From: a virus
Virus record (IMG/VR): IMGVR_UViG_3300005531_000016
Coordinates: 1-41,809 of that record
Strand: one strand, 5' to 3'
Length of the DNA stretch: 41,809 nucleotides
Part shown: positions 1 to 41,809 of the stretch, in pieces
How positions within the stretch are numbered: the stretch's first letter is position 1
Layout of the letters: the number at the start of each line of letters is the position of its first letter
The notes under the pieces: generated by a model
Told to the model about the DNA's origin: nothing
Database searches by the model: none
The model's input: the letters and a program-made list of their open reading frames with translations, nothing else
Program-made: the position numbers and the translations under genes

Positions 1-216
1 TGGCTTGGCATAGCCAATGCCGCCGTGATTTCCCATCCTATCGATGAACCATTGGATTCCGAGCTCTCTGCGGGAGAGCATCAGTGGAGCTTCAGCGAGC
101 ATGACCTTGAAGAATGGTTTGAATTGGGCGGCATGAAGCTGAAAGAACAACTGATATTCCCAATGGGGAGCTACAGGATAGGCCTAGCTTATGGAGTCCG
201 TGAGGTAAGTACATGA
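1..216 (+). CDS. C-terminal part of an unknown protein (cut by left edge)
   Basis: The reading frame is open from the first base to a TGA that overlaps the next ATG (ATGA), so the true start lies outside the window. A GTG at 25 could act as a start but has no good ribosome binding site. The visible 71 residues are acidic in the first half and contain no motif I recognise. Tight coupling to the exported protein downstream suggests the same transcript. Function unknown. Confidence 0.5.
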   Translation, partial: WLGIANAAVISHPIDEPLDSELSAGEHQWSFSEHDLEEWFELGGMKLKEQLIFPMGSYRIGLAYGVREVST

Positions 217-713
217 CAAACAGAAAAAAGGCGATTGCTTTGGCGTTCGCGGTTCCGCTCCTGGCAATCCTGATCATTGCCCTGTGCGGCATGGCCGAAA
301 ACACAGTCGCGCAAAATCAGCCAGCCTCTATCACCGATCCATGCTTTTCGCAATTCACCGCGAAATCCAGCGTGCCCATAAACGCCACTACGGCGACAAC
401 GACACAGCTTGTTGCCCCGGCAGCGGGAAAGGCCGTATTCGTGTGCGGAGCTTCACTGACAATTGCTCCGTCGTCCACTTCAGCGGATACGGCACAATTT
501 ATCAGCGGAACCGGACCGACTTGCGGCACCAACACGGTTACGAATACAGGCACATTCGGCAATGGCGATCTAACAACGGCAGCGCCGCCGCTGTTCATCT
601 CATTTGCCGATCCCGGATCAACCTTTAGCTCGGCGGTTGGCGCGGGGGTCTGCCTGGTAAGCGCGGGGACTACGGTAAACATTCAAGGCGTACTTACTTA
701 CGTCCAGCAGTAA
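213..713 (+). CDS. Small exported protein, virion or surface associated (hypothetical)
   Basis: This 166-residue protein starts with a basic stretch, then a strongly hydrophobic segment (about residues 8-27) and a polar region ending near TVAQ, which fits a Sec signal peptide or a single membrane anchor. The mature part is rich in Thr, Ala, Gly and Ser, predicted beta, with four spaced cysteines that could form disulfides after export. A GAGG ribosome binding site precedes the ATG, which overlaps the upstream stop. It sits with a similar exported gene just before the capsid block. I do not recognise a named family. A capsid- or cell-surface beta-sandwich is my inference from composition and place. 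Confidence 0.7.
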   Translation: MTNRKKAIALAFAVPLLAILIIALCGMAENTVAQNQPASITDPCFSQFTAKSSVPINATTATTTQLVAPAAGKAVFVCGASLTIAPSSTSADTAQFISGTGPTCGTNTVTNTGTFGNGDLTTAAPPLFISFADPGSTFSSAVGAGVCLVSAGTTVNIQGVLTYVQQ

Positions 714-736
714 AAACAGTTTAGGAGGATAGTCAC

Positions 737-1231
737 ATGAAGAAGTTTCTTTCAGCGGCACGAAATGGATTTGCTGGCTTCGGTGTTCTGGCCATGCTTG
801 TCCTTCTGGCAGTGAGCTTATTCGCGCAAGGGACGCCATTTGGAAATGGCAGGGGAGCTTTCCGCGGCGATGTATACGTTCCCTCGGTATTCAATCTCTG
901 GTTCGGCGACAACTCTTCGAGCGATGTTGCGCTTGCAAAGAACGGCAGCAACGTCGTCGGAATCAGCGGGAATCTCGGCGGAAAGGGGGCCACGGCGAAT
1001 ACCACGACTTCGCCAGCCGGACCCTTCTCGTGGGGAACAGTGGCGCTATCGTCAAACACCGCCACCGTGACGTTCAACAAGCCTTTCCAAAATACGCCAG
1101 TGTGCGTTGTGACGGATGTAACAACGCCACAATTGGTCAAGGCGGCTCCCACGCCCACCACCGTTGTGATTACAGATACCGTTGGCGCAACGGATACAGT
1201 GCAGTACATCTGCGTCGGCAATCCCAATTAA
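737..1231 (+). CDS. Small exported beta-rich protein, fibre-tip-like (hypothetical)
   Basis: The 164-residue product has a signal peptide (basic N-terminus, hydrophobic core at about residues 13-28, then SLFAQ). The C-terminal half has the pattern of a small beta domain: an ATVTFN strand, a PVCVVTD strand, a TTVVITD strand and a final YICVG strand, with two cysteines that could pair. Similar PVC..VTD / YIC patterns occur at the C-termini of some phage and secreted bacterial beta proteins; this is recall, not a search. A perfect AGGAGG lies 8 bases before the ATG. It directly follows another exported gene and precedes the hairpin and tRNA. Confidence 0.7.
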   Translation: MKKFLSAARNGFAGFGVLAMLVLLAVSLFAQGTPFGNGRGAFRGDVYVPSVFNLWFGDNSSSDVALAKNGSNVVGISGNLGGKGATANTTTSPAGPFSWGTVALSSNTATVTFNKPFQNTPVCVVTDVTTPQLVKAAPTPTTVVITDTVGATDTVQYICVGNPN

Positions 1232-1252
1232 ATTTCCGCCTCCCGGCGGGAA

Positions 1253-1301
1253 GGGGCCGCGAGCGAACGACGACACGGAGTGAGCTGCCAGGCGCGGCCC
1301 C
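1253..1301 (+). repeat. 9-bp perfect inverted repeat (hairpin) before the tRNA
   Basis: GGGGCCGCG at 1253-1261 is perfectly complementary to CGCGGCCCC at 1293-1301, with a 31-base loop. All nine pairs are G:C, so the stem would be very stable. No T-run follows, so it is not a classical intrinsic terminator. It lies 11 bases before the tRNA and could be a processing or transcript-protecting structure. That role is inference. Confidence 0.6.
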
Positions 1302-1312
1302 AGAATTATTGT

Positions 1313-1387
1313 CGCGGGATGGAGTAACTGGAAACTCGGAAGGCCCATGACCTTCAAATTCAGGTTCAAATCCTGATCCCGCCACCA
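1313..1387 (+). tRNA. Initiator-like tRNA-Met (CAT), CCA encoded
   Basis: The 75 bases fold into a full cloverleaf. The acceptor stem has pairs 2:71 to 7:66 and a C1:C72 mismatch. The D stem is GAGT/ACTC, with GG in its loop. The anticodon stem is GAAGG/CCTTC around the loop CCCATGA, placing anticodon CAT at 1346-1348. The T stem is TCAGG/CCTGA around loop TTCAAAT, and the 3' end ACCA is encoded. A 1:72 mismatch and an A11:U24 pair are known hallmarks of bacterial initiator tRNA, so fMet type is favoured over elongator Met or Ile2. Two bases are odd: position 33 is C instead of the near-universal U, and 37 is G instead of A. Confidence 0.85.
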
Positions 1388-1434
1388 GTTTTACACAGTG
1401 CCGCGACGACGAGCCGGGGCACACAGGAGAAGTT

Positions 1435-2676
1435 ATGAATCTACAAGCGACGAGCGAAGTGGATAGATCAAACGAGGAGGCGATAGTCAGAGCCGTCCTC
1501 GGACAAAGCGCTGAGACAGAAGCACCCGAGGCCACAGAAGCAGAGGAGCCAAATCGGGAAGCAGAAGTTCCAGTAGCCGAAGAGGAAAGCAGTGCGGATC
1601 CGGCGGAAGAAATAGCGGAAGCATCCGACGAGGAAGTGCCCGCAAGCGAGCCGGAAGAACAGGCGGAAGAAGCAGAGCCAACAGAGGCAGCAGAGGAAGA
1701 AGAGGGCGAGTTTGCTCTTCAGGAGACTGACCGCGACTATTCCGATGCTGCTTACGCACGCGCCGCACAGCATTACTCCAAAACGCACAAAGTCCAGTTA
1801 GACCCGCAAGACCCCGCACACCGAGCCATGCTCAAAGAGATCATGGATCGCGGCGAGGCGCTGAAACGCCAGGCAGAAGAGCGCAAGGCAATGGAGCAAA
1901 AGGCCGACGAGGCCAAGGCTTCCGACGAGGAAAAGCCGGTCCAAGCGCATGCGCCGACGCCAGAACAGTTTCAAGCCTATCTCAACCAGATTGGTGAAAT
2001 CGCCAAGAGGCGCGTGAATCCCGCAGTAGCGATGCACGTGTCCAACAGAATCGTCAAGGCATTGTGGCCCGACTTTAAGGGAAATATTTCCCAGGAGCAG
2101 GCAAATGATTTGACTTCGGCGTTTCACGAGATGTTCATGCTGGCCTTGGATGATGCCGCACCGATGGTTCTCGGCATGGTCAACAACAATCTGGCCAGTG
2201 ATCCAGTCTGGGGAAGGACGCGCACCGAGGCAATCCGAGCAAATGCTTTCGAGCACCTGGAAAGCCTGAAGGATGCCACCGGAGAAATGCGCTATCCAGA
2301 CCTCGAGCAGATGGTTGAGAGCGGTCGCCTTAAAAAGGTCATGGCGGCGAATCCTTGGATCAGCGCAGTTAAATCTGGGAAGGGCAACGACCCTGTTCTT
2401 GATTATGCCGCGCAGATCGAGGTTGCCTACAAGATCGCCAAAGGCGAACAAGTAAATCCAGATGTCGTGCGGAAAGCAGTGGAAACTGGAAGAAAACAGG
2501 CAGCGGAGACCGCCAAGAAAGTCGCGGCTTCGCGCGTGGCTCCCGGAAAACCAAAAGGCGGATTTAGCGGACCGGTCAATGAGGCTGAAAAAATAATCGG
2601 CCAAATCACGAGAGGGCCCGGAACCAAGAGTAACTTCTCGGAAGCCGTAAAACAGCAGCTCATGAGAAGGCGTTAA
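1435..2676 (+). CDS. Probable head scaffold / capsid assembly protein
   Basis: The 413-residue protein lies immediately upstream of the major capsid gene, the usual place for a scaffold. Residues about 20-100 are extremely acidic (runs of Glu with Ala and Pro), followed by a long helical, charged, coiled-coil-prone region (about 130-180), a middle domain, and a basic C-terminus ending QLMRRR. Acidic helical proteins with a basic C-terminal capsid-binding tail are typical of podovirus scaffolds (P22 gp8, T7 gp9 in general terms). No sequence motif is diagnostic, so the assignment rests on place and composition. An AGGAG ribosome binding site precedes the ATG. Confidence 0.65.
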   Translation: MNLQATSEVDRSNEEAIVRAVLGQSAETEAPEATEAEEPNREAEVPVAEEESSADPAEEIAEASDEEVPASEPEEQAEEAEPTEAAEEEEGEFALQETDRDYSDAAYARAAQHYSKTHKVQLDPQDPAHRAMLKEIMDRGEALKRQAEERKAMEQKADEAKASDEEKPVQAHAPTPEQFQAYLNQIGEIAKRRVNPAVAMHVSNRIVKALWPDFKGNISQEQANDLTSAFHEMFMLALDDAAPMVLGMVNNNLASDPVWGRTRTEAIRANAFEHLESLKDATGEMRYPDLEQMVESGRLKKVMAANPWISAVKSGKGNDPVLDYAAQIEVAYKIAKGEQVNPDVVRKAVETGRKQAAETAKKVAASRVAPGKPKGGFSGPVNEAEKIIGQITRGPGTKSNFSEAVKQQLMRRR

Positions 2677-2709
2677 AAACCGGACCGCGCAATCCCAGCG
2701 GAGTAGTGC

Positions 2710-3924
2710 ATGGCCATTAACACCGTGCCAAGGTCAGTAGACCAGGCAATTCAAGAAACAGTACAACAGCGAGTATTTTTCGGGGAAAGAGATATTCTCT
2801 TCAACCCGAATCTCACTCCGATTCTGACCTTAGTGACAAAGATCGGTAATCGGAAAAAAACAACGGCATCAACCCGCGTGGAATGGATCGAAGACGACTA
2901 CGTGGGGTACTGGGGCCAGGCAAACAACACGACCGACTACAGCTCGGTTGCCACGTCCATCACGGTTGTCGATGGAACCCTGTTTGCTTATGGCGACCTG
3001 GTTGCCATTCCCAAGGCTCCTGCCAGCTCGGCGGCGGAAGAAATTGCCCGCGTAACCGCCGTCGCTGGCAATACAGTAACCCTGACTCGCGGCATTGGCG
3101 GCGCTGGAGCGGACACTATCGGGGCATCTTCCGATATCCGCATTCTTGCATCGGCATATGCCGAAGGCGATTCTTTTGGAACGGTGCGCTCAACGAGTAA
3201 GTCAGTGAAAATCAGTTATACACAGATTTTCCGGCGTCCTGTTCAGCTCACCAAATCAATGGTCGCCCAAGCGCAATTCGGACCGTCGAATGAGCGAATT
3301 TTTCAGCGCCAGAAGGGGCTGGAGGAAATTCGCCGCCAAATGGAGCAAGCAGCTCTGTTTTCCAGGCCTTCGGAGTCATTGGCTCTTGGCGCTCCCGGAA
3401 CGGTTCGCACGACGATGGGAATCAAATCCCGAATCGTGACCAACGTTTACAACGCGAACACAACGCTGACCGAAGGCGGACTGGAAAGCTTCGCGGAAAT
3501 GGCCTTCTCCACCTACTTCCAGGGAAACGAGAAGCTCCTGGTTGCATCCAAGAGAGTAATCTCCGCATTCGACTACTTTGCCCTCGGCCATCAGCGCACC
3601 GAACAATCCGAGGAAATTTACGGAGTGAAAGTGCGCAGGTATGTGACTTCACACGGAGAGTTCCTCATCTCACGAGACCTGTTGCTTGACAACGGTCCGG
3701 TGAGCGGTAACGGTCCTGGACATGAAGCCTATGCAATTGACGTGGATTCATTAGAATTCGCTCCACTTGTCGGCAACGGTGAGAACCGCGACACGCATTT
3801 GCTGACCGATGTAATCAAGGACGGCAGCGACAAATACTCGGATGAATACCTGTGCGAGGGCGCATGGGTAATTCGCTTCGAGCAGCGCCACGCCCGTCTG
3901 TACAATGTCAACGGTTACAACTGA
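2710..3924 (+). CDS. Major capsid protein, SU10/DUF5309-like
   Basis: The 404-residue product follows the scaffold-like gene and is followed by a strong hairpin, as major head genes often are. The pattern matches what I recall of the DUF5309 / SU10 major head protein family (HK97 fold): an N-terminal segment before a TRVEWIEDD strand, an inserted beta domain (about 80-145), a helix with RRPVQLTKSMV, a long helix RQKGLEEIRRQMEQAAL (the spine-helix candidate, about 200-217), and a C-terminal half with repeated beta strands ending in RFEQRHARLYNV. The length fits the family. It should be the most abundant virion protein. The family name is from recall of motif order, not a search. Confidence 0.82.
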   Translation: MAINTVPRSVDQAIQETVQQRVFFGERDILFNPNLTPILTLVTKIGNRKKTTASTRVEWIEDDYVGYWGQANNTTDYSSVATSITVVDGTLFAYGDLVAIPKAPASSAAEEIARVTAVAGNTVTLTRGIGGAGADTIGASSDIRILASAYAEGDSFGTVRSTSKSVKISYTQIFRRPVQLTKSMVAQAQFGPSNERIFQRQKGLEEIRRQMEQAALFSRPSESLALGAPGTVRTTMGIKSRIVTNVYNANTTLTEGGLESFAEMAFSTYFQGNEKLLVASKRVISAFDYFALGHQRTEQSEEIYGVKVRRYVTSHGEFLISRDLLLDNGPVSGNGPGHEAYAIDVDSLEFAPLVGNGENRDTHLLTDVIKDGSDKYSDEYLCEGAWVIRFEQRHARLYNVNGYN

Positions 3925-3931
3925 AGCAGGA

Positions 3932-3968
3932 GGCCGGAGCGCATTTATCGCGCTCCGGCCACGCTTTT
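3932..3968 (+). terminator. Hairpin terminator after the capsid gene
   Basis: GGCCGGAGCGC (3932-3942) and GCGCTCCGGCC (3950-3960) form an 11-bp perfect stem with a 7-base loop, followed by ACGCTTTT. The T-run is only four bases, so termination is probably partial. A partial terminator after the capsid gene would set high capsid expression relative to downstream genes. Confidence 0.75.
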
Positions 3969-3978
3969 CGGAGGATAT

Positions 3979-4434
3979 ATGAACAAGCTGAGGATAAGGA
4001 GAATTAACAACATGGCTTCCGCGGTAGCGTACGAAGAAGAGGGCATGGAACCTGATGTGGACAAGGACGTGGTCTTTTACGCATGGAGCGATGCTGGAAC
4101 GCAATCAATGCCATCCAGCGTTACGATCCACATTTCTGGAGGAGAACGCGTCCGGGATGCCAGCGGCAAGATCATGGCCGTTGGGCACAAGGAAGTCCAG
4201 TTCAACAAGGGCATTCTCCGCACGCGGGACCCACAAGTTATCCGCGCAATCCGCAAGCTGATCGAGGGCGGCGACACGATCACCGAGGATAAGGAAACCT
4301 ATCTCTCGATGGTGGAACCTGGAGAGCGCCGCGCTGCCCGCTTGGTGGCTAAAAATTATGCGCTCGTCAGCGAACTGTCCGCAAAGGACAAGGAAATCGA
4401 AGACTTGAAAGCAAAGCTGGCAAACCGGGAGTGA
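3979..4434 (+). CDS. Hypothetical virion-module protein with C-terminal coiled coil
   Basis: This 151-residue protein is preceded by CGGAGG 6 bases before the ATG; a second in-frame ATG at 4012 is possible but lacks such a site. The N-terminal part is acidic, the middle is a mixed alpha/beta region with a TIHISGGERV strand and an RDPQVIRAIRKLIEGG helix, and the last 30 residues form a heptad-like helix (ELSAKDKEIEDLKAKLAN). It lies between the capsid gene and the connector genes, where head-completion or decoration proteins are often found. I do not recognise the family. Confidence 0.75.
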   Translation: MNKLRIRRINNMASAVAYEEEGMEPDVDKDVVFYAWSDAGTQSMPSSVTIHISGGERVRDASGKIMAVGHKEVQFNKGILRTRDPQVIRAIRKLIEGGDTITEDKETYLSMVEPGERRAARLVAKNYALVSELSAKDKEIEDLKAKLANRE

Positions 4435-4437
4435 CCA

Positions 4438-4704
4438 TTGTATTGCACGAACAAGAAATGCAGACGCGAGACCAGCAAGATGCTGGTTATTTTCGCCAAG
4501 GATGGAAGCAAGCGAGAGGGCTGCCCTGCATGTATCATGCCTGGCGGAGACAAGCGCGTGCGTACCGGAAAAAAGATATGGGCGGGCAGCGAAGTGTACA
4601 CACGGTCTCAAATCGAGCAGAAAAATTACGATTGGATCGAGCGCACCGCCGCGCGTGCGGCTGAAATGAGGCGCAGATCGCCACTTAGGTTCGTAAAGGA
4701 GTGA
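4438..4704 (+). CDS. Small zinc-ribbon-like protein (TTG start)
   Basis: This 88-residue product uses a TTG start directly after the upstream stop, with GGGAG 6 bases ahead; no ATG fits. Four cysteines arranged CX4C near residue 3 and CPAC near residue 29 form a plausible zinc ribbon. The remainder is basic and helical (RTAARAAEMRRR). It could bind nucleic acid or stabilise a virion component. The metal site is inferred from cysteine spacing only. Confidence 0.7.
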   Translation: MYCTNKKCRRETSKMLVIFAKDGSKREGCPACIMPGGDKRVRTGKKIWAGSEVYTRSQIEQKNYDWIERTAARAAEMRRRSPLRFVKE

Positions 4705-4712
4705 AGTGACAT

Positions 4713-5015
4713 ATGACGTTGAATATTTACGGGATAGCCTACAGGAACACGCCGAAAGGCACCTTTGGGCCGCCGCAGTTTCAGCGGATCGCCGCAGGGT
4801 CCTCCGAAGAAGCCGCGTCCTTCTTTGGCGAAGATGTATTCATCGAATCCATCTCGAACATTTGCAGCGATGTTCTGATTCCCGACTCAGCGGAAACAGC
4901 GGTACTGAAGAATGAATTGGAAGAGGCAAAGAAGCAGGTTGCCGAACTCAATGCGGAACTTTCCGCGATGAAGTCATCGCCAGCGCCAGAATCATCGGAA
5001 ATATGGCCGTCGTAG
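4713..5015 (+). CDS. Hypothetical protein with C-terminal coiled coil
   Basis: The 100-residue product has a small N-terminal alpha/beta part with a FQRIAAGSSEEAASFF segment and a C-terminal heptad helix (LKNELEEAKKQVAELNAEL, about residues 65-84), then a Ser/Pro tail. AAGGAG lies about 8-13 bases upstream of the start. It overlaps the following glycosyltransferase by 13 bases, so they are likely translated together. Function unknown. Confidence 0.7.
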   Translation: MTLNIYGIAYRNTPKGTFGPPQFQRIAAGSSEEAASFFGEDVFIESISNICSDVLIPDSAETAVLKNELEEAKKQVAELNAELSAMKSSPAPESSEIWPS

Positions 5016-5947
5016 ATATCGTAATACCAACACAGCGCGGAATCGAACACGAAACCAACAGCAATCTCTCGCTGATGATCCGCGATACGCAATGTTTTTG
5101 CGGGACGCATGAGGCATGGAAATGCCCCAAGGGCCGCCACAGCGTGCGGCTGCTTCCTGTAACCAGCGGAACGGTTGTTCATTGGGCCAGAAATCAAGCC
5201 ATCACGATGGCGCTCTATGGCCAGGTTGATGATGGAAGGCCTCCGGCGGAATTTCTTTTCCTTATGGATGACGACATGCTATGCCAGCCGTGGCACCTCA
5301 ACCGGCTGCTTAGTTATCGCAAGGACATTGTGACCGGAATCGCTACAGTGCGCCGCGATCCGCCACGGCCCAATATCCGCATGTGGGATGCCGAGAAAGA
5401 GCACTTCATCACGCCCGTGGAATGGGATTGGGACACCAACAAGCTGATCGAGATTGATGCCGTTGGAGCGGCGTATCTGCTTGTCAAGCGAAGCGTGTTG
5501 GAGGAGATGGCCGCAGCGTATCTCAACTGTCATTTTGAGCGGCTGGTTGACAAGAGAAAATTTCCCAACTGCCAGGAAATCGATGCCTACTGGAACAAGA
5601 AGGCTGAACGCCGCCGCGCCCGCTTCGAGGCCGCTACGTCAGAAGGGGGCGATTGGAAAGAAGCCGATGGCCAGTGGTTTCAATTCCTAGATAACATCGC
5701 AGACTCTCAGGCAACCGAACTCGGAGAGGACATAAGTTTTTGCTGGAAGGCGAAAATGCTTGGATTCAGAATTTTTGCCGATCCGCAAGTCTTGCCCGGG
5801 CATATAGGAAAATATGCTTATTCGATCATCGACTACCGAGACTGGGTGGAGAGCGGCAAGGACTGCGGGGCACTCCCCGAAACCATGCCGGCAAATGCGG
5901 TGCAGTTGAACCCGGAGGCCCATGTGGACAGTTCAGCAAATCGTTGA
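5003..5947 (+). CDS. GT-A fold glycosyltransferase (GT2-like)
   Basis: The 314-residue protein has the landmarks of a GT-A glycosyltransferase: an N-terminal VVDIVIPT strand, an FLFLMDDDM motif near residue 90 supplying the metal- and nucleotide-sugar-binding DxD, an acceptor-side segment with an EIDAVGAAYLLVKRSVL stretch, and a C-terminal GEDISFCWKAKMLGF...PGHIG block that matches the catalytic Asp/Glu helix and metal-binding His seen in GT2-like enzymes. It would transfer a sugar from an activated donor, perhaps to virion protein, DNA or host envelope; the target cannot be read from sequence. It lies inside the head-tail module, which suggests modification of a structural protein. Confidence 0.8.
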   Translation: MAVVDIVIPTQRGIEHETNSNLSLMIRDTQCFCGTHEAWKCPKGRHSVRLLPVTSGTVVHWARNQAITMALYGQVDDGRPPAEFLFLMDDDMLCQPWHLNRLLSYRKDIVTGIATVRRDPPRPNIRMWDAEKEHFITPVEWDWDTNKLIEIDAVGAAYLLVKRSVLEEMAAAYLNCHFERLVDKRKFPNCQEIDAYWNKKAERRRARFEAATSEGGDWKEADGQWFQFLDNIADSQATELGEDISFCWKAKMLGFRIFADPQVLPGHIGKYAYSIIDYRDWVESGKDCGALPETMPANAVQLNPEAHVDSSANR

Positions 5948-6638
5948 AGAGGTCTCGAAGAGGACGGAGCGCCGCGCGGACCAGAAAATCAACTTGCGCA
6001 TGGAATTCTTCCTTGGTTTGGATGAATTCGTTAGCGAGCAGCATTTCTGGTGGAGAAAGAAGCGCGGAACGTTTCAAACAGTCATCGGCGCAAATATGTA
6101 TGACCTTTCCATGTCGGCGGCTTCTGGAACGATACAGCCGGGCGGCGGGATCAGTGATTTCGCGCAGTTTGACGAAATAATCCTTCTAAATGCCGATGGG
6201 ATTACCAAGCAGCTTGAGATCGTTCCCATTCTCGACCCAGTGGGGCAACTGGTGGCGATCAAGAACACGGTTCAGGATGTTCCCGCAGCATTTTTCATCG
6301 ACCCCCAGATTTCTCCAACCACCGTTGTCTTTCAAGCTCCTGCCAGCGTCGCTCAAACCGTTCTTTACACTTATTGGGCCGTGCCACAAATCTCGGAGCC
6401 GGACGAGGACACCATCCCTATGGTGCCGAGTTACCTGCACTGGGGATTGGTGTACATGCTTGAGCGCCGCGTCTATGAATTTCTGTATGGCGAGGACGAT
6501 CCGCGATTCACCGTTGCGAATTCGCGCTATATGGAATTCTGCCAAAAAGCGGCAAGAATGCCGCATTGGACGGCGAAGCGCGTGCAAGAGATGCGTGCGT
6601 CGAGCCACAGCGTAAAAACAGTTCAGGCACATAATTAG
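5922..6638 (+). CDS. Head-tail adaptor-like protein
   Basis: This 238-residue protein begins with a helix MWTVQQIVEEVSKRT, has an aromatic FWWRKKRGTFQT strand typical of phage adaptor / tail-tubular-A-like proteins, a central beta domain (IGANMYDL, LEIVPILDP), and a helical end with a VPSYLHWGLVYMLERRVYEF stretch. The same pattern of helix, beta insert, then long helix with a Pro-Ser/Tyr-His start is known from podoviral adaptors that sit under the portal. GGAGG precedes the ATG, and the gene overlaps the glycosyltransferase by 26 bases. No search was run, so the family is a reasoned guess. Confidence 0.6.
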   Translation: MWTVQQIVEEVSKRTERRADQKINLRMEFFLGLDEFVSEQHFWWRKKRGTFQTVIGANMYDLSMSAASGTIQPGGGISDFAQFDEIILLNADGITKQLEIVPILDPVGQLVAIKNTVQDVPAAFFIDPQISPTTVVFQAPASVAQTVLYTYWAVPQISEPDEDTIPMVPSYLHWGLVYMLERRVYEFLYGEDDPRFTVANSRYMEFCQKAARMPHWTAKRVQEMRASSHSVKTVQAHN

Positions 6639-6640
6639 AC

Positions 6641-8563
6641 ATGGCAATGCGCAAGGCAGATCAGTACACGCTTGGCGGAGTGGATTCAAGGTCCAATCCT
6701 GCGAATTATCCGCCGGAGCGTTCTCTCCGCTGCCGGAACTTCACTCCGCTGCCCTCCGGACAATTGCGTTTGCGTTATGGCTACACAAAACCGGCGCAGG
6801 TTTCTACTCCCGCGCCAATTCATTCGGCTGCCTACTATCAGCAGTACGGAGGAAGCCAGTTTGTCCTGTACGGACAGGGTTCGCAGCTAAAGCAGGTGGC
6901 AATTGGCACCGGGACTACGACTACGATTGCCACGCTTTCAACAGGAAATCCTTGGGGGTATTACCGCGCCGCAAATAGGATTTTTATAGGGAATGGGCAG
7001 GACCTGGAGAGCTGGGACGGCACCACCCTTCGCTCGGTGGGCATACGGCCACCGAGCGCGGCGGAAACTTCAGGGATCACTGTATCGGCAGTAAGTAATT
7101 CGAGCGCCAGTTTTGCCACCACGCTCCTTTCGGGCTACCAATTGTTCATGGTGTATTTCAACCCCGTAACCGGAGCGGTTGGGAACCGTGTCCCGATCGG
7201 CAATCCGGTGACCATAGGAACAACCACGACGGCGCTGTTTGTGAACGGACTCCCGGACCTTTCTGGAATCAATGGAGAATGGGTAAAGGGATTTGGACGC
7301 ACAAACGATGGCGGCCAAGTTCCGTATTGGCTGATTGACGCAAACGGAAACCGCGTGGTGGCAAATAATACGGCGACCACCGCCACCATCATTAGCTCGG
7401 TCATAGACACCAATCAGGAATTGCCGTTCCGCAACGGTGTGCCCATTTCCGGCTTGAATGCTTTTGCCAAAGTCGGAAGCAAGATTTTTGGGATTCGTCC
7501 TGGAGATGTGAACATATATTACACCGAGGACGACACAAACCTGACCAACGGAATTTATGTTGGTGTCCCGGCGGAATCATGGCCACCTGACAACGTAGAA
7601 CCATTCCCTACGGCAGAAGTGCCGACAACGATACACGGTTACAACCAGGAGGCATGGATTTTCAGCCAGAACTATCTGGCGATTTGGTCTTTGTTCTTGT
7701 TCCAGCAGGGGCAGAATCCCTGGCGTGCCATCTGGAATGTCGGGTGCGCCGGGCAGCGAGCATGGATCGATACTCCCTATGGGCCGCATTGGGTTACTCC
7801 CGACAAGCAGCTAATGGGTTATAACGGGACCGGCCCGACGCCGGTCAGCGAAGAGTACGAGGCGTCGCTGCTTGGAAGGATCGGGGATCAATTCATTGGA
7901 CAGGTCGAACTGGCGTACTACCGCAACATCGATCTTGGCATCGACCGAATTTACATCCTTGCGAAAGACGCGAATGGCAACCCCTTTGTGATTCTCCATG
8001 ATTTTCGTTTGCGTGATTTCCGTAATTCGATTGCGCAGGGCTACGAAGCCATTTACTCGGGCATGTCGCCCAATACCATGATCGGTTCTGGTTACACCCC
8101 AAGGCAGAATGTGCGCGATGTGAATGGGCGTGAGCGGCTCTGGACTGGCGCGACGGATGGCAACTTGTATCAGCTAGAAGATGGAAATTCGGATAACGGG
8201 AACAACTACACTGGAGACGCGATCTTTTTGATCGGCGCAGGAGACGGAAAGCCATTGCTCGATTCCATCCAGTGGCAGGGAGATGGGAACGTGCAAGTAT
8301 CCGTGGCCGTGAGAGCCACACTGCAACTCAGTGATTTTGAGTCGCGTAATACGGAAGTGGTGGAAATCGACAATCCAGATAACCGCTACAAGATCAAAGT
8401 GGGTCTTGAGACGCGCTGGGTATATGCGCGATTCCAGTTAACATCACATCCGCAGGACGGTGATTTCGAGATTACCGATCCGCCTTTTGTGCCGATGCCA
8501 TCTTACGGAACCATAAACGTTATTACGCCTGATTTTGGAAGGACAAGGGCAAATGCCCCATGA
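6641..8563 (+). CDS. Probable tail hub / stabilisation protein (large beta protein)
   Basis: The 640-residue product starts with a short basic segment and a GGVDSRSNPANYPPERSLRCRN-type opening that I associate with podovirus proteins placed after the adaptor and filling the role of T7 gp12 or P22 gp10. The body is a long series of short beta strands with Asn/Gly turns and aromatic residues, consistent with beta-propeller or beta-barrel repeats. There is no signal peptide and only one or two cysteines, unlike the exported block downstream. It overlaps the next gene by 4 bases. The function is inferred from place, size and composition. Confidence 0.6.
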   Translation: MAMRKADQYTLGGVDSRSNPANYPPERSLRCRNFTPLPSGQLRLRYGYTKPAQVSTPAPIHSAAYYQQYGGSQFVLYGQGSQLKQVAIGTGTTTTIATLSTGNPWGYYRAANRIFIGNGQDLESWDGTTLRSVGIRPPSAAETSGITVSAVSNSSASFATTLLSGYQLFMVYFNPVTGAVGNRVPIGNPVTIGTTTTALFVNGLPDLSGINGEWVKGFGRTNDGGQVPYWLIDANGNRVVANNTATTATIISSVIDTNQELPFRNGVPISGLNAFAKVGSKIFGIRPGDVNIYYTEDDTNLTNGIYVGVPAESWPPDNVEPFPTAEVPTTIHGYNQEAWIFSQNYLAIWSLFLFQQGQNPWRAIWNVGCAGQRAWIDTPYGPHWVTPDKQLMGYNGTGPTPVSEEYEASLLGRIGDQFIGQVELAYYRNIDLGIDRIYILAKDANGNPFVILHDFRLRDFRNSIAQGYEAIYSGMSPNTMIGSGYTPRQNVRDVNGRERLWTGATDGNLYQLEDGNSDNGNNYTGDAIFLIGAGDGKPLLDSIQWQGDGNVQVSVAVRATLQLSDFESRNTEVVEIDNPDNRYKIKVGLETRWVYARFQLTSHPQDGDFEITDPPFVPMPSYGTINVITPDFGRTRANAP

Positions 8564-9042
8564 GCATCTACCAGGCACTCCCATCAACATATGAAGCGGC
8601 CCAGCCATTGCTTCAGCGGGCCCTTCAGGAAACAGCCGCATCCGTTCTGCCACTGGTAAGCTCACGCCGCAGGCCGGATCCGCCGCGCAATTTGATATCG
8701 CAGCCGGGAAGCCTCGAAGCGCTGATTACGTGGAACGCGCCGATAAAATTCAACGAGGTTGCGGGATGGAGAATCTATCGTGACAACGAGGGGAACCTTG
8801 TCGATACAATTCTCGACCCGAATAGCCGCCAGTATCGCCCTAAGCTTCCGGCAAACACGGCAACGGCGTTTTACGTTTCCGCCATCAACAACGCTGGACT
8901 CGAAAGCATAAAGGTGCAAATCATTGCAAAGGCAAACACCGATCAGATGGTGCTAACCGGAGGTACGGGAGGAACCGCCCCGTCGCCCCCTCCGGGATAT
9001 GGAGATGAGCCAACGGGTGGCCGAGGCTTCCTCAGGCAATAG
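8560..9042 (+). CDS. Virion-module protein with one fibronectin type III domain
   Basis: This 160-residue protein has an N-terminal helix, then a clear FN3 domain at about residues 45-130: PPRNLISQPGSLEALITWNAP, WRIYRD, and the closing TAFYVSAINNAGLES strands. The C-terminus is Gly/Pro/Thr rich. FN3 domains are common in phage structural proteins and are thought to help weak binding to cell-surface carbohydrate. It starts by ATGA overlap with the hub gene. Likely a minor tail component. Confidence 0.7.
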   Translation: MSIYQALPSTYEAAQPLLQRALQETAASVLPLVSSRRRPDPPRNLISQPGSLEALITWNAPIKFNEVAGWRIYRDNEGNLVDTILDPNSRQYRPKLPANTATAFYVSAINNAGLESIKVQIIAKANTDQMVLTGGTGGTAPSPPPGYGDEPTGGRGFLRQ

Positions 9043-9048
9043 GAAAAC

Positions 9049-9477
9049 ATGCAGATAATCCCCATAGAATTCGAAGTGGGCACAGGAGCCCCTAGGGACC
9101 CGCATCTTTACGACGCGCTGCAAAAATATTTCGAGCAGGAATTCGGCAGCAGGCAATTGATCTCGAACAACATCAAGACCTGGGCCGTAGTGGAGCATGA
9201 TAACGACGGATACAAGATTCTAGGCGTAACAGCGCTCCGCTACATGATTGATTGCCCGATGTTCCATGTATCGGAAGGAAGAGATGAAGAAACCTGGAAA
9301 CGCGCGGTGGAGGCGCGTGACATGCTTTTTAACCGGGCCCGGGCATTCCTGCAAGATCAGGCGGGAACCGGCACTCGCGTGATGGTATATGTTGCGCCGC
9401 TGGCGCAGCGATTGTGGAAAGGTTTTTTGAAGAAGGCTGGCGCAGTTCCAGCCAATCGATTTGAAGTCGGAGTATAG
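9049..9477 (+). CDS. Small alpha/beta protein, possibly GNAT-like
   Basis: The 142-residue product has alternating strands and helices: TWAVVEHDNDGYKILGVTAL, a charged helix, a RVMVYVAPLAQRLWKGFLKKAG block and a final GV. A strand, a long helix, a strand and then a late helix before a C-terminal strand is reminiscent of GNAT acetyltransferases, and small GNAT-like genes are often found just before podovirus ejection proteins. I do not see a convincing acetyl-CoA-binding Q/RxxGxG/A loop, so activity is doubtful. Start chosen at ATG with AGGAAAAC upstream. Confidence 0.5.
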   Translation: MQIIPIEFEVGTGAPRDPHLYDALQKYFEQEFGSRQLISNNIKTWAVVEHDNDGYKILGVTALRYMIDCPMFHVSEGRDEETWKRAVEARDMLFNRARAFLQDQAGTGTRVMVYVAPLAQRLWKGFLKKAGAVPANRFEVGV

Positions 9478-9492
9478 CCAGAAAGAGGATTC

Positions 9493-10038
9493 ATGTGCGG
9501 CGGCGACGCGCTTGCTTCTCAAAAACAACAAGAAGCCAATCAGCAAATAGCTCTAAACCAGCAGTTGATGAACATGATGCAGCAATACAAGGCGCAGACG
9601 GACCCGTTCTGGATGAGCCGTCTCAGCGGCGGGTTGCCATACATGAATCAGCTCACCGATTACAGCAAGGGTGCGACCGCCCAGGCATTTGCCCCTGCCT
9701 GGGGGCAGTTGAATCGCAATCTGGCAGGGTTCGGCGATACCCTTCCGTCTGGGATGAAAGAGCAATTGATGCAAAATCTAAGCGCCTCGGAGGGCCAAGC
9801 ATTCGACAGCAATATCATCAATGCGCTACAGCAGAATGAGGCCACCAAACAATCCGCAGCCGCTTCTCTGAACCCGTTCCAGCCAGCCCAGTTGGCGAGT
9901 AACGCGGCAGGCAGCGTCCTTTCCGCGCCTCCGGTGCAAAGTGGAGGCATAGGGAATTTCCTCGGCGGTGCGGTCAGCGGACTCTTCAACGCCGCTGGCC
10001 AGGCGCACGGATTTAGCAACCTATTTGCCGGCATATAA
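9493..10038 (+). CDS. Ejection-type internal virion protein (Met-Cys start)
   Basis: The 181-residue protein begins MCGGD, then has a long Gln/Asn-rich amphipathic helix (QQEANQQIALNQQLMNMMQQ), a middle Gly/Pro region, another helical part and a C-terminal Gly/Ala-rich hydrophobic segment (GGIGNFLGGAVSGLFNAAGQ) that could insert into membranes. Small proteins with this build upstream of a giant protein recall the T7 gp14-gp15-gp16 ejection set, and T7 gp14 also starts Met-Cys. An AGAGG site precedes the start. The role is inferred from place and composition. Confidence 0.6.
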   Translation: MCGGDALASQKQQEANQQIALNQQLMNMMQQYKAQTDPFWMSRLSGGLPYMNQLTDYSKGATAQAFAPAWGQLNRNLAGFGDTLPSGMKEQLMQNLSASEGQAFDSNIINALQQNEATKQSAAASLNPFQPAQLASNAAGSVLSAPPVQSGGIGNFLGGAVSGLFNAAGQAHGFSNLFAGI

Positions 10039-10048
10039 AAGGAATCTC

Positions 10049-11428
10049 ATGTGCCACACGCAACAAACACAAGATATGCCACTGGAAACACCGACGATCA
10101 CGCCGCCGGATTCCGGTCCCGGCGCAGAATTGTCACGCACACTGAATGCCGAGAAAGAGGCTAACCCGCAGATGGTGTCAGTCAAGACGCCAACAAAATT
10201 CGGGATGCTGATGAACTTGATGGCGCCAATGCTAGAAGGGGCAGCCGTTGGCGGCTTCACTGGAAAGGGGCATCCCGGAGGAGGCTTTGGCGCAGCCCAG
10301 GATTATTTCGTCCAGCAGCGGATGCGCCAGATGCAAGCGCAGCAATTTCTTGCCAATATGCAAAAAACGCAAGCTGACGTGGAAAAAGCGAGGGCTGAAG
10401 CAGAATGGAACTTGCGCCGCCCTGGCCTCACGAGAACGGCCCCGGCAATACATGGCATTGGGCCCTCCGGCGAGCCTGTTTTCATGGCGCAAAATCCGAA
10501 CACGAATCAATGGGAAGTCATCAATGGCATTTCTCCAGAAGGGCCGCTGCCAGACTATCAAACCATCGGAACCAACGCAGGAATCGTAAAGTATGACAAG
10601 CGCGGGATAGCGCCAACCCTGCCGCTCACCATGCAAACGCAGCAATCTGCCGCTGTCGGCAATCAACTGCCAGAGAATATAGCGCCACTCGCCAATTCTG
10701 AGCTCTGGGGAGGCCCCAGCAGGAGCGATCTGCAAGGTCCATTGCCTACAAAATTCAATTCTGGACGGCCCAGGATGAGCGCAAGCATTCCGTCTGCGCC
10801 GCCAACGGCAATCCCACAGATACTGCAACCGCCGCCGAAACAGGAGCGCGAAGAAACCCCAGAACAGCAAGATTTTGATTATCTAACCACGCCAAAGGAA
10901 AAAGGCGGCATGGGCCTTACCCCGGATCAGGCACATGCCAGAATGCGAGCCCAGGACCGCAGGCCAGATGAAAGCGATCAGCCGCTGACGGGCCAGCGGT
11001 ACAATGTAGCAAGGCAAAAAATACAAAGCGCCTTGAATCGCCAGTTCGCGGAATCCGAATCACGCAGAAAGGCGGACTTGGCAGCGCTCGAAAAGAAGCA
11101 TAGTACGGGAGAAATTACCGACGACGAGTATGCCTCCCAGAGACAACAGATTGAGGAGGACAATGCCGACCGCAAGCAGGCCGCACACGAACAAGCTGCG
11201 GCGGAAGCCCAAGGAATGGGCATTAACCTTGGCGTTGTCCCGAACTATCGTGAACAACTACGCGGCGGAGGAGGACGGGGTGCCACATCTGGACAGGAGG
11301 CAAGCGGGAAGACGGTAACAATGGACGTTGTGGATGCCTGGGCCAGACACAGTGGAATTTCGCGCGATCAGGCTTTAGCGCAATTCAAGAAGAGAGGCTA
11401 TATCGTTGGCAACGGCAGTGTCCGATGA
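10049..11428 (+). CDS. Ejection-type internal virion protein (second Met-Cys start)
   Basis: I take the ATG at 10049 because AAAGGAA lies 6 bases before it and the product then starts MCHTQ, like its neighbour. The 459 residues contain a hydrophobic/Gly segment (MNLMAPMLEGAAVGGFTG, about 45-62), a Gln-rich helix, a Pro/Asn-rich middle (about 140-300), a charged coiled coil (about 335-395), and a C-terminal helix pair with a VDAWARHSGISRDQALAQF stretch. It lies between the small and giant ejection-type genes, matching the place of T7 gp15. No enzymatic motif is visible. Confidence 0.6.
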   Translation: MCHTQQTQDMPLETPTITPPDSGPGAELSRTLNAEKEANPQMVSVKTPTKFGMLMNLMAPMLEGAAVGGFTGKGHPGGGFGAAQDYFVQQRMRQMQAQQFLANMQKTQADVEKARAEAEWNLRRPGLTRTAPAIHGIGPSGEPVFMAQNPNTNQWEVINGISPEGPLPDYQTIGTNAGIVKYDKRGIAPTLPLTMQTQQSAAVGNQLPENIAPLANSELWGGPSRSDLQGPLPTKFNSGRPRMSASIPSAPPTAIPQILQPPPKQEREETPEQQDFDYLTTPKEKGGMGLTPDQAHARMRAQDRRPDESDQPLTGQRYNVARQKIQSALNRQFAESESRRKADLAALEKKHSTGEITDDEYASQRQQIEEDNADRKQAAHEQAAAEAQGMGINLGVVPNYREQLRGGGGRGATSGQEASGKTVTMDVVDAWARHSGISRDQALAQFKKRGYIVGNGSVR

Positions 11429-14400
11429 TCTGGACCAATTTGTGGCGAACTATCGCGCCAAGGGTGTGCCCAAAAGTTCTGGCGATGATGAGTTAGATCA
11501 ATTCGTCAAGAGCTATTCGGAGGAGAAATCGGCGCCCCCAGACACCCGTTCGCCATTTGGAACACTTGCGGAACGTTCCGCGCGTCTTGGCGAGCCTATG
11601 ATTCCGCTGGCTCCCCCAAAGAATTTATTCGTTGATACGACAAAAATTCCAAGGAATCCATTTACGAACGAGCTTGAGCTTGCCCCCCCCATAGCGACCG
11701 AGGAAGAGAAGCAGCGTGCCGGAACTATTGGACCAAGGCCAAATACCGAAATCCCCATGCCATTCGGTGCCGCGCCCGCGCAGGTTCCAGATATTACCGG
11801 AGCGCTGCCGCGTGCCATTGCCGCAGGGGCATATCCCGGATCCTTTGCAGAGGAGCTAAAGCGCAGAGCTGGAGTAACGGACGCCGAGCTACAGCGCGAG
11901 CAAGCTGGCGGCCTGCGCCTTTTCGATCCCGCAGAGTTGATGACGGAATCTCAGCAGCATGAACACCCAATCGCCACCGGAGCGCTCCAGGCCATTGGCG
12001 GACTGACGACACCGGAAAACATCGGCATCACTGCCGCAACGGCTGGTATTGGCGAAGCACCGGCTGCTGTCAGGGCCGGATTGAGCACTCTCTTTGCAAT
12101 GCAGATGGCCAAGGGTGCCTATGACGCCATTCCCGGGATCCGCGACGCTTGGAACCGTGGCGACTATGCGGAAGTCAAGCGCCTTGCGACGCTGGCCGGA
12201 GTGAATACGGCACTGGCCGGGGCCGCTGCTGGGCACGGCGTAAATGAATTTCGAGAAGCGGCTTATGGAGAGCCCGCGCCATTAACACTGCCCCCAGGAA
12301 CGGTCAGTGCGCCGCTTAAGGTAGACGAAGCACTTGGCCGTGGCGCACGCCGAATGCAAGAATTCGAGGCCAACAATGCTGCCCGCGAAGGCATGGCGAA
12401 TCTCGCCAATGCCGAGAGCGCGATTGAGAGAGCAAGACAGGAGCGCATAAATGCGCCAGTAGCCATGCCTCGCACGTTTAACCCAGATGAATATCCTCGC
12501 TTGTTGCCCGGGCCCATCCAGGGTCCAGAGACAAATCCCCTTGAACGAGAAGCGACTCAGGTTTTGGAACAGCGAAAGCCCACCGGGCCGCAGGTTGTGG
12601 ATCGCCGCCGCGTAGGCGCTGGAGAGAATCTTGCGCCGGAATCACCCGCAACACTGCGCAAACAAGTCGATATGCTGGCCGAAGGCACGAATAAGGTTGT
12701 GTACTTTCCAAAGGGAACGGAGAATCTCCCCGCGCCGCCGGACAACGCCGTGGTGACAAACGTGCCCGGTGATAAGCCGGGAAGCGGAATTTACTACCAC
12801 GACCCAAGCATCAAGTCCGAGGACATTTATTCAGCGGTCGATAATGGAACCTATGGGAAGCTGCTTGGCAATGTACAAACAAAGCAGGAAGCGGAAAAAG
12901 GAAATCCCGGAGTGCTTGTCTCGCGGGATGCAAACGGAACGGAACAGAAGGCCAGTGTAGTTGATCTTCGCCGAAAGGCAATCGTACGTTTGCAGGAAAA
13001 AGAGCTGAACCGCCAGTTTCCAAATGGGCAAGTCAGCGTGGAGACGCCCGAGAAGGTGATTTCCGAACGCCAGAAAGAACCGGCGCAACCCTTGCCGGCG
13101 AAATTCAGGACGGACAAGGCCGCAAATATAGCTGCGGCGCAGCCGACAAAAGAGCAAATGATCGATGCCTTCCGTACGGATAAGGGGCGCCTTGAAACAG
13201 AACGCCGCTCTGCCTCGCCGGAAGAGCAGTCTCTTATCGATGATCGCCTGGCAACCATCAACCAGCATCTCGAGGAACTAACCGGACAAAAGCCGTTACA
13301 GAAATTCGTAGATCGCCCTGGCACTGACATTGACAAATTTGTCGAGCAATATGGTAAGCCATCGAGTTCGGAGCAGGCCGAAAAAGCGGCTGTTTCTCCA
13401 GGCGACTATGTAGAAGCCAGCAATGGCGCATTGGCTGGCAAAACGCTGGAAGTTACCAAAGCGGGGAAAAGCGGCATTTACGTCCGCGAGGGTGATGGCC
13501 CCATTAAGTTCGTAAAAAACGGTGAGTATCGGAGACTAGAAGCAGCAAAGGAAGTCAAGGATTTGATCGGTGCCGGGAAGAGGTATTCTGGAGCCGATCC
13601 GCGAATCCTAAAGAATCTCATTCCTGAGCCACTGCGGGAGAAATTGGCGGAAGAAAATCGCTACGTTGCCTTGTCCAGGAATGTCCAAGGGGGCATGTAT
13701 GATCTGGAATCTCAAGCGGCGGCGGACATGCTCCGTGCGCGGGAGATACTGAAGAATGCCCCAGGAAGCCCCAAAGACCTTGAAACGATTTATCACAGCC
13801 TCGAAGATTCCAGTATAAAACTCACCCCCGAACAGGCCAAGATTCGTGAACAGTATGTTAAACCCCTGATGGATGCGTCGCGCGAAGCCTATGAGAAAAT
13901 CACCGGCAATAAGGTCGCCGAGGGCGATGAGCACGTTCACCGCATTGCAGCAGAGCGCGGCGGCATACTGGACAGGATACTCGGCGGAAAGGGCAAACTG
14001 AACGCGGGGAACCCATTATCCAAATCGGCCCCTGGGGCGAAGCGCCGCACAATGATGGCGCTCGAAGATGAGAACGGAAATCGCCGGGTGGTATCGATCA
14101 AGGACAACCATGTCACGGCATGGGAACAGGGCCGCCCTGCGGACATGGGAAGATTTCGCACGCCAGCGCAGAAGGGCGTGGACGAATACTACGACGAAAA
14201 AGTTATGTCGGGACTCGAAAAGCTGGCGTCCGATCTCGGAATCTCTCATGAGCGCACGGCCAAAAAATTGGGCGGAGAGGAAAAAATCCCCGGCACGTTT
14301 GTTGATAAGTCAGGAAAGCGATGGAATGTTAAGCAGGCGACAACGAAAGAGATAGAGGCCAACACCAATATCCGGTACTACAAAAACGCGCTAGCTTCGG

Positions 14401-16172
14401 CGGTTCTAGATTTCCTGCAAATGCGGCGTGCCGAGCGTGCATACGATTACCTGGAGGGTTTCAAGAATTCACCGGAATTCGGCGAGATCGCGCACAAGAT
14501 AGGAAGCGGAAATGCCCCGGAGGGCTGGCGTCCAACCATGCTTCCACAGTTCCATGGCTACTTGTTCGAGCCGCATACGGCGGAAGTGCTTGACTGGTTT
14601 GCAAAAAGGATGAATGGCGGTGATGCCGGGGTAATCGACCGGGCGATGCAGGGGATCAATCACTTTTTACGGACGGCGGCATTTTTCAATCCGCTCATTC
14701 ACACACCAAACATCGGGGTGCATTGGGCCGTCGAGAAAGGCGTGACCGGATTTGGGCCGAAGAACTGGGGAACCATCCTCCGCACGGGATCACGCGCCAT
14801 TGATGCTGTCATCCATCAGAATCAGGATTTTCTAGATGCGCTCGATTCCGGCGCCCCGCTGCAATCGCAGAGGCTGGATAACGACGTTGTAAATAAGCTC
14901 ATTATTCAGCGCATGGGAAAAGAATTGGAATCGAATCCTGGTTATGCCGCAAAGATTGCCGGGGCTTTGGGCTACGCAAATCCGCTAAAGCTGGTTCGGG
15001 CCATCTATGACTTTTCCAACAAGGCCACGTGGATGACGAACGACATAGCCCTGCTCCAGGCAACGTATGAGCACATGGAACGAACTGGGCAACCATTCAA
15101 AGAAGCAGTTGCGGACGTTGCCAAGCACATACCGGATTATAGGCTGCCCACCCGCATTTTTGACAGCAAAGCGCTTGGCACGCTGATGAGCAATCCCAAT
15201 CTAACCATGTTCGGAGCGTACCACTACGGTGCATTGCGCAGTTACGGAGAAATGATAAAGGAAATGGCCGCAGAAAATGTTCCGCCAGCGCAACGGCTGA
15301 AATCGCTGGATCGTATGGCCATGCTCGGACTTGTCACATTCGCAGCCTATCCGGCAATGGATCAGCTTGCAAAACTTGTAACAGGAGACAAGACAGCGCA
15401 GCTCCGCCGCGCCGGAGCCAGCACCTTCATCTACAATCTCGCACAATTGCTCAAGGGAGATAAAACACCAACGGAGGCACTTCAAGCGGTGGCAACTCCG
15501 GCGGCTGGCACCAAATCCGCGGTGGAACTGGCATTTAACAAGGATTTGCGCACCGGGCGCGATATCTATGATTCATCGGCCCCAGCGCGGACGATTGCCA
15601 AGCAAGTGGGTCGCTACGCGCTAAAGAGTGTAAACCCGGTGGGCATGGGCATGGATTTGGAATCCGGCAAAAAAACACTGAAGCAATTGGGAGCTGGCCT
15701 CTTTGGCGTCAAAACGAACGTGCAAACTCCGGCAGAAGCGCTCGCTTCACGATTGCTGGCAAAGTCCATGGGAACCGCCGCGCCAGACGAGGATACTCTG
15801 GAACGCGCCACGATGCGGCGGACCTATGAACAAAGGCTGCGCGACAAGGAGATTACTCCGGCTGACGTTGCGAAAGATCGTGCCTCGGGAAAACTAAATG
15901 CGCACGATCAGGAGATTATCTTGCGCAATGCCGCGCGGACACCCTTGCAGAATGCCATGCGCAATCTTGGCCCCGAAGAAGCATTAAAGGTTTGGAACAA
16001 GGCGACGCCAGAAGAGCAGCAGCAAATCCGCACGCTGTTTGCCGGAAAACTAAGCTCCATGGGAAAAGTGCCGCCAGAGCGCCGCGAGCAGGTGCGCCAG
16101 CAGATTCTATTGGCCCTCCATCCGCACACTCCAGCGGCCGGCGGCCTGCCTCGCGTGTTTTCAGGAATCTGA
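11406..16172 (+). CDS. Giant ejection-type internal virion protein, 1588 residues
   Basis: The frame is open from a TTG at 11406 that overlaps the previous gene and is preceded by GAGAGG; a GTG at 11418 is an alternative. The protein has three copies of a short D(D/E)LDxFVxxY motif (about residues 7-16, 28-37 and 639-648), then helical domains (about 730-1100), a hydrophobic region with HFLRTAAFFNPLIHTPNIGV (about 1085-1105) and a charged C-terminal helical part. Size, place after two ejection-type genes, and mostly helical content match T7 gp16-like proteins that form the DNA-ejection channel. Unlike T7 gp16 I see no lytic transglycosylase E..S/GLMQ motif. A possible LPD-type mixture of domains remains open. 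Confidence 0.7.
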   Translation: MATAVSDDLDQFVANYRAKGVPKSSGDDELDQFVKSYSEEKSAPPDTRSPFGTLAERSARLGEPMIPLAPPKNLFVDTTKIPRNPFTNELELAPPIATEEEKQRAGTIGPRPNTEIPMPFGAAPAQVPDITGALPRAIAAGAYPGSFAEELKRRAGVTDAELQREQAGGLRLFDPAELMTESQQHEHPIATGALQAIGGLTTPENIGITAATAGIGEAPAAVRAGLSTLFAMQMAKGAYDAIPGIRDAWNRGDYAEVKRLATLAGVNTALAGAAAGHGVNEFREAAYGEPAPLTLPPGTVSAPLKVDEALGRGARRMQEFEANNAAREGMANLANAESAIERARQERINAPVAMPRTFNPDEYPRLLPGPIQGPETNPLEREATQVLEQRKPTGPQVVDRRRVGAGENLAPESPATLRKQVDMLAEGTNKVVYFPKGTENLPAPPDNAVVTNVPGDKPGSGIYYHDPSIKSEDIYSAVDNGTYGKLLGNVQTKQEAEKGNPGVLVSRDANGTEQKASVVDLRRKAIVRLQEKELNRQFPNGQVSVETPEKVISERQKEPAQPLPAKFRTDKAANIAAAQPTKEQMIDAFRTDKGRLETERRSASPEEQSLIDDRLATINQHLEELTGQKPLQKFVDRPGTDIDKFVEQYGKPSSSEQAEKAAVSPGDYVEASNGALAGKTLEVTKAGKSGIYVREGDGPIKFVKNGEYRRLEAAKEVKDLIGAGKRYSGADPRILKNLIPEPLREKLAEENRYVALSRNVQGGMYDLESQAAADMLRAREILKNAPGSPKDLETIYHSLEDSSIKLTPEQAKIREQYVKPLMDASREAYEKITGNKVAEGDEHVHRIAAERGGILDRILGGKGKLNAGNPLSKSAPGAKRRTMMALEDENGNRRVVSIKDNHVTAWEQGRPADMGRFRTPAQKGVDEYYDEKVMSGLEKLASDLGISHERTAKKLGGEEKIPGTFVDKSGKRWNVKQATTKEIEANTNIRYYKNALASAVLDFLQMRRAERAYDYLEGFKNSPEFGEIAHKIGSGNAPEGWRPTMLPQFHGYLFEPHTAEVLDWFAKRMNGGDAGVIDRAMQGINHFLRTAAFFNPLIHTPNIGVHWAVEKGVTGFGPKNWGTILRTGSRAIDAVIHQNQDFLDALDSGAPLQSQRLDNDVVNKLIIQRMGKELESNPGYAAKIAGALGYANPLKLVRAIYDFSNKATWMTNDIALLQATYEHMERTGQPFKEAVADVAKHIPDYRLPTRIFDSKALGTLMSNPNLTMFGAYHYGALRSYGEMIKEMAAENVPPAQRLKSLDRMAMLGLVTFAAYPAMDQLAKLVTGDKTAQLRRAGASTFIYNLAQLLKGDKTPTEALQAVATPAAGTKSAVELAFNKDLRTGRDIYDSSAPARTIAKQVGRYALKSVNPVGMGMDLESGKKTLKQLGAGLFGVKTNVQTPAEALASRLLAKSMGTAAPDEDTLERATMRRTYEQRLRDKEITPADVAKDRASGKLNAHDQEIILRNAARTPLQNAMRNLGPEEALKVWNKATPEEQQQIRTLFAGKLSSMGKVPPERREQVRQQILLALHPHTPAAGGLPRVFSGI

Positions 16173-16355
16173 ATTACCAGGCCAAAGAAGCTGCTTGATG
16201 AGCAGTAGTGGCGAGCCGATTGCCGCTATTACGAGCAGCGGAACCATGATTGCTTTGGCGATGGAGAAGCCGGCAAGCCCATCGAAAAAGCCATAAAGAG
16301 ACCCGATCCAGAAAGCAAATGCCAAAATGGATATGAGGACTTTAAGCCATCTCAT
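16161..16355 (-). CDS. Small two-TM membrane protein on the opposite strand
   Basis: This 64-residue leftward frame has a basic start (MRWLK) and two strongly hydrophobic stretches (about residues 6-28 and 33-56), ending PGNSDS, which would give a membrane hairpin of holin-like shape. It fills the otherwise empty 240 bases between the giant virion gene and the fibre block and overlaps the former by 12 bases tail to tail. The ribosome binding site is weak (GAAG about 11 bases upstream). It could be a holin, an immunity or superinfection membrane protein, or a chance frame. Nothing else coding is seen in this gap. Confidence 0.45.
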   Translation of the reverse strand: MRWLKVLISILAFAFWIGSLYGFFDGLAGFSIAKAIMVPLLVIAAIGSPLLLIKQLLWPGNSDS

Positions 16356-16414
16356 GTCCGAGATTCTTCACTGAAATCGTTCCAACATTCAAGACAAAGG
16401 AAAAGCGAAAGAGC

Positions 16415-18043
16415 ATGAAGCGGCTTCTGCTGATTTTCATGGTATGCCTCATGGTCCCGCTTGGGCTGCGGGCGCAAGTCTCCGTAACCGGGAACCTAAA
16501 GGACGTTGGTGTCGCAAACGTTACAGGATCGAACACGTTCGTGCGATTTACGCTGACAAATTACGGGTCCAACATACCGAAGGTTGTAGGCTCCAATCTG
16601 ATTGCTGTGCCCGTAAAGGATTTCCATCCCGACATAAATGGGAACATCAGCGGAACAATCCAGCCAAATTCTTCGATTTCGCCAATCGGCACGCTATATC
16701 AAGTTTGCATTTTCTACCAGGGACAACAGTTCCGCTGCGCGACGTATTTGATCAGCGGCCCGTTTGACCTGGGTACGGCGGTGCCAATCAGTTCAACGCC
16801 AATCGTCGGACCAAACCAGCTTGTGACACAAATTTTTCTCTGCCCTCAGTTCTCTGCCTCAACGACATGGACATGCGTCCACAATTTTGGAGACTTCAAT
16901 GTCGGATGGCAGCTCTACGACCAAAACAACAACGGAATCGGATTTCCCAACACCGTTTCCGAGCCGGATGCAAACACCATTGTTTTTACATGGATTACTC
17001 CGCAGGCCGGAAGGGCGGAGATATTGCACGCTGGCGCTGTGAATATAGCGACAAATCAGCCGAACGCGGTGGTGCAAAATCCGCTGGGCAGCCAAACGGT
17101 TTGCTGCTTTCCGCTCGCTGTCACGAGCGCGTTCAATGCCACCGGAGGAGGGTCCTTTTCCGGCACATTTTCCGGGAATCCTACCTTCTCTGGCAATCCG
17201 GTATTTTCAGGAAACCCCGTATTTTCCGGCGGCGTAAAGGCTGGATTTTTTTCTACGGCAGCGGCCAATCCGGCACAAACCGGACTGTTGCGCCTGGCAG
17301 CCGCCGATTCGATTGCATTCCGCAACAACGCAAATTCCTCCGACCTCGCGCTTGGCATAGACGGCTCGAACAATCTAAGACTTGACGGTTTTCCAGCGGA
17401 TGTGGTGGCACGCCTTGTTTCGAGATCGGCAAACCCATCGCAAACAGGAAGCATCTCCCTTGCGGTCGCCGATTCAATCTCTTGGCGAAACAATGCCAAT
17501 AGCGCGGACTTGGCTCTTGGATTGAACGGCAGTGACCGTCTCGTATTCTCACTTGATCCGGTTGTCACGGATGCCTCTACTGACACGCTTACGAACAAAA
17601 CGCTAAATTCCCCGGTTGTAAGCACTCCGGTCATAAATGGTGCCAGCACTGGAACCGGGATTCAGGGAAATGCTCCTAGGCTCCTAACAGACGACGCCAC
17701 CGGATCGGCTGGGAATCCGTTATGCCGGGCCTCGGGCGGCGGATCAACCGCATGTTCGGTTACAAGTATTCCCTATCGTCGCGTCGTTTCCAGCAACAGT
17801 TGCGCGAATACTGGATCGGCTGGCGGCGCAACGCAAACCTGCACCATCACAATCTCGCCAGCCGAAGCGGATACCAGCTATCACGCAATCTGCGGCGGCG
17901 AGGGCACCGTAACCGGATATCCACTCATGCTCGGTGTAAGCAGCAAGGGAACAACCACGATTACAGTCACATATTCCGATGGAACAAACAACATGGCAAC
18001 AGCTTCGGGATGGTCCACGATTTCATGCGAAATTCTACGATGA
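16415..18043 (+). CDS. Exported fibre-like protein with internal repeats
   Basis: The 542-residue protein begins with a classic Sec signal peptide (MKRLLL, hydrophobic core, GLRAQ). The N-terminal 220 residues are beta-rich with paired cysteines. About residues 246-270 hold four copies of an FSGNP-type pentapeptide. Two related repeats of about 40 residues follow (about 283-325 and 338-379), each with NP.QTG, AADSI/VADSI, RNNANS.DLALG and a final strand, a module typical of phage tail fibres. The C-terminal domain (about 455-542) has six cysteines and ends SCEILR. Fibre repeats joined to an export signal is odd. The stop overlaps the next start (ATGA). Confidence 0.75.
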   Translation: MKRLLLIFMVCLMVPLGLRAQVSVTGNLKDVGVANVTGSNTFVRFTLTNYGSNIPKVVGSNLIAVPVKDFHPDINGNISGTIQPNSSISPIGTLYQVCIFYQGQQFRCATYLISGPFDLGTAVPISSTPIVGPNQLVTQIFLCPQFSASTTWTCVHNFGDFNVGWQLYDQNNNGIGFPNTVSEPDANTIVFTWITPQAGRAEILHAGAVNIATNQPNAVVQNPLGSQTVCCFPLAVTSAFNATGGGSFSGTFSGNPTFSGNPVFSGNPVFSGGVKAGFFSTAAANPAQTGLLRLAAADSIAFRNNANSSDLALGIDGSNNLRLDGFPADVVARLVSRSANPSQTGSISLAVADSISWRNNANSADLALGLNGSDRLVFSLDPVVTDASTDTLTNKTLNSPVVSTPVINGASTGTGIQGNAPRLLTDDATGSAGNPLCRASGGGSTACSVTSIPYRRVVSSNSCANTGSAGGATQTCTITISPAEADTSYHAICGGEGTVTGYPLMLGVSSKGTTTITVTYSDGTNNMATASGWSTISCEILR

Positions 18044-21000
18044 AAAGACTGGCGCAAGCATGCTTCATTCTGATGGCATGTGCATTCGTGCGCGAACCCG
18101 CTCTCGCGCAGATGCAGACGGACAGTATCGCGGCACGCGGAAACGTAACCGCCAAAGTTCTGGCAAACTCGCAAACAGTAACGATTGCCGGAACGACGCC
18201 GAACGTTTCAGGCGGCAACGTGTTTCTTACCAACAACAGCGGCCCCACAACGATAACCAACTTCACCGGCGGGATCGACAGCCAGCAGATCGTCGTGGTA
18301 TGCGGAGATACAAATACCACCATTCAGAACAACGCCAATATCGCACTTACTGGCGGAACAAACTATGCGTGTGCCCTGAATCAGGGGATTCAGCTCGCCT
18401 TCGTTGGCGGAAAGTGGATTCAGACCGGCACGGCGACTGGAGGCGGCGGAGGCGGTTCCAGTCCTGCTGGAAATAACGGAGACGTGCAGATACGGAATGG
18501 CACATCCCTTTCCGCGGCTCATATCAATGACAATGGAGCCACCATTGGCATCTCCGAAGACACCAATTGGAAGGGGCCAAATCCCTCGGTAAATTTGTTC
18601 CAATATGGCGCTTATCTCGGCTCAACAACACCGCCAACCATTTCTTGCACAACGGCGGCCTCATCGGCGAATTTAACCTGCTCCGGCGGGACCGGTGATT
18701 TTGCGGTCGGCCACGGAGTGGCCGTGCCAATGGCTGGACCGGCCCCAGTCGTGACCACGCCAAATGCTCCCGTCTCCATCGTGTCGCTTTCAATAAGCAG
18801 TAATGTGGCAACGATAGCAATGGCCTCGACAGCCGGATTCAGCAACGGGTCATCCGTCGTCGTTTCGGGTGCCAGCGACTCGACGCTCAACGGCACCTAC
18901 ACTGGCGTAAACACGGTAAATGCAGGCACGTTCACCGCGTCGATTACGCACGCAAATTGCTCCCCATGCACCATTGGAGGGAGCGCTACGGTGGTCGCAA
19001 GCACACCAGCCCTCGTTACTCCTGTTGGACAGGTTGGCGGCTCGACAACCTACAATTACAAAATCGTAGCTCGGGACTTTAACGAAGGACTGTCCGCCGC
19101 CAGCACCGCAATTACTACGACTTCGGGATGGGCGACGCTTGGCGTTCAAACTTACTCGATTGCCAATAATGGCTGTTCATGGAACAGCACAAGCGGGCTG
19201 GAGACCTTTACCACGACCGCGGCTCACAACATCCCCAATCAGCCGGACATTGAGATTTTCGTATCGATTAACGGTGTCGTGAATTTGACCGGCGCATTCG
19301 TGACGGCGGGAGCGCCAACTGCAACGACTGTTACCGTCGCGATGCAGGGAATCGCCACACAGACGCAGACATGCCCATCGGGCGGGACGTTAAAAGTCGT
19401 CGCGCGAAATTTCGTGCAATGGACTCCCCAGCCATATCAGGCTCTTGGTTGGCTTGTTTACCGGTCTGTAGGCGCAGGAGCATATTCTCTTGTAGCCGTG
19501 CTCAACGGCCAAGACTCGAGCTTCTATGACTGGGGATATGGAAGCCCGGTAAAATCCGGCGCCCCGGCGGTCTACATCCCATCGACGCCGCCGAGTTCGC
19601 CGCAAAATGGCACGCTGGCCGCGCTCATCACGGCGATCAACGGAACGACCGTTACACTGTCCAGTGCGGCTTCCGCCAGCCTTACAACTACGGTTCTGCA
19701 TGACAATTCTCCGAACGTGATGGCGGCTTGCAACTCGCTTGGAACTGGAGGGCTTGATATCTACTATCCCGGCGCGAACTCCTTCATGGTGTTCAATTCG
19801 CCGCTAAAACTTTATGGCTGTTCCTCGGGACAGATGCGCCATATCCTGGGCACTCAAATCGTAGCCAACGAACCGATTATCCCGAAGAGTTTTACTTTCT
19901 TCGAGGGGCGTGCGCTCGGCAACAACAGCCAGATTCCGCCGTTCATGACCAGGCCAGTTACCAATATGTTCTGCGGCGTGATGCCATGTTTCCTGCTGAC
20001 TTTCCAGCCGACTGTCGGTGGCCCCATCAGCTCGATAACCCTGAAAGACATAGCCATACAGTCAAGCCAGCCCTACGTGAGCGGAATCTACATGGATCAG
20101 GATGCCACCGGGGCGGGTATAACCTCAATTACTCTTGACAGTGTGTATGTATCGGCGAACAAGGGAGGCATTGCACTCCGCTTTGGTGGCGGTTTTTACT
20201 TCAACATCCTCGGAGGATTTTACGGCATCACGGGGGCCAACGGCGGAGACTGGGGCTATCCTCCGGCAATTTGGGAGACCGTAAACCAGGGACTAGGACA
20301 GAACACGCAGGGGCTGTCTTATCTATCGCAGATGAAAAATGCGACGATAGAAGGCGGCGAGTTTTACTTTGACACAAACAGAGAACAGTTTTTTGGAAAT
20401 TTCGGGACATGGCCAGGCCAGTGGGAATTCAGCAACATCCTTTCGGAAAGCAATCAGTATCCGATACTGCATTTCAACACGTCGGCGTCAACATTTTTTC
20501 TTAACGGCATCAGCGTGAAAGACCTTTCCTACGCGGATCCGCTGGGCAACATCGCCACGCCGCTAATTGAGCTTGGTGATTCCCGCTTCAACTTCATCCG
20601 CTTTTCCACAAAGGGAGGCTTCAGCGTTTGCGGCAATGGCTCCCAGCCTATTTTTGCGTCGATTACTACCAGCCCGGCAGTGGATATTGATGGAGGCACA
20701 AACTGCGGAACTATTGGGCTGTTTAACTACGCTGTACGCTCAAATGGATCATTTGCTATCGTTGGAAAATCAACCTTCGAGTCGTACGGAGTATCGACAA
20801 TTGGCTATGCCATGGGTGCTCCAACGATTTCCAGCGTGAATACTGTATCCGGCAGTCTTGCGGCTGGCACCTACTACTACTCCATTCGCGGGGTGGACAG
20901 AAATGGAAATGTTACAACGAGCTCGCCTGTCGTCGGTCCCTTCACATCGAATGGAAGCCAAGCCCTGACACTGAATTTCAGCCTGGTGCCTGGACAGGCT

Positions 21001-21762
21001 TTCACGATGCTGTGCCGAAGTAATAGCGGTCCAGTGATTAATAGCTGCGCTGGATTCGGACCCTCACAATTCATTTCTGGAACGAGCTTTACGGACAACA
21101 CGCCACAATTCAACTACTTTAACTCCAACACAGAACCAGCGCTGAATGCCAACGGAGCTTCCTTCGCATCAGCACAAGCCGTTTCTTTGGGAGCCTCTGG
21201 CCTTTCCAGTTATAACTTGGCACTTACTGGCGGAGGGTTTTCCAGTATTCAGTCTGGCACTTTCACGGCGAATCGCACCATAACTTGGCCGGACGCATCT
21301 GGAACACCGGCTCTGCTCGGCGTCGCGCAAACCTTCACACAGCCGCAAACATTCACATCTCTCAGCGGCACAGCCTCAAGCTTAACGATCAATTCGCTTA
21401 CGCAGGGAAGCGAAACACAAACCGCCCTTACCCACCCGCCATTTACCGTGCTTATCCCCGGAGCACTCACCGCAACATCAACAGCGGCCACATGGACTCT
21501 CGACAAAGCGATAACAGTAACGCGAGTGCAAATCCAAACAAGGGTAGCCCCATCGGGATGCAGCCAGAATGCGGTCATCCGCTTGACCGATGGGTCGGCC
21601 AATCAGGATGTGGCCATTTCTGGATCATCCAATGATTCTGGCGGCATCGCTCAAAATTATGTTTCTGGAGCTGCGCTTACGATCAGCGTGCAAACACCAG
21701 CAAGCGGATGCGCTACATCTCCAGGCGATGCGCAGGTAGTGGTCCAGTATCGGAACCAATGA
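18040..21762 (+). CDS. Very large exported fibre/tailspike-like protein with beta-helix
   Basis: I use the ATG at 18040 overlapping the previous stop, which gives 1240 residues with a signal peptide MKRLAQACF...PALAQ; the frame is open further upstream but without a better start. A short beta domain is followed by a poly-Gly linker (about 130), a NLFQYGAYLG segment resembling the start of pectate-lyase-type tailspikes, FN3-like parts (YNYKIVARD and YYYSIRGVDRNGN), and a central right-handed beta-helix-like region (about 660-900) with runs such as SITLDSVYVSANKGG and NATIEGGEFYF. The C-terminus is a compact beta domain ending VVVQYRNQ with paired cysteines. Likely a receptor-binding or polysaccharide-binding/degrading protein. 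No catalytic residues can be assigned. Confidence 0.75.
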   Translation: MKRLAQACFILMACAFVREPALAQMQTDSIAARGNVTAKVLANSQTVTIAGTTPNVSGGNVFLTNNSGPTTITNFTGGIDSQQIVVVCGDTNTTIQNNANIALTGGTNYACALNQGIQLAFVGGKWIQTGTATGGGGGGSSPAGNNGDVQIRNGTSLSAAHINDNGATIGISEDTNWKGPNPSVNLFQYGAYLGSTTPPTISCTTAASSANLTCSGGTGDFAVGHGVAVPMAGPAPVVTTPNAPVSIVSLSISSNVATIAMASTAGFSNGSSVVVSGASDSTLNGTYTGVNTVNAGTFTASITHANCSPCTIGGSATVVASTPALVTPVGQVGGSTTYNYKIVARDFNEGLSAASTAITTTSGWATLGVQTYSIANNGCSWNSTSGLETFTTTAAHNIPNQPDIEIFVSINGVVNLTGAFVTAGAPTATTVTVAMQGIATQTQTCPSGGTLKVVARNFVQWTPQPYQALGWLVYRSVGAGAYSLVAVLNGQDSSFYDWGYGSPVKSGAPAVYIPSTPPSSPQNGTLAALITAINGTTVTLSSAASASLTTTVLHDNSPNVMAACNSLGTGGLDIYYPGANSFMVFNSPLKLYGCSSGQMRHILGTQIVANEPIIPKSFTFFEGRALGNNSQIPPFMTRPVTNMFCGVMPCFLLTFQPTVGGPISSITLKDIAIQSSQPYVSGIYMDQDATGAGITSITLDSVYVSANKGGIALRFGGGFYFNILGGFYGITGANGGDWGYPPAIWETVNQGLGQNTQGLSYLSQMKNATIEGGEFYFDTNREQFFGNFGTWPGQWEFSNILSESNQYPILHFNTSASTFFLNGISVKDLSYADPLGNIATPLIELGDSRFNFIRFSTKGGFSVCGNGSQPIFASITTSPAVDIDGGTNCGTIGLFNYAVRSNGSFAIVGKSTFESYGVSTIGYAMGAPTISSVNTVSGSLAAGTYYYSIRGVDRNGNVTTSSPVVGPFTSNGSQALTLNFSLVPGQAFTMLCRSNSGPVINSCAGFGPSQFISGTSFTDNTPQFNYFNSNTEPALNANGASFASAQAVSLGASGLSSYNLALTGGGFSSIQSGTFTANRTITWPDASGTPALLGVAQTFTQPQTFTSLSGTASSLTINSLTQGSETQTALTHPPFTVLIPGALTATSTAATWTLDKAITVTRVQIQTRVAPSGCSQNAVIRLTDGSANQDVAISGSSNDSGGIAQNYVSGAALTISVQTPASGCATSPGDAQVVVQYRNQ

Positions 21763-21763
21763 C

Positions 21764-23665
21764 ATGAGAAAACTACTTATACTTTCATTGTTTCTTTTTT
21801 TCACCACAAGCCTCGCGGCGCAGAACAACCCGCTGGCGTCCCGGCCCTACGGCCAAGAGACCGTTGCTTTCAGCGCGACTCCGGCATTCAACTATGCGAC
21901 GAGTTACGGAAAGAAAATCGTTCTAACTGGCAATGTAACCAGTTCCACGGCCACGGGCATGGAACCTGGCATGTATCCCACCTTGGAGGTATGCCAAGAC
22001 GCGACCGGGGGCCGCACATTCGTTCCGCCAACTGGTTTCAACGGCTGGGTAGCGATTCCATCATCCGCGAATGCTTGCATTGTCGAGTTCCTTTACTACG
22101 ACGGCGTACAAGCCACTGTAGTAACAACGGCGACTGGAGGCGGAGGCGGCTCCGGCACAATCAATTCCGGCACAAGCGGAAAAATCGCTATCTACTCCGG
22201 TTCCACCACCGTCTCAAGCGATGCCAAGCTCGATGACGGCCTCACTACGGCAAATACCTTGACATATACCGATACCGGAGGAATGGCGGCAAAATCCTTC
22301 AATGCCACGGGCACAGGCGCCGCCGTAGTCAATGGCACAAATGGGGCATGCGGCGCTGGCGTTGCCGGACATTCCCTGTTATGCCTTGGAGACTCGCTCG
22401 CGCTGACAGCGAAGATCAGCCTGAATGGCGGCGCGTTTCTTTCCATACCGCAATGGTCGAATGATTCCCCGACGCCATTTGGGCCGCTTTGCGCCGATGG
22501 AACATTTCCACGCCTCATAACTGTTCCCATTGGATCCGCCGGGCAGCCCCTTCTTTCCACCGGATCCAGTTCATGTTTCGGATACGGCGCTCTTGACCTT
22601 TCAAGTTCCTCGAATGTTACCAATCGCCTTCCCAAGGCAAACATGGCCCTGACAACCGTGCATACGGATCAGACCAACACATTTACAGCAGCGGGAACCA
22701 TCGACCTAAGCGCAGCAACTTCATCGGCAGCGTTTCGTATACCGAATATCGCCGGAGCTTCCACAACTACGAATGGAACGCTGGCCTACAACACCACAAC
22801 GAACAATTTTGTCGGCGGCATGAATTCAGGAAATGCCATCATTCCCGTAACGACGATTACTCCGACAAACAACGACTGCGTAAAATGGGTGGTGACCAGC
22901 GGGAATTTCCAGCTTGGTGATGTCGGATGCGGAGGAACGGTTTCGCTCTCCAGTCTCACGGCAGCGACAACGGCAAATACCATTGCCAATGGAAACAACG
23001 GCCAAACATGGCAATGGTCCCTTACATCTGCTGGAGGCGTGGGATTCAAAGTCACTGAATCCTCGGCAAGCACCGCCACGGGAACACCCTATCTGTTTCA
23101 GGTGTCCGCGCTATCGGGATCGACGGCAAATCCAGCCAGATTTGATTTCAACGGAAACGGCGTAGTAGTCAATACATCCGGGCTGCTGACTTCGATTGGC
23201 ACGGGGGCTATTGATGCAACAAAGCTTTCCGGCCAGATAAGCACGTCCAACCTGCCATCCTCCAGCAAAATGCGCACATGCGCGATTATCGTGGGTTCCG
23301 ATGGCGGCTCGGCGCTCGCGAATACGGACATTGCTCCTCTCGGAAGGCAATGTTTTGTTCCTTACGCGGCAACCGTAGTCGAAATCGAAGTGGCGGCGGA
23401 TGGCGGAACGCCGAATGTAATCGTGGCGAAAAATCACGCTGGAACACTGACCGATTTGCTCAGCAGCGCACTGGCGACAGCCGCGTCTGGCGGAATCGCG
23501 TGCTCGAACAGCGGCGGCACGGCTGGGCTTGACGGAACGACGACGTGCTCGGCGACGCTGCAAAATACATCGCTGGCCGCCGGTGATTACATCGAAACGC
23601 ACTCTGCTACCGCTGGCGGAACCGCGAAACGCATGTCCATCTTCATCACGTTCACGGTGAACTGA
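21764..23665 (+). CDS. Exported fibre-like protein
   Basis: The 633-residue product starts with a strong signal peptide (MRKLLILSLFLFFTTSLAAQ). An N-terminal beta domain with two cysteines is followed by a GGGGGSG linker, a fibre-like shaft made of short Ala/Thr/Gly-rich repeats (about 135-380), a further repeat region with a TAATTANTIANGNNG stretch, and a C-terminal cysteine-containing beta domain starting near MRTCAIIVG and ending FITFTVN. The layout (signal, head domain, Gly linker, shaft, C-terminal knob) parallels the preceding gene. The gene starts one base after the preceding stop codon. Receptor binding is the likely role. Confidence 0.72.
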   Translation: MRKLLILSLFLFFTTSLAAQNNPLASRPYGQETVAFSATPAFNYATSYGKKIVLTGNVTSSTATGMEPGMYPTLEVCQDATGGRTFVPPTGFNGWVAIPSSANACIVEFLYYDGVQATVVTTATGGGGGSGTINSGTSGKIAIYSGSTTVSSDAKLDDGLTTANTLTYTDTGGMAAKSFNATGTGAAVVNGTNGACGAGVAGHSLLCLGDSLALTAKISLNGGAFLSIPQWSNDSPTPFGPLCADGTFPRLITVPIGSAGQPLLSTGSSSCFGYGALDLSSSSNVTNRLPKANMALTTVHTDQTNTFTAAGTIDLSAATSSAAFRIPNIAGASTTTNGTLAYNTTTNNFVGGMNSGNAIIPVTTITPTNNDCVKWVVTSGNFQLGDVGCGGTVSLSSLTAATTANTIANGNNGQTWQWSLTSAGGVGFKVTESSASTATGTPYLFQVSALSGSTANPARFDFNGNGVVVNTSGLLTSIGTGAIDATKLSGQISTSNLPSSSKMRTCAIIVGSDGGSALANTDIAPLGRQCFVPYAATVVEIEVAADGGTPNVIVAKNHAGTLTDLLSSALATAASGGIACSNSGGTAGLDGTTTCSATLQNTSLAAGDYIETHSATAGGTAKRMSIFITFTVN

Positions 23666-25123
23666 ATGATGCGAGTCGCAATTCTGTTTTTCGCGTGCGC
23701 CATTTTTCTAGGGATTGCTGGCGGCCCCGCTTCGTCGCAAACATTGCCGGGTGCGCCAACCGCGCTGTGCAACAACAGCACGACATCATCTTCGAGCACT
23801 CTTAGCTGCACGATGAATCACGCATCCGTGACGAACGAGAAAATAATCGTTTCCTGCGGCGCATTCGGCTATTCCACCGCTCCAACGATAACTGTAACGG
23901 ACAACGCTTCGGGAGGCTCGAACACCTACACGCAAGACGCGCAAGCGACGAATACAGGCGGCCCTGAGAGGGTGGCGACTTTCAGCGCGGACGTCGTGCG
24001 CGGAGGGGGAAGCACGCTCACCGTTACCTGTCATTACTCGCCAGCCTCGATTGACGTGGACATGCTCAGTGCGGAATTTGCGAATCTCGCCACGGGGGCG
24101 AAGGATTCGAGCACAACAGCAATTCCAACTGGACTTGCTCCGAATACGCTGAACCAGATTGCCACCAACACTTCGACGGCAAGGAACACACTGGCATATT
24201 CCGCCTGTGACCCGCACAAAGGGCTTTCTCCGCAAGCGGGTCCCGGCTGGACCGCATTGCAACAAACTTCCGTTGACGAGGTGACTGACCAATATCGCGT
24301 CTATCTCGAAAGCGGCTCTCAGGTTGTCGCGTTTCTCGAAGGTAACAACACGACAAATGACGACTTGGCTTGCACTTTTGCGGCCTATGCGCTTGCCGAC
24401 CAAACTGCCGTTGCTGGCGTGGCTGTTGGCAACAGTTCGGCGAGTCTTCAATTCGGCGCCGGCAGCGGTTCTACTACCTGGAGTTGGACGGATACGGTCT
24501 CCTCAAGCGGCTCCAACACTCTCGCCATCGTGGATTTGTTCATAAACGGCACGACGCCGCCATCGGCAGCACCGACGTATGGCGGAACGTCCATGACTCT
24601 CATCACTAACATTACGGACCAGACGAATCTCGAATCGCATTACGTCTACAAACTCGTGAATCCGCCAGCGGGCGCGAACACGGTAAGCGTCAGTTTTGGC
24701 AGCGCAAAAACAGGGGCCGGAATATCCACGAATTTCTTCAACGTGAATCAGTCCTCGCCGACTTCGGCGGCGCAGACGGATAACGGCAGCACGCTGAACC
24801 CGGCGAATCTGACAGTTTCCTCGGCGGCGAATCATCTGGTTTACACGAGCGTAGGCATTGCGAATAAATCCGCTTGCCCCGCATCTGGAGTTGTCGTGGA
24901 CACGAACAATCTCAATGTCGGCCAGATTCCAACTGCGGTGATTGGGCATGTAGCGGGAGCTTCCAGCGTGACCGCTGGGTGGAATCTGCTGACTACCAAC
25001 GGGATTCCGTCCTGCCCCGGAACAAACGGAACTGGAATCGAGCGCACTCACATTGCATTTGATATCGCTTCCGCCAGCGGAGTCATCCCAAGTCCCGTGC
25101 GCCACCGCGCGATTGTGTACTGA
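23666..25123 (+). CDS. Exported beta-sandwich protein, fibre block
   Basis: The 485-residue protein starts directly after the previous stop, with a double Met and a signal peptide ending near ASSQ. The mature part is almost all beta: two related halves, each with a T.T.SD/DNA.GS.N pattern and a late SVSFGSAKTG or VTCHYSPAS strand, as in tandem immunoglobulin- or jelly-roll-like domains of secreted proteins. Cysteines are few and paired. No shaft repeats are visible, so this looks more like an adhesin or virion-accessory protein than a classic fibre. The final tail is basic (PVRHRAIVY). Confidence 0.7.
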   Translation: MMRVAILFFACAIFLGIAGGPASSQTLPGAPTALCNNSTTSSSSTLSCTMNHASVTNEKIIVSCGAFGYSTAPTITVTDNASGGSNTYTQDAQATNTGGPERVATFSADVVRGGGSTLTVTCHYSPASIDVDMLSAEFANLATGAKDSSTTAIPTGLAPNTLNQIATNTSTARNTLAYSACDPHKGLSPQAGPGWTALQQTSVDEVTDQYRVYLESGSQVVAFLEGNNTTNDDLACTFAAYALADQTAVAGVAVGNSSASLQFGAGSGSTTWSWTDTVSSSGSNTLAIVDLFINGTTPPSAAPTYGGTSMTLITNITDQTNLESHYVYKLVNPPAGANTVSVSFGSAKTGAGISTNFFNVNQSSPTSAAQTDNGSTLNPANLTVSSAANHLVYTSVGIANKSACPASGVVVDTNNLNVGQIPTAVIGHVAGASSVTAGWNLLTTNGIPSCPGTNGTGIERTHIAFDIASASGVIPSPVRHRAIVY

Positions 25124-25137
25124 TGCATGGAGGTCTG

Positions 25138-28100
25138 ATGCGAAAAGCCCTGGCATTGCTGCTCTTCATATTAGTTTCTGCTTTGCCGCTGAACGCGCAA
25201 GCGCAAGTGACAGGAACCGGCACAATTTCCGGCGTTGGCCAAATTACCGTAGTGCCCCTTCCAACGGCGACCGCATCTCCTACAAGCCTAGGATTCGGAA
25301 ACGTGACACAGGGACAATCCAGTGCCTCACAGGCTGTAACGCTGCAAAATACGGGAACGACGCAGCTTACCATTGTAAGCGCGGTCACCACGTTGCCATA
25401 TAGCGCAACAACCACTTGCGGAGCAACACTGGCGGCGGGAAACTCCTGCGTCTACAATGTCGTTTTTTCTCCCACCGGTACCGGCTCTTTCCCCGGCACA
25501 CTTACAATCAATGACAACTCGACCACCACTCCGCACGTTATCTCGCTTGCCGGAAGCGGCGTGCCACCCGCCCAGCCAGGAGCTTCCCTCACTCCCGCTT
25601 CATTCAATTTTGGAAATCAAACAACCGGAACAACAAGCGCCTCGCAGCCGTTTACATTGCAAAATACGGGTGGCGCGGCCCTGTCCATTTCCAGCATTAC
25701 CGCATCAGCTTCGTTCAGCCAGACGAATAATTGCCCGGCAAGTCTGGGAGCCGGTGCAAGCTGCCTGATCAATGTGACATTCTCGCCATCGACCACTGGC
25801 CTGATTCAAGGGTCTTTGAGCGTTGTTGACAACGCGGCGGGAAGTCCGCAAAGCGCGAGCTTGAGCGGAACGGGAATCCCTCCATCATCCGGCGGCGGGG
25901 TGCCAGCAACGGCGGGATGGTTCTCGATCCCGAATACAGCATGGGCATCACTCTGTCCCAATGCTACAGGTGCGCGGCCTGATGTACAGGGAAATTCCGG
26001 CTGTGGCGCGGTAGTTGACGCCTGGGCAGGCGGCTACCTTGACACGAAGAGGCATCGTCTGTGCTTCACTGGCGGCGGCCACCACGATTACTACGGCAAT
26101 GAAATTTACTGCCTGAATCTGGACACGCTGACAATCGCTACTCAGAACGTGGCTTCAAATGCCTCAACGCTGAATACGAATACCAACTCCTACGACACCA
26201 TGCCGGATGGAACGCCGGGTGCCCGCCACACCTACGGCGGATTGGCCTACTATCCAGACATTGATTCCGCCATTTTCATGGGTGGCGGTCCGCCCAACCC
26301 TGGCGGCACAGTGTCCACCACATGGGCAATTGATCAGTCAAAGCTGAATCCCGCAACGACGATGGGTGTTCAGCCGAGCGGGGCCGCAAAAAACATGAAT
26401 CCTACGGTGAGCGGCGGCACGCTTGACGGACAATTCGGCAATTGTTCGGTATATGACCCCAACACGCAGAAAATGCTGCTCTGGGAGCCCTGGCAATCAC
26501 AGCCCGGCAATCTGTGGAACTACGACCAGTCCACGAATACATATACGCATCTTGCGACATTCGGAAGCGGCTCTGTTTTCATGGATGGCAACCAGAGTTG
26601 CGCTCTCGACCCCGTGCATGAGGTGCTCTATGCCATAGGTAACGGAAAGCTGCTGCACGTCAGCGTGGCGAGCGGCTCCAGCTTCACCGTAACGGATTCA
26701 TTTTCGCGCAGCGGATGCAATACAGCGCAGACCAGCTCCGGGTATCCCGGAGTTTCTTTTGACCAGCGCGATGGCGGCATCGTTGTTTGGAATGGCGGCA
26801 ATAGCATAACGGTGTATAGTCCGGCGTCGGACACTTGCTCCACTGAAACATATTCTGGCGGACCAACCACGAAGGGTAGCGCGGGAACTTTCGGACGCTG
26901 GCAATATGACAATGTTCTCGGCGTGCATGTGGTATGCAACGAGAACAGCGAGAACTGTTTCACGCTTCGCCGCAACGTGGACGTGGCCGCGGTGAATGGC
27001 TTCTCCAATAGGGTGGCGGGCATCAACACGCCCGGAGGATCAGCCTCTATTGTTAGCTGGCAAAACTTTGATAGCTATCCTGTAACGAACAAGCAGCAGT
27101 ATTTCCAGACCAACATCGCTTCGCAATTGACAACCGACTGGACGCAGCCGAATACGGATGGAGGAGCTCTCCATTTCGCTTTCAAAAACGGCGATTTTCA
27201 AGCGGGTCCGGGATGGTTCAACTACAACTTCTGCGCCGCGCTGAATTGCCTCTACGGACAAGGCTCCGAGTTTTACGTGCAATACAAGGAGCGTATAAGC
27301 GCCGCCGCCCTCTCCCGCTCAAGCTGGGATAGCGGATTCACCGACTGGAAGATGGCGATTCTGCGGGAGGGCGACAGCAACACGCAGCAGGCCACGAATT
27401 GTTCCAGTACGCCGACTGATATCGTGCTCGATTCCGATGCCGGACACATCGCCAGCGCGGTTATGCCGTGGGTGTACGTGAACTGCGGCAACGCTGGGAC
27501 GCTCAATTTCCTCAACTCGCCATTTCAGCCAATCCAGTACCCGCTAGCGAGCGGTGCTACAGACTTGCTTGACCAGCCTGCCTCTGGCGGTCCGCACTAT
27601 GGCAGTGGCGTGAACGGCTCAACAGTTCCGGTTACAGACCCGACTGCCTGGAATTTCACGGCCAATGAATGGTTCACAATTCAGGCCCATGTCAAGATTG
27701 GCACGTGGAATACGGCCTCATCCGTAATCGAAATGTGGGCGTGCCACCAAGCCCAGCCTTGCCGGCTGGTGACCAACGCGAGTGATGCCGCGCTGAATGA
27801 CCTTGGAGGAAGCGTAACCGACAAGTTCGGCGCAATCGTGCTCTTGCCATACGCGACGGGCGCGACGTGGCTCACGAACGTGGATTACTGGTACGACGAT
27901 CTAATCGTATCCAACCGGCGCATCCCTGATCCTGATGTTTCTACGCCGAATGCTCCTGACTCACTCTCGCTATCGGCCATCTCCAGTTCGAGCATAACGG
28001 TCAACTGGAGAGTCAACTCGAACAATGGCACAGCCCAAGACGATACGGGGTTTTTGGTGGAGCGATGCACGGGAACCGTGGCCGTGTGCATGCCCAATCC

Positions 28101-28287
28101 GCAGTCTGGCTTCACGCAGATTGGCACGACCGCCGCACACGCTTCCAGTTTTGTTGACAACACAGTGAGCGCGGGGCACACCTACACGTATCGCGTTCGC
28201 GCGAAAAACGCGAATGGAAATTCCGCATACACCGTCGCCATCTGCTTCAATGGCGGAACGACGTGCGGAGGAACGGCACAAATCTAA
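25138..28287 (+). CDS. Exported multidomain protein: two ASH domains, propeller, LamG-like, FN3
   Basis: I choose the ATG at 25138, just after GGAGG, giving 1049 residues and a signal peptide MRKALALLLF...NAQAQ. Two ASH / choice-of-anchor-D-type domains follow (about 45-145 and 148-247), each with SLGFGNV or SFNFGNQ, LQNTG, a cysteine pair, and F(S)P..TG. Next is a Kelch-like beta-propeller (about 254-611) with repeated GG..Y and WxYD segments, then a LamG/concanavalin-like sandwich (about 637-929) with a YWYDDLIVS end strand, and a C-terminal FN3 domain (about 936-1041). Such a mosaic is typical of secreted acidobacterial proteins and is unusual in a phage. It probably binds polysaccharide; whether it is virion-borne is unknown. 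Confidence 0.78.
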   Translation: MRKALALLLFILVSALPLNAQAQVTGTGTISGVGQITVVPLPTATASPTSLGFGNVTQGQSSASQAVTLQNTGTTQLTIVSAVTTLPYSATTTCGATLAAGNSCVYNVVFSPTGTGSFPGTLTINDNSTTTPHVISLAGSGVPPAQPGASLTPASFNFGNQTTGTTSASQPFTLQNTGGAALSISSITASASFSQTNNCPASLGAGASCLINVTFSPSTTGLIQGSLSVVDNAAGSPQSASLSGTGIPPSSGGGVPATAGWFSIPNTAWASLCPNATGARPDVQGNSGCGAVVDAWAGGYLDTKRHRLCFTGGGHHDYYGNEIYCLNLDTLTIATQNVASNASTLNTNTNSYDTMPDGTPGARHTYGGLAYYPDIDSAIFMGGGPPNPGGTVSTTWAIDQSKLNPATTMGVQPSGAAKNMNPTVSGGTLDGQFGNCSVYDPNTQKMLLWEPWQSQPGNLWNYDQSTNTYTHLATFGSGSVFMDGNQSCALDPVHEVLYAIGNGKLLHVSVASGSSFTVTDSFSRSGCNTAQTSSGYPGVSFDQRDGGIVVWNGGNSITVYSPASDTCSTETYSGGPTTKGSAGTFGRWQYDNVLGVHVVCNENSENCFTLRRNVDVAAVNGFSNRVAGINTPGGSASIVSWQNFDSYPVTNKQQYFQTNIASQLTTDWTQPNTDGGALHFAFKNGDFQAGPGWFNYNFCAALNCLYGQGSEFYVQYKERISAAALSRSSWDSGFTDWKMAILREGDSNTQQATNCSSTPTDIVLDSDAGHIASAVMPWVYVNCGNAGTLNFLNSPFQPIQYPLASGATDLLDQPASGGPHYGSGVNGSTVPVTDPTAWNFTANEWFTIQAHVKIGTWNTASSVIEMWACHQAQPCRLVTNASDAALNDLGGSVTDKFGAIVLLPYATGATWLTNVDYWYDDLIVSNRRIPDPDVSTPNAPDSLSLSAISSSSITVNWRVNSNNGTAQDDTGFLVERCTGTVAVCMPNPQSGFTQIGTTAAHASSFVDNTVSAGHTYTYRVRAKNANGNSAYTVAICFNGGTTCGGTAQI

Positions 28288-28301
28288 GAGGAGGAACACG
28301 C

Positions 28302-28919
28302 ATGAGGAAACACATTCTTTCCCTGCTTTTTTGCCTGGCGGGAACTGCGGCTTTCGCACAAAGTCCGCAGAACTCCAACTCGATGTCATTCACCGTGGTA
28401 GCCTTGCCGCCCGGACCAACCATTACTTCGCTCGGCGGCCTCTCTCCCACTGGAAAGATTTACGCTGGCTCTGTCATGCAAATCATCGGCAGCAATTTCA
28501 CGAGCTCATGTGCCGCCCAGGTTGATGGCACAACGCAGCCAGCAAGCTCTTTCACATACAAGTCCAGCACGGAGATTGACTACACCATTCCCGCGAGTCT
28601 TTCCGCGGCAGCCCACACGATGGTGATTTCCTGCCCGCTTCCGGCACTGACCATGAATACGCCGGTGACACTCCCAAACGCCATAGCGGGGCAGAGCTAC
28701 TCTGCCGACCTGGCATCCCTTGCGAAATTGACCGGAGGAATCCCGCCATACAAGTTCAGCCTTACGGGTGGCTCTCTTCCAACGGGGCTCGCTTTATCGT
28801 CCAACGGCATTGTCACTGGTACGCCTTCTGGTGCTGGCTCTTTTAGCTTTGGATTCACCGTTACCGATTCCTCACAGTTATCTTCCCTGCGCCGTTTTCG
28901 CATTTTTCTTCCCGTTTGA
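28302..28919 (+). CDS. Exported two-domain Ig-like protein (IPT-like and He_PIG)
   Basis: The ATG at 28302 follows an excellent AGAGGAGGAAC site and yields 205 residues with a signal peptide ending AAFAQ. The first domain (about 38-120) resembles IPT/TIG: SLGGLSPTGKIYAGSVMQIIG, an S.TEIDYTIPASL strand pair and two cysteines. The second (about 125-198) is a good He_PIG putative-Ig match: A.AGQSYSADL, GGIPPYKFSLTGGSLPTGL and GIVTGTPSGAGSF. Both families are frequent in secreted proteins of soil bacteria. It closes the exported block, which suggests a small accessory adhesin. Confidence 0.75.
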   Translation: MRKHILSLLFCLAGTAAFAQSPQNSNSMSFTVVALPPGPTITSLGGLSPTGKIYAGSVMQIIGSNFTSSCAAQVDGTTQPASSFTYKSSTEIDYTIPASLSAAAHTMVISCPLPALTMNTPVTLPNAIAGQSYSADLASLAKLTGGIPPYKFSLTGGSLPTGLALSSNGIVTGTPSGAGSFSFGFTVTDSSQLSSLRRFRIFLPV

Positions 28920-28932
28920 AAAAGGAACATTC

Positions 28933-29196
28933 ATGTGCAATGCCACTGGACCAAAGTTTTTTTTGCCTCCCGCTCAACTCGGCTCTGCCGGAGCCGCAGG
29001 AGCGCCGGTGGCTTATGCGAGTTCTCCGCAGCAAGTCTCTAACGTGAGTGGAGGGCTGCCAGCCACAGCGCCACAGCCAACGCTGCCACCAATTTCACCG
29101 CTGCCGATCCAGAACAACCCCCTTGCTGGCGGTCCGCTTTGGGGCGTGAATCCAGGGGTGATCCCGATAATTTCCAGACTTATGAGCAGTTCCTGA
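28933..29196 (+). CDS. Small Pro/Ala-rich protein with Met-Cys start
   Basis: The ATG at 28933 follows AAAGGAAC and gives 87 residues starting MCNATG. The sequence is rich in Pro, Ala, Gly and Leu with no predicted secondary structure beyond a C-terminal hydrophobic segment (GVNPGVIPIISRLMSSS). The Met-Cys start and Gly/Pro composition resemble the two ejection-type proteins at 9493 and 10049, so a minor internal virion protein is possible. It lies at the junction of the exported block and the lysis genes. Confidence 0.6.
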   Translation: MCNATGPKFFLPPAQLGSAGAAGAPVAYASSPQQVSNVSGGLPATAPQPTLPPISPLPIQNNPLAGGPLWGVNPGVIPIISRLMSSS

Positions 29197-29205
29197 GAGT
29201 GCCCC

Positions 29206-29493
29206 ATGTTCAATTTCCCGCCTATAACGCTGGGAGCGCTTGTGCTCCTGGCGACGCAGTTCTTTCTCTGTCTCCGCTGGATGTATCGCAGCTACAGAAA
29301 TGCCGAGATCAACCGGCGCTTCGTCAAAGACGTTGCCACAAACCACCTGCCCCATCTGTACCAGGCGATGAAGCAGATCGCAAGAGCCAGTGGCATAGAG
29401 CTGGAAGACCCTCCTCCGGTTCAGTGGATCGATTTCGACAACGGCAATGGCCATCACAAGAAATTCTCTTCCCTATGGCACCGGATGACCTGA
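29206..29493 (+). CDS. One-TM membrane protein before the lytic enzyme (holin candidate)
   Basis: The 95-residue product has one hydrophobic segment at about residues 7-24, a basic stretch right after it (RWMYRSYRNAEINRR), then a soluble tail with NHLPHLYQAMKQIA and a PPPVQWIDF motif. This predicts N-out/C-in topology by the positive-inside rule. The gene overlaps the lytic transglycosylase by 19 bases, so a role in lysis (pinholin or regulator) is attractive but unproven; a single TM with a long cytoplasmic tail is not the standard holin form. Confidence 0.65.
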   Translation: MFNFPPITLGALVLLATQFFLCLRWMYRSYRNAEINRRFVKDVATNHLPHLYQAMKQIARASGIELEDPPPVQWIDFDNGNGHHKKFSSLWHRMT

Positions 29494-29945
29494 TCGCGCT
29501 TGCCAAGAGCCTTGCACCGCCGCTGGACCCGGCACTTGTGTGCGCGGTGATCGAGCAGGAGAGCGGATGGAATCAATGGCTCAATCGCTACGAACCGGAT
29601 TTCAGCGCCAACCCCCGTTACAAACCCACCATACTCATCCAATCACAAGACTTCGTGAAGCGAGCCACTTTTGAAATTTCCCTATCAACAGAAATCGTGA
29701 ACCGAGCCATGTCCTGGGGGCTGATGCAGGTTCTTGGACAGACTGCGCGAGAGAATGGATTTCTTCTGCCGATGGCCAGCCTTTGTGACGCCGAGTTTGG
29801 CATTCGCATCGGCTGCAAGATATTGCTGCGCAAAATCACCCTGAGCAACGGCGACAAAGTGGCCGGGCTACAAGCATGGAACGGAGGAGCAAACCCAAAT
29901 TACGCGGCAGAAGTAATGGCAAGAGAAGCGAGATACCAACAGTAA
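29475..29945 (+). CDS. Soluble lytic transglycosylase-type endolysin
   Basis: I choose the ATG at 29475, giving 156 residues and a complete SLT domain; the frame is open upstream but that part shadows the previous gene. The catalytic glutamate is Glu29 in the EQES motif, GLMQ lies at residues 82-85, and the closing motif LQAWNGGANPNYAAEVM is a variant of the SLT AYNAG..V..YV block. The enzyme would cleave the MurNAc-GlcNAc bond of peptidoglycan with formation of a 1,6-anhydro end. No signal peptide is visible, so release would need a holin. It is the only peptidoglycan-cleaving enzyme I find in the window. Confidence 0.85.
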   Translation: MAPDDLIALAKSLAPPLDPALVCAVIEQESGWNQWLNRYEPDFSANPRYKPTILIQSQDFVKRATFEISLSTEIVNRAMSWGLMQVLGQTARENGFLLPMASLCDAEFGIRIGCKILLRKITLSNGDKVAGLQAWNGGANPNYAAEVMAREARYQQ

Positions 29946-29958
29946 GGGGAAGGATGCA

Positions 29959-30141
29959 ATGGCAGATGTGTTCGCAGAAGTCAAGCGCGACCTAGATGCA
30001 CGAAATGAATTGGGGACTTCGCTCTACGGAGGCCCGCTGGAGGTGATAGACAAAAGAGACTGGTTGCTAGAAGCCTATCAAGAGGCCCTCGATCTCGTGA
30101 TTTATCTGCGGGCCGAGCTCATGCGAAGAGGAGCAATATGA
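29959..30141 (+). CDS. Small MazG-like helical protein
   Basis: The 60-residue product has a C-terminal helix DWLLEAYQEALDLVIYLRAEL with the EAxxEALDxxxYL pattern of phage MazG-like proteins; the first 30 residues hold a YGGPL segment. It is far shorter than MazG pyrophosphatases and lacks most of the EExxE/ExxD metal site, so catalytic activity would need a multimer or is absent. A strong AAGGGGAAGGA site precedes the ATG. The stop overlaps the next gene. Confidence 0.7.
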   Translation: MADVFAEVKRDLDARNELGTSLYGGPLEVIDKRDWLLEAYQEALDLVIYLRAELMRRGAI

Positions 30142-30437
30142 AGAGTTCGTTCATTCTCGACGGCAAGCCATTCTCCAGCGTTCGCGGCGGTCCGCCGCAG
30201 ATCGTCAAGGCCAAGCAGTTCCTTGACCGTCAAAAAGATGGCCTTCTGCTGTCCGGCGCGGAGCTGGCAAAGGCGCTTGGCTTTGGACAGCGCGGATTCC
30301 TCTCAACGTGTCATACCTACAAAGATTTCCTCGATGGTTATTTCGTGAAGGTGCGTTACCCATCACCACGCACGGTATGGGGAAGCCGCAAGACGATTGC
30401 AGAATTGCGAAAACACAAGGAAATCATAATCGCATGA
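30138..30437 (+). CDS. Hypothetical protein
   Basis: This 99-residue product starts by ATGA overlap with an AGAGGAG site. It has a basic, alpha/beta look with a possible helix-turn-helix-like stretch GAELAKALGFGQRGFLSTCHTY in the middle, which hints at DNA binding, and a basic C-terminus. It is coupled to the metallophosphoesterase by another 4-base overlap, so a shared function is likely. I do not recognise a family. Confidence 0.65.
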   Translation: MKSSFILDGKPFSSVRGGPPQIVKAKQFLDRQKDGLLLSGAELAKALGFGQRGFLSTCHTYKDFLDGYFVKVRYPSPRTVWGSRKTIAELRKHKEIIIA

Positions 30438-31468
30438 ACGTTGACCAACTGCTTGAAGCAACCAAAAAAGCCAAGCACGAACGTGCGGCGAACCTCGAGA
30501 AAAAAGCGCACAAAATTCTTCTTCGTGAAAATCTTACGCTCGTGGATTTGGCCGACCGTCTTGATTGTGCGCCAAGGGAAGCCAACCAGATTATTCTAAA
30601 CCTTAGAAACAAGGGATATAACCTCAGCCTGCGAAACGGCGAGGCTTCGGTTGCTTCGGAGATACCTTGCAGCCCGCCGTTGGTAATAAGCTCCAAGCGC
30701 TTTTTTGACGGAAAGTGGCACAAGTTTGGCCTGCTTGGAGATACCCACCTTTGCTCGAAATGGGCACGTCTTGACGTGCTTCGCGCACTCTACGATATCT
30801 ACGAACGCGAGGGTGTAACCACGGTCCTCCACGCCGGAAACATTGTAGATGGAGAATGCCGGTTTAACCGGCACGAGTTGGTTGTTAAGAGCGGCTTCGA
30901 GCCGCAAGCAGAATACCTTGCAGCCGAATATCCCCAGCGGAAGGGGATCGAAACGTGGTTCATTACAGGGGAAGACCATGAGGGCTGGTGGGTACAGCGC
31001 GAGGGTATTAACGTAGGCGAGCGTTTGCAGCAAACAGCGCAAAAAGCCGGGCGCAACGATCTGCGCTGGATTGGGCACACGGAGCGAGATATTTACTTCA
31101 AGGCCAAAAATGGCTCTGCCTGGGCCCGCATCATGCACCCTGGCGGAGGAACGGCATACGCCATAAGCTATACCACGCAGAAGCTCGTAGAAAGCTTCCA
31201 AGGCGGAGAAAAACCGCACATGCTCTTCGTAGGACACTACCACAAGTATGAACACGGATACCCGCGCGAGGTGCACGTCGTGCAGAGCGGCTGCGTACAG
31301 GATCAGAGCTCATTTATGCGGCGTCGCAAAATACAGGCCCATGTCGGCGGAGCGATTGTACGCTTTCACCAGTCGGATTCAGGTGAGATCAGCCGGTTCG
31401 TTTGCGAATGGATACCATTCTACGACCGAAAGTTCTACGCTGGTACTGACAAATTTTCTACGTGGTGA
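30434..31468 (+). CDS. Calcineurin-like metallophosphoesterase with N-terminal winged helix
   Basis: The ATG at 30434 overlaps the upstream stop (ATGA). The first 75 residues are a winged-helix-like domain (LTLVDLADRLDCAPREANQIILNLRNKG). The phosphoesterase domain shows GDTH with Asp103 and His105, HAGNIVDG, GEDHEG in place of GNHD/E, an IMHPGG histidine and GHYHK, i.e. the two-metal site of the family with slightly unusual second and third motifs. It could act on nucleic acid (SbcD-like) or nucleotides. The DNA-binding N-terminal part favours a nucleic-acid substrate. Confidence 0.8.
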   Translation: MNVDQLLEATKKAKHERAANLEKKAHKILLRENLTLVDLADRLDCAPREANQIILNLRNKGYNLSLRNGEASVASEIPCSPPLVISSKRFFDGKWHKFGLLGDTHLCSKWARLDVLRALYDIYEREGVTTVLHAGNIVDGECRFNRHELVVKSGFEPQAEYLAAEYPQRKGIETWFITGEDHEGWWVQREGINVGERLQQTAQKAGRNDLRWIGHTERDIYFKAKNGSAWARIMHPGGGTAYAISYTTQKLVESFQGGEKPHMLFVGHYHKYEHGYPREVHVVQSGCVQDQSSFMRRRKIQAHVGGAIVRFHQSDSGEISRFVCEWIPFYDRKFYAGTDKFSTW

Positions 31469-31498
31469 TTGACATTCGCCATGTCGCGGAGATATAAC
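31469..31498 (+). promoter_or_regulatory. Sigma70-type promoter for the integrase
   Basis: TTGACA at 31469-31474 is followed after 18 bases by TATAAC at 31493-31498. The predicted transcription start (about 31505) is only a base before an in-frame ATG at 31506, so initiation there would be leaderless. The likely true start at 31611 would have a 105-base leader. The -35 box directly follows the metallophosphoesterase stop codon region, so the integrase has its own promoter. Confidence 0.65.
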
Positions 31499-31610
31499 AT
31501 GCGTCATGGCGTCCCATCCCCTCTTGCCTCTGCCCGATGAGGACTCTTCCGGCTCATCTGCTACAATTGCCGCCGAGGCAATCGAGTCATCAGCCCAAAA
31601 GGGGGGTTCG

Positions 31611-32780
31611 ATGGCTCAAAGGCGTTTTCAAAGAGGCACAGTTTTTCTGCGAGGAAAGAATCCAGTATGGGTTGGCCGATACCTGGAGGATGTAATTCTG
31701 CCGGGTTCTCCCAACCCTGTCCGCGTGCGAAAGTCGGTGGTTCTGGGCACCAAAAGAGAGTATCCAACCAAGCGCCTGGCACAGCGCCGGATGGAAGTTA
31801 TTCTCGCCAGGATCAACGATTACTCCTATCGTCCCGGAAGGGTAGCCACGGTCGAGCAGTTCGCCGAAAGGTGGATGGCGCAAGTCGTTTCCAAGCTGAA
31901 GTCCTCCACCGCGCACGGCTACGCAGCGCATTTGAAAAACCAGATCGTTCCGCTTCTCGGCAAGTTGCGGCTTGACCAATTGGGAGTGGAAAACCAGCAA
32001 GTCTTTGTCACGCAGATTGCCGGCAAGGTCTCGCGGACGACCACAAAGAACATCCTTGCCACGCTGTCATCCATGCTTGGCACAGCCAAGAATTGGGGAT
32101 ATGCCTGCGAAACCGTTCATCTCAACCGGCTTGTCTTTCCAGAGCGAGGGGTGCGGCAGCGACGAACGGGTTTTTCTCCTAGCCAGGCGGCCCAGATCAT
32201 CGCGACGGCCCAGGGGCAATACCGGGTGATGTTTGCTCTTGCGGCAATGACTGGCCTGCGCGTAGGAGAAATACTAGGCCTACAAACCTCGGATTTCGAC
32301 TTCGAGCGCCGGATTTTTCATGTGCGCCGTTCGGTCTGGCGCGGCAAGCTACAAACCCCTAAGAGCACCAGCAGCGAATCTTCCCTTCCCCTCCCTGACG
32401 CCTTGGCAGCGATCGTGCACGAGTACATCGCCACGATACGGCCAGGGTTCCTTTTCCTCAACAATCGCGGCAGTCTCTTCATTGCCGAAAATGTCGTGCG
32501 CCAGCAACTCGTGCCAATCCTGCGTGCGCTCGGCATCCCGATAATCCCACGCCAAACTAGCTTCCACGCCTTCAGGCATCTGCATACCAGCATGCTGCTG
32601 GCGGCGGGAGCACCCGCATCCGTGGCCCAGGCACAACTGCGTCATGCCGATCCGCGCGTAACCCTTGGCATTTATGGGCATGTCATTGGCGACGAGCAGC
32701 GGCAAGCCGTGGAAAAAGTAGCGGCGATTCTTGTCCCAACTTGTCCCAAACAGAAGCCGGTCGGCGAATGGATTCAATGA
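31611..32780 (+). CDS. int: Tyrosine recombinase (phage integrase)
   Basis: I prefer the ATG at 31611, preceded by AGGGGGG, because family members begin with a basic RRFQRG segment; an in-frame ATG at 31506 would add 35 low-complexity residues. In the 389-residue form the N-terminal arm-binding part and SAM-like core-binding domain (about 75-170) precede a catalytic domain with Arg217 (TGLRVGEI), His319-x-x-Arg322 (HAFRH), His345 (LRHADPRVT) and nucleophile Tyr355 (IYGH). All key residues are present, so it should be active in site-specific integration and excision. Its strong upstream promoter fits independent expression. Confidence 0.93.
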   Translation: MAQRRFQRGTVFLRGKNPVWVGRYLEDVILPGSPNPVRVRKSVVLGTKREYPTKRLAQRRMEVILARINDYSYRPGRVATVEQFAERWMAQVVSKLKSSTAHGYAAHLKNQIVPLLGKLRLDQLGVENQQVFVTQIAGKVSRTTTKNILATLSSMLGTAKNWGYACETVHLNRLVFPERGVRQRRTGFSPSQAAQIIATAQGQYRVMFALAAMTGLRVGEILGLQTSDFDFERRIFHVRRSVWRGKLQTPKSTSSESSLPLPDALAAIVHEYIATIRPGFLFLNNRGSLFIAENVVRQQLVPILRALGIPIIPRQTSFHAFRHLHTSMLLAAGAPASVAQAQLRHADPRVTLGIYGHVIGDEQRQAVEKVAAILVPTCPKQKPVGEWIQ

Positions 32781-32790
32781 TTTAACGGCG

Positions 32791-32821
32791 GAGGCGTGTG
32801 GAAGTCGAATCCACACGCCTC
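32791..32821 (+). terminator. 12-bp perfect hairpin after the integrase (terminator or att-like)
   Basis: GAGGCGTGTGGA (32791-32802) pairs perfectly with TCCACACGCCTC (32810-32821) around a 7-base loop AGTCGAA. There is no T-run on the + strand (TCCTAACTTCTT follows), so termination would be partial. It could stop both the integrase and the converging leftward transcripts. An attP core is an alternative, as attachment sites often adjoin the integrase and resemble a tRNA stem-loop. Confidence 0.55.
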
Positions 32822-32916
32822 TCCTAACTTCTTGATGATTCGATTGCCTTTATGGATACGGAGACGAAAAACGAGGCCCTAATTGGCTGTTTTTTGTCCC
32901 AATTCTGTCCCATTTT

Positions 32917-33207
32917 TTAGGCGAGCGTAAGGCGTTCTCGGTGCGTAAGCCACGCCGTATGGGGGCCCGGTTCGATGACGGCTCCGGCTTTGAGGGCCGC
33001 GATGATCTGATTCCGTTTTTCGTCTCGCCTCTTCAGGGACTCCCTGAGCTTGCGCTGATCTTGGCGCACCTGGTCCTCCAGGAGCCCAAGTTCGGTCAGA
33101 TCGAGCTGGAGCAGTTGATTGGACGTGCGAATTGGCACAACGGAACAGCGATGACCAGCAGCGGGCATTCCACGACCGGTCACAAAGCGGACTGGGTTGG
33201 CCGCCAT
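32917..33207 (-). CDS. Leftward hypothetical protein with coiled coil
   Basis: I choose the ATG at 33207 because AGGAGGGG lies 5 bases before it; the frame is open further upstream but without a comparable site. The 96-residue product has a short beta start, then a long charged helix (LDLTELGLLEDQVRQDQRKLRESLKRRDEKRNQIIAALK) and a GAVIEPGPHTAWLTHRERLTL ending. I have seen such EPGPHTA endings in phage hypotheticals but know no function. It is the second gene of the leftward pair. Confidence 0.7.
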   Translation of the reverse strand: MAANPVRFVTGRGMPAAGHRCSVVPIRTSNQLLQLDLTELGLLEDQVRQDQRKLRESLKRRDEKRNQIIAALKAGAVIEPGPHTAWLTHRERLTLA

Positions 33208-33272
33208 CTCTACCCCTCCTGGTTGTGAATCTCCTCGCTGGAAGGAGCAAGGATGCGGCGGATTATGTATAG

Positions 33273-33608
33273 TCACGCGGAACGTGTCAAGCCAGATTTT
33301 ACCTTCTTCGAACCGTGTACAATTTGACTTTCCCTGTCGGCTTCCGCAAGGACGGATGACCGGCTGGCCCGCATTGCCTCGTGCTGCTTGATGGCGTAGC
33401 GAAGAATCGAGGGTTCGGGTAATTCCGTCCACTCACGCACAAGGCCCTGGGCACGCGCCTGTTCGGGCGTCAGGTGCGCCAGAAGGAACTGCTCAAGAAC
33501 GGTCCGCGCCAGCTCGGAAGAATTGCCATCCATGATCTTGTCGGCCAGTAACTTAAACGCCTTCCTCTTGGCCTGCGGCCACGGAAAGCCAAAGATCGAA
33601 CGGGTCAT
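33273..33608 (-). CDS. First leftward gene from the divergent control region (hypothetical)
   Basis: This 111-residue product starts at 33608 with GGAG 9 bases upstream and is transcribed leftward from a strong promoter. It is basic and mostly helical, with helices KRKAFKLLADKIMDG, SELARTVLEQFLLAHLT and SILRYAIKQHEAMRASRSS. Its place opposite the early genes is where a lysogeny repressor would normally sit, but I see no clear helix-turn-helix or cleavage (LexA-like) domain. A new kind of regulator or an immunity protein is possible; this is inference only. Confidence 0.7.
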   Translation of the reverse strand: MTRSIFGFPWPQAKRKAFKLLADKIMDGNSSELARTVLEQFLLAHLTPEQARAQGLVREWTELPEPSILRYAIKQHEAMRASRSSVLAEADRESQIVHGSKKVKSGLTRSA

Positions 33609-33654
33609 ATATTTTGCTCCATTGCTTGCTCCACTAGTCCCGTAAGGTCAGACG

Positions 33655-33682
33655 ATTGTAGATGCCGCAACGGCGGTGTCAA
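33655..33682 (-). promoter_or_regulatory. Leftward promoter of the divergent region
   Basis: On the minus strand TTGACA (33682-33677) is followed after 16 bases by TACAAT (33660-33655). Both boxes are close to consensus. The predicted start is about 33648, giving a leader of about 40 bases to the ATG at 33608. Confidence 0.7.
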
Positions 33683-33726
33683 GTAGCGCTTTCCTGTAGG
33701 ACCTCCAGCTTGGCAGTACTAACACT

Positions 33727-33787
33727 CACACAATCAGGTGTGTCAGCACACTGTGCAAAAAAAATGCTTGACAAGTGTTGTGTCACT
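33727..33787. promoter_or_regulatory. Cluster of small dyads, candidate operators
   Basis: The control region carries CACAC-6-GTGTG (33727-33742), GCACA-1-TGTGC (33746-33756) and AGTG-6-CACT (33774-33787), all in or beside the rightward promoter. The last lies inside the spacer of that promoter, where a bound repressor would block RNA polymerase. The A-run 33757-33764 may bend the DNA. The binding protein is unknown. Confidence 0.5.
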
Positions 33788-33796
33788 GGCGGATAA
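33768..33796 (+). promoter_or_regulatory. Rightward early promoter
   Basis: TTGACA at 33768-33773 and GGATAA at 33791-33796 are separated by 17 bases. The predicted start is near 33803 and the transcript would run through the small coupled genes into recombination and replication. It has the place and strength of an early promoter of a temperate phage. Confidence 0.68.
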
Positions 33797-33834
33797 GGTC
33801 TGTGCAACGCAACGATCTGTGAGGGAGGCGCCTT

Positions 33835-33978
33835 GTGGATCACCTAAACCCGTCGGATTCCGTTTATCCCCTGAAAGAAGCCTGGAACGAGGGCTGGAAC
33901 GTGGGCTTCCGGTGCGGCGCAGCCGCAATGCTGTTCCTCGGAAGTGCTGCGGCCTTGCTCTGGGTGGTGCTGCGATGA
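33835..33978 (+). CDS. Tiny membrane protein (47 residues, GTG start)
   Basis: The GTG at 33835 is 5 bases after GGGAGG, giving 47 residues. The first 25 are polar (VDHLNPSDSVYPLKEAW), the rest a TM helix (CGAAAMLFLGSAAALLWVVL). It ends with TGA overlapping the next ATG (ATGA). As the first gene after the early promoter it could be a membrane protein acting early in infection, for example in superinfection exclusion; that is inference. Confidence 0.65.
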   Translation: MDHLNPSDSVYPLKEAWNEGWNVGFRCGAAAMLFLGSAAALLWVVLR

Positions 33979-34175
33979 GCGAGCGCGGCGAATGCCCCGT
34001 GTGCGGAGAATCCCTCTGCAAGCACGGATCATGCACTGACAACTGTACGCCGTGGAAGGACGGCTGTCCGAACGCTAACTGCCAGGATTGCGCGGAGGCA
34101 GCATTCGAGCGGCGGCTCAATGACTACTACGGAAGCAGTATTCCGCAGACCGAGTACGAGGACATACGCCAATGA
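33975..34175 (+). CDS. Small cysteine-rich protein
   Basis: The 66-residue product starts by ATGA overlap with the tiny membrane gene, so it is probably translationally coupled. It has eight cysteines (CPVCGESLCKHGSC, then CTPW, CPNANCQDC), a likely metal-binding cluster holding one or two zinc ions. The C-terminal half is acidic. An upstream extension is open but has no ribosome binding site. Function unknown. Confidence 0.68.
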   Translation: MSERGECPVCGESLCKHGSCTDNCTPWKDGCPNANCQDCAEAAFERRLNDYYGSSIPQTEYEDIRQ

Positions 34176-34450
34176 AAATGTTCCAAGTCATTTGCGACGA
34201 ATGCGGCGCAACCAAGAAGGAAACGAACCATTGGTGGAAAGTCTACGTTACCAGAGATGCCTGCTTGGCCATCAGCCCCTACAGCGAGGTCGTTGTAGGA
34301 AAAGACGTCTGCGGGCAAGCCTGCGCTTCAAAGGCCGTAAGCCGGTGGTTGGCCACCGGATTTCTTGATTCACCAGCACTGAGGGGTGCTGCCTATGCTG
34401 ATGAGATTGAGGCAGAAAATTGGGAAAAAAGAGCAATTGGTGCTGATTAA
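34172..34450 (+). CDS. Hypothetical early protein with cysteine pairs
   Basis: This 92-residue product starts by ATGA overlap. It has CDEC near residue 8 and a VCGQACASKAVSRWL segment near residue 47, so a zinc-knuckle-like fold is possible, and a helical C-terminus. It belongs to the coupled early set. The 3' part overlaps the next gene by 56 bases in another frame. Confidence 0.65.
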   Translation: MKMFQVICDECGATKKETNHWWKVYVTRDACLAISPYSEVVVGKDVCGQACASKAVSRWLATGFLDSPALRGAAYADEIEAENWEKRAIGAD

Positions 34451-34610
34451 CAGCGATCACGTCCAAGGCGTATTTCCGGCGCAAGAAGGATCCGCGCTCA
34501 GCTTCGGACTTAGGCCCGACGGAACGGACGACATCATCGAGGTCCGCGAATCCTTTGATGAGATCGAGCGGATATGGAGGAGCGGGGAACATGGGCATGG
34601 AACCAGATAA
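34395..34610 (+). CDS. Small hypothetical early protein
   Basis: I choose the ATG at 34395, which follows GAGGGG by 8 bases; an upstream GTG at 34386 is also in frame. The 71-residue product has a strand-rich core (QLVLINSDHVQGVF, LSFGLRPDGTDDIIEV) and a helical end (FDEIERIWRSG). No family is recognised. Confidence 0.55.
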   Translation: MLMRLRQKIGKKEQLVLINSDHVQGVFPAQEGSALSFGLRPDGTDDIIEVRESFDEIERIWRSGEHGHGTR

Positions 34611-34872
34611 GGGGCGCGAACCTAGGAGCAGGCTTTTCGCCGCATGGTCATTTTTTAGTGCCATCTGCGCAGTCGCGTGGATGGCGATTTATTCGGTTTT
34701 TGGAGTGGGCTTTGCCGCTTATCCGGCGGCAAATCAGAGGAGAAAAAACCATGAATCTGTTGGGCAAGGCAAATGGAAGTATAGAAGAGACCGCAGCGCC
34801 AATTGTCCCGCGTGCGCCCGAGGTAATTACTCAGAGCGAGGAGACAATCGATCAGAAGCTCGCGCGTGCTGA
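34591..34872 (+). CDS. Possible small membrane protein overlapping two genes
   Basis: The frame from 34591 encodes 93 residues with a basic start (MGMEPDKGREPRSR), a clear TM helix (LFAAWSFFSAICAVAWMAIYSV) and a basic, cysteine-containing tail. The last 122 bases overlap the following gene in another frame, and that part looks like a shadow, so the natural product may depend mainly on the first 50 residues. The start has a moderate site (GGGG). It is the only coding explanation for 34611-34750. Confidence 0.42.
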   Translation: MGMEPDKGREPRSRLFAAWSFFSAICAVAWMAIYSVFGVGFAAYPAANQRRKNHESVGQGKWKYRRDRSANCPACARGNYSERGDNRSEARAC

Positions 34873-35932
34873 GAAGCACGTCGCGTTCCGCAAGGGCATC
34901 TTAAGGCTCATTGCGGCACACCTCGAACCCGGAGAGGACGTTGTCCTCTATGGCGACGGCGACAAACAAACAGTCCATCTAACGAAGCACGCATGCAAGC
35001 AGATTCTCGGATGGGCCGGTATTACCGTCCAGCTTGACAGCACCATTCAGGAGAAAAAGTACGAGGGCGTGGACGGCCCTTACATCGATTTCGAGGCGTG
35101 GGCTACCTGGCTCACGCCGGATGGCCGTTACTACCGCGCAATGGGCAATCGCTCGAGTTATGACGATTTCTTCGCCAAGCGAACGCGTTATGTATGCCCG
35201 CACGAAGACTGCCGGGCGCTCACAGAGTTTGGCAAGGGATGCCCGAAGCATGGCCGCGTTACACCTGTCAAGGAGGCGTACTACCTGCCGATTTCCGAGG
35301 TGGACCTTCCGTCGATCAAGCAAGCGGCCATTACGAACCTGTGGAATCACATCGTCGAAGACGCCGGGCTGAAACCATCCAAGCGCGAGCTCGAAGCGAT
35401 TGGTTTTCGCTTTGATGCGGTGAAAGAGCGCGTCTCGTTTTCGAGTGCACAAGCTCCGCTGAGCGCCTCCTCAGCGGCCTCCAAGGGTGCGGCAAAAACG
35501 CCAGCGGCGAAGCCTGCCGATGCCGCACCCTCCCCCCGTCCGAAACCAACAGAAAAAACGGAACTGCCGATCGGCAAGGGCATTGTCAGTGAGGCCTACA
35601 AGAACACCACAAGGCCCAAGAACGGCAAGGGAGGGGGCAAGCCGTACGTGAAGGTCGTACAGAACGGGCATTTCCTCTTCTGCTACCACGACAAGGAGGT
35701 CGAGACCAGGGACGGCGCGAAAAACATACTGGATTTGATCGCCAATTCCGTCGGCCAATTCTGCGACTTCATTGTCGATTCAAAACAAAGAGGCGACGAG
35801 CAAATCAACTACATAAACGGAGCCAGGAGAATCGGGGTTCACTCCTGGAATGACGATGGCACTCCGATTATCCCGCAGCGCCAGCCAGGCGACGATGGCT
35901 ACCAGGCCGACGATGAGGATATTCCCTTCTAG
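34751..35932 (+). CDS. DNA-binding recombination/replication protein with SSB-like acidic tip
   Basis: I choose the ATG at 34751 after GAGGAG. The 393-residue protein has an N-terminal alpha/beta domain (about 30-145), a zinc-finger-like CPHEDC...CPKHG (about 150-166), a further helical part, a low-complexity Ala/Lys/Pro linker (about 230-275), an OB-like domain (about 290-365; KPYVKVVQNGHFLFCYH, GQFCDFIVDS), and a very acidic end ADDEDIPF. This tip is near-identical to that of bacterial SSB (DDDIPF), which recruits repair and replication proteins. I infer ssDNA binding or annealing beside the nuclease downstream. It is not a simple SSB, because the OB-like part lies late. Confidence 0.62.
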   Translation: MNLLGKANGSIEETAAPIVPRAPEVITQSEETIDQKLARAEKHVAFRKGILRLIAAHLEPGEDVVLYGDGDKQTVHLTKHACKQILGWAGITVQLDSTIQEKKYEGVDGPYIDFEAWATWLTPDGRYYRAMGNRSSYDDFFAKRTRYVCPHEDCRALTEFGKGCPKHGRVTPVKEAYYLPISEVDLPSIKQAAITNLWNHIVEDAGLKPSKRELEAIGFRFDAVKERVSFSSAQAPLSASSAASKGAAKTPAAKPADAAPSPRPKPTEKTELPIGKGIVSEAYKNTTRPKNGKGGGKPYVKVVQNGHFLFCYHDKEVETRDGAKNILDLIANSVGQFCDFIVDSKQRGDEQINYINGARRIGVHSWNDDGTPIIPQRQPGDDGYQADDEDIPF

Positions 35933-35944
35933 GGGGAGGCGAGT

Positions 35945-36973
35945 ATGGCAACCACGCAAGTACTCGAACAGGAGCAGGAACTCACCCCCGAACGCTTGAT
36001 CGAGGACTACAAGACACTCAAGCGGGCCCGGCAACATTCGTCTATGGCGTCGGCGAACTGGGTGACGGTGCTGGCGCACGAGTGTGAGGCCTACGCCGTA
36101 TTCAACCGGACCGTGCCACCGAATGAACGCCGTCCGCTGAAAGAGTCCCTCGGCATGCTCTTTGCCGAGGGAAACGACCAAGCCCGCGCAATTAAGAGAG
36201 ACCTTCTGGACGCGGGCTATGAAGTTGAAGGCGCGGAAGATCAGATGGCTTGGCCGCGCTATCAGATCACTGGCCGGCAAGACCTCAAGATACGCAGGCC
36301 TGGCACGAAACGCGGCGTGAACGCGGAAATCAAGTCGTGTTCGCCGTTCACTTTTGACTCGATCAACAGCGTGGCGGACCTGCGCCATCACAAATGGTCA
36401 TTCGTGCGCAAGTGGGACCGCCAAGTCTGCCTGTACATGGTTCTCCAGAGCGTCTCGCGTTATTGGCTCATTCTCAAAAACAAGTCCACTGGAGCGATAA
36501 AGATCATCGAGTACACGCTCGGCGATGAAGAATTGCAAGTGGCAGAGGCGCTCATTGGCAAAGCCGAGAGGGTAAACAGGCTGGTGCAAATAGCGCAGAT
36601 GCCGGGAGCGGAGCAAAAATTATCTGACCCGGATGTGTGTGGAGAGTGCGAATTTCTTCACGTGTGCCTGCCGGAAATGGAGTTTGGCCCAGGAGCCAAA
36701 GTGCTTACAGAGGAAAGCGCTTCTGAGCTTGCGCAAAAAACGGAAAGGCTGCTCGAACTGCGCCCTCTAGCCAAAGAATACGAAGCGCTTGATGACGAAC
36801 TCAAGGAAGAAGTCAAGGCGCTTTGTGCTGACGGGAGCGAGCAAGTGGTGTACGGCGACTATGTCGCCACTGTCAAACGCATACAGGTGAATGGCAGCCC
36901 GGAAAAGGTCGTTCCAGCGAAACCGGGATATGTCCAGCAAAGAGTGACATTCATCAGGGCGGCGGCGCCGTGA
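35945..36973 (+). CDS. Cas4/RecB-like PD-(D/E)XK exonuclease with Fe-S cysteines
   Basis: The 342-residue protein shows the PD-(D/E)XK order: an N-terminal AHEC segment with Cys47, ITGRQD with Asp113, AEIKS with Glu128 and Lys130, and KWDRQVCLYM with Gln160/Tyr164. Three more cysteines, Cys232, Cys235 and Cys241 (CGECEFLHVC), complete a Cas4-like 4Fe-4S set with Cys47. Such enzymes cut or resect DNA ends. There is no Cas1, Cas2 or CRISPR array in the window, so it probably serves phage recombination with the SSB-tailed protein upstream. The stop overlaps a GTG start downstream. Confidence 0.82.
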   Translation: MATTQVLEQEQELTPERLIEDYKTLKRARQHSSMASANWVTVLAHECEAYAVFNRTVPPNERRPLKESLGMLFAEGNDQARAIKRDLLDAGYEVEGAEDQMAWPRYQITGRQDLKIRRPGTKRGVNAEIKSCSPFTFDSINSVADLRHHKWSFVRKWDRQVCLYMVLQSVSRYWLILKNKSTGAIKIIEYTLGDEELQVAEALIGKAERVNRLVQIAQMPGAEQKLSDPDVCGECEFLHVCLPEMEFGPGAKVLTEESASELAQKTERLLELRPLAKEYEALDDELKEEVKALCADGSEQVVYGDYVATVKRIQVNGSPEKVVPAKPGYVQQRVTFIRAAAP

Positions 36974-37173
36974 AGCTAGAAGTCACAGCGCGGTGCCCGG
37001 TCCACGCGGACTGCCGCATCCATATCGATAAATTGCCAAACGGAGAGGGGGTTTCCAACCACGTAAGAACTCTGGAGGGCATCGATGCAGGAAATAATTT
37101 ACAACCGCCTGCGGACACAATTCGAGGCGATATTCAAGGTCCTGGCCGGAACGGAAGCGGAATCCGAGCTTGA
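36970..37173 (+). CDS. Small hypothetical protein (GTG start by overlap)
   Basis: The frame starts at a GTG overlapping the nuclease stop (GTGA) and encodes 67 residues. The first 30 look protein-like (TARCPVHADCRIHIDKL, with a CPVHADC motif that could bind metal). The second half overlaps a better small gene in another frame and looks like a shadow. Start site weak. Possibly only the first part matters. Confidence 0.4.
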   Translation: MKLEVTARCPVHADCRIHIDKLPNGEGVSNHVRTLEGIDAGNNLQPPADTIRGDIQGPGRNGSGIRA

Positions 37174-37213
37174 CGGACTGCTGTGGGCTCTTGCGAAGGA
37201 ATTAGCCGACTGA
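37085..37213 (+). CDS. Tiny helical protein, 42 residues
   Basis: The ATG at 37085 has GGAGGG 5 bases before it. The product is a single amphipathic or two-helix acidic peptide (RTQFEAIFKVLAG, ESELDGLLWALAKELAD). It lies between the nuclease and the replication initiator-like gene. The good site and clean helix suggest a real gene. Function unknown. Confidence 0.55.
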   Translation: MQEIIYNRLRTQFEAIFKVLAGTEAESELDGLLWALAKELAD

Positions 37214-37256
37214 AAGCAAATTCTGAACCAAAAACCAGTTCTGTGCAGAGAGGGTT

Positions 37257-38171
37257 ATGGCGGGTAAGCGCATGATCCACGATAGGGTTTGTGAATCGAG
37301 GAAGGTCAATTCCGTTGACTTTTACGCCGAAGTTTTGTGGGTGAGACTCCTCACGAAGGCCGATGACAACGGAAATTACTATCGAAGCGTGAAGAAAATC
37401 CATGCAAATTGCATGGAAGATAAGGCTGGCGCGTCGGAAGAGAGAACAGAAAAGGCGATCAGATCGCTTATTGAGGTTGGCCTTCTCGGGGAATACGAGG
37501 CAGATGATCGCAAGTTCGTGCACGTCACAGACTTTCACGAATGGCAGGAATTGCGCGGCGACAAAGGCGCCAGAATAGACCATCCCTTGCATCCCGTTGA
37601 AATGGGAGGGGCTTACGTCGGCGAGGGATTGCGGCGAGATACCTGGGTTTCGCAGTCAGACCGCGGGATTGTTACCCCTGGGGAACCCGCAGGTAACAGA
37701 TCTGTTCCCCGCAGGGAACCCGCAGGTAACAGATCTGTTCCCCGCAGGGAACAGGAAGGTAGCCTTGAAGTAGAAGTAGAAGTAGAAGCTAAGCTAGCTA
37801 AGCTAACTAGCGGCGATCTGAAAACCCTGAAAACCATCTTCCGAGAGCAAACAGGCGCGAAGGCGAAGGTCAGTAGAACTGGGAAAACCGCCGAAAGGCT
37901 CTCCGAGCTCCTGGAGAGATACGGCCTCAGCCCGGTCCTGGAAGCCATCCCGCAGTGGGTGGCGGATGAGGGTGGCAAGGAGGCGGTCCAAAACGATAGG
38001 CGCAAGAGGGAGTGGGCGTTTGCTAATTTCATCCGGGACGCCCAGGAAATCATCGAGGCACAAAAATGCGGGGTATTCGCCGATGGAGACAGCGATGAAA
38101 TCCTGCGTGTTTCCTCGAAGAGTTCGGCTGATGTAATCAGCGAGCTAAAGAGCCGGGGTCTGATGCGATGA
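37257..38171 (+). CDS. Replication initiator-like protein with internal DNA repeats
   Basis: The 304-residue protein starts after AGAGGG. The first 110 residues form the winged-helix domain typical of phage replisome-organiser or initiator proteins (DFYAEVLWVRLLTKADDNGNYY, ERTEKAIRSLIEVGLL, HVTDFHEWQ). A linker with an exact EPAGNRSVPRR repeat (twice) and an EVEVEVEAKLAKL stretch follows, then a helical C-terminal domain (about 190-290) resembling DnaT/DnaD-type helicase loaders. It lies directly before DnaB and overlaps it by ATGA. As in lambda O, the repeats in the gene may be the origin. Confidence 0.72.
   Translation: MAGKRMIHDRVCESRKVNSVDFYAEVLWVRLLTKADDNGNYYRSVKKIHANCMEDKAGASEERTEKAIRSLIEVGLLGEYEADDRKFVHVTDFHEWQELRGDKGARIDHPLHPVEMGGAYVGEGLRRDTWVSQSDRGIVTPGEPAGNRSVPRREPAGNRSVPRREQEGSLEVEVEVEAKLAKLTSGDLKTLKTIFREQTGAKAKVSRTGKTAERLSELLERYGLSPVLEAIPQWVADEGGKEAVQNDRRKREWAFANFIRDAQEIIEAQKCGVFADGDSDEILRVSSKSSADVISELKSRGLMR
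37681..37746 (+). repeat. Two exact 33-bp tandem repeats with palindromes (candidate origin)
   Basis: Two identical 33-bp units lie at 37681-37713 and 37714-37746, and a third copy begins with GGGAAC at 37747. Each unit has a 12-bp perfect palindrome AACAGATCTGTT flanked by GGGAAC and GTTCCC. Further on, GTAGAAGTAGAAGTAGAAG and GCTAAGCTAGCTAAGCTAAC form short repeats (to about 37811). Iterons inside an initiator gene next to DnaB are a known origin layout. Confidence 0.65.
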
Positions 38172-39580
38172 GGAGCGAAAGCCAAACAGACAGGCCCCTC
38201 CCGCAGAACCTCGACGCGGAAAGAGCGATCCTCGGAGCGATGCTAGTGGACAACGAGAGCATCCCGGCAATGTCGGAGTTCCTGGACGGCGGCGATTTCT
38301 TCCTGCCACAGCATCGCGCGATATATAACGCATGCCAGGCTCTTTACGCATCTGGTTCGGCGGTTGACCTGGTGCTGCTCTGCGAGGCCTTGCGGACCAG
38401 CGGAGAGCTCGAAAAGGCTGGAGGCGTTCCCTACGTAAGTGCTCTTGGGGATGGCATCCCGCGCATTTCCGATGTGAAGCATCACGCCAAAGTGGTGCGC
38501 GAGGCTGCGCGGAGGCGGAGAGTGATTTATCTCTGCCATGCGGTCCAGGAAGCCGCGTTTGCCGGTGAAGAGAGCGCACAGAAGATTCTGGAGAACGGAG
38601 CAAGCGAATTTCTTTCGCTGATGAGCCAGCACGGAAGCGCGTCGATGCCGAGCACGTGGGAAAGCGCGGTTATGGGCGCGATGGACGAAATCACGGAGGC
38701 CATCAAGAATCCCGGAAGCACTATGCGCCTGAAATGCGGCGTCGCGGCGCTTGATGATCATCTGGGCGGCTTGCGCCGCGAGCTCGTTTTGGGTGTTGGC
38801 ATGACCTCGCATGGGAAATCCCTGCTAGCCATGCAGTTTGCGATCAACGGCGACAATCAGGGATTCAAGGGGTTGATTTTTAGCGCGGAGATGACGAAAG
38901 AGGCCCTCGCTGAACGTGAGCTATCACACGCTTCTGGCGTGCCGCTGTACCTGCTGCGACGCCCGGAGATGATCGAGAGTCCGCGAAGCATTATTGAGAG
39001 TCTAGTGGCCGCTGCCGCTAAGGAGACGGGCCGCCGTTTGCTTGTTGTGGACCGCGATATCACGCCCAAGCGGCTTTGGGCGCTATGCGAGCTCGTGCAT
39101 AAGCGCAACGGCCTGGATTTTGTAATTGTCGATTACGACCAGCTTGTGGTTCGCGCGGGGCTAAAGACGCGAGACGATGAGTTTCGGGCGCAAGCTGAAT
39201 TTATGGCCGATGCCCTGGCGCTCCAGAAACGGCTGAATATCTGTTTCATGCTGCTCTGCCAGCCGCGCAAGGTCGATGAAGACGTGGCGCGGGGGCGAAA
39301 GCCGCCGCGAATCGAGCAGATCTTCGGTTCGAGTGCGGCTGGAAATACGGCCCATGTCGTCTGGTGGATCATGCGGGAGTTCTTCTTGCATGGCATGGAC
39401 CCGGAGTACGAGAACAGAGCAACTGCATACATCCTGAAAGCCCGCAATGACCGAACAGGTGTTGTGCGTTTCGGTTTTGACGACAAGACTGTGCTGTTTA
39501 CAAACGATTCATGGCATCCGAAGCCGAAAACCGGGAAAAACGGACGGATGAGGGGTACGGACGACGATGATGCTCAATAA
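38168..39580 (+). CDS. DnaB-type replicative helicase
   Basis: The 470-residue product has the DnaB N-terminal helical domain (about 10-110: LPQNLDAERAILGAMLVDN, AIYNACQALY, VDLVLLCEAL) and a RecA-like ATPase with Walker A G..SHGKSL near 210-219 (the usual GxxxxGKT/S), Walker B VIVDYDQL near 319-326 and a later sensor-like ARNDRTG segment (arginine finger region). It would unwind the fork as a hexamer. It starts by ATGA overlap with the initiator-like gene, which should load it. The highly acidic end (TDDDDAQ) may bind partners. Confidence 0.93.
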   Translation: MRSESQTDRPLPQNLDAERAILGAMLVDNESIPAMSEFLDGGDFFLPQHRAIYNACQALYASGSAVDLVLLCEALRTSGELEKAGGVPYVSALGDGIPRISDVKHHAKVVREAARRRRVIYLCHAVQEAAFAGEESAQKILENGASEFLSLMSQHGSASMPSTWESAVMGAMDEITEAIKNPGSTMRLKCGVAALDDHLGGLRRELVLGVGMTSHGKSLLAMQFAINGDNQGFKGLIFSAEMTKEALAERELSHASGVPLYLLRRPEMIESPRSIIESLVAAAAKETGRRLLVVDRDITPKRLWALCELVHKRNGLDFVIVDYDQLVVRAGLKTRDDEFRAQAEFMADALALQKRLNICFMLLCQPRKVDEDVARGRKPPRIEQIFGSSAAGNTAHVVWWIMREFFLHGMDPEYENRATAYILKARNDRTGVVRFGFDDKTVLFTNDSWHPKPKTGKNGRMRGTDDDDAQ

Positions 39581-40253
39581 AACCATCGCTGCTGCTAATA
39601 GGGGGCCGCTGGACGCGACGTACGCGGCGGATAGGGGTAAGGGTGCTGCCACACCAGAAGAAGCCCGCAAATTGACAGCAAACGTCAAAGAGCGATTCCA
39701 AGAGATAGGCATTCAGTGGCTGGAGCTTGGCGGCATGGTTAGGGCTTGCCTAGATCGCCGAGTACCAGAGGTACTGGGTATTACCACCCTCGATTGGATG
39801 AAGCTGTGCTTCGATAAGAGCGTTCCCAAGATATACAGATCGCTGCGAATTGTTAGTGCGCTTGATGGTGTTCCGCTCGAAACGCTGAAAGAAATTTCCG
39901 AGGGCAACGCGTACGAGCTATCGCGCCTGCCAGCGGAAAAGCGCAAGTCCGGCACATGGCTCGGCTTGGCCGAGAACACGCCCAATGAGGCCTTCAAGGC
40001 AATGGTGGACGAGGCCCTAGGACAGAAGAGCTCTCTAACCAAGCCGGAAGGATGGACGGAATTTCGGCTTCGCGGTCCCGACTCGATGATCCAGTCCATG
40101 CAGCGGGCAGAACAGAAAGTATGCGCGATGTTGCACATTGACGATGACGCGAGATGGAAGGCATGGGAGGCCATCGCGGCGCTGATTGAAACGACGCCGG
40201 AAGAGCATTTGGTTGTCGAGATGGAGGGCGAAGACAGTGGCGGACAGGCGTGA
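39567..40253 (+). CDS. Hypothetical replication-module protein
   Basis: The 228-residue product starts at a double ATG overlapping DnaB by 14 bases. It is mostly helical: RKLTANVKERFQEIGIQWLEL, a helix-turn-helix-like DWMKLCFDKSVPKIYRSLRIV (about 80-100), a GNAYELSRLPAEKRKSG stretch, and a helical C-terminus ending acidic. The layout vaguely recalls KorB/ParB-type DNA-binding helices (SRLPAEKR resembles L..LP..) but lacks the catalytic domain. I infer DNA binding only. Confidence 0.62.
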   Translation: MMLNKTIAAANRGPLDATYAADRGKGAATPEEARKLTANVKERFQEIGIQWLELGGMVRACLDRRVPEVLGITTLDWMKLCFDKSVPKIYRSLRIVSALDGVPLETLKEISEGNAYELSRLPAEKRKSGTWLGLAENTPNEAFKAMVDEALGQKSSLTKPEGWTEFRLRGPDSMIQSMQRAEQKVCAMLHIDDDARWKAWEAIAALIETTPEEHLVVEMEGEDSGGQA

Positions 40254-40812
40254 CTACGATACATTCTGCCGCGAGCTGGCTGCTGCGCTTGATCGCGACG
40301 TGTCAGAGACGCGTATCGCCATCAGGCGTGCCATGCAAGCCGTGCGGGAGACTACACAAATGGGGAGGAAACATGGCCCGCGAAAATCAACTCGATATCA
40401 AGGAATTGGGGGGCGACAAATTCCAGATCGAGTTTCCTTTCAACCAAGACTACATAGACTTCATCAAGTGGAGAGTTCCGGCGGCGGACCGGAGATACGA
40501 CGAGGCAACGAAGACTTGGCTGATCCGGGGAGAGCGCTATATTGGGCCGCTGGAGAGCGTGGGAATGCAGAGGTTCCGCCACGTGACGAGGATATTTTGG
40601 CGGGGAAGCTCACTGGTAATTCGCAATGCGAGAACGGGAACGGAGAGCATTCAGGGAGCGCTGTTCTAAACCTTAGAATCCGCGATGAGCGTCTCCCGGC
40701 GCCGTATCCCGGCTGCTGGATAAAGCGAGAGTGGGTAAGGGAGTACAAGAGGGTGTATATGCGGATCCAAAGGGAAAGGGAAGCTTGTGCATACGAGACC
40801 ACACAGGCGTGA
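40237..40812 (+). CDS. Long overlapping frame: N-terminal gene plus C-terminal piece
   Basis: The frame is open from a GTG at 40237 (GGAGGG about 9 bases before) for 191 residues. The first 45 residues (DTFCRELAAALDRDVSETRIAIRRAMQ) and the last 45 (ERLPAPYPGCWIKREWVREYKRVYMRI) look like real protein, but the middle runs antagonistically under the gene at 40373 and looks shadow-like. Either one overlapping gene exists, or the C-terminal piece starts separately (a TTG at about 40597 follows GAGGA). The true boundaries cannot be settled from sequence. Confidence 0.4.
   Translation: MADRRDYDTFCRELAAALDRDVSETRIAIRRAMQAVRETTQMGRKHGPRKSTRYQGIGGRQIPDRVSFQPRLHRLHQVESSGGGPEIRRGNEDLADPGRALYWAAGERGNAEVPPRDEDILAGKLTGNSQCENGNGEHSGSAVLNLRIRDERLPAPYPGCWIKREWVREYKRVYMRIQREREACAYETTQA
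40373..40669 (+). CDS. Small hypothetical protein
   Basis: The ATG at 40373 follows GGGGAGGAAAC, an excellent site, and gives 98 residues. The sequence has alternating strands and helices (DKFQIEFPFNQDYIDFIKWRV, KTWLIRGERY, FRHVTRIFW) and a basic C-terminus. It lies within a longer frame of the other reading phase. Function unknown; a small nucleic-acid binding protein is possible. Confidence 0.65.
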   Translation: MARENQLDIKELGGDKFQIEFPFNQDYIDFIKWRVPAADRRYDEATKTWLIRGERYIGPLESVGMQRFRHVTRIFWRGSSLVIRNARTGTESIQGALF

Positions 40813-41140
40813 CGCTAGCGCAACCCGCATGGCGAATTTCTTGAGCCGCCATAGCTATGTGAGCACTCGCATACATCCGGGCACGGAAGCTCAGCAATGC
40901 GAGTATTTGGCTGGGAAAGACTGCGAAGCGCGAAGGAAGCAGGTTTTCAGGCGAGACCTGATGCGCTGCGTTGTTTGCGGGCAGCCCGTGAATCCCAGAC
41001 TGCCTGAATGGCACAACGAAGCTGCCCATCTAGCGCATGGTGGCCACACAAAGGCGCAGCGCTGCTGGTGCCCGCAGAATCTATCCCTGAAGCATAAGCG
41101 CTGCCATTCCGAAAGTGACCATCACGGGAGGCTTGGATGA
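40787..41140 (+). CDS. HNH-type endonuclease
   Basis: The frame starts at a GTG at 40787 after AAGGGAAG; an ATG at 40829 is an alternative. The product has 117 residues. The metal-finger part is CVVCGQPV, then EAAHLAHGG, CWCPQNLSLKHKRCHSESDHHG, matching the HNH pattern with cysteine-bound zinc (H...N...H with His in AHLAHG, Asn in PQNL, His in KRCH). It probably nicks DNA in replication or packaging, or is a free-standing homing type. HNH genes often sit next to terminase genes, which would lie just right of the window. Confidence 0.75.
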   Translation: MHTRPHRRDASATRMANFLSRHSYVSTRIHPGTEAQQCEYLAGKDCEARRKQVFRRDLMRCVVCGQPVNPRLPEWHNEAAHLAHGGHTKAQRCWCPQNLSLKHKRCHSESDHHGRLG

Positions 41141-41454
41141 GCCCCGTAGAGCGAAGCATGAAGCATCTGCGCGGCGCGGGCTGGACGGTTTGCGTAGTAG
41201 AAAGATTCAATCGTTTCGCGTGCGTGCGCCAAGATGCTTTCGGCTTTGGCGATCTATTAGCCGTGCGTGCTGGCCAGATCGCGCTGATCCAGACGACCAC
41301 GGCAAGCAATATGGCGGCTCGGAGAAAAAAGATTCTCAGCCTTGACGGCTACGGCGCGTGGAAGGCGGGAAACGGACTCTGCATACTTCACGGCTGGCGA
41401 GCTGCGAAGCGTGGCCGCCGTAAGGTGTGGGAGGTTAGAGAAGAATTGCTGTAA
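41137..41454 (+). CDS. PD-(D/E)XK-like, resolvase-type nuclease
   Basis: The ATG overlaps the HNH stop (ATGA). The 105-residue product has the compact order of VRR-NUC or Holliday-resolvase-like domains: a helix with MKHLRGAGWTVCVVERF, FGFGDLLAV containing the metal-binding Asp, then ALIQTTTAS where a Q replaces the usual E-x-K Glu, and a C-terminal W/RK-rich part. The Glu replaced by Gln may reduce or alter activity. It could act in repair or be a degenerate enzyme. Confidence 0.6.
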   Translation: MSPVERSMKHLRGAGWTVCVVERFNRFACVRQDAFGFGDLLAVRAGQIALIQTTTASNMAARRKKILSLDGYGAWKAGNGLCILHGWRAAKRGRRKVWEVREELL

Positions 41455-41470
41455 CGAGAGGAGAGTGGGC

Positions 41471-41809
41471 ATGAAGTGGGCACTGTGGGCACTGATGATA
41501 TGGACAGCAGGGACAATAGCCACCTCAAGCATGATCAATGGCATATCCGTAGAGAAGACCATTGCCAGAGACAGCGGCAACACGGTGGCTCTTCTGATCA
41601 AAAACGACACAAAAGAACACGTGAAGGTGATCGAAGCACGGGCGTGTGACGACTGGAAGTCATGCGAGACAGTCTACGTGAAGGGTGATTTCCGGCCAGG
41701 CACGCGGAGTTGGTCGGAGGATTTTGACCTGAAGGAATCCACGCGCCTTCTGGTGTTAGTGCGCGCGACGCCGCACAACGCGTTCGTCCGCAACCGCTAC
41801 ATCATCGCC
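41471..41809 (+). CDS. Exported hypothetical protein, cut by right edge
   Basis: The ATG at 41471 after GAGGAGAG opens a frame that runs 113 codons to the window end without a stop. The start (MKWALWALMIWTAG) is hydrophobic and could be a signal peptide or anchor. The body is beta-rich (TVALLIKND, KVIEAR, RLLVLVRA) with two cysteines. It continues past the edge, so length and function are unknown. Confidence 0.6.
   Translation, partial: MKWALWALMIWTAGTIATSSMINGISVEKTIARDSGNTVALLIKNDTKEHVKVIEARACDDWKSCETVYVKGDFRPGTRSWSEDFDLKESTRLLVLVRATPHNAFVRNRYIIA

Follow-up and report, generated by a model that had tools for sequence, protein, structure and literature searches.

The window, i.e., the whole stretch of DNA analyzed (G000, a virus record of 41,809 bp), codes for a capsid protein and an adaptor of SU10 type, a transglycosylase, an integrase, a nozzle-like protein and large proteins that are probably ejected. 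Both markers of SU10-type podoviruses, SU10_MCP and the SU10 adaptor, were matched. Since an integrase gene is present (31506..32780), the phage is probably temperate. The features considered here are listed below, and genes are named by their first coordinate.

213..713, + strand: small predicted exported protein with a Sec signal (166 aa, 4 Cys in the mature part), encoded ahead of the head genes
737..1231, + strand: small predicted exported protein (164 aa, 2 Cys), perhaps the tip of a head or collar fibre
2710..3924, + strand: major capsid protein of SU10 type (PF17236, E=5.8e-37), without signal
5922..6638, + strand: SU10-type adaptor (PF24175, E=3.5e-7), without signal
6641..8563, + strand: probable tail nozzle by position, without signal
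11406..16172, + strand: large probable internal or ejected virion protein by position, without signal
16415..18043, + strand: fibre 1, with a predicted signal (residues 1-20), docking domain (residues 21 to ~131) and then fibre repeats; 12 Cys
16475..16807, + strand: predicted virion-docking domain of fibre 1, directly behind the predicted cleavage site (AlphaFold2 pLDDT 87)
18040..21762, + strand: fibre 2 (1240 aa, 18 Cys), with a signal; its start overlaps the stop of 16415
21764..23665, + strand: fibre 3 (633 aa, 12 Cys), with a signal
23666..25123, + strand: predicted exported protein 4 (485 aa, 8 Cys), with a signal; fibre role from position only
25138..28287, + strand: predicted exported protein 5 (1049 aa, 24 Cys), with a signal, two ASH/Ig repeats, a central region and fn3 near the C-terminus
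28302..28919, + strand: predicted exported protein 6 (205 aa, 2 Cys), with a signal and TIG and He_PIG Ig domains
29139..29945, + strand: transglycosylase (lysis; PF01464, E=3.9e-8), adjoining the 3′ end of the block, without signal
31506..32780, + strand: integrase (phrog_1, E=3.6e-58)

Judged by the capsid protein, the relatives of the window in IMG/VR are G005 (75%), G004 (67%), G002 (67%) and G003 (65%), and two partial contigs, G001 and G006, are near-identical to the window. The probable nozzle is found at 45-56% in G003, G004 and G005, and the product of 11406..16172 shows partial homology to a 3440-aa protein of G005. The window also carries a tRNA-Met (CAT) at 1313-1387, between the small exported genes and a presumed scaffold gene, and, among the head genes (5003-5947), a gene for a 314-aa protein that matches phrog_1574 (unknown function) and appears glycosyltransferase-like by eye.

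The initial annotation had proposed that six genes in the fibre position, and two more at 213 and 737, begin with Sec signals. The N-termini were read directly and also scored with a rule of our own, which asks for a positive n-region, an uncharged h-region and a -3/-1 motif. The rule called 8 of the 32 CDS of at least 100 aa in the window, namely 213, 737, 16415, 18040, 21764, 23666, 25138 and 28302, and all eight passed on both counts. None of the other virion genes (head, adaptor, nozzle, ejected proteins) was called. The predicted signals, each followed by a Gln, are:

213: MTNRKKAIALAFAVPLLAILIIALCGMAENTVA, then Q (the rule cuts after GMA; the cut between TVA and Q is a reading by eye)
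737: MKKFLSAARNGFAGFGVLAMLVLLAVSLFA, then Q
16415: MKRLLLIFMVCLMVPLGLRA, then Q
18040: MKRLAQACFILMACAFVREPALA, then Q
21764: MRKLLILSLFLFFTTSLAA, then Q
23666 (alternative start 23669): MRVAILFFACAIFLGIAGGPASS, then Q
25138: MRKALALLLFILVSALPLNAQA, then Q
28302: MRKHILSLLFCLAGTAAFA, then Q

Neither a lipobox Cys (SPII lipoprotein) nor a twin-Arg (Tat) motif was seen by eye in any of the eight N-termini. When the rule was applied to a control set of 254 CDS (lambda, SU10, N4 and T4, plus stretches of Tunturi_3, 4 and 5), only lambda Lom, lambda Rz and the N4 muramidase were called, all of them exported or membrane proteins, and no fibre was among the calls. SU10 itself gave no call in 42 CDS, unlike the window, where every fibre was called. 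Among other environmental phages with fibre genes that share the repeat motif of 16415, 0/20 of these fibres were called, with a single call across all 197 genes of that comparison; the difference from the six of six block fibres of the window is significant (Fisher p = 4e-6). Judged from the sequence, the eight predicted Sec signals are textbook cases and more than chance. Sequence comparison further revealed that the signals of the window's kin keep the signal-peptide grammar while their letters diverge.

The Cys counts of the mature parts (4, 2, 12, 18, 12, 8, 24 and 2 for 213, 737, 16415, 18040, 21764, 23666, 25138 and 28302, respectively) are even in 8/8 cases, in line with the paired cysteines first noticed by eye. 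We pooled the block proteins of the window, G003, G004, G005, G007 and Tunturi_2 that have any Cys. The count was even in 29 of 33 (p=5e-6), and in 23/25 once homologues were removed (p=1e-5). Signal-less genes of the same phages had an even count in 47 of 88 cases, and the two groups differ (Fisher p=3e-4). The even counts therefore point to disulfide folding after real export, in an oxidizing compartment.

Fibre 1 is the gene of the block that is most readily tied to virions. Residues 1-131 of its product, comprising the signal and the domain behind it, are conserved in G005 (67%), G004 (46%) and G003 (32%), and the remainder is unrelated or swapped. A conserved N-terminus with a variable body is the usual pattern for the attachment part of a fibre. 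A plain Foldseek search of the PDB with the domain found nothing at E≤0.001, and the domain was identified through VIA-align and through BFVD, where several matches are phage tail proteins. With VIA-align, the best solved matches of the 16415 domain model were two proteins of cyanophage A-1(L), the tail fibre (Z 8.6 over residues 2-103) and the neck fibre (Z 8.3 over residues 1-97), which scored above unrelated entries; a Bxb1 tail-tip chain (Z 7.4), an Ur-lambda tail-tip chain (Z 7.3, residues 2-94) and the XM1 neck (Z 6.5) came next, among transthyretin-like folds. A second docking family, found in siphophage G007 (L011 type) and in Terriglobia prophages, was modelled separately; its best match was again the A-1(L) fibre (Z 9.8, also above unrelated entries), with 7.2 for the next one. 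The AlphaFold models of the two families thus share the N-terminal fold of A-1(L) (8KEC/8KEG), Ur-lambda (9E7M), Bxb1 (9D93) and XM1 (7KJK), with variable bodies behind it; the known chains, however, start the domain at residue 1-2 and have no signal, whereas in the window a Sec signal stands ahead. Genes with a docking domain lie within virion or tail operons in the window, in G003-G005 and in the prophages L093, L095, L100, L103 and L056. Sequence and models together make a strong case that 16415 encodes a fibre with a virion-docking domain right behind the signal. The fibre repeats that the initial annotation had described in this gene are visible; the beta-helix that it had assigned to 18040 found no Pfam match.

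The docking domain also carries cysteines. In the A1-type domain, two Cys lie ten residues apart and face each other across a predicted hairpin; both are present in the window, G005 and G004, and both are absent in G003. In the A2-type domain, another Cys pair occurs in 11 signal-bearing sequences and in 0/8 signal-less ones, although the carriers share ancestry and are not phylogenetically independent. The Cys density of docking-domain homologues with and without signal did not differ significantly (p=0.11).

In Terriglobia genomes, homologues of the docking domain come in both signal-bearing and signal-less forms. The signal-less ones are tail-fibre genes in tail operons, and in L104, L105, L109, L111, L112 and L160 the domain begins within a few residues of Met1. 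In several signal-bearing homologues no residue separates the cleavage site from the domain (distance 0). The domain tree implies about four gains or losses of the signal, two or more of which sit on branches with good support. Because homologues occur both ways and the state changes on the tree, the signal appears to be a movable extra ahead of a domain that does not need it; and since the signal-less homologues start with the domain, cleavage would restore an ordinary N-terminus. These results bear on the idea that the hydrophobic N-terminus is an uncleaved anchor or assembly tag, with fibres that fold in the cytoplasm and plug an N-terminal helix into the tail. Known phage tails do assemble in the cytoplasm, and a buried N-terminal helix is conceivable. 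Such a helix, however, would have to account for a signal-peptide grammar kept despite divergence of the letters, for cleavage sites placed where the docking domain begins, and for even Cys counts indicative of an oxidizing compartment, and we regard this explanation as very improbable.

Among the other exported proteins, fibre identity is good, on sequence grounds, for 18040 and 21764. G005 has a single fibre, of 1209 aa, and the part of it that follows the docking domain is homologous to the body of 18040 (28%, E=1e-11), so that in G005 the docking domain and an 18040-like body are fused in one protein. Across 152 aa, the 21764 product is 41% identical to the exported fibre G003:13297-17766; an exported fibre of G010 matches it at 45%. 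For 23666, 25138 and 28302 fibre identity is positional, and most fibre bodies gave no matches in Pfam and PHROGs. The C-terminal half of 25138 is common to the Terriglobia prophage block L098. Its ASH module is found also in signal-less glycoside hydrolases of Erwinia and Pseudomonas phages (S6 gp95, the phiEaP8 enzymes and Skulduggery), which occupy tail or spike gene positions but differ from 25138 in having no signal and a different catalytic part. Of the two small genes upstream, 213 recurs with the same signal in the near-identical contigs G001/G006, and 737, with a weak Gp53-like_C match (E=0.06), keeps its signal in a 60%-identical orthologue (G005:48651-49316).

The block could accordingly be mixed, with fibre 1 and 18040/21764 as exported fibres, and 23666, 25138, 28302, 213 and 737 as secreted cargo, depolymerase-like or host-derived. 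Spikes and depolymerases, however, are usually virion parts in phage genomes, and C-terminal modules are traded mostly between exported fibres of different phages. A division of this kind finds some backing in that a docking domain was recognized in fibre 1 only, and in the ASH module that 25138 has in common with phage glycoside hydrolases, one of which is a cellulase by experiment (phage S6, PMC9544554). We consider it quite unlikely for the block as a whole, although some of 18040, 21764, 23666, 25138 and 28302 may be secreted accessories. As a separate observation, the C-terminal fibre modules of L044:15835-18360 (G005:55835-58711) and of the Terriglobia siphophage-like prophage L103:7467-9410 are alike (53% over 222 aa), a likeness at sequence level that suggests a common pool of exported fibre tips.

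To learn how far the trait extends, the block was sought in other phages and in Acidobacteriota genomes, as had been advised at the outset, and was found in kin phages, in Terriglobia prophages and in isolates. Tblastn against INPHARED with 16415, 18040 or 21764 gave no matches. Exported fibre blocks are present in G003 (six genes), G004, G005 and siphophage G007, and exported fibres occur in several kinds of Terriglobia prophages, including Mu-like ones. Three isolated Acidobacteriota phages, Tunturi_1 (PP887698), Tunturi_2 (PP885685) and Tunturi_4 (PP885687), have signal-bearing, Cys-rich fibre or spike genes in the virion operon like those of the window, to which they are not recently related by the comparisons made. 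The signals are on gp12, 13, 14, 16 and 17 in Tunturi_1 and Tunturi_2, and in Tunturi_4 on the tail genes gp113 and gp114 at one end, with none in the first 45 kb. The genes concerned are annotated as tail fibre, tail spike, pectin lyase or virion structural protein, and the long ones have 10-34 Cys. The tail fibre gp15 of Tunturi_3 (PP885686), an Acidobacteriota podovirus whose host strain, Tunturiibacter psychrotolerans X5P2, is also that of Tunturi_2, has a homologous docking domain but no signal, and 1 Cys in 494 aa. Since the Tunturi_5 fibres examined also have no signal, the trait is common but not universal. The proposed Acidobacteriota link is supported for the trait, through isolates and Terriglobia prophages; for the phage of the window it is only indirect, as no match to its capsid was found in 389 Terriglobia genomes. 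The group to which it belongs consists of soil phages that probably infect Acidobacteriota.

Some further loci were noted during this search. A phage-derived chromosomal locus is conserved in Terriglobia (L179:4810-19001, L180:5338-18747, L182:5667-19901 and L183:5733-19501), and is perhaps gene-transfer-agent-like. It has a portal (PF04860, E=1.7e-54), a head-tail adaptor (phrog_442) and a signal-bearing fibre of 1530-1560 aa with a docking-like domain, which ends in a GDSL hydrolase in L179, the sole one examined. As this phage-derived locus has a signal-bearing fibre, the trait may be old in Terriglobia. Weak matches in chromosomal proteins of 1100-1700 aa were considered as TonB receptors, and this assignment was rejected: they are signal-bearing fibre-like proteins, several of them in the phage-derived locus. 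In G007 a segment (L011:3100-5550) is inverted relative to its flanks, splits the tail-tip protein and swaps fibre parts; it is either a fibre cassette that can invert or an artefact of assembly. The tail-tip protein of a Terriglobia prophage (L056:1504-6345) has a C-terminus that is intein/HINT-like by eye.

The initial annotation had left two uses for the secreted proteins: attachment to virions outside the cytoplasm, or decoration of the host during lysogeny. In its general form, the latter holds that the proteins are released or else remain with the infected or lysogenic cell, in its periplasm or at its surface; they would then hide receptors (superinfection exclusion), cover the host or serve as decoys, and the virion would use other adhesins. 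Signals with a disulfide signature are what ordinary secreted proteins have, the phage of the window has an integrase, Ig-type domains such as those of 25138 and 28302 are frequent in bacterial surface proteins, and lambda has a signal-bearing protein, Lom, encoded next to tail genes. But the docking domain that follows the signal is the part by which known fibres attach to the virion, the signal-less homologues belong to tail operons as tail-fibre genes, and the only long fibre in the fibre position of G005 carries a signal; no other obvious long adhesin was seen in the window or in G005. Moreover, the same kind of block is present in Tunturi_1 and Tunturi_2, podoviruses that form plaques and in which neither an integrase nor a recombinase is annotated (PMC11924767), so that lysogenic decoration is less likely as the main role. 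We judge host-directed secretion to be unlikely, although host decoration may occur as a side effect.

Signals, even Cys counts and the docking domain favour attachment outside the cytoplasm, and we think it likely that the block encodes exported, cleaved and disulfide-folded periplasmic fibres and accessory adhesins that dock on virions at lysis. The fibres or spikes and accessory adhesins of this probably temperate SU10-type phage would be expressed late with the virion operon, and each protein would pass through Sec to the periplasm. Signal peptidase I would remove the signal, leaving an N-terminal Gln, and the protein would fold there as a disulfide-bonded fibre. In fibre 1, cleavage would expose the transthyretin-like docking domain, which elsewhere is the N-terminus of fibres on the tail or neck. 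Particles without fibres would assemble in the cytoplasm, and once the lysis enzymes open the cell, the periplasmic fibres would meet the particles and dock. Export is the best-supported step, and is well supported by the sequences; that the signal is cleaved, that disulfides form and that docking takes place at or after lysis is what we infer. Late docking is not unreasonable, because the T4 record has it that gp11 can join later, and gp12 once the phage is complete; these proteins resemble the fibres proposed here in being added late, but are cytoplasmic and have no signal.

The assembly of tails and fibres of dsDNA phages is described as cytoplasmic. The pIII protein of filamentous phages is a virion adhesin that is Sec-exported and disulfide-folded in the periplasm; it is unrelated. 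Filamentous phages are put together in the membrane and need no lysis, whereas the phages of the window group are tailed dsDNA phages. In the open-access literature we found no description of Sec signals on the fibres of tailed phages, and the main text of the Tunturi phage paper does not mention signal peptides (PMC11924767). Fibres and Sec export are each known; as far as we checked, the two have not been described together in tailed phages. The chances seem to us about even that these phages represent a separate pathway of tailed phages, in which adhesins are made outside the cytoplasm and the virion is completed at lysis, a pathway common in Terriglobia phages, kept in a phage-derived chromosomal locus, and with the signal repeatedly gained or lost. 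If the whole group exports its adhesins and completes its particles at lysis, then assembly order, host folding factors (Dsb, signal peptidase) and lysis timing would become part of infectivity, and the cell that makes the fibres, as well as cells nearby, could become coated with them. The trait could serve as a genomic hint for Terriglobia phages, whose host prediction is poor, and the idea is open to direct test in existing isolates.

Follow-up and report, generated by a model that had tools for sequence, protein, structure and literature searches.

Why does a phage carry a 1049-residue protein that begins with a signal peptide and is built of domains in the style of secreted host proteins? 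The protein, P0001, is encoded in a 41,809-base IMG/VR virus record, analysed here over its whole length (the window), in which a major capsid protein (MCP), an integrase, replication genes and an SLT lysozyme are all present. The first-pass annotation had described P0001 as a mosaic known from secreted bacterial proteins and not from phages, possibly captured from a host and perhaps serving to bind polysaccharide in soil or to mask the cell. Assembly contamination was considered as a source of the gene and rejected, as phage genes flank it on both sides and most of the window is covered by two near-identical contigs, L049 and L050.

The 1049-residue frame proposed for P0001 is open from 25138 to 28287 and a GGAGG precedes the ATG at 25138; an alternative in-frame ATG lies at 25123, but 25138 is preceded by the better ribosome site and the signal peptide begins directly there. 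This signal peptide (MRKALALLLFILVSALPLNAQAQ), noted at first pass, was also called by our rule-based predictor, with a score of 8.14 and predicted cleavage after residue 22. The two ASH/choice-of-anchor D domains were recovered by NCBIfam NF012200 (E = 1.3e-38; 131.8 bits, above the curated cut-off of 45), and the Pfam families ASH, HYDIN-like and Cep192_D4 each matched two stretches of the protein (E = 1.6e-14 to 4e-17). The beta-propeller was likewise borne out and is of the kelch type, its AlphaFold2 model (pLDDT 41–84 per ten-residue block) aligning with the kelch domain of LZTR1 at a VIA-align Z of 23.4 and an rmsd of 3.3 Å over 280 residues. The FN3 domain, at the C-terminus, is borderline, with Pfam PF00041 scoring 23.6 bits against a gathering threshold of 25 (E = 6e-5), whilst a LamG-like sandwich at ~620–940 was not confirmed: pLDDT there is below 50, none of the libraries searched names the region and phmmer against PDB sequences found no match up to E = 5. 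The model contains separate ASH and propeller domains and not one continuous fibre fold. P0001 resembles the secreted bacterial proteins of NF012200 in its signal peptide and in ASH repeats with a C-x9-C loop, but differs from them in lying in a phage gene run before lysis genes, in having a propeller head shared between phages and in having no C-terminal sorting signal that could be seen by eye.

The claim that such a mosaic is unknown in phages fails, because ASH matches also occur in Erwinia and Pseudomonas phage proteins annotated as hydrolases; the ASH repeats of P0001 match PHROG 18474 (E = 1.6e-37), and Foldseek returned ASH-like and propeller proteins in further phages, including the tail fibre of Stenotrophomonas phage Pokken. 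Host capture survives in part, in that the secreted-type domains are host-style and the signal peptide holds, but not as a recent event, the propeller-to-FN3 region being an old block shared with a siphophage. The bacterial relatives of the propeller are 26–30% identical and look secreted; a search of bacterial genome contigs with the propeller returned two gammaproteobacterial loci, and at one bacterial locus, L005, the relative stands beside heparinase-like genes (by eye). The motif GGGHHDYYGNE is common to the bacterial relatives L005 and L006, the latter having propeller, FN3-like and sandwich-like parts in a different order (by eye).

The siphophage, L003, is unrelated to the window phage and has HK97-type head genes and a tape measure among its ORFs as read by eye. 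The block that it shares with the window starts at P0001 residue 251, in the Ser/Gly linker ahead of the propeller, runs to the FN3 region and ends inside the next gene, of which it takes in the first part; the propeller-to-FN3 proteins are 82% identical in the best segment. Upstream of the block the N-terminal domains of P0001 and of its L003 relative are unlike, but each protein starts with a signal peptide. Over 798 codons dN was 0.155 and dS 2.41 (dN/dS ~0.06), with synonymous divergence saturated, so that the block has long been kept by selection and recent host capture is unsupported. On these substitution rates the propeller-to-FN3 block is best described as an old swappable module under purifying selection. 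The He_PIG gene that follows P0001 was found again in L071–L074, and L072 matches L003 over its first 658 bases only before passing into other phage genes, so that three phage backbones are touched by at least part of the module. L049, whose sequence is nearly that of the window, stops at window position 25890, only two bases away from the block edge, which fits population variation upstream, at the ASH/propeller junction, though this is only suggestive. A fibre-like neighbour in L003 (L003:5543-7546) contains many ESLTTSDSV-type repeats, and the L003 relative of P0001 has one such copy where ASH domains would be. A lone captured host gene was rejected as an account of P0001, since its neighbours also have signal peptides and the module is old and shared.

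P0001 belongs to a series of six consecutive genes (16415–28919) that all have a predicted signal peptide by our rule-based predictor (6/6; Table 1), those on its five neighbours having been overlooked at first pass. Cleavage sites mostly end in AQ, and canonical n-, h- and c-regions recur across differing sequences. The run lies between the gene for a 1588-residue virion-type protein, which is probably an internal virion or ejection protein, and the SLT lysozyme, the probable endolysin, a position in the late structural region, close to the lysis genes. Start and stop codons overlap or are no more than one base apart at the first three junctions; the fifth and sixth genes start 14 bases past the preceding stop, each behind a GGAGG. 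The gene caller misses the start of 23666–25123; eight starts in the window were set by hand, four of them by start–stop coupling or upstream sequence. By eye, several of the six products look like tail fibres or tailspikes; Pfam and PHROGs named none of the three run genes between 17722 and 25123. The AlphaFold2 model of P0007, from the first gene of the run, had a mean pLDDT of 37.9 and was partly confident only to residue ~130; with this model Foldseek gave two matches at E ≤ 0.001, both to proteins of unassigned function, and tblastn of P0007 found no match in 50,697 phage records. A scan of IMG/VR with P0003 yielded candidate stretches, none of them a relative. A tRNA-Met gene lies at 1313–1387, just 5' of the head genes.

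Table 1. Features of the window and their coordinates (residue numbers for the parts of P0001)
Feature	Coordinates	Strand	Remarks
Signal-peptide gene, 166 aa	213..713	+	near left end of contig
Signal-peptide gene, 164 aa	737..1231	+	near left end of contig
Major capsid protein (MCP)	2710..3924	+	query for finding related phages
1588-aa protein	11406..16172	+	upstream of the signal-peptide run; no signal peptide, no cysteine
P0007-type fibre gene	16415..18043	+	signal peptide MKRLLLIFMVCLMVPLGLRAQ, small all-beta N-domain, fibre-like repeats
Tailspike-like gene, 1240 aa	18040..21762	+	signal peptide; ATGA overlap with previous gene
Fibre-like gene, 633 aa	21764..23665	+	signal peptide; start one base past preceding stop
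485-aa protein	23666..25123	+	signal peptide; start immediately past preceding stop
P0001, 1049 aa	25138..28287	+	24 Cys; fifth of six signal-peptide genes
P0001, signal peptide	residues 1-22		
P0001, choice-of-anchor D/ASH	residues ~47-140, ~150-244		
P0001, Ser/Gly linker	residues ~250-254		
P0001, kelch-type propeller	residues 256-613		
P0001, no named family	residues 620-940		
P0001, FN3-like C-terminus	residues 944-1037		
Block common to window and unrelated siphophage L003	25888..28688	+	71% DNA identity
205-aa protein	28302..28919	+	signal peptide; choice-of-anchor Z repeat NF058597, He_PIG; relatives L003, L071-L074
SLT-type lysozyme	29475..29945	+	right behind run

In order to place the run amongst related phages we searched with the MCP, which drew six contigs (L009–L014); the three long ones, G007, G008 and G009 (MCP identity to the window 65%, 67% and 75%, respectively), were read gene by gene, L010 and L011 lying outside this set and L009/G004 being near-identical to the window where compared. 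A counterpart of 16415–18043 with a signal peptide is present in all three, the P0007 N-domain being 34–68% identical across these relatives. Six signal-peptide genes stand consecutively in G007. A single 1209-residue signal-peptide protein of G009 combines the fibre N-domain with a tailspike-like body, and over 441 aligned columns this body shares 28% identity with the product of 18040–21762, a separate gene in the window. By eye this is the sole recognisable tailspike-like gene of G009, and it bears a signal peptide; PHROGs and Pfam named no tailspike in this phage. A large virion-type protein occupies a similar place in the window (1588 residues), G008 (3150 residues, G008:C1:8994-18446) and G009 (3440 residues, G009:C1:27660-37982); only the G009 copy matches that of the window by search, over short parts at 47%, and cysteine is absent from all three.

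Signal peptides on fibre-type genes were also found in unrelated phages, some of them cultured. Tunturi_1 is a podophage of Tunturiibacter (PMC11924767). Five of its six genes gp12–gp17 (gp12, gp13, gp14, gp16 and gp17) have signal peptides, the deposited gene starts being the same as those predicted here, and the same five genes have them in Tunturi_2. In the deposited annotation of Tunturi_1, which like the other Tunturi gene annotations is a prediction, gp14 is a tail spike protein and gp17 a virion structural protein. Both phages resemble the window in having large signal-peptide genes in a run, annotated as tail spike, tail fiber, pectin lyase or virion structural, but the window's proteins gave no tblastn match at E ≤ 1e-3 in the Tunturi stretches, and an IMG/VR scan with part of Tunturi_1 gp12 gave candidate stretches and no relative. 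By analogy with these phages the host of the window phage may belong to the Acidobacteriota. No signal peptides were found on the tail genes in 50-kb stretches of Tunturi_3 and Tunturi_4, which also infect Tunturiibacter, and the trait is therefore not required by the host.

In Myxococcus phage Mx8 the tail-fibre-like p64 (L066:36781-37854) has a signal peptide followed by an N-domain; its Mx9 counterpart is annotated as a putative tail fiber, and both phages have an extension of signal-peptide length. Relatives of this N-domain start only 7 (Bradyrhizobium phage) and 2 (Stenotrophomonas phage) residues before the homology, and in this alignment Mx8 seems to have added the signal peptide to a fibre of the standard kind. 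Signal-peptide fibre-like genes are present, too, in L023 and L062, which by eye are siphophages. The N-domain of L023 gave no tblastn match in 50,697 phage records nor in plasmids, and its hhalign comparison with that of P0007 reached E = 0.00036 at a probability of only 37, over 40 columns.

We counted signal peptides with our own rule set on genes of at least 400 residues. They were called on 21 of 64 such genes in nine test contigs or records and on 1 of 103 in the controls, a grouping made partly by outcome in that L023 (3/4) was moved from the controls after being read; the original control set including L023 had 3/63, and with L023 kept among the controls the figures become 18/60 and 4/107. 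Control loci below 9,000 bases were left out, and Mx8 p64, at fewer than 400 residues, falls outside the count. P22 (0/8) and T7 (0/7) had none. The single control positive, L004:405-1787, is an MCP-like ORF by eye with a signal-peptide-like stretch (MKKASLALLACAAGLPIFAMA), translation of which may in truth begin at an internal ATG at 464.

In mature form all eight signal-peptide proteins of the window have an even cysteine count. Among proteins of the window, G002 and G007–G009 with at least two cysteines, even counts were found in 22 of 27 with a signal peptide and 48 of 88 others, a modest excess (Fisher P = 0.013) between related, non-independent sequences; cysteine content over the same phages was 1.70% against 1.02%, with almost no enrichment in G007 alone (1.44 against 1.40%). 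P0001 and its L003 relative share 14 cysteines, whilst six are found only in the window (309, 325, 436, 488, 699 and 704) and two, eight residues apart, only in L003 (473 and 481); we read these window-only and L003-only cysteines as possible pairs. The P0007 N-domain has two cysteines in three of four phages and lacks both in the fourth. In Tunturi_1, signal-peptide proteins of at least 400 residues have 10–32 cysteines (1.5–2.7%), and 8 of the 9 listed non-signal-peptide proteins above 250 residues outside the run have 0–1.1%, the ninth being a 283-residue exonuclease with 2.1%. Indirectly, these patterns suggest oxidation outside the cytoplasm and, in fitting disulfides, argue for real export; we judge transport of the run proteins across the inner membrane to be highly probable.

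What the proteins might do once exported is a more tentative matter. The reading we prefer, with a probability of roughly 0.4, is that they are exported and oxidised adhesins or depolymerases that join the virions at lysis. P0001 would then belong to a tightly clustered set of phage fibre-type proteins, expressed late, that cross the inner membrane by Sec and lose their signal peptides, disulfides would form in the periplasm, and the mature proteins would recognise or process surface polysaccharide, forming a receptor-binding complement that is attached once lysis puts virions in contact with the periplasm. In P0001 the ASH domains may serve as the stalk and the propeller-to-FN3 region as the head, both of them exchangeable. 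Late expression, cleavage, export, attachment at lysis and the ligand are the parts of this scheme that we infer. As a rule the fibres of tailed phages are put together in the cytoplasm, and we know of no export-then-attach route for them; P22 tailspikes and T4 fibres can attach to finished particles in vitro. Attachment at lysis would explain why the sole recognisable spike of G009 is tagged, and also the deposited "tail spike" annotations. Against it, P0001 has no recognisable virion-anchor domain, and the run of signal-peptide genes in which the L003 counterpart also sits is placed among head-tail connector genes and not behind the tape measure, where a cargo cassette fits as well as fibres do.

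That placement in L003 speaks equally for proteins that are exported and never reach virions, acting unattached, whether in the periplasm, at the cell surface or beyond the cell, where they may open exopolysaccharide, mask receptors against superinfection or keep progeny off debris. The export evidence is identical for free action and for attachment, and the bacterial propeller relatives of P0001 look like secreted proteins themselves. A precedent is WceF of Pantoea, a tailspike-fold enzyme that is exported across the membrane and acts on exopolysaccharide (PMC7949094), although WceF is a bacterial gene with a Tat signal and the present ones are phage genes with Sec-type signals. If the proteins only acted free, however, G009, whose one recognisable tailspike-like gene is tagged, would be left with no virion receptor-binding protein, and the Tunturi annotations name such genes tail spike, tail fiber or virion structural. 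We consider free action a serious possibility, if a somewhat doubtful one.

Two further accounts are less likely than either attachment or free action. The run could be lysogenic-conversion cargo, morons that alter the surface of the lysogen, as the integrase of the window phage would allow and as in lambda Lom, an exported outer-membrane protein (a single barrel, not fibre-like) also encoded between tail genes (PMC12309495). Late expression is suggested, however, by six packed genes right ahead of the lysis genes, and a like run occurs in Tunturi_1 and Tunturi_2, whereas recombinase and/or integrase genes are reported for Tunturi 3–5 only (PMC11924767), so that we hold this account to be unlikely. 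Least probable by our estimate is that the hydrophobic N-termini, which some virion proteins do have, are membrane or virion anchors or relics of domain capture with no working signal peptide, given that canonical regions and AQ-type cleavage sites recur despite differing sequences, that P0001 and its L003 relative keep a signal peptide ahead of unlike N-terminal domains, and that the cysteine pattern fits oxidation.

The run proteins resemble known fibres and tailspikes such as P22 gp9 and T7 gp17 in a modular stalk and head, repeat-rich regions, a position near lysis genes and domain exchange, but differ from them in having a signal peptide and many cysteines. To our knowledge a run of tagged fibre-like phage genes has not been described, and searches of the open-licence literature, as far as titles and abstract openings go, gave nothing on signal peptides on the tail fibres of tailed phages. 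Exported endolysins are already known (PMC6116005). The cultured phages Tunturi_1 and Myxococcus Mx8 make the export idea testable at once. More generally, and with some hesitation, we suggest that some tailed phages of soil bacteria may have receptor-binding spikes that are exported by the host's Sec system, disulfide-bonded in the periplasm, fitted to virions from the cytoplasm only at lysis and equipped with host-derived secreted modules. If fibres are indeed exported, this would amount to a periplasmic branch of tailed-phage assembly, which is in no textbook known to us; it would account for the ability of phages to employ surface domains that are host-style and rich in disulfides, and would matter for superinfection and for the prediction of receptor binding.
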